From positions 1 through 64,000 of the forward strand of contig NZ_JAQJZJ010000002.1 of NCBI RefSeq assembly GCF_027988105.1: DNA of 64,000 bases, in the 5' to 3' direction. Shown in pieces: positions 1 through 64,000 of the stretch. The notes beneath the pieces were generated by a model. The model was not told the DNA's origin. It saw nothing but the letters and a program-made list of their open reading frames with translations, and ran no database searches. This DNA is from Pseudomonas aestuarii (GTDB taxonomy: Bacteria; Pseudomonadota; Gammaproteobacteria; Pseudomonadales; Pseudomonadaceae). Within the stretch, counting starts at the first letter, position 1. The number at the start of each line of letters is the position of its first letter. Position numbers and translations under genes: made by a program.

Positions 1-373
1 GTGGTGCCTCCACACTAAGCTGATCGGCCCCGGTTCGGCGATCTGTAAGCTTTTCGTGCGTAAGGTTTTGGTACAGCACTTTGCTGGTCGGGCACACTAG
101 ACCTTGAGCTGCCACAAAACTGCATATGTGGATGCCAGTTCAACTCCCTAAATGACCGTTCATCGACAATATTACGCGGGGGCATTTTGGGGGGCATATT
201 CAAACAATTTTAATATTAATTCCTTTTATAACAATGGTTTATACGCATAATTAAAACTCCCCCGGCGCCATTCACTGCGTAAGCATCAGTTTTTAACCTG
301 TCCAGCGAGCTTTCACACAGGCTGGACCCGAAGTTGTCCGTCGTTTCAGACAAGATTGCACAGGCCGATGTTT
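1..373. other. Left-edge non-coding stretch
   Basis: No convincing gene is seen. An inverted repeat GTCCAGC (300-306) / GCTGGAC (321-327) lies just downstream of the minus-strand hipB stop and could form a hairpin, but no T-run follows it on that strand, so I do not call it an intrinsic terminator. A 62-codon minus-strand reading frame (15-203) has no recognisable domain. Confidence 0.4.
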
Positions 374-640
374 TCAGCGCGAAACCTTTGGCACGATACC
401 GACCTGCATGCCGAATGGATTAAACACGCTGTTCAACGTCTGAACGGTGGGGTTACTTGCGTCATGCTCCAACTGCCGCAGGGCGCGCAGTGACAGCTTA
501 CACATTTGGGCGAACCTGGCCTGCTGCAACCCAGTCACGTCCTTGCGTAACCGCCGAACTGCCGCCCCGATCGTAATTTCCCCAGAAGCCAACTGCTTCT
601 GTAACTCGCTGAGAATCCGATTGCGCTCAAGGATGTCCAT
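374..640 (-). CDS. hipB: HipB-like Xre antitoxin
   Basis: A small (88 aa) Xre/Cro-type helix-turn-helix protein. The segment from LQQARFAQM to NPTVQTLNSVF (about residues 38-71) has the layout of a HTH_3 domain, in which a hydrophobic helix pair is followed by the 'NPT..TL' turn typical of HipB. I chose the ATG at 640 because it overlaps the upstream hipA stop as TAATG and has GGGGA 8 nt upstream; an in-frame ATG at 655 would add five residues. It presumably binds and neutralises the kinase encoded just upstream and represses the operon. Toxin-before-antitoxin order is the reverse of E. coli hipBA. Confidence 0.85.
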   Translation of the reverse strand: MDILERNRILSELQKQLASGEITIGAAVRRLRKDVTGLQQARFAQMCKLSLRALRQLEHDASNPTVQTLNSVFNPFGMQVGIVPKVSR

Positions 641-1965
641 TAAATGAGTCCCCATTTATTGAGTCGCTGAGGGAGATCACGCAGCGCTATGCGAGGGTGG
701 TTCAATGTCGCAGCGGGCAGTCCATCTGCACTCAGCAAGTCAGGCAAGGCCAGGAAAGTTTGAGCCGCTGCCCTGAGCCGCTGGAATAGCTCATCAGGGT
801 TGACCCACTGCGCAGCCTCACCGCAGGCAGCCCTCCAGGCGACCGCCCCCGCAACCTCAATATGTTTTGGCCATTTTGTTGTGCGCGTTACGCCTTCATC
901 ATCCATGACCATGGGGGCGAGATCATAGATCGGGGCCAGCCTCACGCCCTGCTCATTCCTAAGGATGGAGGTGTTTCGGCCATGATTGTCTGAATTACCA
1001 AGAATCTGATTCAGCAGATCACGCTGCATGTACTCGAATACCAAATCACCAACCTGCTCAGCCTGCCCAACGCATTGCCATAACGCGACCAGGTTTCGTA
1101 GCACCTCCGAATGCGACATATAGCTGCCAGCCTCAGCAACACCACACAGTGAGTACATCGACTCAACGGCAACTCGACCCACGCCTGCAGCGCTGACTTC
1201 GCGATCAAAGCGATACATCCACAGGCTGGGCTTATTGCCCTCTTCCAAAGCCAGCCCTTCTGCGGCAACTGTATCGAGCCCCAACTGCCGAACCGCTCGA
1301 TAGAAGCAATACTCGCTACGGAGAATGTCCTGATCCGTCCGACCTGCCTTGTTACGTGCAAATTTCACAAACCAGTGCTGTGCTGCATCTGCATCCGGCA
1401 ATACAGCATCAGGGTGCAGGGCACCATGACGGTCTTCAGTTAACAGCAGTTTGGGAGCCTCACCACCCGCCCCAGTAGCGCCACCAATGGCAGCCCCCTG
1501 CTCATAGGCATATTCCAGGAAGCGCGAGTCGCGGCTGACCACTTCGTCTCGCGTAAACCCCAACACCGGGCTACCCGCGATAGCGTCTGCCGACTCTTTG
1601 ATGCGCAGATTCCCAATAGGTGCAGGCGTACAGCGCCCCAATAGGAACAGATCTAAGCTCAGCCCCTGCGGGCGCTCGCCACTCAAGCGTTTCAGTAAAA
1701 AGCGTCTGGCCGCCCCTGCGGGCAAAATATCGTAAAGAAAAGCAGGGGCCTGCTTACTCCGCCAAGAGTCCCAGCCCAGAGGTACGGCAGCACTGACCGC
1801 ACAATCCAGGCGACTGCCAATAGCGTCAAGGGTGCTCACCAGATAGCTCTGCTCGTATCCATACGCACAAGGTCCATCCAACCCTAGGTCAGACTGCTCG
1901 AAGCCAATCCCCATAGCATCCTGCCATCTTCCACCCGCATAGATTTGTAGAGTGAGCTTGTGCAT
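640..1965 (-). CDS. hipA: HipA-family Ser/Thr kinase toxin
   Basis: Protein of 441 aa with the HipA architecture: an N-terminal HipA_N-like domain starting MHKLTLQIYAGG, a Gly-rich loop (GGATGAGGEAPK) where HipA has its ATP-binding/autophosphorylation loop, the catalytic GNSDNHGRN motif with Asp and Asn, and the metal-binding APIYDLAPM motif. HipA kinases phosphorylate a host protein (glutamyl-tRNA synthetase in E. coli) and arrest growth; the target of this homologue cannot be told. An upstream ATG at 2022 would add 19 residues, but family members usually start at the MHKLTLQIY segment. It is translationally coupled to hipB by a 1-nt overlap. Confidence 0.88.
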   Translation of the reverse strand: MHKLTLQIYAGGRWQDAMGIGFEQSDLGLDGPCAYGYEQSYLVSTLDAIGSRLDCAVSAAVPLGWDSWRSKQAPAFLYDILPAGAARRFLLKRLSGERPQGLSLDLFLLGRCTPAPIGNLRIKESADAIAGSPVLGFTRDEVVSRDSRFLEYAYEQGAAIGGATGAGGEAPKLLLTEDRHGALHPDAVLPDADAAQHWFVKFARNKAGRTDQDILRSEYCFYRAVRQLGLDTVAAEGLALEEGNKPSLWMYRFDREVSAAGVGRVAVESMYSLCGVAEAGSYMSHSEVLRNLVALWQCVGQAEQVGDLVFEYMQRDLLNQILGNSDNHGRNTSILRNEQGVRLAPIYDLAPMVMDDEGVTRTTKWPKHIEVAGAVAWRAACGEAAQWVNPDELFQRLRAAAQTFLALPDLLSADGLPAATLNHPRIALRDLPQRLNKWGLI

Positions 1966-2055
1966 AGCGATTACCGGTAACTTAATGCCTAAAACCTTAG
2001 CCAAGCACCGCATAAAAGGCAATTAAATACCCATTTACACTCTTCGCCATCCATA

Positions 2056-2077
2056 AATAGGTATTTTAATACCTATT
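2056..2077. promoter_or_regulatory. Palindromic operator upstream of hipAB
   Basis: Inverted repeat with perfect 10-bp arms AATAGGTATT / AATACCTATT around a 2-bp centre, about 90 bp upstream of the hipA start. A degenerate half site, AAATACCCATTT, lies at about 2025-2036. The position and dyad symmetry fit autoregulation by the HipB dimer; the binding itself is inferred. Confidence 0.6.
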
Positions 2078-2183
2078 ACGACCTGTGTTGGTGTTGATAA
2101 TGTCCATCGCCGCCATCTCTTCTGCATTGCAAATTGGCGAAAGCGTCAGCCTCGTGGGTTCGGCACCTTCGCGGTGAAGGCAC

Positions 2184-2380
2184 GCACGGTGCGTGACGAC
2201 TGGCTGGGGCATTATTTGTTTGAGTCCATCGCCGAGGTGCAGGAACATGCAACTCGCTGCGTGTGGACATACAATCACGAACGGCCAAACATGGCCCTGG
2301 GAGGCATCACCCCCAAACAGAAGGTGGCCCTCACGGCCTGACCTCTACTTCTGGCGAACGCTAAAAACGGGGGGATTACC
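2184..2380 (+). mobile_element. IS3-family 3'-end remnant
   Basis: About 195 bp closely matching the right end of the intact IS3 element at 53768-54964 in this same window (its 54769-54964). It keeps the last part of transposase OrfB (QEHATRCVWTYNHE, then [12 protein letters not shown]) and the right terminal repeat ending GGGGGGATTACC. Point differences show it is not a recent copy. It abuts the decayed regulator at 2381, so insertion and deletion probably removed that gene's 5' end. Confidence 0.85.
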
Positions 2381-2912
2381 GGGGTGCTGAATGTCGCGGG
2401 CAGCGAGACCTTCAAACCACGCCTGGTCACTCACAAACTTCAAAGCGCAGCGATGAAGATCGACAATCGCCTATGTCTCATCGCACACCGGCTAAATACT
2501 GTGATCAACATCCACTATGACGCAGCGTTCATTGATACGCATCTGGTGGGCCTGGTTGCAATCAACTCGTACCGTGACGTGCTTTCGACCACGCGCAATT
2601 CGTTGGAAATGCTTGATCCGGCTGACGTGTTCGGCAAACGATTCAATGCGATAGACATCTGCCGATGGCTTCATCGCCACTCAAGGTTATCGCCTGAAAA
2701 CCAGCCTGCGCAATGGCGTTGTCTTTTATTCCAAGGCCTGCACCGAGACCACCCCTGGCAGCCTGAATGACGACCTCGTCGTGGGCGACAGCGGGTCGAT
2801 GCGTGACAGGTCTGAACAGCACATCCTGGGCGTCGTTCGTCAGTGTAGTGGCAATATCAGCAAGACGGCCAAGGTGCTTGGGCTTTTTCGCACACGCTTT
2901 GCCGTACGCTGA
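2381..2912 (+). pseudogene. Decayed AcoR-like sigma-54 activator
   Basis: Frame 2384-2770 begins VLNVAGSETFKPRLVTHKL and continues with LEMLDPADVFGKRF, resembling the GAF/PAS sensor part of AcoR-type activators. The reading then shifts frame near 2660-2670, and the second frame ends at a TGA (2910-2912) with QHILGVVRQCSGNISKTAKV, a Fis-type DNA-binding tail. The central AAA+ sigma-54 interaction domain that should lie between is missing, and the 5' end is replaced by the IS3 remnant. It sits directly upstream of the gentisate cluster and may be its former activator. Confidence 0.7.
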
Positions 2913-3104
2913 AGTACAAGAACCGCCGATAAATCGCTACAAAGTAATAGTCGTCTCCCGCCAAAAGCCAGCGAATCCCAATACGCGAATAAAAACAAAA
3001 CTATCGCAATGAGATAAATTTTGGTGATATTGTGTTGGGCCGGCCGTCTTAGACGGCTCAGGTTGACGACGATGAAGTGTTCGATCCGACAGGAGACATC
3101 AGAG

Positions 3105-4517
3105 GTGCCCAAAACGCTACTGCAAAAACTCTGGGAAACGCACGTCGTCCGCCATGATCCGGACGGCTCTGCGGTTCTCTATATTGACCTTCAATTGATT
3201 AATGAAGTGACGAGTCCCCAAGCCTTTGAAGGACTATCGGTGGCTGGCCTCAGCCCATGGAGGAGCGGCACGATAATCGCAACCTCCGACCACAACGTGC
3301 CGACCAAAGACTTGGCCATGGGCATCCAAGACCCTGTAGCGAAAATTCAGGTTCAGACACTGGAACGCACCTGTGATGAATTAGATTTACGCCACTTCAG
3401 GATGGGTGAAAAAGGGCAGGGAATTCTGCATGTCATTGCGCCTGAATTAGGCGCCAGTCTTCCCGGCATGACTATCGTGTGTGGCGACTCCCATACCAGT
3501 ACCCACGGTGCTTTTGCTGCCTTGGCATTTGGCATAGGCACCTCTGAAATCGAGCATGTGCTCGCGACTCAATGCCTTAGGGTGTCACCCATGGCCTCGA
3601 TGAGCGTACAGATCGACGGCGTATTACCGCCTTTTGTGACCGCGAAAGACCTGGCCCTCAGCCTAATTCGCAAGATAGGCACCGCAGGGGCCACCGGCCA
3701 TGCCATTGAGTTTACAGGCAGTACGGTTCGTGGCTTGTCCATGGAAGCGCGCATGACCCTTTGCAATATGGCCATCGAAGCCGGCGCTCGCGTTGGGCTA
3801 ATCGGCGTAGACGAGACCACGCTAACCTATCTCTACGGCCGCCCTCACGCGCCACGACGCGCGGCATGGGAGGCCGCCGCTACGTTTTGGCGAACACTTC
3901 ATAGTGACCCCGGGGCAGTCTACGAAAAGGTGGTTCACCTGGATGCAGCGACGGTTGCCCCTCAAGTTTCATGGGGGACGTCTCCGCAAATGGTGTGTGA
4001 TGTTTTAGATAAGGTGCCCGATCCCTTGGACGAAGTAGACCCAACCAAGCGCCAGGCTCTGGTCCGCGCGCTGGACTACATGGGGCTTAAGGCGGGTACC
4101 GCGATCGTTTCGATCGAACTGGATAAAGTTTTTATAGGGTCGTGCACCAATGCGCGCCTGGAGGATCTGCGCGCAGCCGCCCACGTTGTTATGGGCCGAA
4201 AAGTCTCGTCTCGTATCAAACAAGCGTTGGTGGTACCTGGGTCAGGCTTGGTCAAATCCATGGCAGAAGCTGAGGGGCTGGACAGGATTTTTATTGACGC
4301 AGGGTTCGAGTGGCGTGAGCCTGGCTGCTCCATGTGTCTAGGCATGAACGACGACCGGCTGTTACCCGGGGAGCGCTGTGCATCGACCTCCAATCGCAAT
4401 TTCGAAGGGCGTCAGGGCCAGGGTGGCAGAACTCACCTCGTGAGCCCGGTCACGGCGGCAGCGGCTGCATTGGCGGGGCACTTCGTGGATTTGACAGTCG
4501 ACGAGAAACGGAGCTAA
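3105..4517 (+). CDS. hbzI: Maleate hydratase large subunit (LeuC-like)
   Basis: Aconitase-superfamily protein of 470 aa. Cys347 (GSCTNAR) and Cys408/Cys411 (PGCSMCLGM) match the three [4Fe-4S] ligands of LeuC. The GTG start at 3105 is preceded by AGGAGA 9 nt upstream. LeuCD-type proteins are isopropylmalate, citraconate or maleate hydratases; next to gentisate dioxygenase and a maleylpyruvate hydrolase, the best fit is the HbzIJ maleate hydratase of the direct-hydrolysis gentisate route described in Pseudomonas alcaligenes, giving D-malate. Substrate is inferred from context. The small subunit follows after 6 nt. A short hairpin (GCCGTC/GACGGC, 3043-3057) lies in the 190-bp leader. Confidence 0.8.
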
Positions 4518-4523
4518 TACGTC

Positions 4524-5168
4524 GTGAAAGCATTCAAACAGTTTTGCGGGGTGGTGGCGCCCCTTGATCGTATTAATGTTGATACCGATGCTATTTTGCC
4601 AAAACAATTCATGAAGCTGATCAGCAAATACGGCTATGGGGATTATCTTTTCGATAATTGGCGTTATCAGGACGAAGGGCAGCCAGGCGACGATTGTTCA
4701 ATACGCCCCCTCAACCCGCAATTCGTACTCAATCAGCCGAGGTTCCGGTCAGCCGAAATCCTATTGTGTCGAGATAACTTCGGTTGCGGCTCAAGCCGCG
4801 AGCACGCACCTTGGGCACTGCGCGACTTCGGCTTCAAGGCACTGATCAGCACCAGTTTTGCTGATATTTTTTATGGCAATTGCCTCAAGAACGGTGTGCT
4901 TCCCATCGTATTGACCGAGGATGAAATTGATCACCTTTTTACACTTGCCGCCAGCGACGTAACCCTGCGACTTGAGGTCAATCTTGCGGCCCAAACGCTT
5001 GTCCAGTCTCAGGGCGTCGTTCATCACTTCGAGATCGATGCGTTCCGCAAAAATTGCCTGATGCTCGGCCTCAATGAAATCGGCCTGACGCTGGCGCAAG
5101 CCGATACTGTGCGCCTGTATGAGGACATGCGACGCACCACTGAGCCTTGGCTATTTCCAGACGGGTAA
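4524..5168 (+). CDS. hbzJ: Maleate hydratase small subunit (LeuD-like)
   Basis: Swivel-domain protein of 214 aa. The N-terminal segment DRINVDTDAILPKQFMK and the active-site loop FGCGSSREHAPWAL are diagnostic of LeuD-type small subunits, which complete the active site of the Fe-S large subunit. It starts with GTG 6 nt after the large-subunit stop, with a CGGAG ribosome site inside the end of that gene. Length is slightly above bacterial LeuD (about 200 aa). Together the two subunits should hydrate maleate; a leucine-biosynthesis role is unlikely because no leuA or leuB is nearby. Confidence 0.8.
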   Translation: MKAFKQFCGVVAPLDRINVDTDAILPKQFMKLISKYGYGDYLFDNWRYQDEGQPGDDCSIRPLNPQFVLNQPRFRSAEILLCRDNFGCGSSREHAPWALRDFGFKALISTSFADIFYGNCLKNGVLPIVLTEDEIDHLFTLAASDVTLRLEVNLAAQTLVQSQGVVHHFEIDAFRKNCLMLGLNEIGLTLAQADTVRLYEDMRRTTEPWLFPDG

Positions 5169-5182
5169 CTCTGCTGCGCGCT

Positions 5183-6013
5183 TCATGAACCAGAGGATGC
5201 CAATGCCGTCATTCTTTGGGTCATCGCAACGCCGGCCTCGGCCACAAGGGGCGCTAGCAGCGTTTTAATTTCTTGTGAGGCATCGACAACGGGTATCACT
5301 AAGCTGATGCTCCCGATGACTCTTTTGTCATCGAAAATGGCGGCGGAAATGCCAGCGGCACTATTGCCTAACTCGCCTGAAGTGATGACAACCGGCTCGG
5401 TTCTTAGCGTGCGTAGCGTTTTCTTGACATGTGCCCAGTCCACGCCAAGGCCAAAACGCTCAAATTCGTCCATCACGACCTCGTAATACGGTTTGACTTG
5501 CCGCAGTGGGAGGTGTGCAAGGATCACTTTTGAAGCGGCGCCTTGATAAAGAGGCCTTGGAAGCCCGCGCTCGTAGCTGATGTCCTGCTTGAAGCGCGTG
5601 GTGAACTCCTCATGCACGCACATGACTTGCCCTCGGAAATACCTGCATAAAATAGCAATGCTTCCGGGGGGCGCTGCATCAAGCATCTCACCCATGACCA
5701 ACCTTGCGGCCTGGATCATCGGATCACCCACCCTCATTTTTCTATCCAGCGCGATGATTGCAGGGCCCAGTACGTATCGCCCAGGCGTGAACGCGCTGAT
5801 GTACCCAGCACCCGACAGGGTTCGAAAGTAACGGTAAGTATGGCTAGCCGATAGCCCCAGTTCCACGGCCGCTTCATCCACAGACCAGTCGCTTTTGGTA
5901 TCCCCGCTAAACAGTTCGAGCAGGCGCATCAGGCGGTCCTGAGAGCTTCCTTTTGCGTCTTGGGCGGCTAAGGCTTTCGTTTGTGACGTGTCGATGACGT
6001 GCTGCTTTTTCAA
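5183..6013 (-). CDS. IclR-family regulator of gentisate genes
   Basis: Protein of 276 aa with an N-terminal winged HTH (about residues 27-85: RLMRLLELFSGD, SHTYRYFRTLSGAGYI) and a C-terminal IclR effector domain (GELGNSAAGISAAIFDDKRV, ISLVIPVVDASQEI). It is convergent with hbzJ (14 bp apart) and divergent from the MFS gene at 6193; the shared 180 bp carries a strong inverted repeat. It probably controls the cluster in response to 3-hydroxybenzoate, gentisate or a related acid. About half similar in layout to the second IclR at 18635. Confidence 0.85.
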   Translation of the reverse strand: MKKQHVIDTSQTKALAAQDAKGSSQDRLMRLLELFSGDTKSDWSVDEAAVELGLSASHTYRYFRTLSGAGYISAFTPGRYVLGPAIIALDRKMRVGDPMIQAARLVMGEMLDAAPPGSIAILCRYFRGQVMCVHEEFTTRFKQDISYERGLPRPLYQGAASKVILAHLPLRQVKPYYEVVMDEFERFGLGVDWAHVKKTLRTLRTEPVVITSGELGNSAAGISAAIFDDKRVIGSISLVIPVVDASQEIKTLLAPLVAEAGVAMTQRMTALASSGS

Positions 6014-6076
6014 TCCAAACCCCTTAGGACGGTTCGCTTGACGTATCCACCCATTTTACAGGCAACCGCGACAGCG

Positions 6077-6101
6077 AGCGCTATAAAACAAAAATAGCGC
6101 T
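6077..6101. promoter_or_regulatory. Inverted repeat, likely IclR operator
   Basis: Perfect 8-bp arms AGCGCTAT (6077-6084) and ATAGCGCT (6094-6101) separated by a 9-nt A-rich spacer, in the divergent intergenic region between the iclR gene and the MFS gene. The site is just upstream of the candidate -35 hexamer, which suits an activator or a divergent repressor. Confidence 0.55.
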
Positions 6102-6115
6102 ATAAGATAAAACTG

Positions 6116-6143
6116 TTGACCATCTCGTAAAAAAGCATAATTA
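6116..6143 (+). promoter_or_regulatory. Candidate sigma-70 promoter of catabolic operon
   Basis: TTGACC (6116-6121), 16-bp spacing and TAATTA (6138-6143) precede the MFS start at 6193 by 50 bp. The -35 is near consensus; the -10 is poor (an alternative CATAAT overlaps at 6136). Moderate support only. Confidence 0.35.
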
Positions 6144-6192
6144 TCGTATTACAACAAATCATACAAAACACCTTGAGGTGTGAGGGTCCAAC

Positions 6193-7572
6193 ATGAGCCA
6201 GCCATCGCAGCCAGTCATCGACATAGCCCCGATTCTCGACCACGGGAAGTGGACGTCCTATCAAAAGCGAATTCTTTTCCTGGTCGCCCTGGTCATGGTG
6301 TTCGATGGCGTAGATGCACAGGTGCTGAGCCTTTCGCTTTCCTCTATTTCATCCGAATGGGGCATTAGCCGCTCTGCCTTCGCACCCGTTCTAGGGTTCA
6401 GTTTTATCGCGATGGCACTCGGGACGGCGGCGGGGGGCATCCTGGGCGACCGCATCGGGCGAAAATGGACGCTGGTAGCGTCCTCTGTAACTTTCGGTTT
6501 GATGACTTTATTGGGCGCGCTCGCCGATGACTTGATGTTCTTGGGGGTATGCCGAGTGATTGCCTCATTGGGCATGGGGGCAGCCATGCCTAATGTTACG
6601 GCGATGCTGGCTGAGTACACCCCGTTGCGGCGGCGTAGCCTTGCACTGGCTATTGGTATGAGCGCGCTGCCCTTTGGGGGCATTGTCGTCGGCTTGCTGG
6701 GCGCGCAAATCCTTCCGGCACTCGGGTGGCGTAGTTTTTTTGTGATAGCCGGCAGTGGTCCGTTAATCGTCGCGCTGGCATTGATCATCGGGCTGCCGGA
6801 ATCTTTGAGATTTTTGGTGGCACGCAACATCAAACCGGTCGCCTGTCTGTCCATCATTCGCAGCTTAGGGCATGCAGTGTCGTCGACGACAACGATGACG
6901 GACAGCGGGGAAAAAGCTGCGGTAGAGAAAGCCTCGGTACGAGCGTTACTCGTCAGTGAATATGCCAGTGATACGTGGATTCTGGCGGTCGCCTTTTTTA
7001 CTGTAATTCTGTCTAGCTACCTCATGTTTACCTGGTCTCCCTCTCTGTTTGTCGAGGCCGGTTACAGCGTCAGTATGTCAAGCGCAAGCATGGCCGTGTT
7101 TAGTCTCGGTGGTTTGATTGGAGGCGTCGGCGGTGGCTGGCTGTTCAGTCGCTTTGGTTCGCGCAAAACGATGCTGTGCATGGCCGCGGGTGCGTTGGCC
7201 TGTTGTGCAGTGCTGATGGTGACGCCGCTTCAACCTGCAGCGAACACACTACCGATCATTACCGCGAGCCTACTGCTGCTTGGCCTCTGTGTGCCGGGCA
7301 CTCAAGCCATCCTGTTTGTTCTCGCGGCGCAGATGTTCCCTACCCCGATGCGTGCGAGCGGCGTTGGCTTACCCGCGGCCTTTGGACGGCTGGGCGCCGT
7401 GTTGAGCGCTTTCATCGGGCCATGGATTCTCGCCAGTACGGGCACTCGGTTCTTCGGTTTTATTGCGGCCATGATGTTGATTCTTTTTGTCGCGTTGGCC
7501 CTCGTCCGTCGCCACATCGCACGGACCGCAACTCAAGGCCTTAGCGATGCACGGTTGAACGAAGCTCGGTAG
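6193..7572 (+). CDS. Aromatic acid:H+ symporter, MFS
   Basis: Protein of 459 aa with twelve predicted membrane segments. The DGVDAQVLSL segment in the first helix matches the DGxD motif of the AAHS family (PcaK, BenK, GenK), and GDRIGRKWTL is the MFS loop 2-3 signature. It should import 3-hydroxybenzoate or gentisate across the inner membrane. The start is preceded by GTGAGGG. It heads a tight operon with gentisate dioxygenase 19 bp downstream. Confidence 0.88.
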   Translation: MSQPSQPVIDIAPILDHGKWTSYQKRILFLVALVMVFDGVDAQVLSLSLSSISSEWGISRSAFAPVLGFSFIAMALGTAAGGILGDRIGRKWTLVASSVTFGLMTLLGALADDLMFLGVCRVIASLGMGAAMPNVTAMLAEYTPLRRRSLALAIGMSALPFGGIVVGLLGAQILPALGWRSFFVIAGSGPLIVALALIIGLPESLRFLVARNIKPVACLSIIRSLGHAVSSTTTMTDSGEKAAVEKASVRALLVSEYASDTWILAVAFFTVILSSYLMFTWSPSLFVEAGYSVSMSSASMAVFSLGGLIGGVGGGWLFSRFGSRKTMLCMAAGALACCAVLMVTPLQPAANTLPIITASLLLLGLCVPGTQAILFVLAAQMFPTPMRASGVGLPAAFGRLGAVLSAFIGPWILASTGTRFFGFIAAMMLILFVALALVRRHIARTATQGLSDARLNEAR

Positions 7573-7591
7573 ATAGGGAAGGAGATATTTT

Positions 7592-8653
7592 GTGAGTAAC
7601 AATACTTTTAGAGAGCACATCGCCAACGACAATATGAGCCCCCTCTGGGAGGTGTTGCGCGGGCTTACCCCGCGTGAGCCCAAGCAGACGGCTGATCCCG
7701 TGATCTGGCGTGCGCAGACCATCCGCCAGAATATGAAAATGGCCTGTGAAGTCATCTCTGCCGAGGACGCCGAACGCCGTGTGCTTGTATTGGAAAACCC
7801 GAAGTTTCGGGGCAAATCCCAGATAACGTCATCGCTCTACGCAGGGATACAAATGATCCTGCCGGGGGAGGTCGCGCCCAGTCATCGGCACACCGCGTCT
7901 GCCTTACGATTGATTTTAAGCGGCCATGGTGGATTCACTACGGTGCATGGCGAAAAGGTGCTGATGAGCCCAGGTGACTTTGTTATTACGCCCACGAACG
8001 TTTTCCATGACCATGGCGCGCAGGGAACGGAACCTGTGATGTGGCTGGACGGCCTGGATGTTCCTGTCGTGCAGATGCTCAACGCAGGGTTCTCTGCTGA
8101 TGATCCAAACCTGCGCCAGGCGTTGACTCGCCCGACAGGCGACTCCAATGCGCGATTCGCTGCAGGCCTCAGGCCGGTTGGCGACACCCACGGTGGTCCC
8201 GTCAGTCCGCTTTTTCACTACCCCTACTCGCGTACGCGTGCAGCGCTTGAACAGTTGTCGCACGTCGATGAGTGGGACGCGTGCAACGGTTTCAAACTGA
8301 TGTTTACCAATCCCACTAATGGCCTTTCCCCGATTCGCTCGATGGGTGCCTTTATGCAGATGTTCCCTGCGGGGTTCAAGGGCGCCAGTTTTCGCGAAAC
8401 CGACGGAGCCGTTTGTTGTGTGGTGGAAGGCAGCCTCCGAGTCCAGGTCTGTGATCAAACGTGGACCGCCTACAAAGATGACGTATTTGTCGTTCCGGGT
8501 TGGGCCTGGCGTTCCTTTGAGGCGGATGAGCAATGCGTACTGTTCAGCTTTTCTGATCGACCGCTGCAAGAACACCTCGGGTTCTGGCGCAGCGAAATCA
8601 ATTTGAGCGCAAAGACTACACCAGGAGAAAAAAATGAAGATTTGTCTGTTTAA
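7592..8653 (+). CDS. Gentisate 1,2-dioxygenase
   Basis: Bicupin Fe(II) dioxygenase of 353 aa, which opens gentisate to maleylpyruvate. The N-terminal cupin carries His98 and His100 (SHRHTASALR) and His139/His141 (NVFHDHG), the iron ligands of the family; the C-terminal cupin covers about residues 250-335. The GTG start has AAGGAG 8 nt upstream. The 3' end overlaps the next gene by 20 bp, whose ribosome site (AGGAG) lies inside this coding region, implying coupling. Confidence 0.92.
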   Translation: MSNNTFREHIANDNMSPLWEVLRGLTPREPKQTADPVIWRAQTIRQNMKMACEVISAEDAERRVLVLENPKFRGKSQITSSLYAGIQMILPGEVAPSHRHTASALRLILSGHGGFTTVHGEKVLMSPGDFVITPTNVFHDHGAQGTEPVMWLDGLDVPVVQMLNAGFSADDPNLRQALTRPTGDSNARFAAGLRPVGDTHGGPVSPLFHYPYSRTRAALEQLSHVDEWDACNGFKLMFTNPTNGLSPIRSMGAFMQMFPAGFKGASFRETDGAVCCVVEGSLRVQVCDQTWTAYKDDVFVVPGWAWRSFEADEQCVLFSFSDRPLQEHLGFWRSEINLSAKTTPGEKNEDLSV

Positions 8654-9491
8654 CGATAACCGTTTGGGCCTCATTGAGGGCGACACCGTCTATGACGTCT
8701 CCCAAGCGATGCGCATTTTGTCGCCCGCCTGTTATCCGTTTCCGCGCCATGACGTTCTGATCGCTAACCTGACCGAACTACGGCCCGAAATATCGCAGGC
8801 CAAGAGAAACGCAGCCGTCTTCAAATTAAGCGATGTTGAGCTGCTTAGCCCTGTCGGTAACCCCGGGAAGATAGTGGCTGCGCCGGTCAACTATCAGGCT
8901 CACCTTGATGAAGCTATCGCAGACACGGAGACGTTCACACGCGCCAATGTCCGTAAAATTCAGGAGACGGGCCTCTTCCTGAAAGCCACCAGCTCGCTGA
9001 TCGGTGTCAGTAAGCCGATCGTGATTAATCTTCCAGAGCGCCGCACCGATCATGAAATCGAGTTGGTCGCTGTTATCGGCAAACGCGCCAAGGATGTGAA
9101 AGCAAAAGACGCATTAGCCTACGTTGCCGGATACTGCATTGGCCTGGACATTACGATTCGAGGGCCTGAAGAGCGAAGCTTGCGCAAGTCTCTGGACACT
9201 TACTCGGTGCTGGGGCCATGGCTTGTGACTGCTGATGAGCTGAGCGACCCACAGGGCTTGGAGTTGCTGCTTCAGGTCAACGGTGAGAAACGTCAGCATG
9301 CCAATACACGGGATTTGATCATGAACGTGGCGCAGTTGATCGAATTCGCCTCAACCTATTACACGCTTGAACCGGGTGACTTGCTGTACACCGGCACGCC
9401 CGAAGGTGTGGGCCCCATCGTTCACGGTGATCAGATCAAAGCGCGAATTGAAGGGATTGGTGAAATCGTTGTGGAGGTCGTGTCGCCATGA
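8634..9491 (+). CDS. hbzF: Maleylpyruvate hydrolase, FAH family
   Basis: Fumarylacetoacetate-hydrolase fold protein of 285 aa. Acidic metal ligands are visible in DHEIELVAVIG and GLDITIR, and YTGTPEGVGP near the C terminus is the family's conserved loop. In gentisate clusters such proteins hydrolyse maleylpyruvate or fumarylpyruvate. No maleylpyruvate isomerase (glutathione-dependent or DinB-type) is present and a LeuCD-like hydratase is, so direct hydrolysis of maleylpyruvate to maleate and pyruvate, as by HbzF, is the better reading. It overlaps both neighbours. Confidence 0.78.
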   Translation: MKICLFNDNRLGLIEGDTVYDVSQAMRILSPACYPFPRHDVLIANLTELRPEISQAKRNAAVFKLSDVELLSPVGNPGKIVAAPVNYQAHLDEAIADTETFTRANVRKIQETGLFLKATSSLIGVSKPIVINLPERRTDHEIELVAVIGKRAKDVKAKDALAYVAGYCIGLDITIRGPEERSLRKSLDTYSVLGPWLVTADELSDPQGLELLLQVNGEKRQHANTRDLIMNVAQLIEFASTYYTLEPGDLLYTGTPEGVGPIVHGDQIKARIEGIGEIVVEVVSP

Positions 9492-10663
9492 GCCTACAAG
9501 ATCCAATTGTAATCATTGGAGGGGGCATTGGCGGTCTGGCAGCAGCGCTGGCCCTCTCACTCAAGGGCTTCAAAACGCTCTTGATCGAACAGGCCGAGGA
9601 GTTTCGCGAAGTTGGCGCGGGGATCCAAGTGGGCCCTAATGGATTTCGCGTGCTGGAGACGCTCGGCGTTGCCGATCAGGTACGTGAACTGACCGTGTTA
9701 CCCGATGATTTAATCTTCATGGACAGTGTCAGCGCTGAGGTGGTTACAACCATCCCGACAGGCGCTGCGTTTCAGGATCGCTTCAAGTATCCCTACGCCT
9801 TGGTGCATCGTGCGGATCTGCATTCGGTTCTTCTCGCGGCTTGTCGCGAGTCCGCTGATGTCGAATTCAGGATCGCCACAAAAGTGGTGGGCTACGAAGA
9901 TAATGGCCTGTCCGTGCGCGTGACCACCGACCAAGGTGAAACCATTCAGGGCAGCGCACTGATTGGCGCAGATGGACTGTGGTCGAAAGTCAGAGAGAAA
10001 ATTGTCGGTGACGGTGCGCCTGTGGTCTCTGGGCACATTGCGTACCGGGCGGTGTTGCCCATTGAGGACGTTCCGCTCGAGTTTCGTCGCAACTCGATGA
10101 TTCTTTGGGGGGGGCCAAAGTCGCACCTGGTCCAGTACCCGCTTCGAGGTGGAAAACTGTTCAACCTGGTCGCAGTCTTCCACAGCGACCGCTATGTAGA
10201 GGGCTGGAACACAGAGGGCGACCCTGAAGAGTTACGCCGCCGGTTTACCGGCACGTGTGACACCGTACAAACGCTCCTGTCTAAAATTGAAAGCTGGCGG
10301 ATGTGGGTACTGTGCGACCGTGAACCGGTGAAGAACTGGAGTGAGGGACGCACCACACTCCTGGGCGATGCAGCGCACCCCATGTTGCAATACCTTGCAC
10401 AGGGGGCGTGTATGGCGATGGAAGATGGCGTCGTACTCGCACAGGAAATCGAAAAGTGTCAGGGGGATCTTGAGTCGGCTTTCAAAGCCTATCAAGCTCG
10501 CCGATACCTTCGCACTGGCCGCTGTCAGGTCATGGCACGTGTTCATGGTGAGTTCTACCATGCCGAAGGTGTGGCTGCCGAACTACGTAATGGCATGCTC
10601 GCCGCGCGCACCCCTGAACAAGCGTATGCCGGTCTCTCCTGGTTATATGACGCGGTAATTTAG
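9488..10663 (+). CDS. FAD monooxygenase, 3-hydroxybenzoate 6-hydroxylase-like
   Basis: Single-component flavoprotein hydroxylase of 391 aa. It shows the Rossmann GGGIGGLAAALAL motif at the N terminus, the GADGLWSKVRE 'DG' motif in mid-protein and LLGDAAHPMLQYLAQGACMA, the FAD-ribityl GD motif. Members of this branch include 3-hydroxybenzoate 6-hydroxylase and salicylate 1/5-hydroxylases; last in an operon with gentisate dioxygenase, it should make gentisate with NADH and O2. ATGA overlap with the hydrolase gene. A GACGATCA/TGATCGTC inverted repeat (10674-10718) follows but is no clear terminator. Confidence 0.85.
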   Translation: MSLQDPIVIIGGGIGGLAAALALSLKGFKTLLIEQAEEFREVGAGIQVGPNGFRVLETLGVADQVRELTVLPDDLIFMDSVSAEVVTTIPTGAAFQDRFKYPYALVHRADLHSVLLAACRESADVEFRIATKVVGYEDNGLSVRVTTDQGETIQGSALIGADGLWSKVREKIVGDGAPVVSGHIAYRAVLPIEDVPLEFRRNSMILWGGPKSHLVQYPLRGGKLFNLVAVFHSDRYVEGWNTEGDPEELRRRFTGTCDTVQTLLSKIESWRMWVLCDREPVKNWSEGRTTLLGDAAHPMLQYLAQGACMAMEDGVVLAQEIEKCQGDLESAFKAYQARRYLRTGRCQVMARVHGEFYHAEGVAAELRNGMLAARTPEQAYAGLSWLYDAVI

Positions 10664-10780
10664 AACATCCAGTGACGATCATTTATTCAACGGTGCTCAC
10701 GTCGCCGGGTTGATCGTCGCTTTCAGCTGAAAGCAATGATCATTTTATAAAATTAAAAAAACGGTGAAATCGTGAATACC

Positions 10781-11241
10781 ATGAGTTACGCATCACTCGT
10801 GGTCACCTTCAAGCTGGTGGTACTGCAACCAAAAAGCCGCGGCTAGGTGCGAGTGGCCAATTCGAACCCCACGTCAACGCCACTGATCAACCCGAACTTC
10901 ATCGGCCATGAGTACGACTTGAAAGTAGCCGTCGAGTCAGTCAAGGCCATGCGTAACGTCCTGACTCAGGATTCGCTGGCGCCGATGATCGACGAAGAAG
11001 TCTGGCCGGGCCGTGACGTGCAATCTGATGAGCAGATTGGCGAATAGGTCAAGCGCGTCGCCACCACCATGTGGCACCCGGTGGGCAAGGACGAGGGTGC
11101 GGTAGCGGATGGTCGCATGCGTGTCAGGGCGTGGAACACCTGCACGTCATCGACGCCTCGATCATGCCCAACATCACCAGCGGCAACACTAACGGCCCTA
11201 CCCAGGCGCTGACGCTACATGCAGCCAAAATGTTCTGCTAG
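10781..11241 (+). pseudogene. GMC oxidoreductase C-terminal fragment, decayed
   Basis: The translation matches the C-terminal part of choline/alcohol dehydrogenases of the GMC family: LQPKSRG, then NPTSTPLINPNF, WHPVG (the active-site His region) and VIDASIMPNITSGNTNGPTQ. It contains at least two in-frame stops (after KSRG, and TAG at 11045-11047) and a frameshift near 11125 in the segment that should read MRVQGVEHLHV. Only the last 150 or so codons remain. It probably oxidised a benzylic alcohol, feeding the aldehyde dehydrogenase just downstream. Confidence 0.85.
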
Positions 11242-11299
11242 GACTACTTTCTATGACCGACGTATGCGTCACGCACATATTCTGAACCCGAAGAGGTGA

Positions 11300-12634
<1,335 letters not shown>

Positions 12635-12658
12635 AACGAGGTAAAAGAGGCGCTTTTG

Positions 12659-12687
12659 GAAAAATGCCCTGCGATAGGGGCATTTTT
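12659..12687 (+). terminator. Rho-independent terminator
   Basis: Stem AAAATGCCC / GGGGCATTTT with loop TGCGATA and a run of T, 24 bp after the aldehyde dehydrogenase stop. The A-rich left flank would make it work also for the convergent gene ending at 12719. Confidence 0.85.
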
Positions 12688-12718
12688 CGTTTGCTACCGG
12701 TACTTGCTAATACCGACT

Positions 12719-14194
12719 TTAAAACGGATAAGCGCGACGCTTGTGTTGAACCGAGATCCAGTGATCGCTGGTCAATTCAGCGATGATCCAATCGCTATTG
12801 AATCGCCCGATGCCACTGTTTTTCTCGCCGCCGAACATGTTGTTCGGATCATCGTTCACCGAGATGTCATTGATGTGCGTCATGCCGGCCTCGATTTGCT
12901 GCGCAAAGCGTAAGCCTCGGCCTTCGTCTTTGGTGAATACCGCCGAAGAGAGCCCAAACTCTGTCTGGTTCGCCAGCTCAAGTGCATGAGCTTCGTCGCG
13001 GGCAGTGATGATCGGTGCCACCGGGCAAAACTGCTCGGCCTGGGCCAGGTGGCTCATGTTGTCCACATTCACGAAGACGTGCGGTGGTAAAACCTGACCC
13101 ATTGCCGCGCCACCCAACAGCATCTCGATACCTTCGGCTTTAGCCGCTTCGATCCGGGCAACTGCGCCTTCCAACTGGCGACGGTTGATCAGCGGACCAA
13201 TGACTGTATCTGCAAGGTCAGGGTCACCGACCTTAAGCTGACGGACGCGCTCTACAAAAGCTTCGACGAAATCCTTTTGCAACGAGGCGTCGACGATAAT
13301 TCGGTTACTGCTCATGCAGATTTGGCCTTGGTGCAGGAAGCGCCCCACTACGGCGGCGTGCACCGCCAGATCCAGGTCCGCATCATCAAGCACCACGCAG
13401 GGAGCATTCCCACCCAACTCCAACCCGACTCGTTTGAGTGTCGGGCCTGTGACTGCCAACGCGCCAATGTGCCGCCCGACCCGAGTCGATCCCGTGAAAG
13501 AGATGAATTTGGGGATCGGGTGCAGGGTAAAGGCATCACCCAAATCAGCCACGTCGCCCACAACCACGTTCAAAACTCCCGGTGGAAAACCGGCCTCCTC
13601 GTAGATTTTCGCCAACAACAAACCGCCGGTCACCGGCGTATCGTCGGCAGGCTTTACGACGACGGTGTTGCCGAGTGCCAGTGCCGGTGCGATCGACCGA
13701 TTGGAAAGGTGCATTGGCCAGTTCCAGGGACTGATCACCCCAACCACACCCAGTGGTTTGCGGTAGACGCGGCTTTCCTTATCAGGGATGTCGATCGGCA
13801 GAATGCGGCCGACGACTCTCGAAGGCATGGCTGCTGATGTGATCATGGTCGAACGCACAGCCGACCATTCAATCTCGGCTTTGGTGCGCGTACTGCCTGA
13901 CTCACGAATCAACCAGTCGACAATTTCTTCATGCCTGGCGTCCAGCACGCGAACGGCTTGCATGAACAACGCTGCGCGCTCATTAGGTAACGTCTTTGCC
14001 CATGCTTTTTGCGCGGTCTCTGCCGCCCGGTAGGCGTCGTCGAGGTCGCCAGCATCACCTAGCGAAAGTTCGGTCAGCAGCGCATTGTCATAAGGGTTGC
14101 GATTTTCCAGGACCTTACGCGTACTTCCGGAGCGCCAGGCGCCCGCGATGTATTGGCCAGTAAAGTTTTGCCACGGTGATGGGCGGTCAGACAT
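12719..14194 (-). CDS. Aldehyde dehydrogenase, benzaldehyde/vanillin type
   Basis: Full-length (491 aa) aldehyde dehydrogenase: GVISPWNWPMHLSNRS, FISFTGSTRVGR, the Glu in [10 protein letters not shown], the Cys in [11 protein letters not shown], and C-terminal [14 protein letters not shown]. This branch oxidises aromatic aldehydes such as vanillin and benzaldehyde. It is a clear paralogue of the frameshifted gene at 22047-23520 (shared [14 protein letters not shown] and GGEKNSG segments), so it may now supply that activity. It is transcribed with the FUSC exporter gene 18 bp upstream. Confidence 0.9.
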   Translation of the reverse strand: MSDRPSPWQNFTGQYIAGAWRSGSTRKVLENRNPYDNALLTELSLGDAGDLDDAYRAAETAQKAWAKTLPNERAALFMQAVRVLDARHEEIVDWLIRESGSTRTKAEIEWSAVRSTMITSAAMPSRVVGRILPIDIPDKESRVYRKPLGVVGVISPWNWPMHLSNRSIAPALALGNTVVVKPADDTPVTGGLLLAKIYEEAGFPPGVLNVVVGDVADLGDAFTLHPIPKFISFTGSTRVGRHIGALAVTGPTLKRVGLELGGNAPCVVLDDADLDLAVHAAVVGRFLHQGQICMSSNRIIVDASLQKDFVEAFVERVRQLKVGDPDLADTVIGPLINRRQLEGAVARIEAAKAEGIEMLLGGAAMGQVLPPHVFVNVDNMSHLAQAEQFCPVAPIITARDEAHALELANQTEFGLSSAVFTKDEGRGLRFAQQIEAGMTHINDISVNDDPNNMFGGEKNSGIGRFNSDWIIAELTSDHWISVQHKRRAYPF

Positions 14195-14212
14195 GGGTAT
14201 TCTCCAGTTGAT

Positions 14213-16009
14213 TCAAAGTAGGTCAGCGCCAGTTTTCGTCTTGTTTTCCAGCTTGGTAGTCGCGAGAGTTGCCAAATGCTGGTGCAGTGCACGGCTGTGA
14301 TGTTCATCGGTTCGGTGGTAAGCGAAAAGCTGAGCAATTGCTGCGCGTTCAAACGCAGCAATGAGCAGTGGAGAAGCCTTTTTTTCCAGGCTGATCAGCC
14401 TTGTCAGAAGATCCCTGACTTGATCATAAATTCGTGCCTGCGCAGGTGAGGCAGGGGCATCCAACATCCTCAGTGTGAGCTGTGCGATGCGCTTGTACAG
14501 GCGTTTACGCTGGGAGCCAGGCGATGAAGGAACAAGCCATCGGTAGGTCAGCACGGCGGTGAACACCCCACCAAGAATCGCCAACATCTGCAACAAGGTA
14601 TGTTCGAAGGATGTGTCCACATGCAATCCAGGTTGAGCGATTAACAAAAAGGTCATGTTCAGGTCGATGGCCAATTTTGCTGTGCCAGGGCGAGCCATGA
14701 GCAACGCTCCTATTATCAAAAATGGGGCGATAACCAAGGCCAGTCCCCACACTGTTCCCACCTCGGGCAACAGCCAGAAGCGGCAGATCACGCCAAGAAC
14801 TGCTCCAGCGCTCGAGCCAATCAGTACACCTTTTAGCGCCGCATTGGCGTGGCTATGGCTGGAGAACAAAGAGGCGAACAACACGGCCGTCATCACCATC
14901 ATTGGTCCGTCTGACCAATCCAAACCCCACCACACTGCGGTGGCTATGCACATCGCGATCAAGGGTCTGGACGCGGCCAGGCAGGTAGCGCGCCAGTCGC
15001 GCTGTTTAATTAATTGCAACGCTTCACTGAGAGGCGTTTCGCAAGCATTAAACGCTGCAAAAACGCCCTGTAGTTTTTCAACGAATAGCATTCCAACGGG
15101 TAGGTTTTCAGCGTGTTTGTGCACTTCGTTGCTCACGGCTTGCACCGTTGCAGCCGCCGACTTTGCTTGAATTCCTATTGGCAGATCAGAAGAAAATCGA
15201 AGCGTGCCGCCAACATCGAAGTGGCTACTTACGAGCAAATCAACAATCGCACCCAGCGCGTCGCGAGTGCGACGGACGCGCAAACGCATCGTTCGAGAAC
15301 CTGCAACGATTTCATCCAAATAAAGGTCAAGTGACGCTATTTCCTGTAATAACGCACTTAAGCTTTTCGCATCGTGGTTAGTGCCTACCTCCAGTCTTTT
15401 TAGGCTGTAGCAAACACTGGCTACAACCAGTGCCTGGAGTCGGTTGTGAAAGGATTCTGGAGACGCAGACTTGCCTGTAAACGCCCATGAAAAACAAGCT
15501 GAAGCCAACACTCCGATGACAGTGCAATAGATTCTGCCAAGGGCAAGGCCTACATCCAGCACGGGGTCCAGCACACCAAACAGCGCGACAATCGCTGCCG
15601 TATACCCTGCCAGCACAAAGCCGTAATTTCGAAAATGCCGGAATTGGTGTCCAACCCCGGCGCACACCGCGATCCAGCCTGCCAAGGCGAGCATGAGCCA
15701 AACGTGTTGATCAAATAATACCGTCAGCAAAAGCCCGCCAGCCAAGGCACCGACCACCGTACCGATCAGGCGTGCGCCAATGCGTTCAATCAGTAGGCCT
15801 CGCGTGGGTTGGGCCACAAGCCAGACAGTCATCGCGGCCCACCAGGGATGGTGCAGCTCTAATGCTTGTGCGATGACCAGCGCCAAGAGGGCCGCCGAGG
15901 TCGTGTGCAGACTGAAAGTCAGCGCTGACCGAGAGGGCCACTGAAGCCAGGCCCCCGTGCGAAGCCGGCCTATCAAGCGACGGCATAATTGAGTTATCCA
16001 CTTATTCAT
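14213..16009 (-). CDS. FUSC-family aromatic acid exporter
   Basis: Inner-membrane protein of 598 aa with two hydrophobic halves (about residues 35-170 and 345-490) separated by soluble helical regions, as in the FUSC/YccS/AaeB family. HHPWWAAMTVWLVAQP is the conserved first block and its repeat-half counterpart is GPMMVMTAVLFASLF. These proteins export aromatic carboxylates and relieve acid overload. No AaeA-type membrane fusion partner is present. It is in one operon with the aldehyde dehydrogenase downstream. Confidence 0.85.
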   Translation of the reverse strand: MNKWITQLCRRLIGRLRTGAWLQWPSRSALTFSLHTTSAALLALVIAQALELHHPWWAAMTVWLVAQPTRGLLIERIGARLIGTVVGALAGGLLLTVLFDQHVWLMLALAGWIAVCAGVGHQFRHFRNYGFVLAGYTAAIVALFGVLDPVLDVGLALGRIYCTVIGVLASACFSWAFTGKSASPESFHNRLQALVVASVCYSLKRLEVGTNHDAKSLSALLQEIASLDLYLDEIVAGSRTMRLRVRRTRDALGAIVDLLVSSHFDVGGTLRFSSDLPIGIQAKSAAATVQAVSNEVHKHAENLPVGMLFVEKLQGVFAAFNACETPLSEALQLIKQRDWRATCLAASRPLIAMCIATAVWWGLDWSDGPMMVMTAVLFASLFSSHSHANAALKGVLIGSSAGAVLGVICRFWLLPEVGTVWGLALVIAPFLIIGALLMARPGTAKLAIDLNMTFLLIAQPGLHVDTSFEHTLLQMLAILGGVFTAVLTYRWLVPSSPGSQRKRLYKRIAQLTLRMLDAPASPAQARIYDQVRDLLTRLISLEKKASPLLIAAFERAAIAQLFAYHRTDEHHSRALHQHLATLATTKLENKTKTGADLL

Positions 16010-16226
16010 TGATGACCTTACAACCCGCAGCAGGCTGGGTTAACTCAGTCGAGAAGGCTCTCATCACCCGGGTACATACCGGGTACGCCCTACGCACCAT
16101 GAAAAACATTGAGTCACCTGAAGCCTGAATTGGAAAAATTTGAGTTACACCGCGTTGAACGCAACGAATGGCTGTTGCCACATCTTCCAGTGGTTGATTT
16201 TCCGAGCCGATAGTTGCCTGCGCCAT
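16002..16226 (-). CDS. Small leader protein coupled to FUSC gene
   Basis: A 74-codon frame starting ATG GCG CAG, with a good ribosome site (AAGGTGAGG) close upstream, and ending 8 nt inside the FUSC gene (its TAA lies within the ATGAATAAG start region). No domain is recognised. The arrangement suggests a translated leader coupled to the exporter. It could also be chance; nothing but position and the ribosome site supports it. It is not AaeX (DUF1656), which is a membrane peptide. Confidence 0.4.
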   Translation of the reverse strand: MAQATIGSENQPLEDVATAIRCVQRGVTQIFPIQASGDSMFFMVRRAYPVCTRVMRAFSTELTQPAAGCKVINE

Positions 16227-16400
16227 GCCTCACCTTCCCCCTCACATTCCAACAGTGCCGAGGACAGCCAAAATACCATATTTCCTACAATTTGGGATTA
16301 TGGTTAGTTTTTCCTTTACAGGATTTTTGCTTAGTAATAGATTTGACCTCAGTCAGGGCACCTTCCCACCCAGACAATAAAAACAATATGAGGTACGTTC

Positions 16401-17762
16401 ATGCACACTCCTACGCCCAGCAATATCCTCTGCGACATAGTGGACGATCGCCCTGTCAGCCGGTTGCAATGGGAGGTGCTCGCCCTCTGCGTATTGGTTG
16501 CAGTGCTTGACGGATTCGACACCCAGATCGTCGGATTTCTGGTGACTGCCATGGCGTCAACCTTAAACGTGGCGCCACAAGCCTTGGCCCCGGTTTTTGC
16601 GGCGGGTCTATTTGGTTTGATGCTCGGCGCGCTGCTGCTGGCCCCTATGGCGGACCGCTTGGGGCGCAAGAAAATCCTGGTGTTGTCGATCCTGCTGTTC
16701 GGCACATTCGCGTTACTGACCGCATTTGTTAACAGCGTTTCGCAACTGATCGTCGTGCGCTTCCTGACCGGCATAGGCCTCGGCGGGGCAATCCCCAACC
16801 TCGTGGCGCTGATTTCTGAATACAGCCCACGGCGTTACTCGCGCAGTGCCGTCACGCTGCTGTTCTGTGGCATGCCACTCGGTGCCATGTTGGCTGGCTT
16901 AACGGTCGACCAACTCCTCGCCACCTGGGGATGGGAAAACCTTTTCCTGATCGGTGGCGCGCTGCCCTTCTTGGTCGCCGGCGTCGTAGTATTGCGCCTT
17001 CCAGAGTCGGTTGAGTTCCTCAGTCGCAAACCCGGCAGTCGCCCTGCTCTCAGCGCTATCATCAAGCGGCTCGCACCCGACCTCGCAGAACTGCCCGCCA
17101 GCCTTGCGCACCTGCGCCAACAGGCAACCTCCTCGACTTCCCTGAGCCGTCTTTTCACAGATGGCATGTGGCGCCGCACCCTGCTGCTTTGGCTGCCGTA
17201 TGCCATGAACTTGCTGATTTTGTACTTCATCATGAGCTGGATCCCGACGCTGCTGGTCGCAGCCCATGCACCGTTGAGTATGGGAATACGCGCCATCATT
17301 CTCTTCAGCCTGGGGGGCGTGATCGGCTCAGTCATACAAGGCTGGCTAATGAACCGCTGGGGCGCAGTCAACGTGCTGACCGTCGAGTTTGTGGGTTACT
17401 TGACTATCGTCTTGGCGCTCAGCCAAATGCCTATCTCACTTTATTCGCTTTTTCCCGCGATGTTGGTACTGGGCATTTTGGTGCAGGGCGCGCAGGCAGG
17501 TCTTAACGCTTTGGCCGCTGAGTTGTACCCGCAGGAAATACGCTCCACAGGCATCGGCTGGGCACTAGGCGTTGGGCGAGTGGGTTCCATTACAGGGCCC
17601 GTTTGCGGCGGTTTGATGCTGGCTGCCGGCTGGATTTTGACAGAAATCCTCAGCGCAGCATTGATCCCGGGAGTCATCGCGCTGACGGCGATTACCTTGC
17701 TGCGACTTGACCCCGCAAACAAGCAACAACCAACACCCTCCCAGTCCGCTCCTCATCATTGA
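16401..17762 (+). CDS. Aromatic acid:H+ symporter, MFS (second cluster)
   Basis: Protein of 453 aa with twelve membrane segments. DGFDTQIVGFLVTAM in the first helix is the AAHS DGxD motif and MADRLGRKKILVL the MFS loop signature. It heads the second aromatic operon, divergent from the FUSC exporter gene with about 170 bp of A+T-rich intergenic DNA in which I see no confident promoter. Substrate is presumably the ring acid metabolised by the downstream hydroxylase and extradiol dioxygenase. Confidence 0.88.
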   Translation: MHTPTPSNILCDIVDDRPVSRLQWEVLALCVLVAVLDGFDTQIVGFLVTAMASTLNVAPQALAPVFAAGLFGLMLGALLLAPMADRLGRKKILVLSILLFGTFALLTAFVNSVSQLIVVRFLTGIGLGGAIPNLVALISEYSPRRYSRSAVTLLFCGMPLGAMLAGLTVDQLLATWGWENLFLIGGALPFLVAGVVVLRLPESVEFLSRKPGSRPALSAIIKRLAPDLAELPASLAHLRQQATSSTSLSRLFTDGMWRRTLLLWLPYAMNLLILYFIMSWIPTLLVAAHAPLSMGIRAIILFSLGGVIGSVIQGWLMNRWGAVNVLTVEFVGYLTIVLALSQMPISLYSLFPAMLVLGILVQGAQAGLNALAAELYPQEIRSTGIGWALGVGRVGSITGPVCGGLMLAAGWILTEILSAALIPGVIALTAITLLRLDPANKQQPTPSQSAPHH

Positions 17763-17781
17763 TGTAACCAGAGGCATACCC

Positions 17782-18633
17782 ATGAAAATCGCAAGCTTCG
17801 TTTACCAGAACCGTCCCACGTACGGCATTGTTGAAGGTGACCACGTCATTGACCTGGAATCGCTCAAGTCACACCTGGGTGCAGACCTCAAGGAAGCCAT
17901 CACGCGCAATCGACTGAGCGAGCTGGGGCCTGATGCGCTGAAAGACCTGCCCCGCCTGGCATTGAGTGAAATCACCTTTCTGCCGGTTATTGCCAACCCC
18001 GGCAAGGTGCTCTGCATCGGGATCAACTACGCCACGCATGTGCGCGAGACTGGCCGAGACATGCCGACCTACCCGATGATTTTCACCCGCTTTGCGGACA
18101 GCCAGACGGCACACCTGCAGCCCATCGTTCGCCCCACCGTTTCCCACAAGCTCGACTTTGAAGGTGAACTGGCAGTGGTGATCGGCAAGACCGCTCGCCA
18201 CGTAAAACCGGAGGACGCCTTGGACTACGTCGCCGGTTATGCCTGCTACAACGACGGCAGCGTGCGTGATTGGCAGAAGCACACCATCCAATTTGTTCCA
18301 GGCAAAAACTTCCCGGCTACCGGTGGGTTTGGCCCATGGCTGGTTACCAGCGATGAAATCGTCGACCCGCAGGACCTTGAACTCACGACCCGCCTAAACG
18401 GCGAAGTGATGCAACACACCCGTACCAGCGACATGATTTTCGATGTGCGCAAGTTGATTGAATATTGCACCGCGTTCACTGAACTGGCCCCTGGCGACGT
18501 CATCGTCAGCGGCACAACCGGTGGTGTTGGCGCATTCCGCGAGCCCCCGGTCTGGATGAAGCCGGGTGATATCGTCGAAATCGAAATCGAGCGCATTGGT
18601 ATCCTGCGCAACAGTATTGTAGACGAGCGCTGA
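17782..18633 (+). CDS. FAH-family hydrolase
   Basis: Protein of 283 aa. It keeps the Fe/Mg-binding acidic cluster (DFEGELAVVIGK, ACYNDGSVRDWQ), the GKNFPATGGFGPWLV segment and the SGTTGGVGAFREPP loop of 2-hydroxyhepta-diene-dioate isomerase / acylpyruvase enzymes. I chose the ATG at 17782 (AGAGG upstream) rather than an overlapping upstream start, since homologues begin MKIASFV. It should cleave the C-C bond of the ring-fission product made by the dioxygenase at 21156. Confidence 0.82.
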   Translation: MKIASFVYQNRPTYGIVEGDHVIDLESLKSHLGADLKEAITRNRLSELGPDALKDLPRLALSEITFLPVIANPGKVLCIGINYATHVRETGRDMPTYPMIFTRFADSQTAHLQPIVRPTVSHKLDFEGELAVVIGKTARHVKPEDALDYVAGYACYNDGSVRDWQKHTIQFVPGKNFPATGGFGPWLVTSDEIVDPQDLELTTRLNGEVMQHTRTSDMIFDVRKLIEYCTAFTELAPGDVIVSGTTGGVGAFREPPVWMKPGDIVEIEIERIGILRNSIVDER

Positions 18634-18634
18634 C

Positions 18635-19456
18635 ATGCAAAGACCGTTTGATTCTGAAGAAAGCACCGAGCACCTGGCTGACAGCAGAGGCTCCAGCCTG
18701 GAGCGGATGCTACGAATCCTAGACCTGTTCACCGAACACCATCCGATTTGGACGGTCGATGGCATGAGCAGTGCGATGGGGTTCACACGCTCCACAGCCT
18801 ACCGCTACGTACGCGAACTGGCTGAGGCCAACTTGCTGTTTCAAGTAGAGGCCGGTCGCTATGCACTCGGCGCCAGGATCATTACCTGGGATCGCCAACT
18901 GCGCGTAAGCGACCCGTTGGTACGCGCTGCGCACACTCTGGAGTCCAGTTTTCCGCAGTGGGGTGCCGAGCAAGTGTGGCTGGTGTGTCGGCTGTTCAAG
19001 GATCAAGTGGTCTGCGTTCATCAAACCGGCAACCTCTCGAATCAGGTGAGCTATTCGCGAGGTTCGCCAAGACCGTTGTTCATGGGGGCCACCTCCAAAG
19101 CAATCCTCGCCAACATGGGCTCGCGACACCAGAGCCAACTGTTTCTGGAAAACCCGAGTGATGTCGAGTCCAGCAACCTGGGCAAGACGTGGGAGCAGTT
19201 CCGACGTTCGCTCCAGCGCTTGCGCCGCCAGGGATATGTGCTGAGCACCAGCGAAGTGGATGCTGACGTCTTCGGCCTGGCGGCGCCCATATTCGATTGC
19301 GAGGGCAAGGTTGTGGGCAGCATCAGCTGCGTACGCCCTGCCTCGCAACGCGACAGCGAACAGGATGAAGTGCAAGGCCAGCAGATCCTCACCCTTGCCG
19401 ACAATCTTTCACAACTCATGACCGCGCTGGCGCACAGACCAGAAGTACTGGACTAA
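18635..19456 (+). CDS. IclR-family regulator (second cluster)
   Basis: Protein of 273 aa with N-terminal winged HTH (RMLRILDLFTEHHP, STAYRYVRELAEANLL) and C-terminal IclR effector domain (VFGLAAPIFDCEGKVVGSIS). It starts 1 nt after the hydrolase stop and lies inside the operon it presumably controls. It shares the unusual LGARIITWDRQLRVSDPL / GPAIIALDRKMRVGDPM block with the IclR protein at 5183, so the two regulators belong to one subgroup associated with aromatic catabolism. Confidence 0.87.
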   Translation: MQRPFDSEESTEHLADSRGSSLERMLRILDLFTEHHPIWTVDGMSSAMGFTRSTAYRYVRELAEANLLFQVEAGRYALGARIITWDRQLRVSDPLVRAAHTLESSFPQWGAEQVWLVCRLFKDQVVCVHQTGNLSNQVSYSRGSPRPLFMGATSKAILANMGSRHQSQLFLENPSDVESSNLGKTWEQFRRSLQRLRRQGYVLSTSEVDADVFGLAAPIFDCEGKVVGSISCVRPASQRDSEQDEVQGQQILTLADNLSQLMTALAHRPEVLD

Positions 19457-19485
19457 CCAGCAACGCGGTCAACGAGGGAATAAAA

Positions 19486-21141
19486 ATGACAACCCTTACT
19501 CCCGTGAATACTGACGTACTGATTATCGGTGCCGGCCCGACAGGACTCACCTTAGCCAACCTCCTCGGGCAGGCGGGCGTGCGCATCACCATCATTGAAC
19601 GTAAAGTCGGCACCGTGACTGAACCACGTGCCGTCTCGATCGATGATGAGTCGCTGCGCACCATGCAGGCAGCAGGGCTGGATGAAGCTGTATTGGCTGA
19701 TGTCGTAAAAGGCTACGGCGTCCATTACTTCGACAAGCCCGGCGGACGATGCTTTGGCAAGGTCGAGCCCGTCGGCAAGCAGTACGGCTACCCCAAACGC
19801 AACGCGTTCCGCCAACCACTGTTTGAACGCACCCTGATGCACGGAATGGAGCGTTTCCCAAGCCTGACTCCGCTTTTCTGCCATGAACTGATCGACTTCA
19901 TCCAGGATGCCTCAGGCGTTCTCGCTCGAGTACAAAACGAGGCCGGTGAAACGGTTGAGGTGCGCGCCCAGTACATGGTTGCCTGTGATGGCGGCAGAAG
20001 CCCGGTACGCAAACAACTGGGTATCGATATGGTGGGCTCCAGCTTCAAGTCCCGCTGGTTGGTCGTGGATCTGGATCAGGACGATGACCCATTCTGGCAG
20101 ACTCGTGTGTATTGCGATGCGCAACGACCTGTCGTCGAAGTGCCCGGCCCCCATCAGACACGTCGCTTCGAGTTCATGCTCAAGGATGACGAGACTGATG
20201 AGCAAATGCTCCGCGACGCCAGCCTCAGCAACTTGCTGCGGCCGTTCCGGGGTGAAAAAGGCTATTCGCTGGTGCGCAAAGTGGTCTACACCTTCCACGC
20301 CAGGGTCGCCTCTCGCTGGCAGGCAGGTCGTGTATTTCTCGCCGGTGACGCTGCACACTTGACCCCACCCTACGCGGGCCAAGGCATGAACAGCGGTGTG
20401 CGCGATGCGCATAACATCGCCTGGAAACTCGTGGCGGTACTGCGTGGACAAATGGCGCAAAGCGCCCTCGACAGCTATGAAAGCGAACGTCGCAATCATG
20501 CCTGGGCGCTGATCAAGCTGGCATTGAATCTCGGAGTGGTCATGGCGCCAGCTTCGACCTTGCGTGCCAAGCTCATCACCAGCACCTTCCGCGTGATCGG
20601 GCTGATCCCGCCTTTGCGTGATTACTTCCTGCAGATGAAGTTTAAACCCAAGCCTCGTTTTACCCAGGGCCTGGTGTTATCCCGAGGTAAGGCCGGCAAC
20701 CTGCGCGCCGGGACAATGTTGCCGCAGCCGACACTTTTCGACTCGCAAGGCAGTGCGCAACTGTTGGATGAGTACATCGGCCCTGGCTTCGCCTTGATTC
20801 AATATGGCGACCTTCGCAACCAACGCATGGATCAACTGCAGCACCCGCTCTGGGACCACCTGGAGGCCAAGCGCATCGTGATCATTCCACAGCACGCTCC
20901 GCTGCCGCCGCCGTTGGCGGGATTCACGATCGTGCACGATCGCAACGGTGAGTTAAGCGCACTGTTTGTCGAGGCCAGCACCTTCCTGCTGCTACGTCCC
21001 GACCGATATGTGGCCGCCATATTCAACCAAGCTCAGGAGTCAGAAACGGCTCAGGCTCTTCAGTCCATGTTGGGCATTGCAGAGACTGCCACGGTCGCCG
21101 TCGCGGCTGCCAATACCGCTCATTTCCCAGTTACTCTTTGA
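19486..21141 (+). CDS. MhpA-like FAD aromatic hydroxylase
   Basis: Class A flavoprotein monooxygenase of 551 aa: GAGPTGLTLANLLGQAGV near residue 12, the DG motif in ACDGGRSPVRK, and FLAGDAAHLTPPYAGQGMN (GD motif), followed by a thioredoxin-like C-terminal extension (about residues 400-540) as in MhpA, phenol and resorcinol/orcinol hydroxylases. It hydroxylates a phenolic ring ortho to an existing OH, preparing it for the extradiol enzyme encoded next. The exact substrate is unknown; 3-(3-hydroxyphenyl)propionate- or orcinol-type phenols are candidates. Confidence 0.85.
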   Translation: MTTLTPVNTDVLIIGAGPTGLTLANLLGQAGVRITIIERKVGTVTEPRAVSIDDESLRTMQAAGLDEAVLADVVKGYGVHYFDKPGGRCFGKVEPVGKQYGYPKRNAFRQPLFERTLMHGMERFPSLTPLFCHELIDFIQDASGVLARVQNEAGETVEVRAQYMVACDGGRSPVRKQLGIDMVGSSFKSRWLVVDLDQDDDPFWQTRVYCDAQRPVVEVPGPHQTRRFEFMLKDDETDEQMLRDASLSNLLRPFRGEKGYSLVRKVVYTFHARVASRWQAGRVFLAGDAAHLTPPYAGQGMNSGVRDAHNIAWKLVAVLRGQMAQSALDSYESERRNHAWALIKLALNLGVVMAPASTLRAKLITSTFRVIGLIPPLRDYFLQMKFKPKPRFTQGLVLSRGKAGNLRAGTMLPQPTLFDSQGSAQLLDEYIGPGFALIQYGDLRNQRMDQLQHPLWDHLEAKRIVIIPQHAPLPPPLAGFTIVHDRNGELSALFVEASTFLLLRPDRYVAAIFNQAQESETAQALQSMLGIAETATVAVAAANTAHFPVTL

Positions 21142-21155
21142 TCGAGGAGTTCTCC

Positions 21156-22004
21156 ATGACGACCCTACAGACTTCGACCCCTGCTCAACTGTGCTACCTG
21201 CACCTGGCAAGCAAAGAACCTCAACGCCAGGTAGATTTCTACACGCGAATGATGGACATGAGCGCCTTGCCACAGGCAGACGGCAGCCAGGTGATGCGTG
21301 GGCCTAAACGTGCGGCAATCATTTCGCCGGCCGATCACAGTGGGCTGCTGGCCGCGGCCTACAACCTTCACTCGACCGCCAAGCTGCAAGCGCTGCGTCA
21401 GAGCCTGGCTGCGCGTGATTGTCAGATGGACCCCGTGACCTCACCTTTGCTTGAATCGGGTGCGTTTGCCATTCTGGATCCACAGGGTCGCCGGACAATA
21501 TTTGGCGTAGCACTGCCCGATACAAATGCTGAACCGCAAGGCATGCCGTCAAGGTTGCAGCACGTTGTCTTCCAGACAACCGAGCTTGACGCGATCGTCG
21601 ATTTTTACGTCAACACCGTTGGCTTCACCATTTCCGACAACGTGGTCGACCAGGAAACAGGCCTGCTCATGGTGTGTTTCTTGCGCTCTGATGACGAGCA
21701 TCACTCCCTCGCCTTTTTCCGCGGTTCGAAGAATGAATGGGACCACCATTGCTACGAAACCAATGAGTGGAATGACATTCGTGACTGGGGCGACCGGTTT
21801 GCCAAAGAGCGCATCAGCATTTTCTTCGGCCCTGGCCGCCATGGTCCGGGCAACAATCTGTTTTTCATGGTGGTCGACTCCGATCGGAATCGACTGGAAT
21901 TCTCGGCCGAACTCGAACTGGCGCCAGCAGACCGCGAAGCCGGCGTATGGCCGCAGAGTGAGCACACATTGAACTCATGGGGCCGCGCCTGGATGCGCAC
22001 CTGA
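21156..22004 (+). CDS. Extradiol ring-cleavage dioxygenase (VOC fold)
   Basis: Protein of 282 aa in the vicinal oxygen chelate superfamily, with two beta-alpha-beta modules. Predicted Fe(II) ligands are His136 (LQHVVFQT), His197 or His198 (WDHHCYE) and Glu248 (NRLEFSAELE), as in 2,3-dihydroxybiphenyl/catechol 2,3-dioxygenases. The ATG at 21156 has GAGGAG 6 nt upstream. It follows the hydroxylase by 14 bp and supplies the ring-fission product for the FAH-family hydrolase. Confidence 0.87.
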   Translation: MTTLQTSTPAQLCYLHLASKEPQRQVDFYTRMMDMSALPQADGSQVMRGPKRAAIISPADHSGLLAAAYNLHSTAKLQALRQSLAARDCQMDPVTSPLLESGAFAILDPQGRRTIFGVALPDTNAEPQGMPSRLQHVVFQTTELDAIVDFYVNTVGFTISDNVVDQETGLLMVCFLRSDDEHHSLAFFRGSKNEWDHHCYETNEWNDIRDWGDRFAKERISIFFGPGRHGPGNNLFFMVVDSDRNRLEFSAELELAPADREAGVWPQSEHTLNSWGRAWMRT

Positions 22005-22046
22005 TAGTGCAAGGCAGCAATCCGTTCAATTGATCGAGTCGCCTAA

Positions 22047-23520
22047 ATGAACAACCAGAACGCACCCGCTCCATTTGCCATTCAAGGTCATCAATACATT
22101 AACGGCCGCTGGCAACCAGGTCTTTCAACCAAACGCCTGAACAACCGCAACCCCTTCAACGACGAGTTGCTGTTGGACATGCCGCTCGCCTCGGTCGAAG
22201 ATCTGGATGAAGCCTATTTGACTGCCGAAAAAGCACAGCTGGAGTGGGCTGCGCTACACGCCGGCCAGCGAGTTGTGTTGGTTGAAAAGCTTGCGGGTAT
22301 AGTTGCGCAGCGCCGTGACGAAATTATCGACTGGCTGGTCAAGGAGTCCGGCAGCACTCGAATCAAGGCCGGTATCGAGTGGCAAAGCACGCTGAACTTG
22401 GTGCGCGAGCATGCCAATGCAGGTAGAAGGTCGGATCCTGACCAGCTACAAACCAGGCGAGCAAAGTTTTGTGTTCCGCGATCCGCTGGGCGTGGTGAGC
22501 GTAATCAGCCCCTGGAACTTCCCGCTTTACCTGAGCATGCGCTCCGTCGTCCCGGCCTTGGCGCTGGGCAACACCGTGGTGCTCAAGCCTGCCAGTGATA
22601 CCGCCGTCAGCGGTGGATTATTGATCGCCCATTTACTGGAAGCGGCAGGCTTCCCTGCGGGCACTCTCAACGTTGTCGTAGGCGCCGGCTCCGAAATTGG
22701 CGACGCCTTCGTGGAGCATCGGGTACCCAGCCTGATCTCGTTCACAGGCTCTACGGATGTAGGGCGCAACGTGGGGCGCATCGCGACTGGCGGCAAACAC
22801 ATCAAGCGCGTGGCGCTGGAACTGGGTGGCAATGCCCCGCTGGTCGTGCTGGATGACGCCGACCTCGAAGTGGCCGCCCACGCCGCCGTGGTCGGTCGCT
22901 TCCTGCACCAAGGCCAGATCTGCATGAGCGTCAACCGGGTGATTGTTGATCGTACGTTGTACCCTGCGTTTGCCGAGCTTGTGGTGCAACGGGTCAGCAA
23001 ACTTAAAGTGGGCAACCCCAACGATGCCGATACCGTGATCGGCCCTGTAGTCAACCAGTCGCAGTTGACCGGTTTGTTAAGCAAAATCGACCAGGCACAC
23101 AGTGCAGGGCTGGCTCGGCTGTTCGGCGCCAGCGCCGAAGGTTTGGTGTTACCACCGCATGTTTTCGGCGACGTAAAAGTCGATGACCCACTCGCACGCG
23201 ATGAAACATTCGGCCCGCTACTGCCGCTGTTGATCGCCGATGACGAAGCGCACGCCTTGCTGCTTGCAAACGCCAGCGAATATGGATTGTCCAGCGCAGT
23301 GTTTACCAAGGACATGGCTCGCGGGCTGCAGTTTGCTCGCGGCATCGTTGCAGGCATGACCCACATCAACGACATTACGGTCGATGATCAGCCAAACGCG
23401 CCGTTTGGCGGCGAGAAGAACTCTGGGCTGGGCCGTTTCAATGGCCACTATGCTATCGATGAGTTTACCAGGGCTCATTGGGTGACCTGGCAACCGGGCG
23501 GGCACAACTACCCCTTCTAG
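22047..23520 (+). pseudogene. Aldehyde dehydrogenase, frameshifted
   Basis: Frame 22047-22598 encodes the N-terminal part (YINGRWQPGLST, IIDWLVKESGSTRIKAGIEW); the rest, from [16 protein letters not shown] to [11 protein letters not shown], is in another frame (22411-23520). Alignment to the intact paralogue at 12719 puts the lesion at about 22409, where about 8 nt appear to be missing near the repeated CATGCC/ATGCCAATG. Catalytic Glu (ALELGGNAP) and Cys ([11 protein letters not shown]) survive downstream. A re-initiated product from 22411 would lack about 120 residues. Sequencing error is the alternative. Confidence 0.85.
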
Positions 23521-23539
23521 ACGTCATACTGCACAACGC

Positions 23540-23569
23540 AATCAGCCCCTGATGGGGCTGATTGTTTTT
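23540..23569. terminator. Bidirectional Rho-independent terminator
   Basis: Perfect 10-bp stem AATCAGCCCC / GGGGCTGATT with loop TGAT and GTTTTTC following; A-rich on the other side. It lies between convergent genes (ending 23520 and 23585). Confidence 0.88.
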
Positions 23570-23584
23570 CAGACCAGGTCGCAA

Positions 23585-24652
23585 TTAATCGTCGTCGCCA
23601 CCCAGGGCTGCCACCTGGGCTTCAATAGACTTGATGCTTTGTTTGTCGGCTGCGTTTTGTGGAGTCACGCCCGCACCCAACGCCGCATGGAAAGGACAAC
23701 CCACGAATTTCGGATCGTTCTTGTATTTTTCGATGTAATGCTCGGGGAACTGCTTGTCCAGTTCTTGAATGCCCTTACGTACTTCGGCCTTCTCTTCGCT
23801 GGACATGTTCATCCGCTCCTCGATATAGGCTTCAGTCGGATCGTCGGCATTCATTTCCATCATGCCCATCATGTAGCCCGCCAGTTGCGGCAAAAGCTGG
23901 GTAGCTACCGGATCAGGGCGGTCGACCTGCATGGTGTCGAGCGTGGTGGTCAATGACATTGCACGCAACAGTTGATGGCCGAACCAATGCAACTCTTTAG
24001 GGAAGAAGCGGAACACAAACTGTTCGTGAATGGCCGTGATAATCAGATTGCCGCGCTCAAGCTTAGGTTTTGGAGCGTTCTCGAAACCTTCGCAAAACTC
24101 GACCAAGCCGTCAAAGCTATCGGGATAGCCGGTGATCGGCTGATCGTTTTCAGCACGAAACAGTTTGCACATGTCACGCCAGAACAAGTGGGCGGCAATC
24201 TTCTCGTTCTCGCTGAGCCCTGGCGCCCCCATCTTCAGTTTAAGACGGTGCATGGTGATGGCAGTGAATGCGCACACGTAAACGTAATCGTTGTTATAGG
24301 AAAAGGCGCCTGGAAATTGCTTGGCCCAATGCGCATGGAGGTTATTGATGCCCTCGACCGACTTCGTCGTGCGGCTGTCTTCAGGGCCGTAGAACCACCA
24401 CAGCGCATTGGCGCTGCCGGTTTGTTCCACGCGCGATGTTGAGCGGGATACGACTTTGCCCCCGTCTTCACGCCAAACGGCTCTGGAGCCCCAGTCGGTG
24501 ACAACAAAATTGGGGAAGGTCAACGCATAGATAAAATTCTGCATGAAATCGTTCAGCCCGTAACTGTTCGACAAACGCCAGATTTCAACGTAATCCTTTT
24601 GCGGGTCGAGACTTTGAATTTTGGCTTGAATCCACTTTTTAGGGGCAGGCAT
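23585..24652 (-). CDS. MpaB-like oxygenase homologue (DUF2236-type)
   Basis: Protein of 355 aa that I read as a divergent member of the MpaB/rubber-oxygenase (DUF2236) haem-binding family; the assignment rests on overall pattern rather than a signature and is tentative. It shares with the gene at 26441 the pattern LDPxxDYxEIWxL, INxxHxHxAKxxP, MHRLxLxxG and FPDSFxG-like blocks, so the two are paralogues. No signal peptide. It is divergent from the PucR-type regulator gene, with which it flanks a 300-bp region. Role in the second aromatic pathway is unknown. Confidence 0.55.
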   Translation of the reverse strand: MPAPKKWIQAKIQSLDPQKDYVEIWRLSNSYGLNDFMQNFIYALTFPNFVVTDWGSRAVWREDGGKVVSRSTSRVEQTGSANALWWFYGPEDSRTTKSVEGINNLHAHWAKQFPGAFSYNNDYVYVCAFTAITMHRLKLKMGAPGLSENEKIAAHLFWRDMCKLFRAENDQPITGYPDSFDGLVEFCEGFENAPKPKLERGNLIITAIHEQFVFRFFPKELHWFGHQLLRAMSLTTTLDTMQVDRPDPVATQLLPQLAGYMMGMMEMNADDPTEAYIEERMNMSSEEKAEVRKGIQELDKQFPEHYIEKYKNDPKFVGCPFHAALGAGVTPQNAADKQSIKSIEAQVAALGGDDD

Positions 24653-24776
24653 TGTGATCCTCTCATCTTATGTGACTAACAGCGGTTACGAACAAAGGGG
24701 CCTTGAAATCGCCGGCTTCAATCTTCGGGAAACGCGGTTTACACCGCAGCGCCTGAGCACCTCTCGTTTCGGAGGT

Positions 24777-24799
24777 AACGCCTCCCACCATAAGGCGTT
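24777..24799. promoter_or_regulatory. Inverted repeat between mpaB-like and pucR-like genes
   Basis: AACGCCT (24777-24783) and AGGCGTT (24793-24799), a perfect 7-bp dyad with 9-nt spacer in the 300-bp divergent region. A -10-like TATACT at 24870-24875 precedes the regulator gene. Candidate regulator binding site; no other feature is seen in this region. Confidence 0.4.
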
Positions 24800-24955
24800 G
24801 CCAAAGGTCAGTCTCCGGTCTGCCAACCCAAGTTCGCGCCCATTTTTAGTATTGCAATATCACGCAAGCTATACTCGGATAAGCCAATGCTCTACCTCGG
24901 CAAGGATAGCTGAGCGCTTTGTGTGGTCCTTTTTTCAATGTATGAGGAGTGCCGT

Positions 24956-26269
24956 TTGACCTCTGACCTTTATCTTCACCTGCACCCCAAAGGCTCCGTC
25001 GAGGACGTTTTTTCCAACGCTATGATCGGGCAGCAACAACTCAAGAACGCAGTGCTGGAGGTGGGGGAAGGTGCGGTGGCCTGGGCACTCGAGGAGGCTG
25101 CCAATTCTCTGGAGCGCCTGCAGGGCGAATTCCAAACGGTGCCCGACCTGCCCACTCCAGAAATACGCCTTAATCTGGAGACACTGATCCTCGACATATT
25201 GATGAGTTCGCTGTCCAAAACCAGTGAACACCAGACGCTCAAGCTCATCCCTTCGATGGCCCGGCAAGCGGCACGCCGCGAAGTCCCGTTCAGCAGCATC
25301 GTCAAGAACATGCGAGCCAACCAGATCATCTGGGTTAATAATTTTTTTACAGCTTCAGCGTCTCTGACCATGACGCCATCGACTATCCAGCGCTTGGTCA
25401 CACGTGGCGCAGGGGTAGTAGATGAGCTCATCGAGCATTTCGTGATCTGCTATCTGGACGAACGCCAGGTGCTCATGGAAAGTCAGATCGCCAGACGGCG
25501 CGCACTGGTGGAAAAGCTGGTCGGAAATGAGGTCACGCTGGGGCCGCTTGATCTCAAGCAAATCAAGGATGATCATGGCCTGGACCTGCAGCATCATCAT
25601 ATCGGCATTATGGTTTCCGACATCAATGCCAAGCACAGTGCAGACCTGGGCAAATTACAGCGTAACTTGCAAGACGCCATTGCCGGCGACACGGCGCTGG
25701 TGGTGTCTTCCACTCAGCATGTGACCTGGGCATGGGTCAGTACCCTAAACGCACCCACTACGGCACAGATCAAGCGGCTTGAGGAAACACTGGCGCACTT
25801 GAGTGGCGCCCGTTGTGCGCTGGGCGAGCCGGCAAAGGGCCCGGCAGGTTTCAGACGCACCCACCTTCAAGCACGGGACGTCAGCAATGCCGCAACTCCC
25901 TCCTCCATCAGGGGCATCATGCGCTGGGCTGATCATGTGCTGACCATCCTGCTCGGCCAGGATCTGGAGAAAGCCGCCTGGTACGTGGACTCAGTTCTGG
26001 GCCCGCTTGCATACACCTCCGAGAAATCCAGTGGCTACCGGCAGACGCTCGGTGCGTACCTGCAATCGGGCAATAGCTTGCTGCACGGCGCTGAGATACT
26101 AGGCATCCATCGAAATACGCTGGTCTATCGACTGCAACAGATCGAGGTGTTGCTCGACTACCCCATCAAGGAACGAGAGCTCGAAATCCGCTGCGCCCTG
26201 CACCTTGTCGCGCACTTTGAACAGCGCGTATTAAAAGCCGAGGCGGGCCAGCCTGCGACCAGCGTTTAA
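24956..26269 (+). CDS. PucR/CdaR-type HTH regulator
   Basis: Protein of 437 aa ending with the HTH_30 domain of the PucR family (LLHGAEILGIHRNTLVYRL, then LEIRCALHLVAHF). The N-terminal 170 residues look like the RsbRD/DUF-type helical sensor common in these regulators (IRLNLETLILDILMSSL). The best start is TTG at 24956, with AGGAG 6 nt upstream; an in-frame ATG at 24923 lacks a ribosome site. Flanked by two MpaB-like genes, it probably controls both and perhaps the outer-membrane channel gene. Confidence 0.82.
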   Translation: MTSDLYLHLHPKGSVEDVFSNAMIGQQQLKNAVLEVGEGAVAWALEEAANSLERLQGEFQTVPDLPTPEIRLNLETLILDILMSSLSKTSEHQTLKLIPSMARQAARREVPFSSIVKNMRANQIIWVNNFFTASASLTMTPSTIQRLVTRGAGVVDELIEHFVICYLDERQVLMESQIARRRALVEKLVGNEVTLGPLDLKQIKDDHGLDLQHHHIGIMVSDINAKHSADLGKLQRNLQDAIAGDTALVVSSTQHVTWAWVSTLNAPTTAQIKRLEETLAHLSGARCALGEPAKGPAGFRRTHLQARDVSNAATPSSIRGIMRWADHVLTILLGQDLEKAAWYVDSVLGPLAYTSEKSSGYRQTLGAYLQSGNSLLHGAEILGIHRNTLVYRLQQIEVLLDYPIKERELEIRCALHLVAHFEQRVLKAEAGQPATSV

Positions 26270-26440
26270 TAATCGCTGCTCCGGCACTGGGCGCAGGCCT
26301 GGTACCCAAGTACGAAAAAAGCTTAAGAAACTGTCCCCGGGGACCGAAGATTAACTCGCTCAGACCTCTTATTGTTGAGTACATGCGCTATGCAGCCCGC
26401 TATGGCTGCCAGCCTTTATAAATACAAAAGAGTATTCGCC

Positions 26441-27436
26441 ATGGCACGTCACTGGATTGCAAAGCGCATCAACCAGCTCGACCCTACCCTTGATTACGAC
26501 GAAATCTGGAAGTTGGCCACCGCCTACCGGCCGACCGACTTCATCATGAATCTCATATATGCCGTCACCTTCCCGCACTTTTTTGTCCGAAGGCTCGACG
26601 CGCTTCCCCTATTTGACGGCGGCACCGGAAAAATTCTGAGCAAGCCGGATGCACGCTCCGACGACACCTCCTGGAAAATGCAGGTGTGGTGGCATTACGG
26701 CTCAGAGCATGAGAAAACTCGACAGAACGTCGAGTCCATCAACCGTATACATGAACACTACGCCAAGTCTTACCCCGACAGCTTCGAACGCAATGGCACT
26801 TACATCTACACCTTGTGCTATGAAGCCGCCGGCATGCACCGACTGATGCTACGCGTGGGGCTAAAAGGCATTTCCGAGAAAGAGAAAGTCGCGGCGGTTC
26901 ACTACTGGGCGAACATGGCCACTATTTTTCGCAATGCGACGTCTGGCGCCGCATTGACAGGCTTTCCGGACACATTCGAAGGCATCATGGACTTCATGGA
27001 CACTTGGGAAAGTGAGGTGGTTCCTAAACATGAAATGGGCATGCCAGCGGCCAATGCAATTATCCAGCAATTCGCCGACAAGTACTTCCATTCCCTATTA
27101 CACCCCCTCGTCTTTAAATGGATCATCAGCCTGTACCCAGACCATTTGATTGGCGCTTACGACTTGATGCGCCCGGGCAAGTTAACAGTGAAGGCATTAC
27201 GGCTTTTGACCGCGTGCTTTCTGTGGGCTGGTGAGCATATCGCCCCCGACCCTACGGACACCTTCACTGAACGAAGAAAAGCGGCCAGTCGGCCTACCAG
27301 CATTACCCCAACAGCCTCGAGCCGTCGTGACTCTGCGCCTGACGACATCCCATTATCGGGTTGCCCGCACCTGCGCCAACAACAACGACTGAAGGCCGCA
27401 GGTAGCGAACTGAAGGAGGACCAGAATCCCCAATAA
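26441..27436 (+). CDS. MpaB-like oxygenase homologue, second copy
   Basis: Protein of 331 aa, paralogous to the product of 23585-24652: it starts MARHWIAKRINQLDPTLDY, and has NRIHEHYAKSYPDSFERNG, MHRLMLRVGLKG and GFPDTFEGIMDF at matching positions. The C terminus ends with a low-complexity stretch and a Pro-Cys-Pro-like SGCPHLRQQQ, mirrored by VGCPFHAALG in the other copy. The start at 26441 is preceded by AAAGAG; upstream ATGs lack ribosome sites. The 170 bp before it hold a 12-bp palindrome GTCCCCGGGGAC (26333-26344). Function unknown. Confidence 0.55.
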   Translation: MARHWIAKRINQLDPTLDYDEIWKLATAYRPTDFIMNLIYAVTFPHFFVRRLDALPLFDGGTGKILSKPDARSDDTSWKMQVWWHYGSEHEKTRQNVESINRIHEHYAKSYPDSFERNGTYIYTLCYEAAGMHRLMLRVGLKGISEKEKVAAVHYWANMATIFRNATSGAALTGFPDTFEGIMDFMDTWESEVVPKHEMGMPAANAIIQQFADKYFHSLLHPLVFKWIISLYPDHLIGAYDLMRPGKLTVKALRLLTACFLWAGEHIAPDPTDTFTERRKAASRPTSITPTASSRRDSAPDDIPLSGCPHLRQQQRLKAAGSELKEDQNPQ

Positions 27437-27527
27437 CGGTGACACCTATCGATTTTATCCGTTGTCCTGTTACACCCATGCAGTGCAATGTTCTTGCTGC
27501 TCACAATACTAACAATAGAGCTACATC

Positions 27528-28523
27528 ATGAAGATAAAACAGACCGTATTGTATTCGCTGCTGGCCCTTTCAGCCCAGTGCGCAAACACCCTCGCCGCCG
27601 ACGGGCCACCTCCGCCTGGCGTCGCCGAACCCTCAGGCATCAACCTAGGGGGCACTAGCTTTTACGATGGCTTCGCCGGCCTTCCCGGCTATTCGTACCA
27701 AAGCTACCTACGCTACAGCAGTGCGACGTCAATACGCGACGACTCAGGAAGCAAAGTCAGCGCCTTTGACGACCCGAAAATCACCGCCACGCAGTGGATT
27801 AACCAAATCACCTATTACAGCCCCGACTCGATTGGCGCAGGCGCACACCTGGGCTGGAGCCTGCTTCTGCCCGTCGTCGCACTGGATGGTACTTTCGGAG
27901 CGAATGGGCCCGCACTCAAAGACAACGCGACGGGTCTTGGCGACATCACCGCGGGGCCCTTGATCCAGTTCGATCCGATTGTCGATGCCCATGGCAGGCC
28001 TGTGTTCGTCCAGCGCCTTTCGCTGGACTTTTTGCTGCCCACTGGCAAATACGATGAGCACAAGGACATCAACGCCAGCTCCAACTTCGTCTCCGCCAAC
28101 CCTTACTGGGCGGCCACTTGGATGCCGGCACCTCGCTGGGAAATGAGCTGGCGGTGGCACTACCTGTACAACTTCAAAAACAATGATCCGGCCAGCAGCT
28201 CTGCGCAGGTCTATCAAGGCCGACTCGTTGATGACACTCAGGCAGGGCAGGCAACCTGGCTCAACTTTACAGCCTCCTATGAAATATTCCCCAACATTTC
28301 TGCTGGTCTTAACGGGTATTACTTCAGACAACTGACAGACGACAAAGTCAACGGGAGCCGCCTGGAGGACTCGCGCGAAAAAGTGCTGGGCCTGGGCCCG
28401 GGTCTGTTTTGGAAAATTCGCGACGGCGACGGCTTGTGGTTAAACGTCTACAAAGAATCGGACGTAGAGAACCGCGCGAAAAACGACTTTCTAGTCCAGC
28501 TCAGGGTCGCGTTTCACCTATAA
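27528..28523 (+). CDS. Outer-membrane channel, Phenol_MetA_deg family
   Basis: Protein of 331 aa with a signal peptide (MKIKQTVLYSLLALSAQCAN..LAA) and alternating-hydrophobicity beta strands to a C-terminal aromatic/hydrophobic residue pattern (LVQLRVAFHL) typical of outer-membrane barrels. The segments GDITAGPLIQFDPI and LDFLLPTGKYD match the SphA/MetA-pathway phenol degradation family, thought to pass aromatic substrates across the outer membrane. It closes the second aromatic region. Confidence 0.82.
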   Translation: MKIKQTVLYSLLALSAQCANTLAADGPPPPGVAEPSGINLGGTSFYDGFAGLPGYSYQSYLRYSSATSIRDDSGSKVSAFDDPKITATQWINQITYYSPDSIGAGAHLGWSLLLPVVALDGTFGANGPALKDNATGLGDITAGPLIQFDPIVDAHGRPVFVQRLSLDFLLPTGKYDEHKDINASSNFVSANPYWAATWMPAPRWEMSWRWHYLYNFKNNDPASSSAQVYQGRLVDDTQAGQATWLNFTASYEIFPNISAGLNGYYFRQLTDDKVNGSRLEDSREKVLGLGPGLFWKIRDGDGLWLNVYKESDVENRAKNDFLVQLRVAFHL

Positions 28524-28676
28524 TCGCCCGGCACCATTCCCGGTTCGAATCTGGATGCTGTTGTAGTGCTTCAGATCTTCAGGAAGCAGGATACGAGCAT
28601 TAGTATTCAGATACCGGGGCGAGGCCACCGCCACCCACCGCAATTCCTGACTGAGCCGCACCGCAAAATAACCCTA
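28518..28676 (-). pseudogene. LysR-family regulator fragment
   Basis: A minus-strand reading of about 50 codons, AVRLSQELRWVAVASPRYL followed by LLPEDLKHYNSIQIRTGNG, resembles the effector domain of LysR regulators (the RLG..L, VASPxYL and PxDLxxHxCI blocks). It has no upstream partner and runs into the end of the outer-membrane channel gene. Beyond it, to 28810, I see only a small hairpin (GCTGAT/ATCAGC at 28767-28783) and no gene. Confidence 0.55.
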
Positions 28677-28810
28677 GGGGATCTTAAATACCCTGCCGCA
28701 TGCCTGTGTGCGGCGGGGCCTACTGCCTCTTACATCGAGACACTGCTGCTAAGCTTAATCACAACTGCTGATGCAAAATCAGCATTCCACTCTGGGTCAA
28801 TTTTCAATCG

Positions 28811-29372
28811 GCAGGGTGGAGCAGTGTGAAGCCCTCGATCAGTGCTTGGGCTTGACCGTACTCTGAGGCCTGCCCGGGCGTCAGCAGCAAGCGCACCGGA
28901 TTTCCAAGGGCATCCACTGCAGCGTGGATCTTGGTGCTCAGCCCGCCTCGGGACTTGCCCATGGCCTCGGCGTCATAATCGGTTTTTTTGCCGCGCCATG
29001 CTGATGAACCCGTACGATGCTGCCATCTACCATCAGGTGCTCTACGTCTGCGTCAGCCGCAAGCGACGTCATGACCTGTAACCAAACACCCTTGCGCGGC
29101 CAGCGGCTATACCGCACATAAACGCGATGCCAGTGGCCATAGGCTTCAGGGAGATCACGCCAGGGCGAGCCGGTTCGAGCAATCCAGAGCACCGCCTCGA
29201 TAAACCGTCGGTTATCTCGGGCCGTTACGCCTCGGTCGCTGGGTTTACCCGGCAACAGCTCCTTGATCCGCTCCCACTGATCATCATGCAGCCAATAGCG
29301 GCACATCTGTTACCCCAAAAAGCGGCGAGAGTAATGGACGACGCTACTGACAGTAAATGAGAACGCGCCCTA
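28811..29372 (-). mobile_element. IS5-family element, truncated
   Basis: A transposase reads from 29306 downwards (MCRYWLHDDQWERIKELLPG, LWIARTGSPWRDLPE). An A7 run at 28983-28989 (minus strand) is the expected site of programmed -1 frameshifting, after which the second frame continues KKTDYDAEAMGKSRGG and GQASEYGQAQALIEGF. Similarity stops near 28811, so the catalytic C-terminal half and one end are lost. The upper end is near 29372, where a GGCGCGTTCTCA terminal-repeat-like sequence is seen on the minus strand. Confidence 0.8.
28938..29306 (-). pseudogene. IS5-family transposase OrfA, remnant element
   Basis: First frame (122 codons) of the two-frame IS5/IS427-group transposase: N-terminal DUF4096 domain and the start of the DDE domain with the first catalytic Asp in LMVDGSIVRVHQHG. 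Without the missing downstream OrfB part no active transposase can be made. Confidence 0.78.
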
Positions 29373-29574
29373 GTATTGCAGCCCAGCAACGCTCACTGCG
29401 GATAGAGCGCTTCGATGATGGCTTACATACGCTCGAGCATTCGCCTGGCCGCGGTTTGCAAGGCCTCGTCTTTGCGTTTCAGCTGCTCGAAGGCCATGGC
29501 CGTATTTGAATAGGCCTCACTACCCATCACATAGTTCTCATATGTCGATGTCCCAAGGTACAACTACGCCCCAA
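29373..29574. other. Non-coding junction at ICE boundary region
   Basis: No gene is called. On the minus strand (about 29425-29540) a short open stretch reads ENYVMGSEAYSNTAMAFEQL and continues to ARRMLERM before a stop; this may be the tail of a lost gene. I do not recognise it. Confidence 0.3.
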
Positions 29575-29673
29575 CAGGTTGCCATCCTGAAACCCTCAGG
29601 CTAGAGTGCGTCCGTCGTGGTCAATCCCACGGCCGGGTGTGACAACCTGAACCGTTCGAGGCGCGGTAGCGCC
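29575..29673 (+). ncRNA. Candidate structured RNA or recombination site
   Basis: CAGGTTG (29575-29581) pairs with CAACCTG (29643-29649), closing two internal hairpins: CCTGA/TCAGG (29586-29600) and a 7-bp stem GTCGTGG/CCACGGC (29614-29633). A separate perfect hairpin, GGCGC-GGTA-GCGCC, follows at 29660-29673. The nested arrangement looks like a three-way junction. It lies upstream of the first ICE gene. Whether it is transcribed is unknown, and I do not recognise a riboswitch class. Confidence 0.4.
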
Positions 29674-29721
29674 ATAGCTTAGGCTGCCAGCACTTCATGT
29701 GCATGGTTGCTTAACTTCTAT

Positions 29722-29799
29722 GGTGGGCCGTGTGGGGCAGGCTTTTGCCTGGCCGGTTCCCTCGGACGCCGGTTTGTCACCCCCGCACGGTCCGCCACC
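29722..29799 (+). promoter_or_regulatory. Large stem-loop in the leader of the first ICE gene
   Basis: GGTGG (29722-29726) and CCGTG (29728-29732) pair with CACGG (29786-29790) and CCACC (29795-29799), and GGGG pairs with CCCC inside; within the loop lies CAGGC-TTTT-GCCTG. It is about 140 bp upstream of the coding start at 29938. It could be a leader RNA or a protein-binding DNA structure. Confidence 0.4.
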
Positions 29800-29937
29800 C
29801 ATATCCGCGTGACAACGGCGGGTGACGGCTCCTTAATCGTCTGAGGAGCATAAGGAAAATGCGCTACCCCTTTTTTACCCAAGAGCTCCGCCTTGGTCTT
29901 CTGGTTTTGTCGTTCACTTCCACTCTGGAGGTGCGCC

Positions 29938-30213
29938 ATGGCTGAGTTCGAAACCTGCGTTGTCCCTTTTCCACGGCGGCCAAGTCCGCTGCACGAATCC
30001 GAGCCCTCTCCTCTTCCGGTCGAAGCTGCAGCCGAGTTGCGTGCGACTATGCTCGGCGACTTACTCGATCAGATGTCTGGGCAGGATGGCTTCCAGCCGG
30101 AGAATCTGCGGCTGCGCGTCGCGACCTATGCCGCCCAGGATCTGCTCGACGAAATGGTTGTGCTGTACCGGCGCGCGCTGTCCGAAGCGCGAGGAGGTGT
30201 CAGCCATGACTAA
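29938..30213 (+). CDS. Small ICE protein of unknown function
   Basis: Protein of 91 aa starting MAEFETCVVPFPRRPSP, with GGAGGT 7 nt before the ATG. The N-terminal third is Pro-rich and probably disordered; the rest (LRATMLGDLLDQMSG, AAQDLLDEMVVLYRRAL) is predicted helical. Genes like this are common at the accessory end of ICEs, but I cannot name a family. It overlaps the next gene by 8 nt. Confidence 0.65.
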   Translation: MAEFETCVVPFPRRPSPLHESEPSPLPVEAAAELRATMLGDLLDQMSGQDGFQPENLRLRVATYAAQDLLDEMVVLYRRALSEARGGVSHD

Positions 30214-30502
30214 AGGCATCATGACCTTGCTGCCCCCGCACGATGGTCATCCTGGCATGGAGATCACCTGGGCGGCGGATTGTCGACAGGCCTTCAACCA
30301 AGGTGTGAGCTTCGCCCAGACCTGGCTCGACAATGCCCGTAGCGGCTGGCTTTGGGCCGCTATGATTGCCGAGCGCGATCTATTGCCTTGCGCCATAGAG
30401 AGACGGGCTTTCGAAGTCGGCTTCCTCAGCCGCATCCATCAGCGCTTATGCTCGCCACAGTGGTGCGGCGAGTTAATTAAGGATGCGGCGTTAAGCCTAT
30501 GA
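30206..30502 (+). CDS. Small ICE protein of unknown function
   Basis: Protein of 98 aa, coupled to the preceding gene (start ATG inside its last codons; ribosome site GAGGAGG). Trp-rich in the middle (MEITWAADCRQAFNQGVSF, ARSGWLWAAMIAERD) and helical by pattern, with four Cys. No family recognised; the tight pairing and length suggest a conserved ICE accessory gene. Confidence 0.62.
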   Translation: MTKGIMTLLPPHDGHPGMEITWAADCRQAFNQGVSFAQTWLDNARSGWLWAAMIAERDLLPCAIERRAFEVGFLSRIHQRLCSPQWCGELIKDAALSL

Positions 30503-30562
30503 GCCTGCATTGCCGGCTCACTCGTTGCTGATGCGCTTACTGCGCGCATCGTTTCCATATGG

Positions 30563-30594
30563 GCCCAGCAGGTCGATGCATCGACCTGCTGGGC
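30563..30594. repeat. 32-bp perfect palindrome
   Basis: Left half GCCCAGCAGGTCGATG and its exact reverse complement meet with no spacer at 30578/30579. It lies in a 314-bp gene-free region upstream of ardA. No T-run follows, so it is not a standard terminator; it could be a nicking/binding site, a dimer-resolution site or an operator. Confidence 0.8.
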
Positions 30595-30656
30595 GGGCTG
30601 CCGCCGCACGGTGTGTGACGCTTCACCATTCCAAGAGCAGGGGTTCTTGCCCCCTC

Positions 30657-30729
30657 AAAATCAAGATAAATAGACGGTTTCCTCCCGGCCGCTGCGCTGG
30701 GTGGAGCCTCCGCGATTTTTCTTGATTTT
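30657..30729. repeat. Long A/T-arm inverted repeat before ardA
   Basis: AAAATCAAGA (30657-30666) and TCTTGATTTT (30720-30729) are perfect 10-bp arms flanking a G+C-rich 53-nt core; a GGGG-TTCTTG-CCCC hairpin (about 30640-30654) lies just before. ardA starts 88 bp downstream. Single-stranded-DNA promoters of ardA genes on plasmids are folded hairpins of this kind, which is one possible role. Confidence 0.6.
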
Positions 30730-30816
30730 TTCACGACGGCCTTAGTCGCCCTAGTCGGCAGGGGGTCATGCGCGATGCAAAGCGCAGAACCCTGACGACG
30801 AAAGGAGCCGAAGACT

Positions 30817-31329
30817 ATGAGCCAAGCAATCAGAATCTACGTAGCCGATCTTGCCGCCTATAACGCGGGCCATCTGCATGGCGAATGGATCGATGCGACC
30901 CTGGACACCGACGACATTCAGACGCAGCTCAACGCCATGCTGGCCAGCTCCCCTGTTGATGACGCAGAGGAGTACGCCATCCACGATTACGAAGGCTTCG
31001 GCGGTTACAGCCTAGGCGAGTACGAAGGCATTCAATCCGCTCACGAGATCGCCTGTTTTATCGAGGAGTTCCCGGACTTCGGCGGCGCACTGCTCGCCCA
31101 CTTCAACGACCTTGATGAAGCCCGCCAAGCGGCGGATGAGTGCTATTGCGGTTGCCATGTATCGCTGGCCGACTACGCACAAGAACTGACCGAGGAAACC
31201 AGCACTATTCCCCAGCACCTGGCTCAATACATCGATTATCGCGCCATGGCCCGCGACATGGAGTACAACGGCGACGTGTTCACCATCGAGACCGGCTTCG
31301 AGCAAGTGCACGTTTTCTGGAACAGGTAA
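30817..31329 (+). CDS. ardA: Antirestriction protein ArdA
   Basis: Acidic protein of 170 aa, a DNA mimic that inhibits type I restriction enzymes when the element enters a new host. Recognisable are IRIYVADLAAYNAGHLHGEW at the start, AIHDYEGFGG, and AQYIDYRAMARDMEYNGDVF near the end. The ribosome site AAGGAG lies 11-15 nt before the ATG. It is early in the ICE accessory end, where it could be expressed soon after transfer. A strong terminator follows. Confidence 0.93.
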   Translation: MSQAIRIYVADLAAYNAGHLHGEWIDATLDTDDIQTQLNAMLASSPVDDAEEYAIHDYEGFGGYSLGEYEGIQSAHEIACFIEEFPDFGGALLAHFNDLDEARQAADECYCGCHVSLADYAQELTEETSTIPQHLAQYIDYRAMARDMEYNGDVFTIETGFEQVHVFWNR

Positions 31330-31338
31330 GGGGAACGA

Positions 31339-31374
31339 AGAGCACCGGGTTTACCCCTGGTGCTCTTGTTTTTT
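31339..31374 (+). terminator. Rho-independent terminator of ardA
   Basis: Stem AGAGCACC(GGG) / (CCCC)TGGTGCTCT with a TTTA loop, followed by TGTTTTTT, 10 bp after the ardA stop. Confidence 0.9.
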
Positions 31375-31863
31375 GCGCCCCTGCCCTGCGGCACCCGCGC
31401 GCCCCACCCATAACCTGATCCTCTGCCGCTGATGGCCAGGAGATCAGCTGCTGTCATCACATCCGCCACATGGGCAGGCAGCTTGCGGACTCAATCCGAG
31501 CATTCGGACATTTACGGCATCACGTATCCGCACAGATGCGCTAATCCGCTTTCACGGATCTACGGATTTGTGGGAATCCTGATTTGCGCTTCTACGGTTT
31601 TACAGAAAAGTGGGCAAGCGTATTGCCGGCTTTGCACCAATGCGTAAAGCCGCAGAGCCGCAGGATTGGCGATGTTTCAGCACAGCAAATACCTTCCGGT
31701 CATTGCCGTTCGTATCGCGCCTGAGCGTACTCAGTCAGAGATTAGACTCAGTACGCATCAATCCAGGCTCTGCTCACCCCCACCTTCGCTTTGACACAAC
31801 CCGGCATGATCGAGCGCGACGACTGCCACATGGTGCACCTCCCAACGCAACGGAGGACTCACC
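31375..31863. other. 489-bp gene-free region with clustered short repeats
   Basis: No gene is seen. Between 31495 and 31605 the motif TCTACGG(A/T)TTT occurs twice and ATCCG/CGGAT recurs several times in both orientations (for example ATCCG-CTTTCA-CGGAT). A long interrupted palindrome is at 31725-31756. The region precedes the HTH gene and repA and probably carries their promoter and regulator sites. Confidence 0.45.
31725..31756. promoter_or_regulatory. 12-bp-arm inverted repeat upstream of HTH/repA
   Basis: GCGTACTCAGTC (31725-31736) and GACTCAGTACGC (31745-31756) match as inverted repeats with one mismatch, around an 8-nt spacer. Position 108 bp upstream of the HTH gene suggests an operator; a relaxase- or Rep-binding site is possible. 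Confidence 0.5.
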
Positions 31864-32235
31864 ATGTCGCATACACCCGAGTTGTACAGGCAACCTCGCC
31901 TCGTCGATCTGGACTCGCCCCATCACCGCAAGGCCGGCCCGACATCACACGCAATGAACCCGTCAGCGCGCGAGAACGCAGGAGAAACCCAGAAGCCCGC
32001 CCCCTCCCCTCGCTACCTGACCAACGACGAAGCTGCGGACTTCCTGCGCCTATCGCCGCGAACGCTGGAGAAGCAGCGGGTGATCGGCGGCGGGCCGCGT
32101 TTTCGCAAGTTCGGCCGGCGGGTAATGTACGCCTTGGCCGACCTCGAGACCTGGGCCGATGCGCGCAGCTTTGAGACCACCTTCGATCCCGAGTACCTCG
32201 AGCGCCACCAGGGAGCGAACCGCCATGATCAGTGA
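31864..32235 (+). CDS. AlpA/excisionase-like HTH protein
   Basis: Protein of 123 aa. The C-terminal half (PRYLTNDEAADFLRLSPRTL, then GPRFRKFGRRVMYALADLET) is a MerR/excisionase-type winged HTH; the N-terminal 45 residues are likely disordered. Such proteins in Tn4371-type ICEs act as recombination directionality factors or transcription activators. GGAGGA lies just before the ATG. Its stop overlaps the GTG of repA, so the two are translated together. Confidence 0.82.
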   Translation: MSHTPELYRQPRLVDLDSPHHRKAGPTSHAMNPSARENAGETQKPAPSPRYLTNDEAADFLRLSPRTLEKQRVIGGGPRFRKFGRRVMYALADLETWADARSFETTFDPEYLERHQGANRHDQ

Positions 32236-33092
32236 AGCCGTCTCTGCCCATGAGCCTCAGCAAGCGCATACAGCAGGCGCAGAGCGAACAGCTGGATCTA
32301 TTCCGTGCCCTACCGGGCGACATGGCGCCACGCGACGCCCAGGACCTGATGGCGCATCCGTTCTTCTCGCTGGCGAAATCGCGCCGCAGCGTGCCGATCG
32401 ACTTCCGCTCTGGCGGGGTAACGGTGAGGGTCGAGGGCACGCGGGAACATGGCATCGCCACTATCTGGGACGCCGACATCCTGATCTGGGCAGCCAGCCA
32501 GATCGTCGAAGCACAAGACGCGGGGATTGCTACCTCTCGGCTGATGCGGGCAACGCCCTACGAGATCCTGCGCTTCATCGGTCGTGGCACCTCGCTGCGC
32601 GACTACCAGCGTCTGAAAGCCGCCCTGGATCGCCTGCAGTCCACCAGCGTGGCCACCTCGATTCGCGAAACCACGGGCCGACGGCTGCACCGTTTCTCCT
32701 GGATCAACGAATGGAGGGAGCTCGCCGCAGCGGATGGCAGGCCATTGGGTATCGAGCTGATCCTGCCCGATTGGTTTTACAGCGGAGTGATAGACCAGGC
32801 TCTGGTGCTGACCATAGACCCCGGTTACTTCCGCCTCACCGGCGGCATCGAGCGCTGGCTATACCGCCTGGTACGCAAGCACGGCGGTCGCCAGGAGGAT
32901 GGCTGGCAGTTCGACTTCCGGCACCTGTACCGCAAATCAGGCAGCGTCGCGCGCTATTCGGACTTCGCCTTCGACCTGCGGGCGCTGGTGGTTCGCCAGC
33001 CGTTACCCGGGTACCTGTTGAAGATCGAACGCATCCCGCCCTCGACCGAGTTGCTGGCATTTCGGCCCGTGCCGTACACGGCACGGGGATAA
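32232..33092 (+). CDS. repA: Replication initiator RepA-like
   Basis: Protein of 286 aa starting at a GTG (an ATG at 32250 is possible). SLAKSRRSVPIDFRSGGVTV, IWDADILIWAASQI and FDLRALVVRQPLPGYLL identify the 'replication initiator protein A' family found on broad-host-range plasmids and Tn4371-like ICEs. Such ICEs can replicate briefly after excision. Three direct repeats of iteron type follow immediately (33116-33176), supporting a function in origin binding. Confidence 0.87.
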   Translation: MKPSLPMSLSKRIQQAQSEQLDLFRALPGDMAPRDAQDLMAHPFFSLAKSRRSVPIDFRSGGVTVRVEGTREHGIATIWDADILIWAASQIVEAQDAGIATSRLMRATPYEILRFIGRGTSLRDYQRLKAALDRLQSTSVATSIRETTGRRLHRFSWINEWRELAAADGRPLGIELILPDWFYSGVIDQALVLTIDPGYFRLTGGIERWLYRLVRKHGGRQEDGWQFDFRHLYRKSGSVARYSDFAFDLRALVVRQPLPGYLLKIERIPPSTELLAFRPVPYTARG

Positions 33093-33115
33093 CCTGCGCA
33101 AAAGCTGTGAATTCA

Positions 33116-33176
33116 CTCGTGCTATCAGGCGCAAGCAGGCTCGTGCTATCAGGAGTACGACTCTCGTGCTATCAGG
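33116..33176 (+). repeat. Three iterons, candidate replication origin
   Basis: CTCGTGCTATCAGG occurs exactly at 33116-33129, 33140-33153 and 33163-33176, spaced 24 and 23 bp (about two helical turns, so on one DNA face). They begin 24 bp after the repA stop. An A+T-rich stretch of ACTTAA-type repeats (about 33225-33255) and a weak DnaA-box-like TGTGGACAG (33276-33284) follow before parA. Confidence 0.75.
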
Positions 33177-33321
33177 CGCACGAACGCCTCTGCAGGCCAC
33201 GACTGGTGCGGCTTTCAGCCTCTCTTAACTTAACTAACTTAAAAGCTCTAACTTGTTATTGGGGCAGCCCCCTTCTGTGGACAGGTGCTACGCGACAGCA
33301 TTTTGCCTGGAGGACCAGGCC

Positions 33322-33960
33322 ATGATCGTCGCCCTGCTTAACCAGAAAGGCGGGGTCGGCAAGACCACCCTCGCCACCCATATCGCCGGTGAACTGGTCC
33401 TTCGCGGTCAGACCGTGATCCTGCTCGATGCCGACCCGCAGGGCTCGTCGCTGGACTGGACGCAACGGCGCAGCCAGCAGGGGCTGCCCAGGCTGTTCAG
33501 CGCCGTCGGCCTGGCGCGCGAGACCCTACACCAGGAAGCACCAGAGCTGGCCAAACAGGCCGACCACGTAATCATCGACGGCCCACCACGCATCGCCGCC
33601 CTTGCACGCTCGGCGCTACTGGCAGCGGATCGCGTGTTGATACCGGTGCAGCCCAGCCCTTACGACCTGTGGGCCAGCGCAGAGATGGTCAACCTGATCC
33701 GCGAGGCGCAGGTGTTCAGGCCGTCACTGCGCGCCGCCTTCGCCATCAACCGTCGAGTCAGCACCACAGTGATTGGCCGTGAGGCCCGCAGCGCCCTCGC
33801 CGACCAACCGCTGCCCGCCCTGCAGGCGGAGGTGCGCCAGCGCATTGTCTTCGCCGAGAGCGTTGCCGCTGGGCGACTGGCACGCGAACTGGCCCCCGAC
33901 AGCGCCGCCGCGCGCGAGATCAGCAGCCTCGTCGACGAGCTGTTGAGGTGGACCACATGA
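33322..33960 (+). CDS. parA: ParA-type partition ATPase
   Basis: Protein of 212 aa, a small ParA (type Ib) without an N-terminal HTH. The deviant Walker A motif NQKGGVGKTT is at residues 7-16, Walker A' at LLDADPQGSSLDW, and Walker B-like HVIIDGPPR follows. It should segregate or stabilise the excised element. The ATG at 33322 has GGAGG 8 nt before it. ATGA overlap with the next gene. Confidence 0.92.
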   Translation: MIVALLNQKGGVGKTTLATHIAGELVLRGQTVILLDADPQGSSLDWTQRRSQQGLPRLFSAVGLARETLHQEAPELAKQADHVIIDGPPRIAALARSALLAADRVLIPVQPSPYDLWASAEMVNLIREAQVFRPSLRAAFAINRRVSTTVIGREARSALADQPLPALQAEVRQRIVFAESVAAGRLARELAPDSAAAREISSLVDELLRWTT

Positions 33961-34199
33961 GTGCTAAGCGCATCGGCATAGGCGCGCGGCCACTGGCCGA
34001 TCCGCAGGCCGAAACCTGGATACGCCAGGGTACCGCCAGCGACACCAGCAAGAGCGTCCGCTTTACGGCTCGACTTACCCTCGACATCACGCCCGCGCTA
34101 CGCGCACGCATCAAGGTCGCCGCCTTCAGCCGGGGCATCACCGTGGCCGAGATGTTGCGCGAGTTGCTGGAGCAACAGTTCCCGGAGGCCACGCCATGA
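33957..34199 (+). CDS. Ribbon-helix-helix partner of ParA
   Basis: Protein of 80 aa. The C-terminal part (VRFTARLTLDITPALRARIK, then GITVAEMLRELLEQQFP) is a RHH fold with the beta strand and two helices; the N-terminal part is flexible. This matches the small centromere-binding partner (ParG/ParB-like) of type Ib ParA. It overlaps both neighbours by ATGA. Confidence 0.8.
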   Translation: MSAKRIGIGARPLADPQAETWIRQGTASDTSKSVRFTARLTLDITPALRARIKVAAFSRGITVAEMLRELLEQQFPEATP

Positions 34200-34720
34200 C
34201 CAGTAATACCCAGGCTCTGGCGGAGCAATCGCCACCTGTACTGACTGAGTGCGCGCACGTCATACCGCTGACGCGCGTCTTGCTGGCTTACGTGGAGGAA
34301 CGCTTCAACCTCTACCTGCGCTTCGGTCACCCAGCGCAAATCCGCCGGCAAAATCACAGGAGGAGCATTGCGCTGTTCGCGCCAGCCACCTTGTTCTGCC
34401 GTATTCGCTGGGAGGCAAACGACTACGGAACGACTCGCTGGCAGTTGTTGGTGCTGCAGGCCGGGACGCTACACGAGCCGATGCAACGCATCGCTGGCAT
34501 CTGGCCCGGTGCGAGTGTCCTGTTGCAAGCAGATGGCGACAATCAGGTACGCGCCGTACTCACGCAGATAGATGCTATCGAGGCGCTCGGGCTCGACCCA
34601 ACACAAGTGTCCCCAAGCTACTGGCGGACGTTGGGCAACCGCCTACGCGCCCGCATGCCACTGCCCGCATATACGTGCGATAGGCATGTCGCCTGGATTG
34701 CGGGGAGTGCGCTGCATTGA
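34196..34720 (+). CDS. DUF2840-family ICE protein
   Basis: Protein of 174 aa in the conserved parAB-traF interval of Tn4371-like elements, where DUF2840 genes are always found. Segments LTRVLLAYVEERFNLYLRFG and WRTLGNRLRARM fit the family as I know it. The function is not established. It overlaps parB-like and traF genes by 4 nt each, so it belongs to the same transcript. Confidence 0.72.
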   Translation: MTSNTQALAEQSPPVLTECAHVIPLTRVLLAYVEERFNLYLRFGHPAQIRRQNHRRSIALFAPATLFCRIRWEANDYGTTRWQLLVLQAGTLHEPMQRIAGIWPGASVLLQADGDNQVRAVLTQIDAIEALGLDPTQVSPSYWRTLGNRLRARMPLPAYTCDRHVAWIAGSALH

Positions 34721-35244
34721 CGACTCGCATTCACTTCAACTGGCTGCCGTTACTACTGGTCGCTGGCAGTTTGGCTGCACTGGCCTGGTCGGCGTTTGGT
34801 ACACCGTTACAGTGGATCATCTACAACGGCTCCGACAGCGTGCCGATGGGCTGGTACCGCATCACGCTGACCGGCTCACCGGCAGTCGGCAATATCGTGC
34901 TCACTCGGCTTCCGCCGGCTGCCGCGACGCTGGCTGCACAGCGCAGCTACCTGCCGACACACATCCCACTGCTCAAGACAGTCTTCGCCATCGCGCCACA
35001 GCGCGTGTGCATAAGGGGGAAGCACGTGTTGGTCGACGACCAAGTCGTAGCCGAACTGCTAGCGCATGACCAACTCGGACGCCCACTACCCGCCTGGCAG
35101 GGATGTCGTCCCCTCGCAGGAGATGAGCTGTTCCTACTCAGCGTCGACAATCCGGAGTCGTTCGACAGCCGTTACTTCGGGCCTATCTCCGCCGCCACGG
35201 TGATCGGTCGGGTGCAGCCGCTGTGGTTAGAGACGCGTCCATGA
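34717..35244 (+). CDS. traF: TraF-like S26 signal peptidase
   Basis: Protein of 175 aa with one N-terminal membrane segment (LPLLLVAGSLAALAWSAFG) and the S26C peptidase signature: Ser in SDSVPMGWYRI and the general-base Lys in PLLKTVFAIAPQ. RP4 TraF cyclises the TrbC pilin; here it should process the trbC product encoded at 60208. It starts at a TTG overlapping the DUF2840 stop (TTGA). Confidence 0.88.
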   Translation: MTTRIHFNWLPLLLVAGSLAALAWSAFGTPLQWIIYNGSDSVPMGWYRITLTGSPAVGNIVLTRLPPAAATLAAQRSYLPTHIPLLKTVFAIAPQRVCIRGKHVLVDDQVVAELLAHDQLGRPLPAWQGCRPLAGDELFLLSVDNPESFDSRYFGPISAATVIGRVQPLWLETRP

Positions 35245-35579
35245 CCTTGCCTCCCTTGCGACAACCTGCCTGCCGAGCGCACGTGATCGGCTTGCGAGAT
35301 CGCGCGCCGCCACCGTGCAGACGGCTCTCCCCTTGCCCGCCGGCTCGGGCATCACCTGAGCAACCCGAACACACCTCTCAGGGACGCCAAAGCCTGGATA
35401 AAGCGGAGGGCAAGATAAAAGGGCGCAGCACTTCGTGGCGCTTGAAGGCAGTCTGCACAGGGGGTGGAGGCGGCACAAACCCGGCCTCGGCTGGGTGCCG
35501 TGCAGTGCCGCTTGCCAGCATCAAGCCTGGCAGAAACGCGTGCCTGGCACGCTGCAGTGCGATCACGTTGGAGGGGTAA
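35241..35579 (+). CDS. Doubtful reading frame after traF
   Basis: A 112-codon frame overlapping the traF stop by ATGA. Composition is odd: rich in Pro, Arg, Cys and Gly (APPPCRRLSPCPPARASPEQ, a GGGGG run) with no predicted fold. It may be a real coupled small gene, but it could equally be an open G+C-rich frame over the leader of the relaxase gene. The opposite strand is also open here (35378-35869). Confidence 0.3.
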   Translation: MTLPPLRQPACRAHVIGLRDRAPPPCRRLSPCPPARASPEQPEHTSQGRQSLDKAEGKIKGRSTSWRLKAVCTGGGGGTNPASAGCRAVPLASIKPGRNACLARCSAITLEG

Positions 35580-35584
35580 TTAGG

Positions 35585-37525
35585 ATGACCAAGGAGCGAG
35601 ACCACGATGGCGAACAGCGCTTCCGCCCCCGACCGGGGGCACCGAAACAGCGCGATCAGACCTTCATCAACCAGGTGCTGCGCCAGGCCAACAAGGCTGG
35701 TACCGGTAAGACGCGCAAGGCAGGACATCAACCCGGCCCACGCCTCGGCCGCGGCCATGTCGCCGCACGCTTCAGTGCGCAACAGGTATCGCCCAATTCG
35801 CGCCGGGTGACCATCAAGACCCGCCTGGTGAACCTGCGTCAGGCCGGCAAACGCTCGACCCTCAGCCACCTACGCTACATTGAGCGCGACGGCGTAAGTC
35901 GCGAAGGCAACCCCGGCAAAGCCTACGGCCCACAGACAGATCAGGTCGATGTAGAAGCTTTCGAGAAGCGCGGCCGGGAGGATCGCCACCAGTTCCGTTT
36001 CATCGTCTCACCCGAGGATGCCGAGCAACTCGATGATCTACGCACCTACACCCGCCACCTGATGAGCCGCATGGAGGCCGATCTGGGCACCCGCCTTGAC
36101 TGGGTGGCGGTCGATCACTGGAACACCGATAACCCGCACACTCACATCGTCCTGCGCGGCAAGGACGAGACGGGCAAGGATCTGATTATTGCCCGTGACT
36201 ACATCGCCGAGGGCATGCGCAATCGTGCCGCGGAATTGGCAACAGAATGGCTCGGACCACGCACCGACCTGGAGATCCAGCGCAGCCTGCAGCACGAGGT
36301 GCAGCAAGAACGCTGGACGAGCCTGGATCGCGCCTTATTACGCGAGCGCCAGGCCAATCTAGTGCGCCTTGACAGCCTGACCGGCCACCCACGCAGGCAA
36401 CTGTTGATCGGACGTTTACAGCACTTGCAGAAGATGGGGCTTGCAGTCGAGGATCGACCTGGCCAGTGGATGATCGGTCGCGATATAGAGTCTACGTTGA
36501 GAGCCATGGGCGAACGCGGCGATATCGTGCGAACGATGCAGCGCGCCATGGGGGGCGTACAGCGTGACATCGCGATCTTCGAGCCGAGCACTGGTAGCGA
36601 CGTTGTAGTTGGCCAGGTGGTAGCAAAAGGGCTGGCGGACGAACTGCACGACAAGGGCTATTTGGTGGTGGACGGGATCGACGGCAAGGCCCACTACCTC
36701 GCCTTGCCCGCACGCATGGAACTGGTCACCTTCCCGCTCGGCGCGGTGGTCGAGGCTCGAGGCTCATTCGTGCCGCGTGCAATAGACCGCAGCATTGCCG
36801 CACAGGCAGTCGCAGGCCTGTATCGCAGCGATCGTCACCTTGCAGTAGCCAAGAGCCTAGGTCGTGACACACAGGCTCTGGTCGAATCGCATGTGCGGCG
36901 TCTGGAGGCCTTGCGTCGGGCCGGGGTTGTCGAACGGGTTGCCGAGGGCGTCTGGCGAGTGCCAGCCGATTTGCCCGAGCAAGGTCGTCTGTACGACGCC
37001 CGCCGACTTGGCGACGTGTCCGTTAATCTCCGTACGCCCCTATCCATCGAGCGGCAGATCCGCGTTATGGGGGCAACGTGGTTGGATCAGCAACTGATTG
37101 ACGGCGGTAAGGATTTGTCGGGCAAGGGCTTTGGCGCGCAGGTGCGCGAAGCACTGCGTCAACGTGCAGATTACCTGGTGGATCAGGGCTTGGCCGAACG
37201 TAAAGGCGCGCGTGTCTTACTTGCTCGAAACTTGCTGGCGACACTGCGTGGGCGCGAGCTATCGGCCACCGCTCAGGACATCATGGCGAATACGGGTATG
37301 CAGTACCGCCCGGCGTTAGACGGCGAACGTGTCAGCGGGATTTATCGACGCAGCGTGCAGTTGGCCAGCGGCCGTTTCGCCCTACTCGACGACGGTCTCG
37401 GCTTCAGCCTCGTGCCCTGGAAACCCGTGATCGAGACGAAGCTCGGGCAGAGCATTTCTGCAGTCGTGCAGGGCAATGGCGTGTCGTGGCAGTTGGGCCG
37501 GCAACGCGGGCCGGCGATCGGCTGA
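35585..37525 (+). CDS. rlxS: Relaxase RlxS (DUF3363, VirD2-like)
   Basis: Protein of 646 aa that nicks oriT and leads the transferred strand. The N-terminal relaxase domain has VTIKTRLVNLRQAG, LSHLRYIERDGVSREG and the metal-binding HUH-type motif in DNPHTHIVLRGKD; the rest (about residues 230-640) is DUF3363, ending VVQGNGVSWQLGRQRG. This architecture is typical of Tn4371-like ICEs. The ATG at 35585 is preceded by GGAGG and continues MTKERDHDGEQRF; the longer upstream frame lacks a ribosome site. Confidence 0.9.
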   Translation: MTKERDHDGEQRFRPRPGAPKQRDQTFINQVLRQANKAGTGKTRKAGHQPGPRLGRGHVAARFSAQQVSPNSRRVTIKTRLVNLRQAGKRSTLSHLRYIERDGVSREGNPGKAYGPQTDQVDVEAFEKRGREDRHQFRFIVSPEDAEQLDDLRTYTRHLMSRMEADLGTRLDWVAVDHWNTDNPHTHIVLRGKDETGKDLIIARDYIAEGMRNRAAELATEWLGPRTDLEIQRSLQHEVQQERWTSLDRALLRERQANLVRLDSLTGHPRRQLLIGRLQHLQKMGLAVEDRPGQWMIGRDIESTLRAMGERGDIVRTMQRAMGGVQRDIAIFEPSTGSDVVVGQVVAKGLADELHDKGYLVVDGIDGKAHYLALPARMELVTFPLGAVVEARGSFVPRAIDRSIAAQAVAGLYRSDRHLAVAKSLGRDTQALVESHVRRLEALRRAGVVERVAEGVWRVPADLPEQGRLYDARRLGDVSVNLRTPLSIERQIRVMGATWLDQQLIDGGKDLSGKGFGAQVREALRQRADYLVDQGLAERKGARVLLARNLLATLRGRELSATAQDIMANTGMQYRPALDGERVSGIYRRSVQLASGRFALLDDGLGFSLVPWKPVIETKLGQSISAVVQGNGVSWQLGRQRGPAIG

Positions 37526-37540
37526 ACGATGGTGCTGCGC

Positions 37541-38395
37541 TCATTCCAGCCCAGGTTCCTGCTGCAGCCATTGCTCAAACAGTCGACTCTCAGGTTTGCC
37601 TTCCTTCGCCGCGTAGTACACCAGGCGCAGGTGGCGATCCTCGTCGATGGTCAGCGTGGTGTGCTCAAAGACCACCTGGCCAATCTCCTCAATGTGCAAA
37701 TTCCGTATGCCTTGGCAGGGGCCGTGGATGTCCTGCTGTCGCCACCAGGCCTTGAAGTCGGGATCGACCTTCTCCAGGTCCTTCACCAACGCGGCAATAT
37801 CCGGATCCTGGGTCGCACGCACGAAGTCGCGACGAAAGCTCGAGAGGATCTGCAGTGCCTGCTCTTCCCAGGGATTGAATAGCTCACGCATCACCGGCGT
37901 GGTGAACAGCATCCACAGCAGGTTGCGGCGATCTGCCGGGTGCGCGGAAAAGCCGAATACCCGATCCGCTGCCGCGTTCCAGGCCAGTACATCCCAGCGC
38001 AGGTTGAGTACGTAAGCCGGACGCGAAGGGATGTCCTCCATCAAACGGTGTATCAGCGGCGGTACGACGCACCAAGTCCGGCCTGGCTCCGCCGGCAAAC
38101 GCTGGTGAGCCAGCAGGAACAGATATCGTCGCTCTGTTGCGTCCAGCTTGAGCGTTCGGGATAGGTTATCCAAGAACGTGGAAGACACACTGATGTCCCG
38201 CCCCTGCTCCAGCCAGGTGTACCAGGACAGTCCCACCCCTGCCAGGGCCGCGACCTCCTCGCGGCGCAATCCAGGCGTCCGTCGCCGGCTGCCGGCGGGC
38301 AGTCCCACATCCTCCGGTGAAATCCGCTCACGCCGACTGCGCAGGAATTCAGCCAGCTCTGCCCGGGAGCGTTCGAGTGTGCGAGGCGCGCTCAT
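37541..38395 (-). CDS. MmyB-type Xre regulator of biosynthetic cluster
   Basis: Protein of 284 aa with N-terminal Xre HTH (TPGLRREEVAALAGVGLSWY, then LEQGRDIS) and C-terminal MmyB-like ligand-binding domain (AYVLNLRWDVLAWNAAADRV). These regulators sit beside antibiotic and stress genes, and the domain binds small hydrophobic ligands. The ATG at 38395 has GGAGGT 7 nt upstream. It is divergent from the ALAS-like gene across 156 bp that must hold both promoters (A+T-rich, with TATACT and TATAAG candidates on the minus strand). It is the likely cluster regulator. Confidence 0.85.
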   Translation of the reverse strand: MSAPRTLERSRAELAEFLRSRRERISPEDVGLPAGSRRRTPGLRREEVAALAGVGLSWYTWLEQGRDISVSSTFLDNLSRTLKLDATERRYLFLLAHQRLPAEPGRTWCVVPPLIHRLMEDIPSRPAYVLNLRWDVLAWNAAADRVFGFSAHPADRRNLLWMLFTTPVMRELFNPWEEQALQILSSFRRDFVRATQDPDIAALVKDLEKVDPDFKAWWRQQDIHGPCQGIRNLHIEEIGQVVFEHTTLTIDEDRHLRLVYYAAKEGKPESRLFEQWLQQEPGLE

Positions 38396-38551
38396 CCAGT
38401 TACCTCCAGTAATAGTATAAACAGTCAAATTGTAACCCTTATAAATCCAAACAAGAATACCTCCTCCCTGGCCGTAAAGGAGCGTGCCAGGGTGCTTGCT
38501 TGATGAGGAAAAACACATCGACGTGTCATCAACTGCTCAGGAGATATACGG

Positions 38552-39784
38552 ATGTACCAGGCACTTCTTCGCGAACAACTGGAGACATTGAAGTCATCCA
38601 ACCAGTACCGCACTTTCACCACTCTCAGCCGCATCTGCGGCCAGTACCCACTGGCCAAATTGACAGGTACAAACCAGCGACCGGTGGTTGTCTGGTGCAG
38701 CAACGACTACCTCGGCATGTCCCAGCACCCCATCGTCCGCGAGGAGATGCACGACGCGCTGGAGACTTACGGCGCAGGCTCTGGTGGCTCGCGCAATATT
38801 GGCGGCTCCCATGAGATTTATGCCCGCCTGGAAGAAAGCCTTGCCGATTGGCATGGCAAGGAAGCGGCCTTGGTCTTCCCTACCGGCTTCGGCTCTAACG
38901 ACGCCACGATCCAGTGTCTGCTGCGGCAGATTCCGGATTGTGTGGTGGTAAGCGATGAGTTGAACCATGCCTCCATCGTCAGCGGCATTCGCTCGACGCC
39001 GAACGAGCGCAAGATCTTCCGGCATAACGACGTTGCCCACCTGGAGCAGATACTCGCCGGCTACCCACTCGGCCAGCCAAAGCTTGTCGTATTCGAGTCC
39101 ATTTACTCGATGGATGGGGACATTGCGCCCATCGCAGCGATCGTCGAAATCGCCAAGCGCTACAACGCGCTCACCTACCTCGATGAAGTGCATGCCGTCG
39201 GCATGTACGGCCCGCGCGGCGCTGGTATCGCCGCCGAGCGTGTGCTGGCAGACCGGGTGGATATCATCCAGGGCACGATGGCCAAGGGCATCGGCGTTAT
39301 AGGCGGCTATATCGCCTCGACCCAGGTCATCGTCGACGCCGTGCGCTCCTTCGCCACCGGTTTCATCTTCACCACTTCCCTGCCGCCCGCCATTACGGCC
39401 GGCTGCCTGGCCAGCGTGAATCACCTCAAGGTAAGCAGCCTGGAGCGTGATCTTTTGCGCACCAATACTGCCAAGCTACGCGAGCGCCTCAAGCACCACG
39501 ACGTGCCAGTCATGCCCTGCTCGCAGACTCACGTACTGCCGGTGCTGGTAGGTGATGCGCAGCGCTGCAAGGCCGCGGCAGAACGTCTGCTGCACATCCA
39601 TGGTGTGTACCTGCAGCCAATCAACTACCCGTCGGTACCGATAGGCACCGAACGCTTCCGGGTCAACGCCACCCCGAACCACAGCGACGAGCAGATCGTG
39701 CATCTGGCGGCCTCGCTGCGCGAGACCTTCGAGCACTTCTCCATACCCCTGGCCTCCCAGGCCTTCGGCACGGAGGTGGCCTGA
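38552..39784 (+). CDS. 5-aminolevulinate synthase-like enzyme
   Basis: PLP-dependent alpha-oxoamine synthase of 410 aa, closest in pattern to ALA synthase ([27 protein letters not shown]). Lys245 (GTMAKGIG) is the Schiff-base Lys. Ser80 (SGGSRNIGG) replaces the Thr of the canonical SGGTRNISG; that Thr (T83 in Rhodobacter capsulatus ALAS) restricts the enzyme to glycine. With succinyl-CoA and L-serine the product would be 5-amino-6-hydroxy-4-oxohexanoate, the alaremycin precursor. Pseudomonads make haem by the C5 route, so a haem role is unlikely. First gene of a five-gene operon; ribosome site AGGAG. Confidence 0.9.
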
Positions 39785-39785
39785 G

Positions 39786-40289
39786 ATGGATCACACCTTC
39801 CTTACCGTGCGCCCCGCGACCATTACCGACCTGGGCAGCCTGGTCGAGTTGCGTGCGCACTTGCTGGACGGCACCTCGGCCAGCTACTCGAGCCGGACTC
39901 CGGATGACGCCATGCGCTGGCGTGCGGCCTACCGTGCCTGGCTGACCAGCCGGCTGAGTGAAAGCGACTGCGTGCAAATCCTGGCGGCCGAACACCGGGA
40001 GTCAGGCCAGGTGCTCGGCTGCGCAACGGCGATTATCGACCAGCGCGCACCGGCTACGGGATGCCTCAATGGTCTTTCCGGCTGGGTACAGTCGGTGGTG
40101 GTGGAGCCCCAGTGGCGCAACCGCGGCATCGCCCGGCAATTGATGCAGCACCTGCTGCGCTGGTTCGCCAACCGTGGCGTCGGTACCGTGGTACTGCAGA
40201 GCACCGAGGAAGCCGGTGCGCTGTACCAGGCCTTAGGTTTCACGGTCAGCGGTGAGCGCTTACTGATTCGTCAGGAGGCCCAGGCATGA
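39786..40289 (+). CDS. GNAT N-acetyltransferase
   Basis: Protein of 167 aa with the acetyl-CoA-binding motif A (SVVVEPQWRNRGIARQLMQH) and motif B (LYQALGFTVSG). It starts 1 nt after the ALAS-like gene and overlaps the next gene by 4 nt. In the proposed pathway it acetylates the 5-amino group of the ALAS product, giving the acetamido group of alaremycin. Self-protection by acetylation is an alternative. Confidence 0.88.
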   Translation: MDHTFLTVRPATITDLGSLVELRAHLLDGTSASYSSRTPDDAMRWRAAYRAWLTSRLSESDCVQILAAEHRESGQVLGCATAIIDQRAPATGCLNGLSGWVQSVVVEPQWRNRGIARQLMQHLLRWFANRGVGTVVLQSTEEAGALYQALGFTVSGERLLIRQEAQA

Positions 40290-41356
40290 GAATCCTGATC
40301 ATCGGCCTCGGCTACGCCGGCCAGCGCTACCAGCGGGCTTTTGAACACATCGCCACCAGCACCGGCATGCCGCTCACCCTGGCCTATGTCGGCCGGCGCC
40401 AGAAACCAACCGAACTTCCCTACTTCGACAGCGTCGGCCGGGCGCTGGAGGAGTTCGCGCCCGAGATCGTCGTGGTCAGCGTCAACGACCACAGCCACGC
40501 GCCCGTACTGCAGCAACTGGCTGGCTACCAGGGCTTCGTGATCTGCGAGAAGCCGCTGGTCACACCGCAGGACGACCTGGCCACTCTCCACGCCGGACTG
40601 GGGCAAGTCAGCGGCTTTGCCCTGGACCTGGTTGAGCGCTACTCGGAGGCCAGTCGGCAACTGCGCGAGTGGGTCGAGCGACATGGCTGGCAGTTGGTGC
40701 GCGCCAACTTCCACTGGGCTAAGGATCGCATCAACGATTATCGCCCTACTTGTGGCGTAACCAGCGAAGTGATCCATGCCCTGGACCTGCTCGGCTGGAT
40801 CTGCCCACGAGCAGGCCTGCTCAGGCTGCAGGGTGTGCTCGGCGCGCGCTCGGACTTTTCGATCTCCGGCAGCGAGGTACTCGATACCGTGCTGCTGACG
40901 GCGAGCCTGGGTGAGGCGCAGGTGACCGGCTACAGCAGTTTCGTCAACATCGTTCGCCAACGCACGGTCGACTTCAGCTTCGTCGACCGCGACGCCCGGC
41001 TGATACACGCACGCCTGGTGTTCGACACACCGCGCTGGGACCACGACCAGTTGCGCATATGGACGCGCACGGCCAGCGGCACCGAGGAACTGCTGCACGA
41101 GTATGCCTGCGCACCCAACGATCCAGGTCTGGACACCATTCACAAGCTGGCGCGGCTGTGTCTGCAGGTGGTGCGCTGGGTCACGCTCAAGGAGCCGCCG
41201 CGCCAGGCATTCGCCGACCTCGACACCGCCGTGGCCCTGCAGCGGTTGCTCAACGAACTCGACACCCATGCGCAGACCCCGCCTCCGGCTCGCTACATCC
41301 ATGGCGAGACGCGTGCACTGCTGCCTGAAGACAGCGATCTGGAAAGCCTCGGGTAA
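40286..41356 (+). CDS. Gfo/Idh/MocA-family oxidoreductase
   Basis: Protein of 356 aa with an N-terminal NAD(P) Rossmann fold (ILIIGLGYAGQRYQ, then EIVVVSVNDHSHAPV) and the CEKPLV motif whose Lys is catalytic in the family; the C-terminal alpha/beta domain starts about residue 125. In an alaremycin-type route the hydroxymethyl group has to be dehydrated to the exomethylene, and a Gfo/Idh enzyme could do this by transient oxidation; this step is inferred from cluster logic. Confidence 0.85.
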   Translation: MRILIIGLGYAGQRYQRAFEHIATSTGMPLTLAYVGRRQKPTELPYFDSVGRALEEFAPEIVVVSVNDHSHAPVLQQLAGYQGFVICEKPLVTPQDDLATLHAGLGQVSGFALDLVERYSEASRQLREWVERHGWQLVRANFHWAKDRINDYRPTCGVTSEVIHALDLLGWICPRAGLLRLQGVLGARSDFSISGSEVLDTVLLTASLGEAQVTGYSSFVNIVRQRTVDFSFVDRDARLIHARLVFDTPRWDHDQLRIWTRTASGTEELLHEYACAPNDPGLDTIHKLARLCLQVVRWVTLKEPPRQAFADLDTAVALQRLLNELDTHAQTPPPARYIHGETRALLPEDSDLESLG

Positions 41357-41379
41357 CCCAAGATCACAAGGAGAACTTT

Positions 41380-43233
41380 ATGTGTGGAATCGCTGGATGG
41401 CTGTCCTACAGCCAGAACATGGAAGCGCAACGCGACACCCTGCAGCGCATGACCGACACCATGGCCCTGCGCGGGCCGGACGCCGGCGGCGTGTGGATCG
41501 ACGGCCCGGTCGGCCTCGGGCATCGCCGGCTGTCGATCATCGACCTAAAAGGCGGTCGCCAACCTATGACAGTGCGCCAAGGCAGCCTGCGTGAAGTCGC
41601 CGCGATCACCTACAGCGGCGAGGTCTACAACTTCCGCGAACTGCGCACCGAGTTGCAGCGGCGCGGGCACCAATTCGAGACCCGTAGCGACACCGAAGTG
41701 GTGCTGCGCGCCTATGTGGAGTGGGGCGAGGCCTTCGTCGAACGGCTCAACGGCATGTACGCCTTTGCTATCTGGGACCTGCGCTCACAGGAGCTCCTGC
41801 TGATCCGAGACCGCATGGGCGTGAAGCCGCTCTACTACTTCCCCACTGCGGATGGTGTGGTCTTTGGCTCCGAGCCCAAGGCGCTGCTGGCCAACTCCTT
41901 GGTACCGCGCAAGGTCCGCGCCGATGGCCTGCGCGAAATTCTGGAGATGGTTAAGACGCCGGGGCACGCCGTGTTCGACGGCATGCGCGAGGTGATGCCG
42001 GGCGAGATCGTGCGGGTAAACCGACAGGGTGTGAACAGCCGGCACTACTGGAAACTGCAAGCACGCGAGCACTGCCACTCGCTGGATGAGACTATCCGCC
42101 ACACCCGCGACCTGCTGGAAGACATTGTCGACCGTCAGATCGTCGCCGACGTGCCACTGTGCAGCTTGCTGTCGGGCGGCCTCGACTCCTCAATCATCAC
42201 CGCCCTTGCCTCGAAGAAGTTGCTGGCTGCCGGCAAGGAGAACATCCGTTCCTTTTCGCTCGACTTCGTCGACCACGGCGGCGGCTTTACCGGCGATGCC
42301 GTGCGTGGCACACCGGATGCCCCCTTCGTCCGCGACTTGGTGGAAAAGATCCGCTCCAGTCACCAGGAAATCATGCTCGACAGCCGCGAGCTGGCTGATC
42401 CAGCTCTGCGCGCGCAGATCGTCCGCGCGCTCGACTTGCCTCCAGCGTTCTGGGGTGACATGTGGCCGTCGCTCTACCGCCTGTTCCAGGAGGTGCGCCA
42501 GCACTCGACGGTGGCGCTGTCTGGCGAGAGCGCGGACGAGGTATTCGGCGGCTACCGCTGGTTCCACGACCCGGTGGCGATCCAGGCCGACACTTTCCCC
42601 TGGCTGACCTCGGTCACCGGCAAGTACTTCGACGGCAAGACCTTGTTCGACCAGAGCCTGCTGAGCCAACTGGATATGCACAGTTTCCTGCGCGACAGCT
42701 ACGTCCAGGCCATCGCCGAGGCGCCGGTGCTGCCAGGTGAGAGTGCGGTGGACCAGCGCATGCGGCAGATGAGCTACGTCAACTTGACGCGTTTCGTGCA
42801 GACCCTGCTGGATCGCAAGGACCGCATGAGCATGGCCGTCGGCCTCGAGGTGCGGGTGCCCTTCTGCGACCACCGTCTGGTGGAGTACGCCTTCAATATC
42901 CCCTGGGCACTGAAGGCCTTCGACGGCCGGGAGAAAAGCATCCTGCGCGCGGCGACTCGCGATCTGCTGCCGGAGTCGATCTCCGAGCGGGTCAAAAGCC
43001 CCTACCCCTCGACCCAGGATCCCGCGTACGAGCGGGCGTTGCGCAACTCGCTGGCGGACATCCTCGCTGACCGTAATGCGCCGGTCACACCGTTGCTCGA
43101 CTCCAGCCGGGTCAGGGACGCCCTGGACAAGCCGCTTGGCAGCATCTCGCCCATGTACGAACGCATGGGTATGGAGCTGGCGGTCGGCCTCAACACCTGG
43201 CTGAACGAGTACGACATCAGCCTCGAACTCTAG
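41380..43233 (+). CDS. Glutamine-dependent asparagine synthase-like amidotransferase
   Basis: Protein of 617 aa with the class-II glutaminase domain (nucleophile Cys2 in MCGIAGW, RLSIIDLKGGRQP, YSGEVYNFRELR) and a C-terminal ATP-pyrophosphatase synthetase domain (LLSGGLDSSIITAL; SGESADEVFGGYRWF). Both active sites look intact. Within this cluster it probably amidates a carboxylate of the pathway product; converting alaremycin to its amide would give primocarcin. Ribosome site AAGGAG before the ATG. Ordinary asparagine synthesis is possible but would not explain the operon. Confidence 0.9.
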   Translation: MCGIAGWLSYSQNMEAQRDTLQRMTDTMALRGPDAGGVWIDGPVGLGHRRLSIIDLKGGRQPMTVRQGSLREVAAITYSGEVYNFRELRTELQRRGHQFETRSDTEVVLRAYVEWGEAFVERLNGMYAFAIWDLRSQELLLIRDRMGVKPLYYFPTADGVVFGSEPKALLANSLVPRKVRADGLREILEMVKTPGHAVFDGMREVMPGEIVRVNRQGVNSRHYWKLQAREHCHSLDETIRHTRDLLEDIVDRQIVADVPLCSLLSGGLDSSIITALASKKLLAAGKENIRSFSLDFVDHGGGFTGDAVRGTPDAPFVRDLVEKIRSSHQEIMLDSRELADPALRAQIVRALDLPPAFWGDMWPSLYRLFQEVRQHSTVALSGESADEVFGGYRWFHDPVAIQADTFPWLTSVTGKYFDGKTLFDQSLLSQLDMHSFLRDSYVQAIAEAPVLPGESAVDQRMRQMSYVNLTRFVQTLLDRKDRMSMAVGLEVRVPFCDHRLVEYAFNIPWALKAFDGREKSILRAATRDLLPESISERVKSPYPSTQDPAYERALRNSLADILADRNAPVTPLLDSSRVRDALDKPLGSISPMYERMGMELAVGLNTWLNEYDISLEL

Positions 43234-43321
43234 CCACCAACCGGATGTTGCCCCGGTTCGGGGCCGCATCCCTCAGCGGTACCACCTACGCGCCTCCACT
43301 AGAGCGCAAGCGAGCCTGAGC

Positions 43322-44521
43322 ATGCACACACACAACCAATCCCCGATCTACCTGATAGCGCTGGGGGCCTTTGCCCTTGGCATGGCCTCCTATGTCACCG
43401 CCGGATTGATCCCGATGATCGAGGCGTGGTTCTCAGTGTCCGTGGCGGTCGCCGCCCAGTTGGTCACCGCCTTCACCCTGGCCTACGGCCTGGGCTCCCC
43501 GATCTTCGTCGCCCTGACCCCAGCGCATCGTCAGCGCACCGGCCTGCTGCTGGCTCTGGGCCTGTTCGTCATCGCCAACGCCGCCAGCGCGCTGGCTGAG
43601 GACTTCACCTTGCTGATGATTTGGCGAGCCATCGCCGGCATCGGTGCCGGCGTCTACCTGGCCATGGGCATCGGTGCCTCGGCGGCGGTGTCCACGCCGG
43701 AACGCCGAGGCAAAGCCATCGCCATCATCATGGGTGGCATGGCCAGTGGCGTGGTGCTGGGCGTGCCACTCAGCCTGCTCGTCGCCGAACAGATGGGCTG
43801 GCAGTCCGCCCTGTGGCTGGTCACCCTACTCGGCCTGGTGGCGTTCTTCGGCTTGCTGCTGAAACTTCCAGCTCTGCCCGCTGCGACGGCTACCTCTCTG
43901 AGGCAGAAGCTGGCGATCCTGGGTGACGGCCATGTACTGGTCATCTTGCTGGTATCTCTGCTCGCGGCCATCGCCAGTCTAGGTATGTATACCTTCATCG
44001 CGCCGCTGCTGGCGGATCCGGCCTACGGCGCGGTGCGCTCGGTAACACCCTACCTCTGGGTGTGGGGCATCGGCGGCGTGCTGGGCAGTTTTCTGATCGG
44101 CCCACTGGTGGACCGTATCAAGGGCCCGACCCTGACCTTCGCCATCATGCTGATCCTCGCCGTATCGCTGTTCGCGCTTCCGCTGACAGCTACCCTCAGC
44201 ACCTGGCTGGTCATGCTGCCTATCGTTCTCTGGGGCGCTGTTGGCTGGGCCCTGCAGGTGCCGCAGAACAATGAGTTAATCCTGGCCCGCCAGGCCCAAG
44301 GCGATGGCAACCTAGCCATCGCACTGAACGAGTCGGCGCTCTACCTGGGCAGCGCCATCGGCGCCGCGGCGGGTGGCTTCGTGCTGCTGTTGCAGATACC
44401 CATCTGGACCTTGGCCGCCAGTGCCGGCGGCGTGGCCGCGTTGGGCGTCCTGCTGCAGATCATCAACCTGCGGCGCCAGCCAAGCTGGGCCGGTAGTGTC
44501 CAAGCCAAACCCTACAACTGA
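43322..44521 (+). CDS. MFS exporter of the cluster product
   Basis: DHA1-type MFS transporter of 399 aa with twelve membrane segments (YLIALGAFALGMASYVTAGL, GIGAGVYLAMGIGASAAVST). This branch (AraJ/NepI-like) exports small metabolites and drugs. Last gene of the biosynthetic operon, 89 bp after the amidotransferase; a GCCCCG/CGGGGC hairpin (about 43250-43264) without T-run lies in the gap. It should export the product and provide self-resistance, as no resistant copy of ALA dehydratase (HemB) is nearby. Confidence 0.87.
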   Translation: MHTHNQSPIYLIALGAFALGMASYVTAGLIPMIEAWFSVSVAVAAQLVTAFTLAYGLGSPIFVALTPAHRQRTGLLLALGLFVIANAASALAEDFTLLMIWRAIAGIGAGVYLAMGIGASAAVSTPERRGKAIAIIMGGMASGVVLGVPLSLLVAEQMGWQSALWLVTLLGLVAFFGLLLKLPALPAATATSLRQKLAILGDGHVLVILLVSLLAAIASLGMYTFIAPLLADPAYGAVRSVTPYLWVWGIGGVLGSFLIGPLVDRIKGPTLTFAIMLILAVSLFALPLTATLSTWLVMLPIVLWGAVGWALQVPQNNELILARQAQGDGNLAIALNESALYLGSAIGAAAGGFVLLLQIPIWTLAASAGGVAALGVLLQIINLRRQPSWAGSVQAKPYN

Positions 44522-44543
44522 CTCAACACATGGAGGAAAGGCC

Positions 44544-45470
44544 GTGGAACTGCGCCATCTTCGCTGTTTCATCGCCGTTGCAGAGGAACTGCACTTCGCG
44601 CGTGCGGCCGCGCGCCTGCACATCGAGCAGTCGCCCCTCTCCCGGATCATCAAGGAATTGGAGTACCGCCTGGGTGTCCAGCTGTTCGAACGTACGACGC
44701 GTCGCACACGACTGACCTGGGCTGGTCAGGTGTTGTTGGAAGAGGCCCGGCGGGTGTTCGCCGTCGTCGACCAAGCCAAGGCCAGCGTCAAGAGCGCCGC
44801 AGCCGGATACCGCGGACGCTTACGTGTCGCGCTATCCGACGGCATACCGCAGACACGCCTGGCCGCCCTGCTCGCCCAGTGCCGCGAGCAGGAACCAGAA
44901 GTCGAGATCTGCCTGTCTGAGGTCACCTTCACCGAGCAGGTCAGAGGGCTCAACGATGACCTGTTCGATATAGGCTTTGCCCAATCTGACGACGTTAACC
45001 AGGGGCTAGTGGCAGAGCCGATCTGGGTCGATCCACTGGTAGTTGCGGTGCCTGCCCGCCACCCTCTTCTGACCCATCGACGCATCCCACTCGAAGAGGT
45101 CGTCCGCTACCCTTTGGTGCTGTGTGATCCGCAGGTCTGCGAGGGCTTCTGGCAGCAACTACAGCGAGTGCTAAGCACCGTGGAGGCAAGGCTGACTATT
45201 GCCGACCGCGTGCCAACGCTGGATCTGATGATGGCGCTGGTAGCAGCTGGCTACGGCCTGGGCTTCTCCAGCCTTGCTCGAATTACTGAACTCAACAACC
45301 CCGACGTAGTGGCCCGCCAATTGGCAGGCAGCCCCGCGATGCTGACCACTTACCTGATACATCGCGAGGCGGAACCTTCTGAACAGCTAGGCAGGTTCAT
45401 CGACAGAATACGCCCTGCCGAAGACCAAGCCTTGTTACCCACCCAAACCCAACGAGAGGATATCGCCTGA
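44544..45470 (+). CDS. traR: TraR-like LysR regulator of the ICE
   Basis: Protein of 308 aa with N-terminal LysR HTH (ELRHLRCFIAVAEELHFARA, QSPLSRIIKELEYRLG) and C-terminal effector domain. The GTG at 44544 has GGAGG 7 nt upstream; the frame is open further upstream only over the end of the MFS gene. In Tn4371-type ICEs a LysR gene, traR, occupies the position between the relaxase and traG; I assign it there rather than to the biosynthetic cluster, since it ends directly on the EexN-like gene. Confidence 0.78.
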   Translation: MELRHLRCFIAVAEELHFARAAARLHIEQSPLSRIIKELEYRLGVQLFERTTRRTRLTWAGQVLLEEARRVFAVVDQAKASVKSAAAGYRGRLRVALSDGIPQTRLAALLAQCREQEPEVEICLSEVTFTEQVRGLNDDLFDIGFAQSDDVNQGLVAEPIWVDPLVVAVPARHPLLTHRRIPLEEVVRYPLVLCDPQVCEGFWQQLQRVLSTVEARLTIADRVPTLDLMMALVAAGYGLGFSSLARITELNNPDVVARQLAGSPAMLTTYLIHREAEPSEQLGRFIDRIRPAEDQALLPTQTQREDIA

Positions 45471-45739
45471 TGAACAGGACTCCATTGCTACTGGTGGCTA
45501 CGTTGCTGCTGACTGCGTGCGAGAAGCCAATGCCCTTCGAGTCGGCCGAAACGCTTGCCGAGAATCCCGAAAGACTGGAAGAGTTGCGACTCCAGTGCAG
45601 AGACAACTGGGACAAACTGGGTAACGCCCAATGCAATGCCGTGACCGAGGCGCAGCGGAAACGCTTCATGGGCAAGGGCACGCCTTACACTCCACGTCCC
45701 GTCAAGATCTTCCACTCTGGCACTGAAGAAGGACGCTAG
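45470..45739 (+). CDS. EexN-like entry-exclusion lipoprotein
   Basis: Protein of 89 aa with a lipoprotein signal (LLLVATLLLTAC; lipidated Cys17) and a short helical mature part. EexN/TrbK-type lipoproteins block entry of a second copy of the same element by acting at the cell envelope. Its tail RFMGKGTPYTPRPVKIF is almost the same as the tail of TrbJ in this ICE (RFMGSGTPYTPYPVQFYR at 63942 on), an unusual link between the two. It overlaps the traR stop by 1 nt. Confidence 0.8.
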   Translation: MNRTPLLLVATLLLTACEKPMPFESAETLAENPERLEELRLQCRDNWDKLGNAQCNAVTEAQRKRFMGKGTPYTPRPVKIFHSGTEEGR

Positions 45740-45768
45740 CTAAGGCATCGGCCAAGCGGTTATTTTTA

Positions 45769-45806
45769 TCTGTAGATGCAAATATGCTATATTTTGCTCT
45801 GTAGAT
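45769..45806 (+). promoter_or_regulatory. Direct repeats upstream of Xre/RES genes
   Basis: TCTGTAGAT occurs at 45769-45777 and 45798-45806 (29 bp apart) around an A+T-rich segment with a TATATT -10 candidate (45788-45793), upstream of the antitoxin ATG at 45825. A good candidate for autoregulatory binding by the Xre-type antitoxin. Confidence 0.5.
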
Positions 45807-45824
45807 AATCTCGAGGAGCTACCC

Positions 45825-46229
45825 ATGACGGCAGCATTCCAAGCTCAAGACTTTTCGAAAAGCCAATGTGCAGCCGGCCTGCGTACAGCGCTGAACATCC
45901 TGGACAAGTGGAAGGCCTCCTCCGAACAGGCCTGCCAAATCTTGCGTATTTCGCGCAGCACCTATACCCGAGCCAAGCAACGTGATTCGGAGTGGGCGGT
46001 AGGCCTGGACTTTGATCAGATGCAGCGCATCAGCCTCGTGCTGAATATCCATGCGGCACTGCGCCTGGTGTTCGACAACCCCGAAAACGTCTATGGCTTC
46101 CCCTCGATGGAGAATCGCAACGAATTCTTCAACGGGCGCGCGCCGCTAGACATCATGGCGCAGGGCGACATGATCTCGCTGTACGAGACATTCCGACGGA
46201 TCGACGCGCTGCGGGGCGCCCAGTGGTAA
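45825..46229 (+). CDS. Xre/MbcA/ParS-type antitoxin
   Basis: Protein of 134 aa. The first part (LNILDKWKASSEQACQILRI, STYTRAKQRD) is the Xre-like HTH and the C-terminal part (HAALRLVFDNPENVYGFPSM, PLDIMAQGDMISLYETFRRI) is the MbcA/ParS toxin-binding domain with the PLD/G and LxxTxRRID signatures. It neutralises the RES toxin and probably represses the operon. A GAGGAG ribosome site precedes it. Confidence 0.92.
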   Translation: MTAAFQAQDFSKSQCAAGLRTALNILDKWKASSEQACQILRISRSTYTRAKQRDSEWAVGLDFDQMQRISLVLNIHAALRLVFDNPENVYGFPSMENRNEFFNGRAPLDIMAQGDMISLYETFRRIDALRGAQW

Positions 46230-46924
46230 TGCTAAGCAGTCTTCCTGCCTTGGAAGGCGAGAGCCTGCAAGCCTACCGCTTGGTCAACTCCAAATTTCCG
46301 CCCATTGCCTTGTTCGATGATGTCGCTGACGCAGCAGACTTCGAAGCCATTTATCAGCTTCAGGCAATGACGAACCCAAGACTGCAGAACGAACTTGGCC
46401 GGTTGGAGCTGATTCCTCGCAACCAGATCCCGTTCGGTATTCCTGGATGCTCTTACGCCACGGCGCCCTTCACCCATGTGAACCCGGCAGGCTCACGCTT
46501 TAGCAATGGCAGCTTTGGCGTGCTCTACCTGGCCGACAAGATGGACACCGCGATTGCAGAGGTGCGCCATCACCAAGAGCGCTACTGGTCGAACGTGCCA
46601 GGCCTCAATTACGAGCGCTTTGTCTTCAGAGGGCTGGCCTGCAGCTTCACTGATGCTGGGATGAGAGACGCAACACTAGTGCCGCTGTCGGCCCCCATAT
46701 ATGCACCTGACGATTACACGCTTTCTCATCAATTGGGAGGCGAAACGAAGCGCGCGACATGCACGGGCCTGCGCTACAACTCGGTCCGCTCCCCAGGCAA
46801 CATTTGTTGGGCGCTGATGACACCGAGGATTGTTGCGTCAATCATCCAGGCTGCTCATTTTGAGATGATCTGGAGCGGACAGATCATCAGCGTCAACCGG
46901 ATTACAACGTTGATAGCCGAATAA
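46229..46924 (+). CDS. RES-domain NAD+-degrading toxin
   Basis: Protein of 231 aa. The conserved Arg, Glu and Ser of the RES fold are seen in PAGSRFSNGSFGVLYLADKM, TAIAEVRHHQERY and LRYNSVRSPGNICW. RES toxins cleave NAD+ by an ADP-ribosyltransferase-like fold and stop growth. The ATG at 46229 overlaps the antitoxin stop by one base (TAATG), so translation is coupled; a GTG at 46223 is an alternative. The pair would stabilise the ICE. From 46925 to 47018 nothing is seen. Confidence 0.9.
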   Translation: MLSSLPALEGESLQAYRLVNSKFPPIALFDDVADAADFEAIYQLQAMTNPRLQNELGRLELIPRNQIPFGIPGCSYATAPFTHVNPAGSRFSNGSFGVLYLADKMDTAIAEVRHHQERYWSNVPGLNYERFVFRGLACSFTDAGMRDATLVPLSAPIYAPDDYTLSHQLGGETKRATCTGLRYNSVRSPGNICWALMTPRIVASIIQAAHFEMIWSGQIISVNRITTLIAE

Positions 46925-47018
46925 TTCCCAGTTCTGAGGATGAACTCGACTATTAGGTAGGACGCGGCCTCCCGTCACGAACTGCCGATCACGATCACAA
47001 CCGGCAGAAATCGGCCCA

Positions 47019-47153
47019 GGCTGTGTAAAACGTACAGTGAGATCGATTCGACCAAAAATCGACCTCCTGTAATCCCGTATACGCCAAGATCGCCTATTGG
47101 GTAAGGGGTCAAGTACCCCCTAAAACGTCCAGAGGTTTCGTTTTTACACAGCC
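47019..47153. mobile_element. MITE-like element, 135 bp
   Basis: Ends are GGCTGTGTAAAACG (47019-47032) and, inverted, CGTTTTTACACAGCC (47139-47153), differing by one A. No coding capacity inside. The second element of this type is at 56346-56500; the two bracket the defence cargo. Related to IS termini of the GGCTGTGTGAAAAC type, so it may be an internally deleted IS. Confidence 0.55.
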
Positions 47154-47211
47154 TCGGCCAGAAGCAGCCAATCCCGGTAGAACGCTGTCTTCAATCTAGC
47201 AATACATGACA

Positions 47212-49440
47212 TCACGAAAGAGAAGCAGGGGTCTCAAGTCCAATCAGATGAGCTGCGGTTTGCTGTGCTTTCTCCAGATCGAGATACATCGTGGCGAACG
47301 ACTCCATAAGAAGCTCAGGAGGCAGCGCCCAGTCCCACTTCTCCCTGATCATATTCTGAACGTTGTGAAGGACAGTGCTCGCCTTAAGCTCCTTCAAAGC
47401 TGCAACCTCTCGAAGAGTGCTTTCAAGCAACGCCCCTCCACCCTGCACCTCAATGACCAGTCCTGAGTTTTCAGTGGGCAAGCCGACGTACTCGAGAAGG
47501 ACGGCCAAGGCATCGTTGGTCCAATCGCCCTGCCAGGTGAAAAGACAGGTTCTTCCTCCGCTCTCAATAAAGCTCTGATGACCCAACTTAAGATCAGCAA
47601 AGCTTTGCCGCGCCTCCGCCAGTAAACTTTGTGCCACTGGATCGAGGTAGGGATAAGCCTCCTCTTCCTGCAGTACGGTTTTCATCTCTTGCCGAACATT
47701 GTCGTGAACTCGAGCAGCCAGACCGTCAAAAGCCGGGGGAGCTCCTCCTGGGGCGGGCTTGACGACAATCACCTTGCCTTCCGTATCAACGTTAATCACC
47801 TGCCAACGACGCCCGGCGAAGATGATGCGCTGTTCCGCACACAGTGGTCGCGAGATAGGCAGGGCCCCAAGGGGTCTTCCATCGCAAACAACTCGGAATT
47901 CTTCATTGCTTGTGAATGCACTGTAGAAGTCATAGTGGTTGATCAGCCGCTCGCCCAACTCACCTGGCAGTAGAAGCCCGGCCGGTTCCTGAATGATCAG
48001 ATCTCGCTCACCCAAAGCACGCAGGAGATTCAGAAAGCTGCCCTGCTCGACAGCCAAGAAAGGGCCGTTGCGTACTAACGTTCCCCACAACTCAGCCGCA
48101 GTGGCACCACCTTGCTGCGCAATCATCGAGAGGCATTGTTGCACCAAGGTCGACAAATGCAGCCCCTGCGCTCTTGGCGGTTCAAACCATCCCCTCATCA
48201 GTAGCCGGATCATCGCGATGCTTTGTACCAAGCCTTGGCGCAGGCGATCCGATATTGGAGAGTCATCCGTCAATCGACGCTCCTTGCAGTATCCGCGGAT
48301 AATAGCTGCCTCTCCTGGGCGACGCCCAGAACGGCCAAGACGCTGGCGCAAACTGGCAACTGAAGGCGGCGGCCCTATCTGTACAACCGTTTTGATGCTG
48401 CCAATATCGATGCCCAGTTCCAGCGTAGTGGTACAGACCGCAGTCGCCGGTCGGTCCCCCGCTTTAAGGGCCCGCTCGGTATCCTCCCTGATATCTTTCG
48501 ACAGGCTGCCATGATGTGGCCAGAACTCATTAGGTACACCGTCTTGCTCGCAGCGACGCCGTAGCTGATCGGCAAACCATTCGACCTGAGTCCTACTGTT
48601 AGGGAACACCAAGTTGTTGCTTCCACGCAGCACCTGGAAGAGGTGCTCGGAAATTGCGTGATCGGAGGCTGAGTTGTCTTCGGGCTGCTGGGGTGTGCCT
48701 TTCTCTGGTTCCTGAAAGCCTCTGATCTGAACTTTCAGAATTTGCCCCGACCCTTTCGATTCGATCACCGTCACCGTGCTCGGGGAAGCTGAGCGCAAGA
48801 AGGTAGCAGCCAGCATCATGTCGCCCAGTGTCGCTGATAAACCTACTCTCGGAAGAGGACGTCCGATTACCTGTTCGACCCGATGCATCAAGGACTGCAG
48901 TTGCTTGCCTCGCTCACTGCCGATAAAAGCATGCAACTCATCAATCACGAGGTAGCGCAGGTTCGCGAAAATCCCGGGCAGACTCGTCCCCCTGTTCACG
49001 AACAGCGCTTCAAGAGACTCCGGGGTGATCAACAGCACGCCTTCAGGGGATTTTAGAAAGCGGTGCTTGCGGCTCGACGAGATATCGCCGTGCCAGGCAA
49101 CGACGGGAATCTCGAGTTCGTCGCATAGCTTGCTCAATCGCTCCCACTGGTCATTGATCAGTGCCTTGAGCGGACTGATGTAAAGCACTGACCCTGGCGG
49201 TTCCTGCTGCTTCAGCAGGTTCGTCAGAATGGGCAGGAACGCGGCCTCGGTTTTCCCCGCCGCCGTCGCCGCGGCGATGATGACATCCTGATCAGCATTG
49301 AGCAGCGCGGGGATGGCCCGCTCTTGGGCATCTCGTAGAGAGGTCCAGCCTTCCATCCATATCCAGCGCTGAATCCGGGAGTCAAGAAGGCTGAAGGCCT
49401 CCGACTCAGAGCTGGAAGGTTGCGAGCTCATCTTCAGCAT
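47212..49440 (-). CDS. sngC: Shango SngC-like Lhr-type helicase
   Basis: Superfamily 2 DEAD/DEAH helicase of 742 aa. Motif I is AAATAAGKTEAAF, motif II is VIDELHAF (DELH), motif III is GLSATLG, and motif VI is QRLGRSGRRPGEA. The large C-terminal region matches the Lhr/BrxHI helicase group. It is the third gene of a TerB-ATPase-helicase operon, the composition of the Shango anti-phage system. It overlaps the ATPase gene by about 35 nt (an in-frame ATG at 49431 gives a slightly shorter overlap). Confidence 0.88.
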   Translation of the reverse strand: MLKMSSQPSSSESEAFSLLDSRIQRWIWMEGWTSLRDAQERAIPALLNADQDVIIAAATAAGKTEAAFLPILTNLLKQQEPPGSVLYISPLKALINDQWERLSKLCDELEIPVVAWHGDISSSRKHRFLKSPEGVLLITPESLEALFVNRGTSLPGIFANLRYLVIDELHAFIGSERGKQLQSLMHRVEQVIGRPLPRVGLSATLGDMMLAATFLRSASPSTVTVIESKGSGQILKVQIRGFQEPEKGTPQQPEDNSASDHAISEHLFQVLRGSNNLVFPNSRTQVEWFADQLRRRCEQDGVPNEFWPHHGSLSKDIREDTERALKAGDRPATAVCTTTLELGIDIGSIKTVVQIGPPPSVASLRQRLGRSGRRPGEAAIIRGYCKERRLTDDSPISDRLRQGLVQSIAMIRLLMRGWFEPPRAQGLHLSTLVQQCLSMIAQQGGATAAELWGTLVRNGPFLAVEQGSFLNLLRALGERDLIIQEPAGLLLPGELGERLINHYDFYSAFTSNEEFRVVCDGRPLGALPISRPLCAEQRIIFAGRRWQVINVDTEGKVIVVKPAPGGAPPAFDGLAARVHDNVRQEMKTVLQEEEAYPYLDPVAQSLLAEARQSFADLKLGHQSFIESGGRTCLFTWQGDWTNDALAVLLEYVGLPTENSGLVIEVQGGGALLESTLREVAALKELKASTVLHNVQNMIREKWDWALPPELLMESFATMYLDLEKAQQTAAHLIGLETPASLS

Positions 49441-50701
49441 CTACTTGAATGTCGGCTTCACCACCTCTATCCGGGCTCAGCTCCACAGCCCCCAACAAAT
49501 GTCTCCAGTCCGCGCCCGGGTTCTGCTCCAGCACGGCCAGCAAGTTGATGAATGCCGTGATCGTGGTGCGGGGTGTACGGAAATAGGCATCCCCCAACCG
49601 TTGGTTGCAATGCGCCATGAACAAAGGCAGCGCCTCATCAGGGAGGAGGTAGCGTGCACTGTCGCCCGAGGCGTAGACATGACGCAGCTTCTGAAGAAGC
49701 ACATAGAAGTCCTCGGGTGTCAGGCTCGCTAGGCGGATGACTGGCCCTGACAGATCCACCAACCCAGACTTGGCGAAACTGTTTTCCGCCAGACGCGACT
49801 GCAAAGCCGGATAGCTGTACAAGCCGCGGCGGGTATCCATCAGGAATTCGGGGGTGCCTCCGAGCACAAATCCAAGGCCTTCGGCAGAACCCTGCAAAGA
49901 GTCGTTGAGAATGCGCAGGATCTGTTCGTAGTTGGCGTTACGCGCCTGGGTATTGGCTAGCTTGTAGAGATTGACCAGCTCATCCAGGCAAACCATCAAC
50001 CCCTCAAAGCCCGCCAAGCGGACAAACCGAGCCAGGAGCTTGAGCTGATCATAGACGGAAGCATCGTCGATGATTGTGCGTACACCCAAGGCAGCGCGCG
50101 CGTCGGTTCTTGTGGTGAACTCACCTCTCAGCCAGCGGATGGCATCGGCCTTGAGCTGTTCGTTGCCCTCCTCGAAGCCCTTGCAATAGGCCGCGATCAC
50201 ATCAGCGAAATCATAGCCGTTGACCATCTCGGTCAATTGGCCCAATTGCTCTCGTATCACAGCCTCGCTGCCCTTACCGGACGCCTTGGCCTCGCTCTTG
50301 GCTTGGGATATGAACCTTTCGACAATGCCCTGCAAGGCTCCGCCATCAGGCTTGGTACGCGTTGACATGTTTTTCGCCAGCTCAGCATAAAGCGAGCGAG
50401 CCTGGCCACCAGAGGCATGGAGCCGGCGATCGGGATTCAGATCCGCATGCATGGTCACGAGCTTGCGCTCCATCGCAATGGAGCGCACAAGATTCAGGAA
50501 AAAGGTCTTTCCCGCGCCGTACTCACCAATTACGACTCGAAACGCTGAGCCGCTCTCGGTCAAGCGCTCGACATCACGAATGAGCGCTTCCAGCTCACCA
50601 ACCCTACCCACCTGGATCAGGTGTTGACCTGCCCGCGGAACGACTCCCGCACGAAGGGACTGAATAACCGCATCGCGATCTTTAGCTCTGATGCTGCTCA
50701 T
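49406..50701 (-). CDS. sngB: Shango SngB-like ATPase (DUF2791)
   Basis: P-loop ATPase of 431 aa of the BrxD/DUF2791 kind. Walker A is VIGEYGAGKTFFLNLV (about residue 60), Walker B is LMVCLDELVNLYKLA, and GLGFVLGGTPEFLMDTRRGL is a conserved sensor-like block. In BREX systems the same family pairs with an Lhr-type helicase; here the TerB partner makes the operon Shango-like. Its start overlaps the sngA stop by ATGA. Confidence 0.87.
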   Translation of the reverse strand: MSSIRAKDRDAVIQSLRAGVVPRAGQHLIQVGRVGELEALIRDVERLTESGSAFRVVIGEYGAGKTFFLNLVRSIAMERKLVTMHADLNPDRRLHASGGQARSLYAELAKNMSTRTKPDGGALQGIVERFISQAKSEAKASGKGSEAVIREQLGQLTEMVNGYDFADVIAAYCKGFEEGNEQLKADAIRWLRGEFTTRTDARAALGVRTIIDDASVYDQLKLLARFVRLAGFEGLMVCLDELVNLYKLANTQARNANYEQILRILNDSLQGSAEGLGFVLGGTPEFLMDTRRGLYSYPALQSRLAENSFAKSGLVDLSGPVIRLASLTPEDFYVLLQKLRHVYASGDSARYLLPDEALPLFMAHCNQRLGDAYFRTPRTTITAFINLLAVLEQNPGADWRHLLGAVELSPDRGGEADIQVDAEDELATFQL

Positions 50702-53220
50702 AACGGTAATTTTCCCATGATGTCAGGATTAATCTCGAGGGGATCTTCACCTTCGGTAATAGGCATATCGAAATGCTCGAAGGCCATGTCGTTAATGTGC
50801 TCAAGCGCGCCATCGAGCATGAGATCCATATCGCTGGCCACCGCTTCCAACTCCTCACGTGACCATTCCATCCGAGAGACAAGCAAGCGAAGGAAGGCCG
50901 AGAGATCAGCATCCAGCCCACAGATGCTGCTGGTGTCATCCGAAGTGCCACTGTTATCGGGCTCCTCAGGCTCGACGATTTGCTCATCCACGAAAACTTG
51001 GGCCAGCAACGCCGACACCTGCTCGGTTTCACGTTGTAGTTGGGCAATCCGTTCATGATCCAGCGTGAAGCCAGTCATCGACGCTGACGATGCGGAGGAC
51101 GGTGATATCGACGCAACCGTAGGAGCAGTGCTCGTCGACGCGCCACTAGCTGCCACATGGAGGTCGCTGTATAGGAGCTGAGAGTCCAGTTGAAGAACTT
51201 TGTAGACACGCTCAAGCAACTTCACTTCCGCAGGGCTCACCTCCCCATCCGCTTGAGCTAGATGGGCAAGGAACGCCGCCACAGATTGCTTCGCCGAACT
51301 GGTCAGCGGTTCCAGCTTTTTCTTCAGGCTTTGCAAGGTCGGCGGCTGGTTGAGTTTTAGACGGAGATGGGCCTTCAGGCGCTTGCGATGCGCCCCACTC
51401 AAGTGGCTCCAGGAATCGACGTGACGGGACAGCAGCATGATCTCTTCTGGAGATGTGTCGCCATCCGCCGCCGCAACGGCACAGGCTAGATCCAAGGTGA
51501 CCGAGGCGGCATTGTAAGCGGGAGATGCTCTTAGATCCCCGTCTTCGATCTGGGTGGCAAACAGCGCTACGGTATCTTCCGCCTTAGGTGTTTTGCTGCC
51601 GGCTAATACATCCGGCTCAATGCCGATATGCAATGATTCCAACGCCCGCGCCAGTGCGATCACCTTGTCCCGCGAAAGGGCTCCGGCACTTTTCAGTCGC
51701 CCCGCCAATTCGCCGAAACTCATGACTACCATGCCGTCGCCTATGCGCTGCTTCAGCGCATCCAACTCAGCACGCGAAGCCACCGGCCACAGCATGATGG
51801 GAAGCTGCAGCAAGCCTTCCAAAGCATCGGGGGTATCGGGATTACGACCGAGATATCGGCTGTAGGGCTCCAGCTCCGCCGTGCATTCGTCGACTATCTG
51901 CTGCAGCTTTTTGCGGGGTGCTGAAGTCGCTGTTACGTCGGGAATATCACCCAACCCCTCGAGCGCTTGAACCGGCAAGGCAGCCGACGCGGTGTTGTAC
52001 TGCAACTTCAACCTGGTCTTGTTCTGCGGCAGAACCATGCCGTCGCCATGAAGCTGCCCATACTTGATCTTGAACAACGCGGCGAAGGCGTCTTGGCAAC
52101 GGCTCACTGGCGTTCGCCTGCCAATATTGTGATCCGCCAGCGCCCAGGACAAGGCCCATTCGGCGGGCACACGCTGCTTGTCGGTAGCTAGTTGTCCAAG
52201 ACCAATACGCAATTCCATGGGCATTTCATAACCGTAGGCCTGATTGTCCGGAGGCGGTGCCAAATAACGTCTCGGCGGGGTCTCACCCATGCGCAGAAAC
52301 GCGAGAAACCGACCGGCGTAGTTGCTGAATGAACCGCTCACTCCATAAATGGCGAGAAGGCGCTCGACTTCCGACTCAATGCCGGGGATTTCGGAAGAGA
52401 CACTGGGGTCGCTCTTCGCATCAACGAATACACGCCGCTCAAGGCCGTAGAAGAACAGGAATACGTAGCCGATATTGGCATGAGGTGCTTTCCGCCCACT
52501 GGACAGCCATTGCAAGTAGGCGCGACGCGCCTCGGGTGAAATCGAGTCGTAACTGGCCCAGTAGCCAGTCAGCCTCTCGGCGATGTCGATAACACCACGC
52601 GCAACCTTGAGTTTGGGGTTGATCAAAGATGGCTCGGGTGCAGCATAACGATCAGCTCGCCCTGTTCCCACATAGATCATGCCGCCAGGAATCTTTTCTC
52701 CGGCTACCTCTACGAATTCACCGGCCGGAATCCATCTGACATTTTCATCCATCAGTGTCGCCGGCGCACTCGGCAGGCGATATGCAGATGGCGTCGAGAC
52801 CTCGAGGCTGACCGTGAAAAATTCTGAGTCCGCTCGCCGCCTGACTTTCTCCTCCGCAGCAGGTGCCAGCTCCCGAGTGTTGCCTGTATGGGCCTGATCT
52901 TGGATTTCGACCTCGTCCAGAGAGAACACTAGGCCACGATTCGGATCAGCCGCTACCGCTCTAGACCGATTTTTCGAAGATGGAGGGCGGTGCTGTTGAT
53001 GCGTCACAGGGGGAGGGGGTCTGGTCGAGTTGCTGTTGGCCTTTACGATCAGCCATACACCAAAGCCGATAACCCCGACTCCAGCAAGAGCAATCCAGGC
53101 TTCTTTGGGGATGGAGGCAATCGCTCCCAAGAACAAAACTCCCAGGATAGCCGCCCCGGAAATTTCAGATTTGTTTCTTCGCTTCCGTGCCATCAGATCT
53201 GACTGCCCCTCTAAGTCCAT
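50698..53220 (-). CDS. sngA: Shango SngA-like TerB-domain membrane protein
   Basis: Protein of 840 aa. Two membrane helices lie near the N terminus (ISGAAILGVLFLGAIASI and AWIALAGVGVIGFGVWLIV). A TerB_N-like domain follows (about residues 165-375), then a central region, then TerB repeats with the acidic signature seen twice (AAADGDTSPEEIMLLSRHV; LAQADGEVSPAEVKLLERVY) and a TerB_C end. TerB-type proteins bind Ca2+ and membranes in tellurite/phage resistance. The ATG at 53193 has a GAGGGG upstream and may be the true start rather than 53220. Confidence 0.86.
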   Translation of the reverse strand: MDLEGQSDLMARKRRNKSEISGAAILGVLFLGAIASIPKEAWIALAGVGVIGFGVWLIVKANSNSTRPPPPVTHQQHRPPSSKNRSRAVAADPNRGLVFSLDEVEIQDQAHTGNTRELAPAAEEKVRRRADSEFFTVSLEVSTPSAYRLPSAPATLMDENVRWIPAGEFVEVAGEKIPGGMIYVGTGRADRYAAPEPSLINPKLKVARGVIDIAERLTGYWASYDSISPEARRAYLQWLSSGRKAPHANIGYVFLFFYGLERRVFVDAKSDPSVSSEIPGIESEVERLLAIYGVSGSFSNYAGRFLAFLRMGETPPRRYLAPPPDNQAYGYEMPMELRIGLGQLATDKQRVPAEWALSWALADHNIGRRTPVSRCQDAFAALFKIKYGQLHGDGMVLPQNKTRLKLQYNTASAALPVQALEGLGDIPDVTATSAPRKKLQQIVDECTAELEPYSRYLGRNPDTPDALEGLLQLPIMLWPVASRAELDALKQRIGDGMVVMSFGELAGRLKSAGALSRDKVIALARALESLHIGIEPDVLAGSKTPKAEDTVALFATQIEDGDLRASPAYNAASVTLDLACAVAAADGDTSPEEIMLLSRHVDSWSHLSGAHRKRLKAHLRLKLNQPPTLQSLKKKLEPLTSSAKQSVAAFLAHLAQADGEVSPAEVKLLERVYKVLQLDSQLLYSDLHVAASGASTSTAPTVASISPSSASSASMTGFTLDHERIAQLQRETEQVSALLAQVFVDEQIVEPEEPDNSGTSDDTSSICGLDADLSAFLRLLVSRMEWSREELEAVASDMDLMLDGALEHINDMAFEHFDMPITEGEDPLEINPDIMGKLPL

Positions 53221-53448
53221 ACTGGCTTATTGTCAGTATCTGCAATTTGAGCCGATCAGCCAATCTCTTTGATCCTAGGGATACTGCCTCGTGAAACACT
53301 TTTGCCTGCGGTTTCAGTTCGCGCTCTGGTACCAAGTCGTTTGGAGCCCTCAATGTGAGCCATTTTTGAGGCGCTCAACAAGCACTGAATAGCCCTCGGT
53401 TCCCTAGAGACCTTCAAGCCTCATAGTGAGGCCCACTAGGCGGTGCCA

Positions 53449-53575
53449 TGTGCAACCTGCATCACCCCGACGAATTCAAGATCGAAGCAGTCAAGCAAGT
53501 GACCGAACAAGGCCTGCCCGTTGCCGATATAGCGGCTCCTCTGGGCATGTCGGCACATAGCCCTCACCCAGTCGA
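53449..53575 (+). pseudogene. IS3-family OrfA fragment
   Basis: About 40 codons reading HHPDEFKIEAVKQVTEQGLP and VADIAAPLGMSAHS, which match the N-terminal HTH of an IS3-family OrfA different from the one in the intact element. It stops after the HTH. The remaining DNA between sngA and the intact IS (53221-53767) shows no other gene. Confidence 0.7.
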
Positions 53576-53837
53576 CTGCATGCGGTGTTTGCACCGCAGG
53601 TAAGACAAGACAATAAGGGACCACAGTTTTGGCTTGAATGATCAAGCAGAAGCGAAATTAATCGTGGCCCATAGTGCTCCGCGGAGCTTTCGCATTGTGT
53701 TCAGGCCACCTGCAACCACTCTTGAGTTCATGGCCTGAACGTTGCTCGCCCCGCTCGCACGTGGAGGGGTAATCCCCCCTGAAATCAGTGCTCGTCAGAA
53801 GTAGAATTTTCTCCTAATTGGATCAAGGAAATTTTGC

Positions 53838-54104
53838 GTGAAGACATCGCGTTTTTCGGACAGCCAAATCATCGCCATTCTCAAGCAAGCGGAGGCCGGC
53901 AGCCCAGTCCCGGAGCTGTGCCGCGAGCATGGCATCAGCTCGGCGACCTTCTACAAGTGGCGCGCCAAGTTCGGCGGCATGGACGCTTCATTGATGGCCC
54001 GGCTACGTGAGTTGGAGGAAGAAAACCGCCGTCTCAAGAAGATGTACGCCGAAGAGCGCCTGAAGGCCGAGATCATCCAGGAAGCCATGGCAAAAAAGTG
54101 GTGA
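53838..54104 (+). CDS. IS3-family transposase OrfA
   Basis: Protein of 88 aa, HTH_Tnp_1 type: [20 protein letters not shown], then [20 protein letters not shown] and a C-terminal leucine zipper ([20 protein letters not shown]). GTG start. It overlaps OrfB by 7 nt in another frame; an OrfAB fusion by -1 frameshifting in this overlap is the usual way of making the active transposase. Confidence 0.92.
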
Positions 54105-54925
54105 AGCCATCTCAACGGCGAGAGATGGCGCAACAGGCCGTTCATTCTGGCCGGGTCAGTATCAAGCAGGCGTGCCTGGCCTTCGGGGTCAGCATCACCT
54201 GCTATCACTACCGGCGACGGTTGTCCTCGGAAAATGCCGAGATTGCCGATCACCTGATCCGGCTTACGCACAACCAGCGTAACTGGGGATTCGGCCTGTG
54301 CTTCCTGTATCTGCGCAACGTGAAAGGCTACCGCTGGAATCACAAACGGGTGTACCGGATCTATCGGGAGTTGGAGCTGAACATGCGGATCAAACCGCGT
54401 AAACGCATCGTGCGGGAGAAACCCGAGCCGCTGGCGGTGCCGGAGGCGATCAATCATTGCTGGTCGATGGACTTCATGCACGATCAGTTGGCCGATGGCC
54501 GCAGCTTCCGTCTGTTCAACCTGATCGACGACTTCAACCGCGAAGCCCTGGCCATGGACATCGATCTGTCACTGCCCGCGGAGCGCGTCGTGCGTGCGCT
54601 GGATCAAGTGATCGAGTGGCGCGGCAAACCACAGACCATCCGTAGTGACAACGGCCCGGAGTACATCAGCAGTAAGCTGGTGCTGTGGGCGGAAAAGCAC
54701 GGCGTTCGCCTGGAGTACATCCAGCCAGGAAATCCACAGCAGAACGCCTACGTCGAGCGCTACAACCGCACGGTGCGTTACGACTGGCTGGGGCACTATT
54801 TGTTCGAGTCGATCACCGAGGTGCAGGAACATGCAACTCGCTGGATGTGGACATACAATCACGAACGGCCAAACATGGCCCTGGGAGGCATCACCCCCAA
54901 ACAGAAGTTGGCCCGCGCGGCCTGA
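54098..54925 (+). CDS. IS3-family transposase OrfB (DDE)
   Basis: Protein of 275 aa with the rve integrase core. The DDE triad is visible: Asp in [12 protein letters not shown], Asp in [12 protein letters not shown], Glu in [19 protein letters not shown]. The N-terminal HTH_21 region precedes it ([20 protein letters not shown]). Intact. Confidence 0.92.
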
Positions 54926-55094
54926 CCTCTACTTTTGGCGAGTGCTAAAAATGGGGGGATTACCGAGGCACCCAACTCTATTTGAGAGGTGATTGGCTGA
55001 TATTGGGTCGGTTCCGGTTATTCACGTCACGACCGGCAGCTTCCGACCCTGTATAGGTGGTCCGACTACTGGCCGGCGGTGCTGGGCTTCAGTC

Positions 55095-55289
55095 TCAATG
55101 ACAGTGAACACTCCCGGCCTTGTTATCCATATGACAACACTGCCCTGGCCGTGAGCTTTTGCGGCATCCGCCTCCGTGCTCGACAATCTCCGTTCCGTCT
55201 TGTGACATACCATGGCTAGAGGAGCTGACCGCCAGCGAAGGGAAGTTGATAGCAAACAGCAGAGTAAAACCAATAGCCAAACGTTTCAT
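55095..55289 (-). CDS. Small secreted Cys/His-rich protein
   Basis: Protein of 64 aa: signal peptide MKRLAIGFTLLFAINFPSLA, then a short mature part with three Cys and four His (GGGCRKSSRPGQCCHM and a VHCH end). The ATG at 55289 has GAGGT 6 nt upstream. The mature domain could bind a metal in the periplasm. It is divergent from the ion channel gene. No family recognised. From 54965 to 55094 nothing else is seen. Confidence 0.5.
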   Translation of the reverse strand: MKRLAIGFTLLFAINFPSLAVSSSSHGMSQDGTEIVEHGGGCRKSSRPGQCCHMDNKAGSVHCH

Positions 55290-55445
55290 GGGTGACCTCG
55301 TAATGCCATCATTGCTGATAAGCCAAGAGAGCACGGAATCGCACCATGATCCATCGAAAGAATCACTTCGAGTGGCCGGGGCATTTGAGAAAAATTCCGT
55401 CAGAAGCCTTTGCCATGCATATAGCTAACATAGGGAAGCATCACG

Positions 55446-56201
55446 ATGAATATCAGGGAACGTCTTTTTCTTGAGGTCGATGCAACTGCCAGAAGCAATG
55501 GCATATCACGTTTCAACCGCTTCATCTGCCTACTGATTATCGGCGCGGTGCTGCTGGCGGTATTGGAAACCGAGCAGCCTGTAGCCGAAACCTACCATCA
55601 GATGTTTCGTGCAGCAGAGTGGTTGCTGTTTGGGATTTTTCTGATCGAGTATTGTTTGAGGGTCTACATCGCTCCGATGAATCCCCTGTTCTCGGGAAAA
55701 TATGGTCGGCTCAAATACATTTTCAGCGTCTGGTCGATCATTGATCTCATTGCTCTACTACCTTTGCTGCTGACTGTATTCGACGGCACCGCCTTCTACT
55801 TGCGCCTGGCCAGACTGCTGCGAATTCTCAGAGTGTCGAAGCTTGGGCGCTTCACAAAAGCCTGGACGCTTCTGTGGCAAGCCATCGCCAAGCGCCGTTA
55901 CGAGTTGATGCTGAGTGGCATGGCCGCTTTGATGCTGCTTCTGGTCTCCAGCACCTTCCTCTACGTGCTTGAAGCTGCTGAGCAACCGGAAGCATTTGGC
56001 AGCATCCCGAGAGCCTTGTGGTGGAGTGTCGCCACGCTGACAACGGTTGGCTACGGAGACGTCACTCCGATAAGCGCTGTCGGCCGCTTTTTCGCCGGTA
56101 TCACTGCGGTTGCTGGTATTGGGTTGGTCGCCATGCCAACCGGCATATTAGCGGCGGCTTTCAGTGACGCGTTTCAGAACCAGGAAAGCAAGGAGGCTTG
56201 A
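55446..56201 (+). CDS. Kv-like six-helix ion channel
   Basis: Protein of 251 aa with six membrane segments. S4 is positively charged with Arg at regular spacing (FYLRLARLLRILRVSKLGRF), and the pore loop has the potassium selectivity filter TLTTVGYGDVTPIS. This is the KvAP-like voltage-gated channel type, in the inner membrane. Similar genes occur among stress-tolerance cargo on mobile islands; the link to neighbours here is unclear. Confidence 0.9.
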   Translation: MNIRERLFLEVDATARSNGISRFNRFICLLIIGAVLLAVLETEQPVAETYHQMFRAAEWLLFGIFLIEYCLRVYIAPMNPLFSGKYGRLKYIFSVWSIIDLIALLPLLLTVFDGTAFYLRLARLLRILRVSKLGRFTKAWTLLWQAIAKRRYELMLSGMAALMLLLVSSTFLYVLEAAEQPEAFGSIPRALWWSVATLTTVGYGDVTPISAVGRFFAGITAVAGIGLVAMPTGILAAAFSDAFQNQESKEA

Positions 56202-56345
56202 GATGACATTTTTATTTCAGCACCGGATCAAGATCACGGCCGGACTGCGTTTGAATATCGGACAAAAAAGGGGGGCTTTATTTATAGAGCAGACCGGCGG
56301 CCTCGGGCCGTTTTCTACCCGTCCAAACAGACAGCAATGGATCCA

Positions 56346-56500
56346 GGCTGTGTGAAAACGCTTTAGAGCAAGTTTGACATTCAGAACCGCAATCAGAATC
56401 GTGTTCCTACGCAAAGTTCAGGTCTACTGACCATCCAAACTCTGGCAGATTTTACGTAGCAACGCAGACTTCAATACGATGTCTGCGTTTTTACACAGCC
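56346..56500. mobile_element. MITE-like element, 155 bp
   Basis: Ends GGCTGTGTGAAAACGC (56346-56361) and, inverted, GCGTTTTTACACAGCC (56485-56500) differ by one base. Near its right end CGCAGAC / GTCTGCG with 11-nt loop followed by TTTTT forms a terminator-like hairpin (56464-56492). Same termini as the element at 47019-47153, different interior. Confidence 0.55.
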
Positions 56501-56769
56501 ACGGGCGGATCCTGCCGTTCGTCCCTTGCGGCTAAATGCCAGATGGGTATTTCCGGCAGTGCTCCACCACTAAATTGTTTACAGGATGGGCATACTCGCT
56601 ACGCCCTGCCCTGCAGTTATCCTCTGTTCCATTCCATGGTCGGAACTGTTGCGTACTCTCACATAATTACCGCCCATACGGTCTTTGACCCCTTCTCCAC
56701 CTTTGCCGAATCTCTCGCTCGCGGCACATCTGCGTGCCGTGCATTTTGCCAAAGAGGTTGGGTTCACGG
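56501..56769. other. Gene-free leader of the transfer operon
   Basis: No gene is called upstream of traG. The region should hold the promoter of the traG-trb operon; I see no convincing sigma-70 hexamers. A long plus-strand frame (56543-57139) overlaps traG in another frame and is not coding. Confidence 0.4.
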
Positions 56770-58761
56770 ATGCAAGCGACAACAGTGCTGTACGGCCATG
56801 TGCTGGCGGTTTTGGCCATCACCCTGTCAGGTGTATGGAGCGCTACCCAATGGACGGCGGCGGCGCTTGATTACCAAGTTCGCCTGGGTGCCCCGTGGTT
56901 CGAACTGCTCGGCACCCCCATCTACCACCCCTGGCGGCTGTTCGAGTGGTGGTTCTTCTTCGATGCCTACGCACCTGACATCTTCAACTTCGGCGGGACC
57001 ATCGCTGCGGGAAGCAGCCTCGTGGCTGTGCTGGTGGCAATCGGCATGGCCATCTGGCGCGCCCGCCAGGCGCGACGAGTTACCACCTACGGTTCGGCGC
57101 GCTGGGCCGATACGAATGAGGTACGCAAGGCCGGGCTGACTGGAGCTGCAGGCGTTTTCCTCGGTCTCTTTGAGGAGCAGTACCTGCGCCATGAAGGCCC
57201 CGAACATGTTCTGGCATTCGCCCCAACACGCTCGGGCAAGGGCGTTGGTCTGGTGGTGCCCACCCTGCTCTCCTGGCCGGCCTCTGCGGTTATCCACGAC
57301 ATCAAGGGCGAAAACTGGAGCCTGACCGCAGGCTGGCGCTCGCGCTTCTCGCACTGCCTTCTGTTCAACCCCACTGACCCGGCTTCGGCAGCCTACAACC
57401 CCCTGCTGGAAGTACGTCGCGGCACCCATGAGGTGCGCGACGTGCAGAACATCGCCGACATCCTGGTCGACCCGGAAGGCGCCCTGGAAAAACGTAACCA
57501 CTGGGAGAAGACCAGCCATGCACTGCTGGTCGGTGCCATTCTGCACGTCCTCTACGCCAGCGACGACAAGACCCTGCGCGGCGTCGCCAACTTCCTCTCA
57601 GACCCAGCCTGCACCTTCGAGCTGACCTTGCACCGGATGATGACCACGCCTCATCTCGGTGAGACGCCTCACCCGGTTGTGGCATCCGCTGCCCGCGAGG
57701 TACTCAACAAGAGCGAGAACGAACGCTCAGGTGTGCTTTCCACAGCCATGTCCTTCCTTGGCCTGTACCGCGACCCCACGGTGGCCGAGGTAACCTCACG
57801 CTGCGACTGGCGTATCGCCGACCTGATCTCGGCCAAACACCCTGTCTCGCTGTACCTGGTGGTGCCGCCCTCCGACATCAGCCGCACCAAGCCACTCATC
57901 CGCCTGATCCTCAATCAGGTCGGGCGTCGCCTGACCGAATCCTTGGACGGTGCCGACGGCATCGAACGTAGGCACAAGTTGCTGCTGATGCTCGACGAGT
58001 TCCCCGCGCTGGGTCGGCTGGATTTCTTCGAATCGGCCCTGGCCTTTATGGCTGGCTACGGGCTGCGCGCCTTCCTCATATCTCAGTCACTCAATCAGAT
58101 CGACAAGGCCTACGGCCAGAACCACTCGATCCTCGACAACTGTCACGTGCGGGTGACCTTCGCCACCAACGATGAGCGCACCGCCAAGCGCATCTCCGAG
58201 ACGCTCGGTACCGCGACCGAATTGCGTGCGCAGCGCAACTACGCCGGCCACCGGCTGGCTCCCTGGCTAGGGCACCTGATGGTGTCGCGCCAGGAGACCG
58301 CACGTCCTCTGCTGACGCCGGGCGAGGTGATGCAACTGCCGAACGACGAGTCGGTGGTGATGCTCTCCGGCCATGCGCCGATCAGGGCGAAGAAGCTGCG
58401 CTACTTCGCCGACGCTAATTTCCAGCGCCGGGTGCTGCCGCCCCCGCAGCTGCAGCCTGGCGGATACGCCGATGCCCCAGCGGCCCGAGCAGATGACTGG
58501 AGTGCCCTGGCAGCACCGGCAGCCGTTGCCGTCCCACTTGCAGGAACCCATAACGGCGGATCCCTCGACGACGGCGGCCCACGTCGCCAGCCCGAACTGA
58601 CGGAGATCGCCGACCTGCCGGATCCCGAAGACCCGGCCAGCGACCTGTTTCTCCTCGACGAGGACGACGCCCCCGCGCCCTTCCCCTCCCAGTTCGATCC
58701 GCGACTGCTGCGCGCGGACCGACTGGTCGCCCTAGACCCTGACGACGGAATAGCCCTATGA
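56770..58761 (+). CDS. traG: VirD4/TraG coupling protein
   Basis: Protein of 663 aa linking the relaxosome to the type IV secretion channel. It has N-terminal membrane segments (VLAVLAITLSGVWSATQWTA; IAAGSSLVAVLVAIGMAIW), Walker A APTRSGKGVGLVVPTLL, Walker B LLLMLDEFPALGRLDFFESA and the QSLNQIDKAYG motif. An acidic, Pro-rich tail covers the last 100 residues. The ATG at 56770 (MQATTVLYGH) is preferred over one at 56734. It starts the transfer operon and overlaps the next gene by ATGA. Confidence 0.93.
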   Translation: MQATTVLYGHVLAVLAITLSGVWSATQWTAAALDYQVRLGAPWFELLGTPIYHPWRLFEWWFFFDAYAPDIFNFGGTIAAGSSLVAVLVAIGMAIWRARQARRVTTYGSARWADTNEVRKAGLTGAAGVFLGLFEEQYLRHEGPEHVLAFAPTRSGKGVGLVVPTLLSWPASAVIHDIKGENWSLTAGWRSRFSHCLLFNPTDPASAAYNPLLEVRRGTHEVRDVQNIADILVDPEGALEKRNHWEKTSHALLVGAILHVLYASDDKTLRGVANFLSDPACTFELTLHRMMTTPHLGETPHPVVASAAREVLNKSENERSGVLSTAMSFLGLYRDPTVAEVTSRCDWRIADLISAKHPVSLYLVVPPSDISRTKPLIRLILNQVGRRLTESLDGADGIERRHKLLLMLDEFPALGRLDFFESALAFMAGYGLRAFLISQSLNQIDKAYGQNHSILDNCHVRVTFATNDERTAKRISETLGTATELRAQRNYAGHRLAPWLGHLMVSRQETARPLLTPGEVMQLPNDESVVMLSGHAPIRAKKLRYFADANFQRRVLPPPQLQPGGYADAPAARADDWSALAAPAAVAVPLAGTHNGGSLDDGGPRRQPELTEIADLPDPEDPASDLFLLDEDDAPAPFPSQFDPRLLRADRLVALDPDDGIAL

Positions 58762-59210
58762 GCCGAGCCCGACTGAACCTGTTCATCCAACCGGAGCACG
58801 CCAAGCGCCTGAACGAGCTGGCAATCAAGAAAGGTGTGTCGAAGTCCTCGATCATTGCCGCAGCGCTCGCCTCCTGGCTATCGCCGGACTCCGGTGACCA
58901 GCGTGAGGCGGCCATTGCCAAGCGCCTGGATCGGTTGTCTCGCCAGTTCGAACGACTGGAGCGCGATCAGAACATTCTGATCGAGACCATGGCGCTCTAT
59001 GTGCGCTACTACCTTACGGTCAGCACGCCGGTGCCCGAGGCACACCAGGACGCCGCACGATCTCAAGGCAAGCTGCGCTTCGCCCAGTTCGTCGAGCAAT
59101 TGGGCCGCCACCTGCAGCGCGGCCGAAGCCTGGTCAGGGACGTACAGGAAGAGATCCAGCCTGACGCCCAATGGCTGGATAGATCCGAAGCCTCGGGAGA
59201 GCAGCCATGA
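58758..59210 (+). CDS. CopG/RHH protein between traG and trbB
   Basis: Protein of 150 aa. The N-terminal 45 residues (RARLNLFIQPEHAKRLNELA, KKGVSKSSIIAAALASWL) form a ribbon-helix-helix DNA-binding domain; a helical region with coiled-coil pattern follows (RLDRLSRQFERLERDQNILI). A CopG-type gene in this position is standard in Tn4371-like ICEs, perhaps as a regulator of the trb operon. Overlaps traG and trbB by ATGA. Confidence 0.85.
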   Translation: MSRARLNLFIQPEHAKRLNELAIKKGVSKSSIIAAALASWLSPDSGDQREAAIAKRLDRLSRQFERLERDQNILIETMALYVRYYLTVSTPVPEAHQDAARSQGKLRFAQFVEQLGRHLQRGRSLVRDVQEEIQPDAQWLDRSEASGEQP

Positions 59211-60211
59211 CCGGCGCCTCGAACGCAACGCTGGCGGCGGCTACCGCCCTGGATCGCCGCACCCGCATGCTGCGCACGGCGATGGGCCCGCTGATCGCCG
59301 CTGCGCTGGAAGACCCCGACGTGGTGGAAGTCATGCTCAACCCCGATGGAAAGCTCTGGCTCGACCGCCTCTCCAGCGGCCGGGCAATGCTGGGCACGCT
59401 TTCAGCCGACGACGGCGAGCGCATCATCCGCCTGGTCGCCGCACACATAGGTGCGGAGGTGCACCGTGGCAAGCCGCTGCTAAGCGCCGAACTGCCGGAA
59501 ACCGGCGAGCGCTTCGAAGGATTACTCCCACCCATCGTATCTGGACCGACCTTCGCACTGCGTAAACGCGCCATGAGCGTGATACGGCTGACCCAATACG
59601 TGGCGGACGGAGTTCTCACGCCAGCGCAAGCCGACTACCTGCGTGGCGCAGTACTCAGCCGGCAAAACATCCTTGTGGCCGGCGGGACCAGCACCGGCAA
59701 GACCACCCTGGCCAATGCCCTGCTCGCTGAAGTGTCCAGTACGGGTGACCGCGTTCTGGTACTGGAGGACACAGTCGAGTTGCAGTGCTGCGCCCACGAC
59801 CATGTTGCATTGCGAACCCGTTGCGGCGTGGTGTCCATGGCCGACCTGGTGCGCACCACCCTGCGCCTGCGTCCCGACCGAGTGGTCGTCGGCGAGGTGC
59901 GCGGCGGCGAAGCGCTGGACCTGGTCAAGGTCTGGGGCACCGGCCACCCAGGTGGTATTGCCACCGTCCACGCCGGCTCCGCCCATGGAGCCCTGTTGCG
60001 CCTGGAGCAACTGATTCTCGAGGTCGCCATGACCGCCCCCCGCGCGTTGATCGCAGAAGCAGTCAACCTGGTGGTTTTTCTCGCCGGGCGCGGCCGCGCC
60101 CGCCATGTCCAGCAAATCGCCCGCGTCGTCGGACACGACGAACTCGGCTACCGGCTCGAGACCACCGATCCCGCTCAAGCCCTGCCCACCGCCTTCGGAG
60201 AACAGCAATGA
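59207..60211 (+). CDS. trbB: TrbB type IV secretion ATPase (VirB11-like)
   Basis: Protein of 334 aa, a hexameric traffic ATPase. The N-terminal part has DPDVVEVMLNPDGKLWLDRL; Walker A is VAGGTSTGKTTLANALL (about residue 160), the Asp box is VLEDTVELQC, Walker B is DRVVVGEVRGGEALDLVKVW and the His box GTGHPGGIATVHAG. Overlaps both neighbours by 4 nt. Confidence 0.95.
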   Translation: MTGASNATLAAATALDRRTRMLRTAMGPLIAAALEDPDVVEVMLNPDGKLWLDRLSSGRAMLGTLSADDGERIIRLVAAHIGAEVHRGKPLLSAELPETGERFEGLLPPIVSGPTFALRKRAMSVIRLTQYVADGVLTPAQADYLRGAVLSRQNILVAGGTSTGKTTLANALLAEVSSTGDRVLVLEDTVELQCCAHDHVALRTRCGVVSMADLVRTTLRLRPDRVVVGEVRGGEALDLVKVWGTGHPGGIATVHAGSAHGALLRLEQLILEVAMTAPRALIAEAVNLVVFLAGRGRARHVQQIARVVGHDELGYRLETTDPAQALPTAFGEQQ

Positions 60212-60549
60212 CCGCAGCCTTTGTCCGGCCCATCCACCGACGCCTGTCTGCTCGTACGCTGACAGTGGGCGCGCTTCTACTGGGCGTTGCCTTTCAGGCT
60301 TTCGCAGCCGGCTCCGGGATGCCCTGGGAGGGACCGCTGCAATCGATTCTCGACTCGGTGCAAGGCCCGGTGGCGCGGATCATGGCGGTGATCATCATTA
60401 TTGTCACCGGCCTGACCCTGGCCTTCGGCGATACCAGTGGCGGCTTCCGCAAGCTGATCCAGATCGTCTTCGGCCTGTCCATTGCCTTCGCCGCCTCCTC
60501 CTTCTTCCTGAGCTTCTTCAGCTTTGCCGGCGGGGCGGTAATCGCATGA
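60208..60549 (+). CDS. trbC: TrbC pilin precursor
   Basis: Protein of 113 aa: an N-terminal signal segment (LTVGALLLGVAFQAFAAGS) and two further hydrophobic helices (RIMAVIIIIVTGLTLAFG; IVFGLSIAFAASSFFLSFF), as in VirB2/TrbC pilins. The TraF-like peptidase at 34717 would cyclise it. The ATG overlaps the trbB stop. Confidence 0.9.
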   Translation: MTAAFVRPIHRRLSARTLTVGALLLGVAFQAFAAGSGMPWEGPLQSILDSVQGPVARIMAVIIIIVTGLTLAFGDTSGGFRKLIQIVFGLSIAFAASSFFLSFFSFAGGAVIA

Positions 60550-60818
60550 ATATCGATAGCGATTTCATCGCGGGCTTCGAGGTGCCACTGCACCGCTCTC
60601 TGGCCGAGCCGATCCTACTTGGTGGTGCGCCGCGCAACGTGGCCATCCTCAACGGCACCTTGGCCGCCGTAGTCGGGCTAGGCCTGCAACTGTGGATACC
60701 GGGCTTGGTGCTCTGGCTGGTCGGCCACTCGCTGGCCGTCTGGGGTGCCCGGCTGGATCCGCAGTTCCTGCAGGTCTTCGCTCGGCACATCAAACATCGC
60801 CCCTTGCTTGACGTATGA
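60546..60818 (+). CDS. trbD: TrbD inner-membrane protein (VirB3-like)
   Basis: Protein of 90 aa with the VirB3 pattern: EVPLHRSLAEPILLGGAPRN in the cytoplasmic head, then a long hydrophobic hairpin (LAAVVGLGLQLWIPGLVLWL). It works with the TrbE ATPase in pilus assembly. ATGA overlap with trbC. Confidence 0.92.
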   Translation: MNIDSDFIAGFEVPLHRSLAEPILLGGAPRNVAILNGTLAAVVGLGLQLWIPGLVLWLVGHSLAVWGARLDPQFLQVFARHIKHRPLLDV

Positions 60819-60828
60819 GGGGGACGCC

Positions 60829-63258
60829 ATGCTGAACCTAGCCGAATACCGCCACCGCCCTGCGCAACTCGCCGACTGGCTGCCCTGGGCCGGACTGGTC
60901 GCCCCTGGGGTCGTACTCAACAAAGACGGCTCGTTCCAGCGCACCCTGCGCTTTCGCGGGCCAGACCTGGACAGCGCCACTCCGGGCGAGTTGGCAGCCA
61001 CTTCTGCGCGCTTGAATAACGCCCTACGTCGCCTTGGTTCGGGCTGGGCCCTGTTCATCGAGGCTGAACGCCTGACCGCTGCCGGTTACCCGGCAAGCGA
61101 GTTTCCCGAGCCGCTGTCCTGGCTGGTTGACGAAGAGCGCCGCGCCACCTTCGAGGCGCAAGGCAGCCACTTCGAGAGCGCCTATCACCTAACGCTGCTC
61201 TACTTGCCACACGAGGAATCACGCTCGCGTGCTGCGGGGTTGCTTTACGAGCACAAGACGCAGCGCGGCGTCGACTGGCGCGAGAGACTGGCCGCCTTCA
61301 TGGCAGAGACGGCTCGCTTGCACGACCTGCTCGAGGGGGTGATGCCAGAAGTCGGCTGGCTCGACGATTGCCAGACGCTGACGTACCTGCACGCCACGGT
61401 GTCGACTCACAGGCAGTGCGTTGCTGTTCCTGAAGTACCCTTCCACCTGGACGCCCTACTTGCCGACTGCCCGCTGAGCACAGGCCTGGCACCCAGACTG
61501 GGCGAGCAGCACCTGCGCGTGGTCTCGGTGCGTGGTTTCCCAACCTCGACCTGGCCCGGCCTGCTGGATGACCTGAACCGACTGGGTATCGCCTATCGCT
61601 GGTCAACCCGCTTCATCTGCATGGACAAGGACGAGGCGGAAAAGGAACTGGTACGCCTACGCCGGCAGTGGTTCGCCAAGCGCAAGGGTGTCCTGGCCCT
61701 GCTGCGCGAGACCCTGTTTCAGCAGGAAAGCCCGCTGGTCGACAGCGACGCCTCGAACAAGGCCAGCGACGCCGATGCGGCCCTGCAGGAACTCGGAGCC
61801 GATCAGATCGCCTTCGGGTACATAACCGTGACCGTTACGGTGAGCGACACCGACGCTCTGGTAGCCGACGAGAAGCTTCGTCTCATCGAGCGGGTGATTC
61901 AGGGCCGAGGCTTCGTCACCATCGCTGAAAGTCTCAATGCGGTGGAAGCCTGGCTGTCGTCCATTCCGGGCAACGCCTACGCCAACGTGCGCCAGCCGAT
62001 CATCTCCTCACTCAACCTGGCGCACCTGATGCCGTTGTCGGCGGTGTGGGCCGGCCCTGCGCGCAACGCCCACCTCGACGGCCCGCCGCTGGTGGTGACC
62101 CGTACCGATGGGGCTACGCCTTTCCGCCTGGTCACCCACGTCGGCGACGTCGGCCACACTCTGGTGGTGGGGCCGACCGGCATGGGCAAGTCGGTATTGC
62201 TGGCAACCCTGGCCATGCAGTTCCGCCGCTACCCCGGCTCACGCCTGTTTCTCTTCGACATGGGTCGTTCGCTGCGCGCGACGGTGCTGGGCCTGGGTGG
62301 CGAGCACTACGACCTGGGCGGTGATGGCGACCTGGCCTTCCAGCCCTTGGCGCGCATCGATCAGGACAGCTATCGCCCCTGGGCCGCCGAGTGGCTTGAA
62401 GGCCGCGTGCTGCATGAGGGCGTTGCCGTCGGCCCGGACCAAAAAGCAGCCATCTGGACGGCCCTCACTAGCCTGGCCGGTGCGCCTGAGGCGCAGCGCA
62501 CGCTGACAGGGCTGTGCATGCTGCTGCAGGACAACGCCTTGCGTCAGGCCCTGCAACCTTATGTGCTGGGCGGTGCTCACGGCAGGCTGCTGGACGCAGA
62601 CACGGATCGTCTGGGTGCAGCCGACGTGCAGTGCTTCGAGATGGAAGAATTGATGCACAGCAAGGCGGCAGTAGCGGCCGTACTCAGCTACCTGTTCGCC
62701 CGCTTCGAGGCGCGCTTCGACGGGGCTCCTGCCCTGCTGATCCTCGACGAAGCCTGGCTGTTTCTCGACGACCCGCTTTTTGCGGCGCGCATACGTCAGT
62801 GGCTCAAGACCCTGCGCAAGAAGAATGTCTCGGTGATCTTTGCCACCCAATCGCTCGCCGATATCCAGAACTCCAGTATCGCCGCCGCGATTATCGAGAG
62901 TTGCGCGAGTCGCATCTTCCTGCCCAACCCTCAGGCCAGTGAGCCGCAAATACGCGGCATCTACCACGGCTTCGGGCTCAACAACCGGCAGATCGAGATC
63001 ATCGCCCAAGCCACACCCAAGCGTGATTACTACTACCAATCGCGCCTGGGCAACCGGCTATTCGACCTCGACCTGGGGCCGGTGGCGCTGGCATTCACAG
63101 GAGCTGCAAGCCCAGCCGAGCAGCGCGAAATCAGCCAGATCCTGCAGGGCTCTGATGCCGCGGGCTTCGCGCCCGCCTGGCTACGCCACCGTGGGCTTGG
63201 CTGGGCCGCCGACCTGCTCACCTCCCATACCTCGCAACTCAAGGAGCAACTGCCATGA
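60829..63258 (+). CDS. trbE: TrbE conjugal transfer ATPase (VirB4-like)
   Basis: Protein of 809 aa. The N-terminal CagE/TrbE domain starts LAEYRHRPAQLADWLPWAGL; Walker A is VVGPTGMGKSVLLATLA (about residue 450), Walker B is ALLILDEAWLFLDDPLFAAR, and FATQSLADIQNSSIA follows. It energises pilus assembly and substrate transfer. The ATG at 60829 has GAGGGGG 6 nt upstream, so I chose it over an open extension to 60745. Confidence 0.95.
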   Translation: MLNLAEYRHRPAQLADWLPWAGLVAPGVVLNKDGSFQRTLRFRGPDLDSATPGELAATSARLNNALRRLGSGWALFIEAERLTAAGYPASEFPEPLSWLVDEERRATFEAQGSHFESAYHLTLLYLPHEESRSRAAGLLYEHKTQRGVDWRERLAAFMAETARLHDLLEGVMPEVGWLDDCQTLTYLHATVSTHRQCVAVPEVPFHLDALLADCPLSTGLAPRLGEQHLRVVSVRGFPTSTWPGLLDDLNRLGIAYRWSTRFICMDKDEAEKELVRLRRQWFAKRKGVLALLRETLFQQESPLVDSDASNKASDADAALQELGADQIAFGYITVTVTVSDTDALVADEKLRLIERVIQGRGFVTIAESLNAVEAWLSSIPGNAYANVRQPIISSLNLAHLMPLSAVWAGPARNAHLDGPPLVVTRTDGATPFRLVTHVGDVGHTLVVGPTGMGKSVLLATLAMQFRRYPGSRLFLFDMGRSLRATVLGLGGEHYDLGGDGDLAFQPLARIDQDSYRPWAAEWLEGRVLHEGVAVGPDQKAAIWTALTSLAGAPEAQRTLTGLCMLLQDNALRQALQPYVLGGAHGRLLDADTDRLGAADVQCFEMEELMHSKAAVAAVLSYLFARFEARFDGAPALLILDEAWLFLDDPLFAARIRQWLKTLRKKNVSVIFATQSLADIQNSSIAAAIIESCASRIFLPNPQASEPQIRGIYHGFGLNNRQIEIIAQATPKRDYYYQSRLGNRLFDLDLGPVALAFTGAASPAEQREISQILQGSDAAGFAPAWLRHRGLGWAADLLTSHTSQLKEQLP

Positions 63259-63989
63259 CGCCTCGCGCCCGCCTTACGCCAATCGCCGCCTTATTGACCC
63301 TAGGTTTGCTGGGATTCCAGCCGGCGAGCGCAATGACCGTCATCGACCCGACCAACCTGGTGCAGAACATGCTGACGGCGGTGCGCACCCTGGAGGTGAT
63401 CAACAACCAGGCCAGCCAACTGCAGAACGAAACACAGATGTTGCTGTACCAGGCCCGCAACCTGGAAACCCTGGACGTCAACGTGCTCAATCGCTTACGC
63501 ACGACCCTGGCCAGCACCGAGCGATTGCTGGCCGAGGCTCAAGGTTTGGCATTTGACGTACAGCGTCTGGACCAGGAGTTTACCCGTCTGTATCCGGCCG
63601 AATACACCAGCTCCGTCAGTGACGAGCGCATGGCACAGGACACGCGCGCACGTTGGAAGCAGGGGCTTGATGGCCTGCAGACCGCCATGCGCATGCAAGC
63701 CCAGGTGGCGCAGAACCTGGCCCAGGACGAGAGCGTGCTGGCCGACCTGGTCGACCGAAGTCAGTCGGCCAGCGGCGCACTGCAGGCCAGCCAGGCCACC
63801 AACCAACTGCTGGCCCTGCAGGCCAAGCAGTCGATCCAGGCGCAGCAGTTGCAGATCACCCAGAACCGCGCCATCGCCCTAGAGCTGGCGCGCCAGGCCG
63901 CAGCGGCAGAGGAAGCCCGCGAACTGCGGCGGCGCTTTATGGGCAGCGGTACGCCCTACACCCCCTATCCCGTGCAGTTTTACCGGTAG
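63255..63989 (+). CDS. trbJ: TrbJ, P-type conjugal transfer protein (VirB5-like)
   Basis: Secreted protein of 244 aa with a signal peptide (ALLTLGLLGFQPASA), the family start MTVIDPTNLVQNMLTAVRTL and long amphipathic helices, as in VirB5/TrbJ pilus-tip proteins. The tail RRRFMGSGTPYTPYPVQFYR is shared with the EexN-like lipoprotein at 45470. ATGA overlap with trbE. The operon should continue (trbL, F, G, I) beyond the window edge. Confidence 0.93.
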   Translation: MTPRARLTPIAALLTLGLLGFQPASAMTVIDPTNLVQNMLTAVRTLEVINNQASQLQNETQMLLYQARNLETLDVNVLNRLRTTLASTERLLAEAQGLAFDVQRLDQEFTRLYPAEYTSSVSDERMAQDTRARWKQGLDGLQTAMRMQAQVAQNLAQDESVLADLVDRSQSASGALQASQATNQLLALQAKQSIQAQQLQITQNRAIALELARQAAAAEEARELRRRFMGSGTPYTPYPVQFYR

Positions 63990-64000
63990 AGGGGTGGGCG

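Follow-up and report, generated by a model that had tools for sequence, protein, structure and literature searches.

The window (the whole 64,000-nt stretch of Pseudomonas aestuarii DNA analyzed here) carries a genuine operon of five genes, flanked by MmyB-type and LysR-type regulators; it is cargo of an integrative conjugative element (ICE), with the relaxase gene on one side and traG on the other. The operon product is probably a small antibiotic that mimics the heme precursor 5-aminolevulinate (ALA). Our preferred reading, with a probability of roughly 0.6, is that this ICE-borne cluster makes an ALA antimetabolite, in which an alaremycin-like acid is converted to a primocarcin-like amide and exported as a HemB inhibitor.

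The operon and its regulators

The cluster comprises the following features.

37541..38395, minus strand: MmyB-type regulator (HTH_31 and MLTR_LBD), divergent from the operon; the listed ORF extends to 38518
38399..38462, no strand: conserved divergent promoter/operator block, from an alignment of 38 upstream regions
38552..39784, plus strand: ALA-synthase-like alpha-oxoamine synthase (ALAS); proposed substrates L-serine and succinyl-CoA
39786..40289, plus strand: GNAT N-acetyltransferase; proposed to N-acetylate an amino ketone
40286..41356, plus strand: Gfo/Idh/MocA-fold NAD(P)-type protein; proposed to dehydrate a hydroxymethyl ketone to an enone
41380..43233, plus strand: glutamine-dependent, asparagine-synthase-type amidotransferase with Cys2 and SGGLDSS intact; proposed to convert an acid to an amide
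43322..44521, plus strand: MFS exporter, by family match
about 44544..45470, plus strand: LysR-type regulator; the listed ORF starts at 44373 and the family match at residue 58

The gene set named by the first-pass annotation was recovered in full, each gene open and at the positions given there; the amidotransferase is intact and glutamine-dependent as claimed (Cys2 and SGGLDSS present), and an MmyB-type regulator with an MLTR_LBD match does diverge from the operon, ending at 37541. The ALAS matches TIGR01821 with 536 bits (cut-off 338.55), the GNAT protein PF00583, the amidotransferase both Asn_synthase (PF00733) and GATase_7, and the exporter MFS_1, while PF01408 is the sole family match of the Gfo/Idh protein (36.4 bits, cut-off 24). 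The neighborhood recurs in 64/64 real related loci, and dN/dS values of 0.05-0.26 in all 24 comparisons across six genes indicate purifying selection; the operon is thus not a chance arrangement.

The promoter block is recognizable in 36 of the 38 aligned upstream regions, with two Streptomyces regions differing. Since it sits just upstream of the codon at 38395, the MmyB-type regulator probably starts there rather than at 38518. Sigma-70-like hexamers (TTGTAA at 38430, then AAGAAT after 17 bp) point to the ALAS gene. A LysR gene lies 3' of the cluster in most Pseudomonas copies.

Mobile context and related loci

The core genes of the ICE within the window are listed below; additional trb genes, the integrase and attR are on the same contig, past the window end.

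32232..33092, plus strand: replication initiator RepA (PF10134)
33253..33960, plus strand: ParA
34717..35244, plus strand: TraF-like S26 peptidase
35435..37525, plus strand: relaxase (DUF3363; MobA/VirD2-like match weak), abutting the cluster upstream
56734..58761, plus strand: TraG-type coupling protein
59207..60211, plus strand: TrbB-like ATPase (T2SSE family)
60745..63258, plus strand: TrbE-like ATPase

The element ends at a tRNA-Pro(GGG), which the integrase adjoins. A 48-bp direct repeat of the tRNA end occurs at 72460-72507 of the window's contig (C2) and at 10260-10307 of contig C17; we infer that these are the two ends of one ICE, split over contigs in the assembly. No repeat of at least 14 bp that could represent attL was found in the window, the counterpart being on C17 instead. 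The right flank on C2 matches five of five relatives, and the left flank on C17 yielded only one 52-bp match among the five (G003, 96%). The element genes occur in the same order in genomes G213, G277 and G399, and in G399 a tRNA-end repeat of at least 16 bp is absent within the 180 kb examined. Carriage on a conjugative element, as first annotated, is borne out by a relaxase, a coupling protein, mating-pair (trb) genes, an integrase and flanking att repeats, and the ICE may still be transferred today. Among same-genus genomes, the cluster is present in 10/12 with a close relaxase (≥73% identity) vs. 0/18 with distant ones only, which ties it to one lineage of conjugative element. No integrase match was found in 69 related loci, for which the stretches mostly stop short of the element ends. 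Viral carriage was rejected, as the four pattern matches included no relative.

A single scan identified 64 related loci, in the Pseudomonadota, Bacillota and Actinomycetota and, for one of the 64, in a cyanobacterial metagenome-assembled genome (MAG). Initially 72 loci were found, of which eight (L085-L092) were excluded as unrelated Gfo/Idh proteins without cluster neighbors; the MAG contig (L033), which carries ICE genes as well as a Pseudomonas-like cluster, was kept in the count and was probably mis-binned. In all 64 real loci, found via the Gfo/Idh protein, an ALAS gene is within about 3 kb of the Gfo/Idh gene; GNAT is present in 63 and the amidotransferase in 40, and gene order differs in some. 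The core trio (ALAS, GNAT and Gfo/Idh) is intact in 57 loci, leaving seven copies with a non-intact core.

The trio is also found on plasmids of Parageobacillus, Rahnella and Staphylococcus capitis, including pGEOTH01 of Parageobacillus thermoglucosidasius. The occurrence of related sets in three phyla and on small plasmids suggests that the antibiotic trait probably spreads between bacteria. Plasmid homologues of the ALAS are named hemA in public records. No account of the S. capitis ALAS plasmid was found in open-licence literature, and we do not firmly claim that the cluster is undescribed.

Proposed pathway and alternative readings

In the pathway that we propose, the ALAS homologue would condense succinyl-CoA with L-serine to 5-amino-6-hydroxy-4-oxohexanoate, which the GNAT enzyme would N-acetylate. 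The Gfo/Idh protein would then remove water, generating the exocyclic enone 5-acetamido-4-oxo-5-hexenoate (alaremycin), and the amidotransferase would convert the alaremycin carboxylate to the amide (primocarcin). The MFS protein would export the product, with the MmyB-type and LysR regulators likely controlling the cluster. The putative target is HemB (porphobilinogen synthase), which would be inhibited by the product or by the acid freed from it inside a competitor. According to PMC12670364, alaremycin is a Streptomyces compound that displaces ALA in PbgS and is reported to inhibit P. aeruginosa; a Pseudomonas producer would therefore need protection. The host genome encodes one HemB, and neither a second copy there nor a HemB gene at any of 69 loci was found that could confer self-resistance; the exporter alone is a candidate for self-protection.

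In the ALAS tree, the cluster enzymes fall into a clade A of 61 rows (SH-aLRT 98), which includes the window ALAS, and a clade B of 6 rows (SH-aLRT 99). Both are separate from 34 alphaproteobacterial HemA proteins, and the non-cluster Streptomyces ALASs form a grouping of their own, apart from the window's clade. (The ALAS tree is without L017, which was not entered, and without L028, L051, L064, L076, L077, L079 and L135, which are broken or partial; the Gfo/Idh and GNAT trees are without L017, L079, L083 and L084.) The position of R. capsulatus Thr83, which directs ALAS amino-acid specificity according to PMC4525017, is Thr in 34/34 alphaproteobacterial HemA and Ser in the window ALAS, as in 70/70 cluster ALASs. 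Ser at this position was dropped as a marker of serine use: it is present in all 21 Streptomyces ALASs fetched, 17 of which sit outside the cluster clades (both of the two checked have a C5N-type ligase neighbor), and a residue common to these 17/17 proves nothing about serine. Pro110, found in 67/67 cluster ALASs vs. 1/17 other Streptomyces ALASs and 0/34 HemA, is from these alignments a better candidate specificity residue; on the tree it arose independently no more than twice, which gives a sign test no power, and one non-cluster row has it.

It is unlikely, although worth keeping in view, that the ALAS takes glycine as in heme synthesis; the operon would then produce N-acetyl-5-aminolevulinate along with the corresponding amide, and the Gfo/Idh protein would serve as a reductase or dehydrogenase. 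The strong TIGR01821 signature is in line with glycine use, as are the best structural neighbors of the window ALAS, which are glycine-using ALASs, and the C5N-type ALASs, which are taken to use glycine and likewise have Ser at the Thr83 position. Glycine use would, however, leave the conserved Gfo/Idh partner without an evident job, and the cluster ALASs are phylogenetically distinct and have Pro110 in common. Another small amino acid is improbable as substrate, for example L-alanine, which would yield an amide of 5-acetamido-4-oxohexanoate, akin to 5,6-dihydroalaremycin. AONS, which uses alanine, is among the solved relatives of the window ALAS, and Ser at the Thr83 position, to which amino-acid specificity is assigned in the literature (PMC4525017), could make room for a side chain; yet dehydration would then be unneeded, and the Gfo/Idh protein would have no obvious role.

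Serine as substrate would give the Gfo/Idh protein a dehydration to perform. Its fold was confirmed by structure prediction (pLDDT 91.9) and a PDB search; the model matches NAD-dependent oxidoreductive glycosidases, among others, and its nearest structures are mostly dehydrogenases. The mechanism of these glycosidases involves elimination, which sets a precedent within the fold. A dehydratase role would be unusual for a Gfo/Idh protein.

For the amidotransferase, Cys2 and SGGLDSS are invariant in 11/11 aligned sequences (from a gene present in 40 loci). Its nearest solved relative by sequence is the hydroxyamidotransferase TsnB9 (7YLZ; 573 bits over 608 residues), which makes a hydroxamate product possible: the donor would be hydroxylamine rather than ammonia, and the end product a hydroxamate of the alaremycin skeleton. 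We judge this very improbable, as an examination of the operon ORFs found no amidooxygenase gene, which the TsnB cassette needs, and the related Dip5 is proposed to make a plain amide.

An auxiliary ALAS for heme supply, with unrelated neighbors, would agree with the hemA labels on the plasmid homologues, but is scarcely credible and was rejected: the host has a glutamyl-tRNA reductase and so does not need the ALAS for heme, the window ALAS is outside the HemA clade and does not keep Thr83, and the partner genes are conserved over three phyla. The least probable product, likewise rejected, is C5N (2-amino-3-hydroxycyclopentenone), for although the window ALAS aligns with C5N-type enzymes in having Ser at both the Thr83 and Thr365 positions, it falls in a separate clade and retains Ile146, Asp237 and Arg368 (replaced by Leu, Thr and Ile in 14, 17 and 13, respectively, of the 17 non-cluster Streptomyces rows), and the operon has no acyl-CoA ligase (no such ORF in 37541-45470), the ground on which the first-pass annotation had already dismissed C5N, whereas an AMP-binding ligase adjoins the ALAS in 2/2 non-cluster Streptomyces loci examined.

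A broader and more tentative idea, which we think possible but would not favor, is that a cassette of three to five genes for an ALA antimetabolite is a mobile weapon module in three phyla, carried by a lineage of conjugative elements in Pseudomonas and by plasmids, some as small as the 9-kb mobilizable plasmid of the skin bacterium Staphylococcus capitis. Its first enzyme would stem from two or more separate recruitments of ALAS, and the amide of the ICE version would be an uptake-friendly prodrug that competitors hydrolyze to the HemB inhibitor. Few studies are known to have treated antibiotic production as a trait that can be transferred. Should the product inhibit HemB, its production could move from strain to strain, providing a defined system in which to ask whether the ability to make an antibiotic spreads in the way that resistance does. 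Pro110 is offered as a testable specificity residue.

Comparison with known systems

The alaremycin genes of Streptomyces sp. A012304, described by Okui et al. in 2025, reportedly encode an ALAS homologue, an N-acetyltransferase and an oxidoreductase-type enzyme. The same three enzyme types (ALAS homologue, GNAT and Gfo/Idh) are together in the window operon; the window operon adds an amidotransferase and sits on a Pseudomonas ICE. Primocarcin, of which we found no mention in open-licence literature, is the amide of alaremycin, and the intact glutamine amidotransferase in the operon would yield this amide. The amidotransferase shares its family with trichostatin TsnB9 (7YLZ), by sequence, and with Dip5, by published description. 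Unlike TsnB9, it has no amidooxygenase partners in its operon; in the TsnB cassette, the formation of glutamyl hydroxamate depends on two amidooxygenase subunits (PMC13418202). The C5N clusters with cyclizing ALAS are similar in having a secondary-metabolism ALAS homologue with Ser at the Thr83 position, but the window operon has GNAT and Gfo/Idh in place of an acyl-CoA ligase and its ALAS belongs to another clade.

The element, which by its gene order would be Tn4371-type, resembles such elements in its order of repA, parA, traF, DUF3363 relaxase, traG and trb and in its cargo site between relaxase and traG; it differs in having its integrase at the trb end beside tRNA-Pro and in its antibiotic-type cargo.

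The 2015 actinomycete survey (PMC4525017) describes ‘black box’ non-cyclizing hemA loci with non-conserved context and speculative function, and its Figure 7B legend includes Geobacillus thermoglucosidasius in hemA-locus transfer between bacilli and actinomycetes; that locus would correspond to the pGEOTH01 trio. Compared with the loci as described there, GNAT and Gfo/Idh recur here, the host range is wider and the context is mobile, and the proposed pathway would give a role to ALAS genes left unexplained by the survey.

Operon genes and the conserved upstream block

The five-gene operon and the divergent MmyB-type regulator described in the first-pass annotation are present as claimed, with the families matched by profile and structure, and the earlier observation of the operon is confirmed. 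A LysR gene lies downstream of the MFS end. The operon genes (window positions) are:

38552-39784, ALA synthase (ALAS)-like gene
39786-40289, GNAT
40286-41356, Gfo/Idh
41380-43233, asparagine-synthase-type amidotransferase
43322-44521, MFS exporter

The ALAS matches TIGR01821 with 536 bits (cut-off 338.55), and its nearest solved proteins, by sequence and by predicted structure, are ALASs (against the model: 7x98, Z 53.6, rmsd 1.5, 397 aligned; 2bwn, Z 52.9, rmsd 1.5, 391 aligned). The Pfam match of the Gfo/Idh protein is weak (36.4 bits); its model (mean pLDDT 91.9) has a predicted Gfo/Idh fold, and G7-G9-G12, E88-K89, H164 and D167 are kept in all 27 aligned family rows. The amidotransferase is intact, as first proposed, with Cys2 and SGGLDSS present in 11/11 aligned rows. 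Values of dN/dS (NG86) were 0.05-0.26 in all 24 comparisons, which covered six genes (regulator, ALAS, GNAT, Gfo/Idh, amidotransferase and MFS) and four relatives.

A conserved upstream block, containing TTGTAA - 17 bp - AAGAAT oriented towards the operon, is recognizable in 36 of 38 aligned upstream regions, from Pseudomonas to Xenorhabdus, and is kept even at three loci (L053-L055) where Gfo/Idh identity is 51-58%; the two Streptomyces regions diverge at the block. Because of the position of this block, the regulator is likely to start at 38395.

An integrative conjugative element at tRNA-Pro(GGG)

The host genome (5.16 Mb) is in 61 contigs, with the cluster on contig C2. To its left the gene order is QslA, ArdA, RepA, ParA, TraF and a DUF3363 relaxase; to its right the window holds TraG, TrbB-like and TrbE-like genes, and past its edge the contig continues with genes of the TrbL, VirB8, CagX and TrbI families. 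A tyrosine recombinase gene (PF00589, 35.3 bits) ends at C2:72389, and the next gene is

C2:72463-72539, tRNA-Pro(GGG)

followed by chromosome that includes a pheT-like ORF (identified by reading) and matches at the same place in 5/5 relatives. The tRNA end (C2:72460-72507) is repeated exactly over 48 bp on a second contig, C17:10260-10307, with no tRNA at that copy. The 52 bp beside it match the natural 3' flank of the tRNA in one of five relatives, and the rest of the C17 flank has no match in the five. Should C17 and C2 prove adjacent, the element would span ~120 kb. A 34-bp motif from the tRNA end occurs in 25 genomes including the host's, as one copy in 17 and two or more in 8; this spread, as expected of an island hotspot, suggests that the tRNA-Pro(GGG) 3' end serves as a general one in the genus.

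The order QslA-ArdA-RepA-ParA-TraF-relaxase-cluster-TraG-TrbB-E-L-I recurs in three same-genus genomes (G213, G277, G399), on contigs of 4.4-5.5 Mb. In G399 a 91% identical integrase lies beside tRNA-Pro, and the tRNA end was found just once in the 180 kb covered; the 180 kb covered in each of G213 and G277 gave no homologous integrase. The proposal that the cluster is cargo of a Pseudomonas integrative conjugative element (ICE) is thus well supported at the sequence level by the relaxase, TraG, Trb genes, integrase and 48-bp repeat, and transfer is predicted.

Of 398 same-genus genomes, 14 have the cluster when it is scored by a Gfo/Idh match (E 1e-40 or better); the host genome is among them. 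With two relaxase candidates per genome scored and both 398-genome draws taken as the same set, relaxases of ≥73% identity occur in 12 genomes, 10 of which carry the cluster; none of the 18 others whose relaxases reach only 61-67% identity has it, and four cluster genomes have no listed relaxase.

Other genes on or near the element are:

29960-30502 and 30817-31329, QslA (LasR anti-activator family) and ArdA antirestriction genes, near the RepA end
45825-46924, Xre-RES toxin-antitoxin-type pair
47212-53220, (-) strand, three genes matching SngA, SngB and SngC, in the same ICE hotspot
C2:68879-69622 (fetched stretch L098, 8879-9622), zeta-toxin-like kinase, near the integrase end
3021-28523, and 10308-20000 of fetched stretch L103, aconitase, FAD-binding monooxygenase-type, aldehyde dehydrogenase and other catabolic-type genes

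We take SngA/SngB/SngC to be Shango anti-phage defence. QslA and ArdA also occur in G213, G277 and G399, and a RES gene follows the cluster in 9/64 other loci of Pseudomonas and Stutzerimonas types. The catabolic-type genes, those on L103 named from reading of ORFs, are probably more cargo or else part of an adjoining island.

Distribution and ancestry of the cluster

A scan of 84,980 species (one genome each) with the Gfo/Idh alignment yielded 72 loci, of which 64 are real (L021-L084); the remaining eight are unrelated Gfo/Idh proteins and were dropped. The 64 come from Pseudomonadota (43), Bacillota (10), Actinomycetota (10) and one cyanobacterial MAG contig. That contig (L033) carries a Pseudomonas-type ICE with the cluster and is probably mis-binned. 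An ALAS lies within ~3 kb of the Gfo/Idh gene in all 64 loci. The GNAT is present in 63, the trio of ALAS, GNAT and Gfo/Idh is intact in 57, and 62 carry an MFS gene at the cut-off applied. ICE genes were seen near the cluster in 20/64 loci, in fetched stretches partly cut by contig ends.

The amidotransferase occurs in 40 loci (≥90% of its length in 38): in Pseudomonas and the genera split off from it, Stutzerimonas, Billgrantia/Halomonas, 1/2 Brenneria, 1/2 Xenorhabdus and three actinomycetes. It is missing in 10/10 Bacillota, 7/8 Streptomyces, Rahnella, Bartonella, Chromohalobacter and others. On well supported branches of the Gfo/Idh tree, this gene must have been gained or lost two or more times. 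In a plasmid collection the trio occurs in Parageobacillus, Rahnella and two S. capitis strains (9.3 kb, MOBV), in one of which the ALAS match is split in two pieces with no annotated gene.

An ALAS tree built by a quick method from 119 rows, after eight broken or partial ones had been excluded, resolves a clade A (61 rows, SH-aLRT 98), a clade B of six actinomycete rows (SH-aLRT 99), which is closer to other Streptomyces ALASs (SH-aLRT 94), and a HemA clade (34 rows, SH-aLRT 88); the very long branch to the BioF outgroup makes the placement of the root uncertain. Since related GNAT and Gfo/Idh proteins partner ALASs of both clades A and B, the cluster has probably recruited or replaced its first enzyme on two or more occasions. 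For one clade-B row (L122) the surrounding 20 kb contain no Gfo/Idh match, and clade-A ALASs on Priestia (L013) and Macrococcoides (L016) plasmids have no GNAT or Gfo/Idh matches nearby; the former adjoins an IS3 transposase and the latter a DMT transporter.

Specificity residues and candidate product

In the most economical reading, the ALAS homologue would join serine and succinyl-CoA, N-acetylation would come next, followed by dehydration and amidation, with export as the last step. An alaremycin/primocarcin-type product is the best available inference from these genes, and is unproven. According to PMC12670364, alaremycin displaces ALA in PbgS and inhibits growth of P. aeruginosa. The host has a glutamyl-tRNA reductase gene, and with it the C5 route. 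Its genome holds a single HemB gene and 69 loci hold none, so that a further HemB conferring self-protection is not seen, which counts against the product reading.

Thr83 of R. capsulatus ALAS directs amino-acid specificity and its change to Ser marks cyclizing enzymes of C5N (aminohydroxycyclopentenone) synthesis, according to PMC4525017. The position is Ser in 70/70 cluster ALASs and Thr in 34/34 alphaproteobacterial HemA. We rejected this Ser as a marker of serine use, because it is also found in 17/17 other Streptomyces ALASs. An acyl-CoA ligase, a C5N-locus trait, adjoins the ALAS in both of the other Streptomyces loci checked; none is found among the operon ORFs, which agrees with the initial argument against C5N. 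The window ALAS also retains Ile146, Asp237 and Arg368, positions at which changes are common in the 17 Streptomyces rows. Pro110, which directly precedes the helix after the 105-109 strand, occurs in 67/67 cluster rows, 0/34 HemA and 1/17 other Streptomyces rows (this one is L125, at one of the two loci with an adjoining ligase), a pattern beyond statistical testing because it has at most two independent origins. Residue 361 (R. capsulatus Thr365 by alignment) is Ser in 40/40 cluster ALASs with the amidotransferase and Thr in 22/27 without it, a difference confounded with phylogeny.

A C5N-type Streptomyces locus (L180, 786-2603) encodes an amidotransferase 58% identical to that of the window. 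Among solved structures, the best sequence match to the window amidotransferase is a hydroxamate-forming enzyme (PMC13418202), which counts against a plain amide as product; Dip5, a related amidotransferase, is proposed to form a plain amide (PMC13122635).
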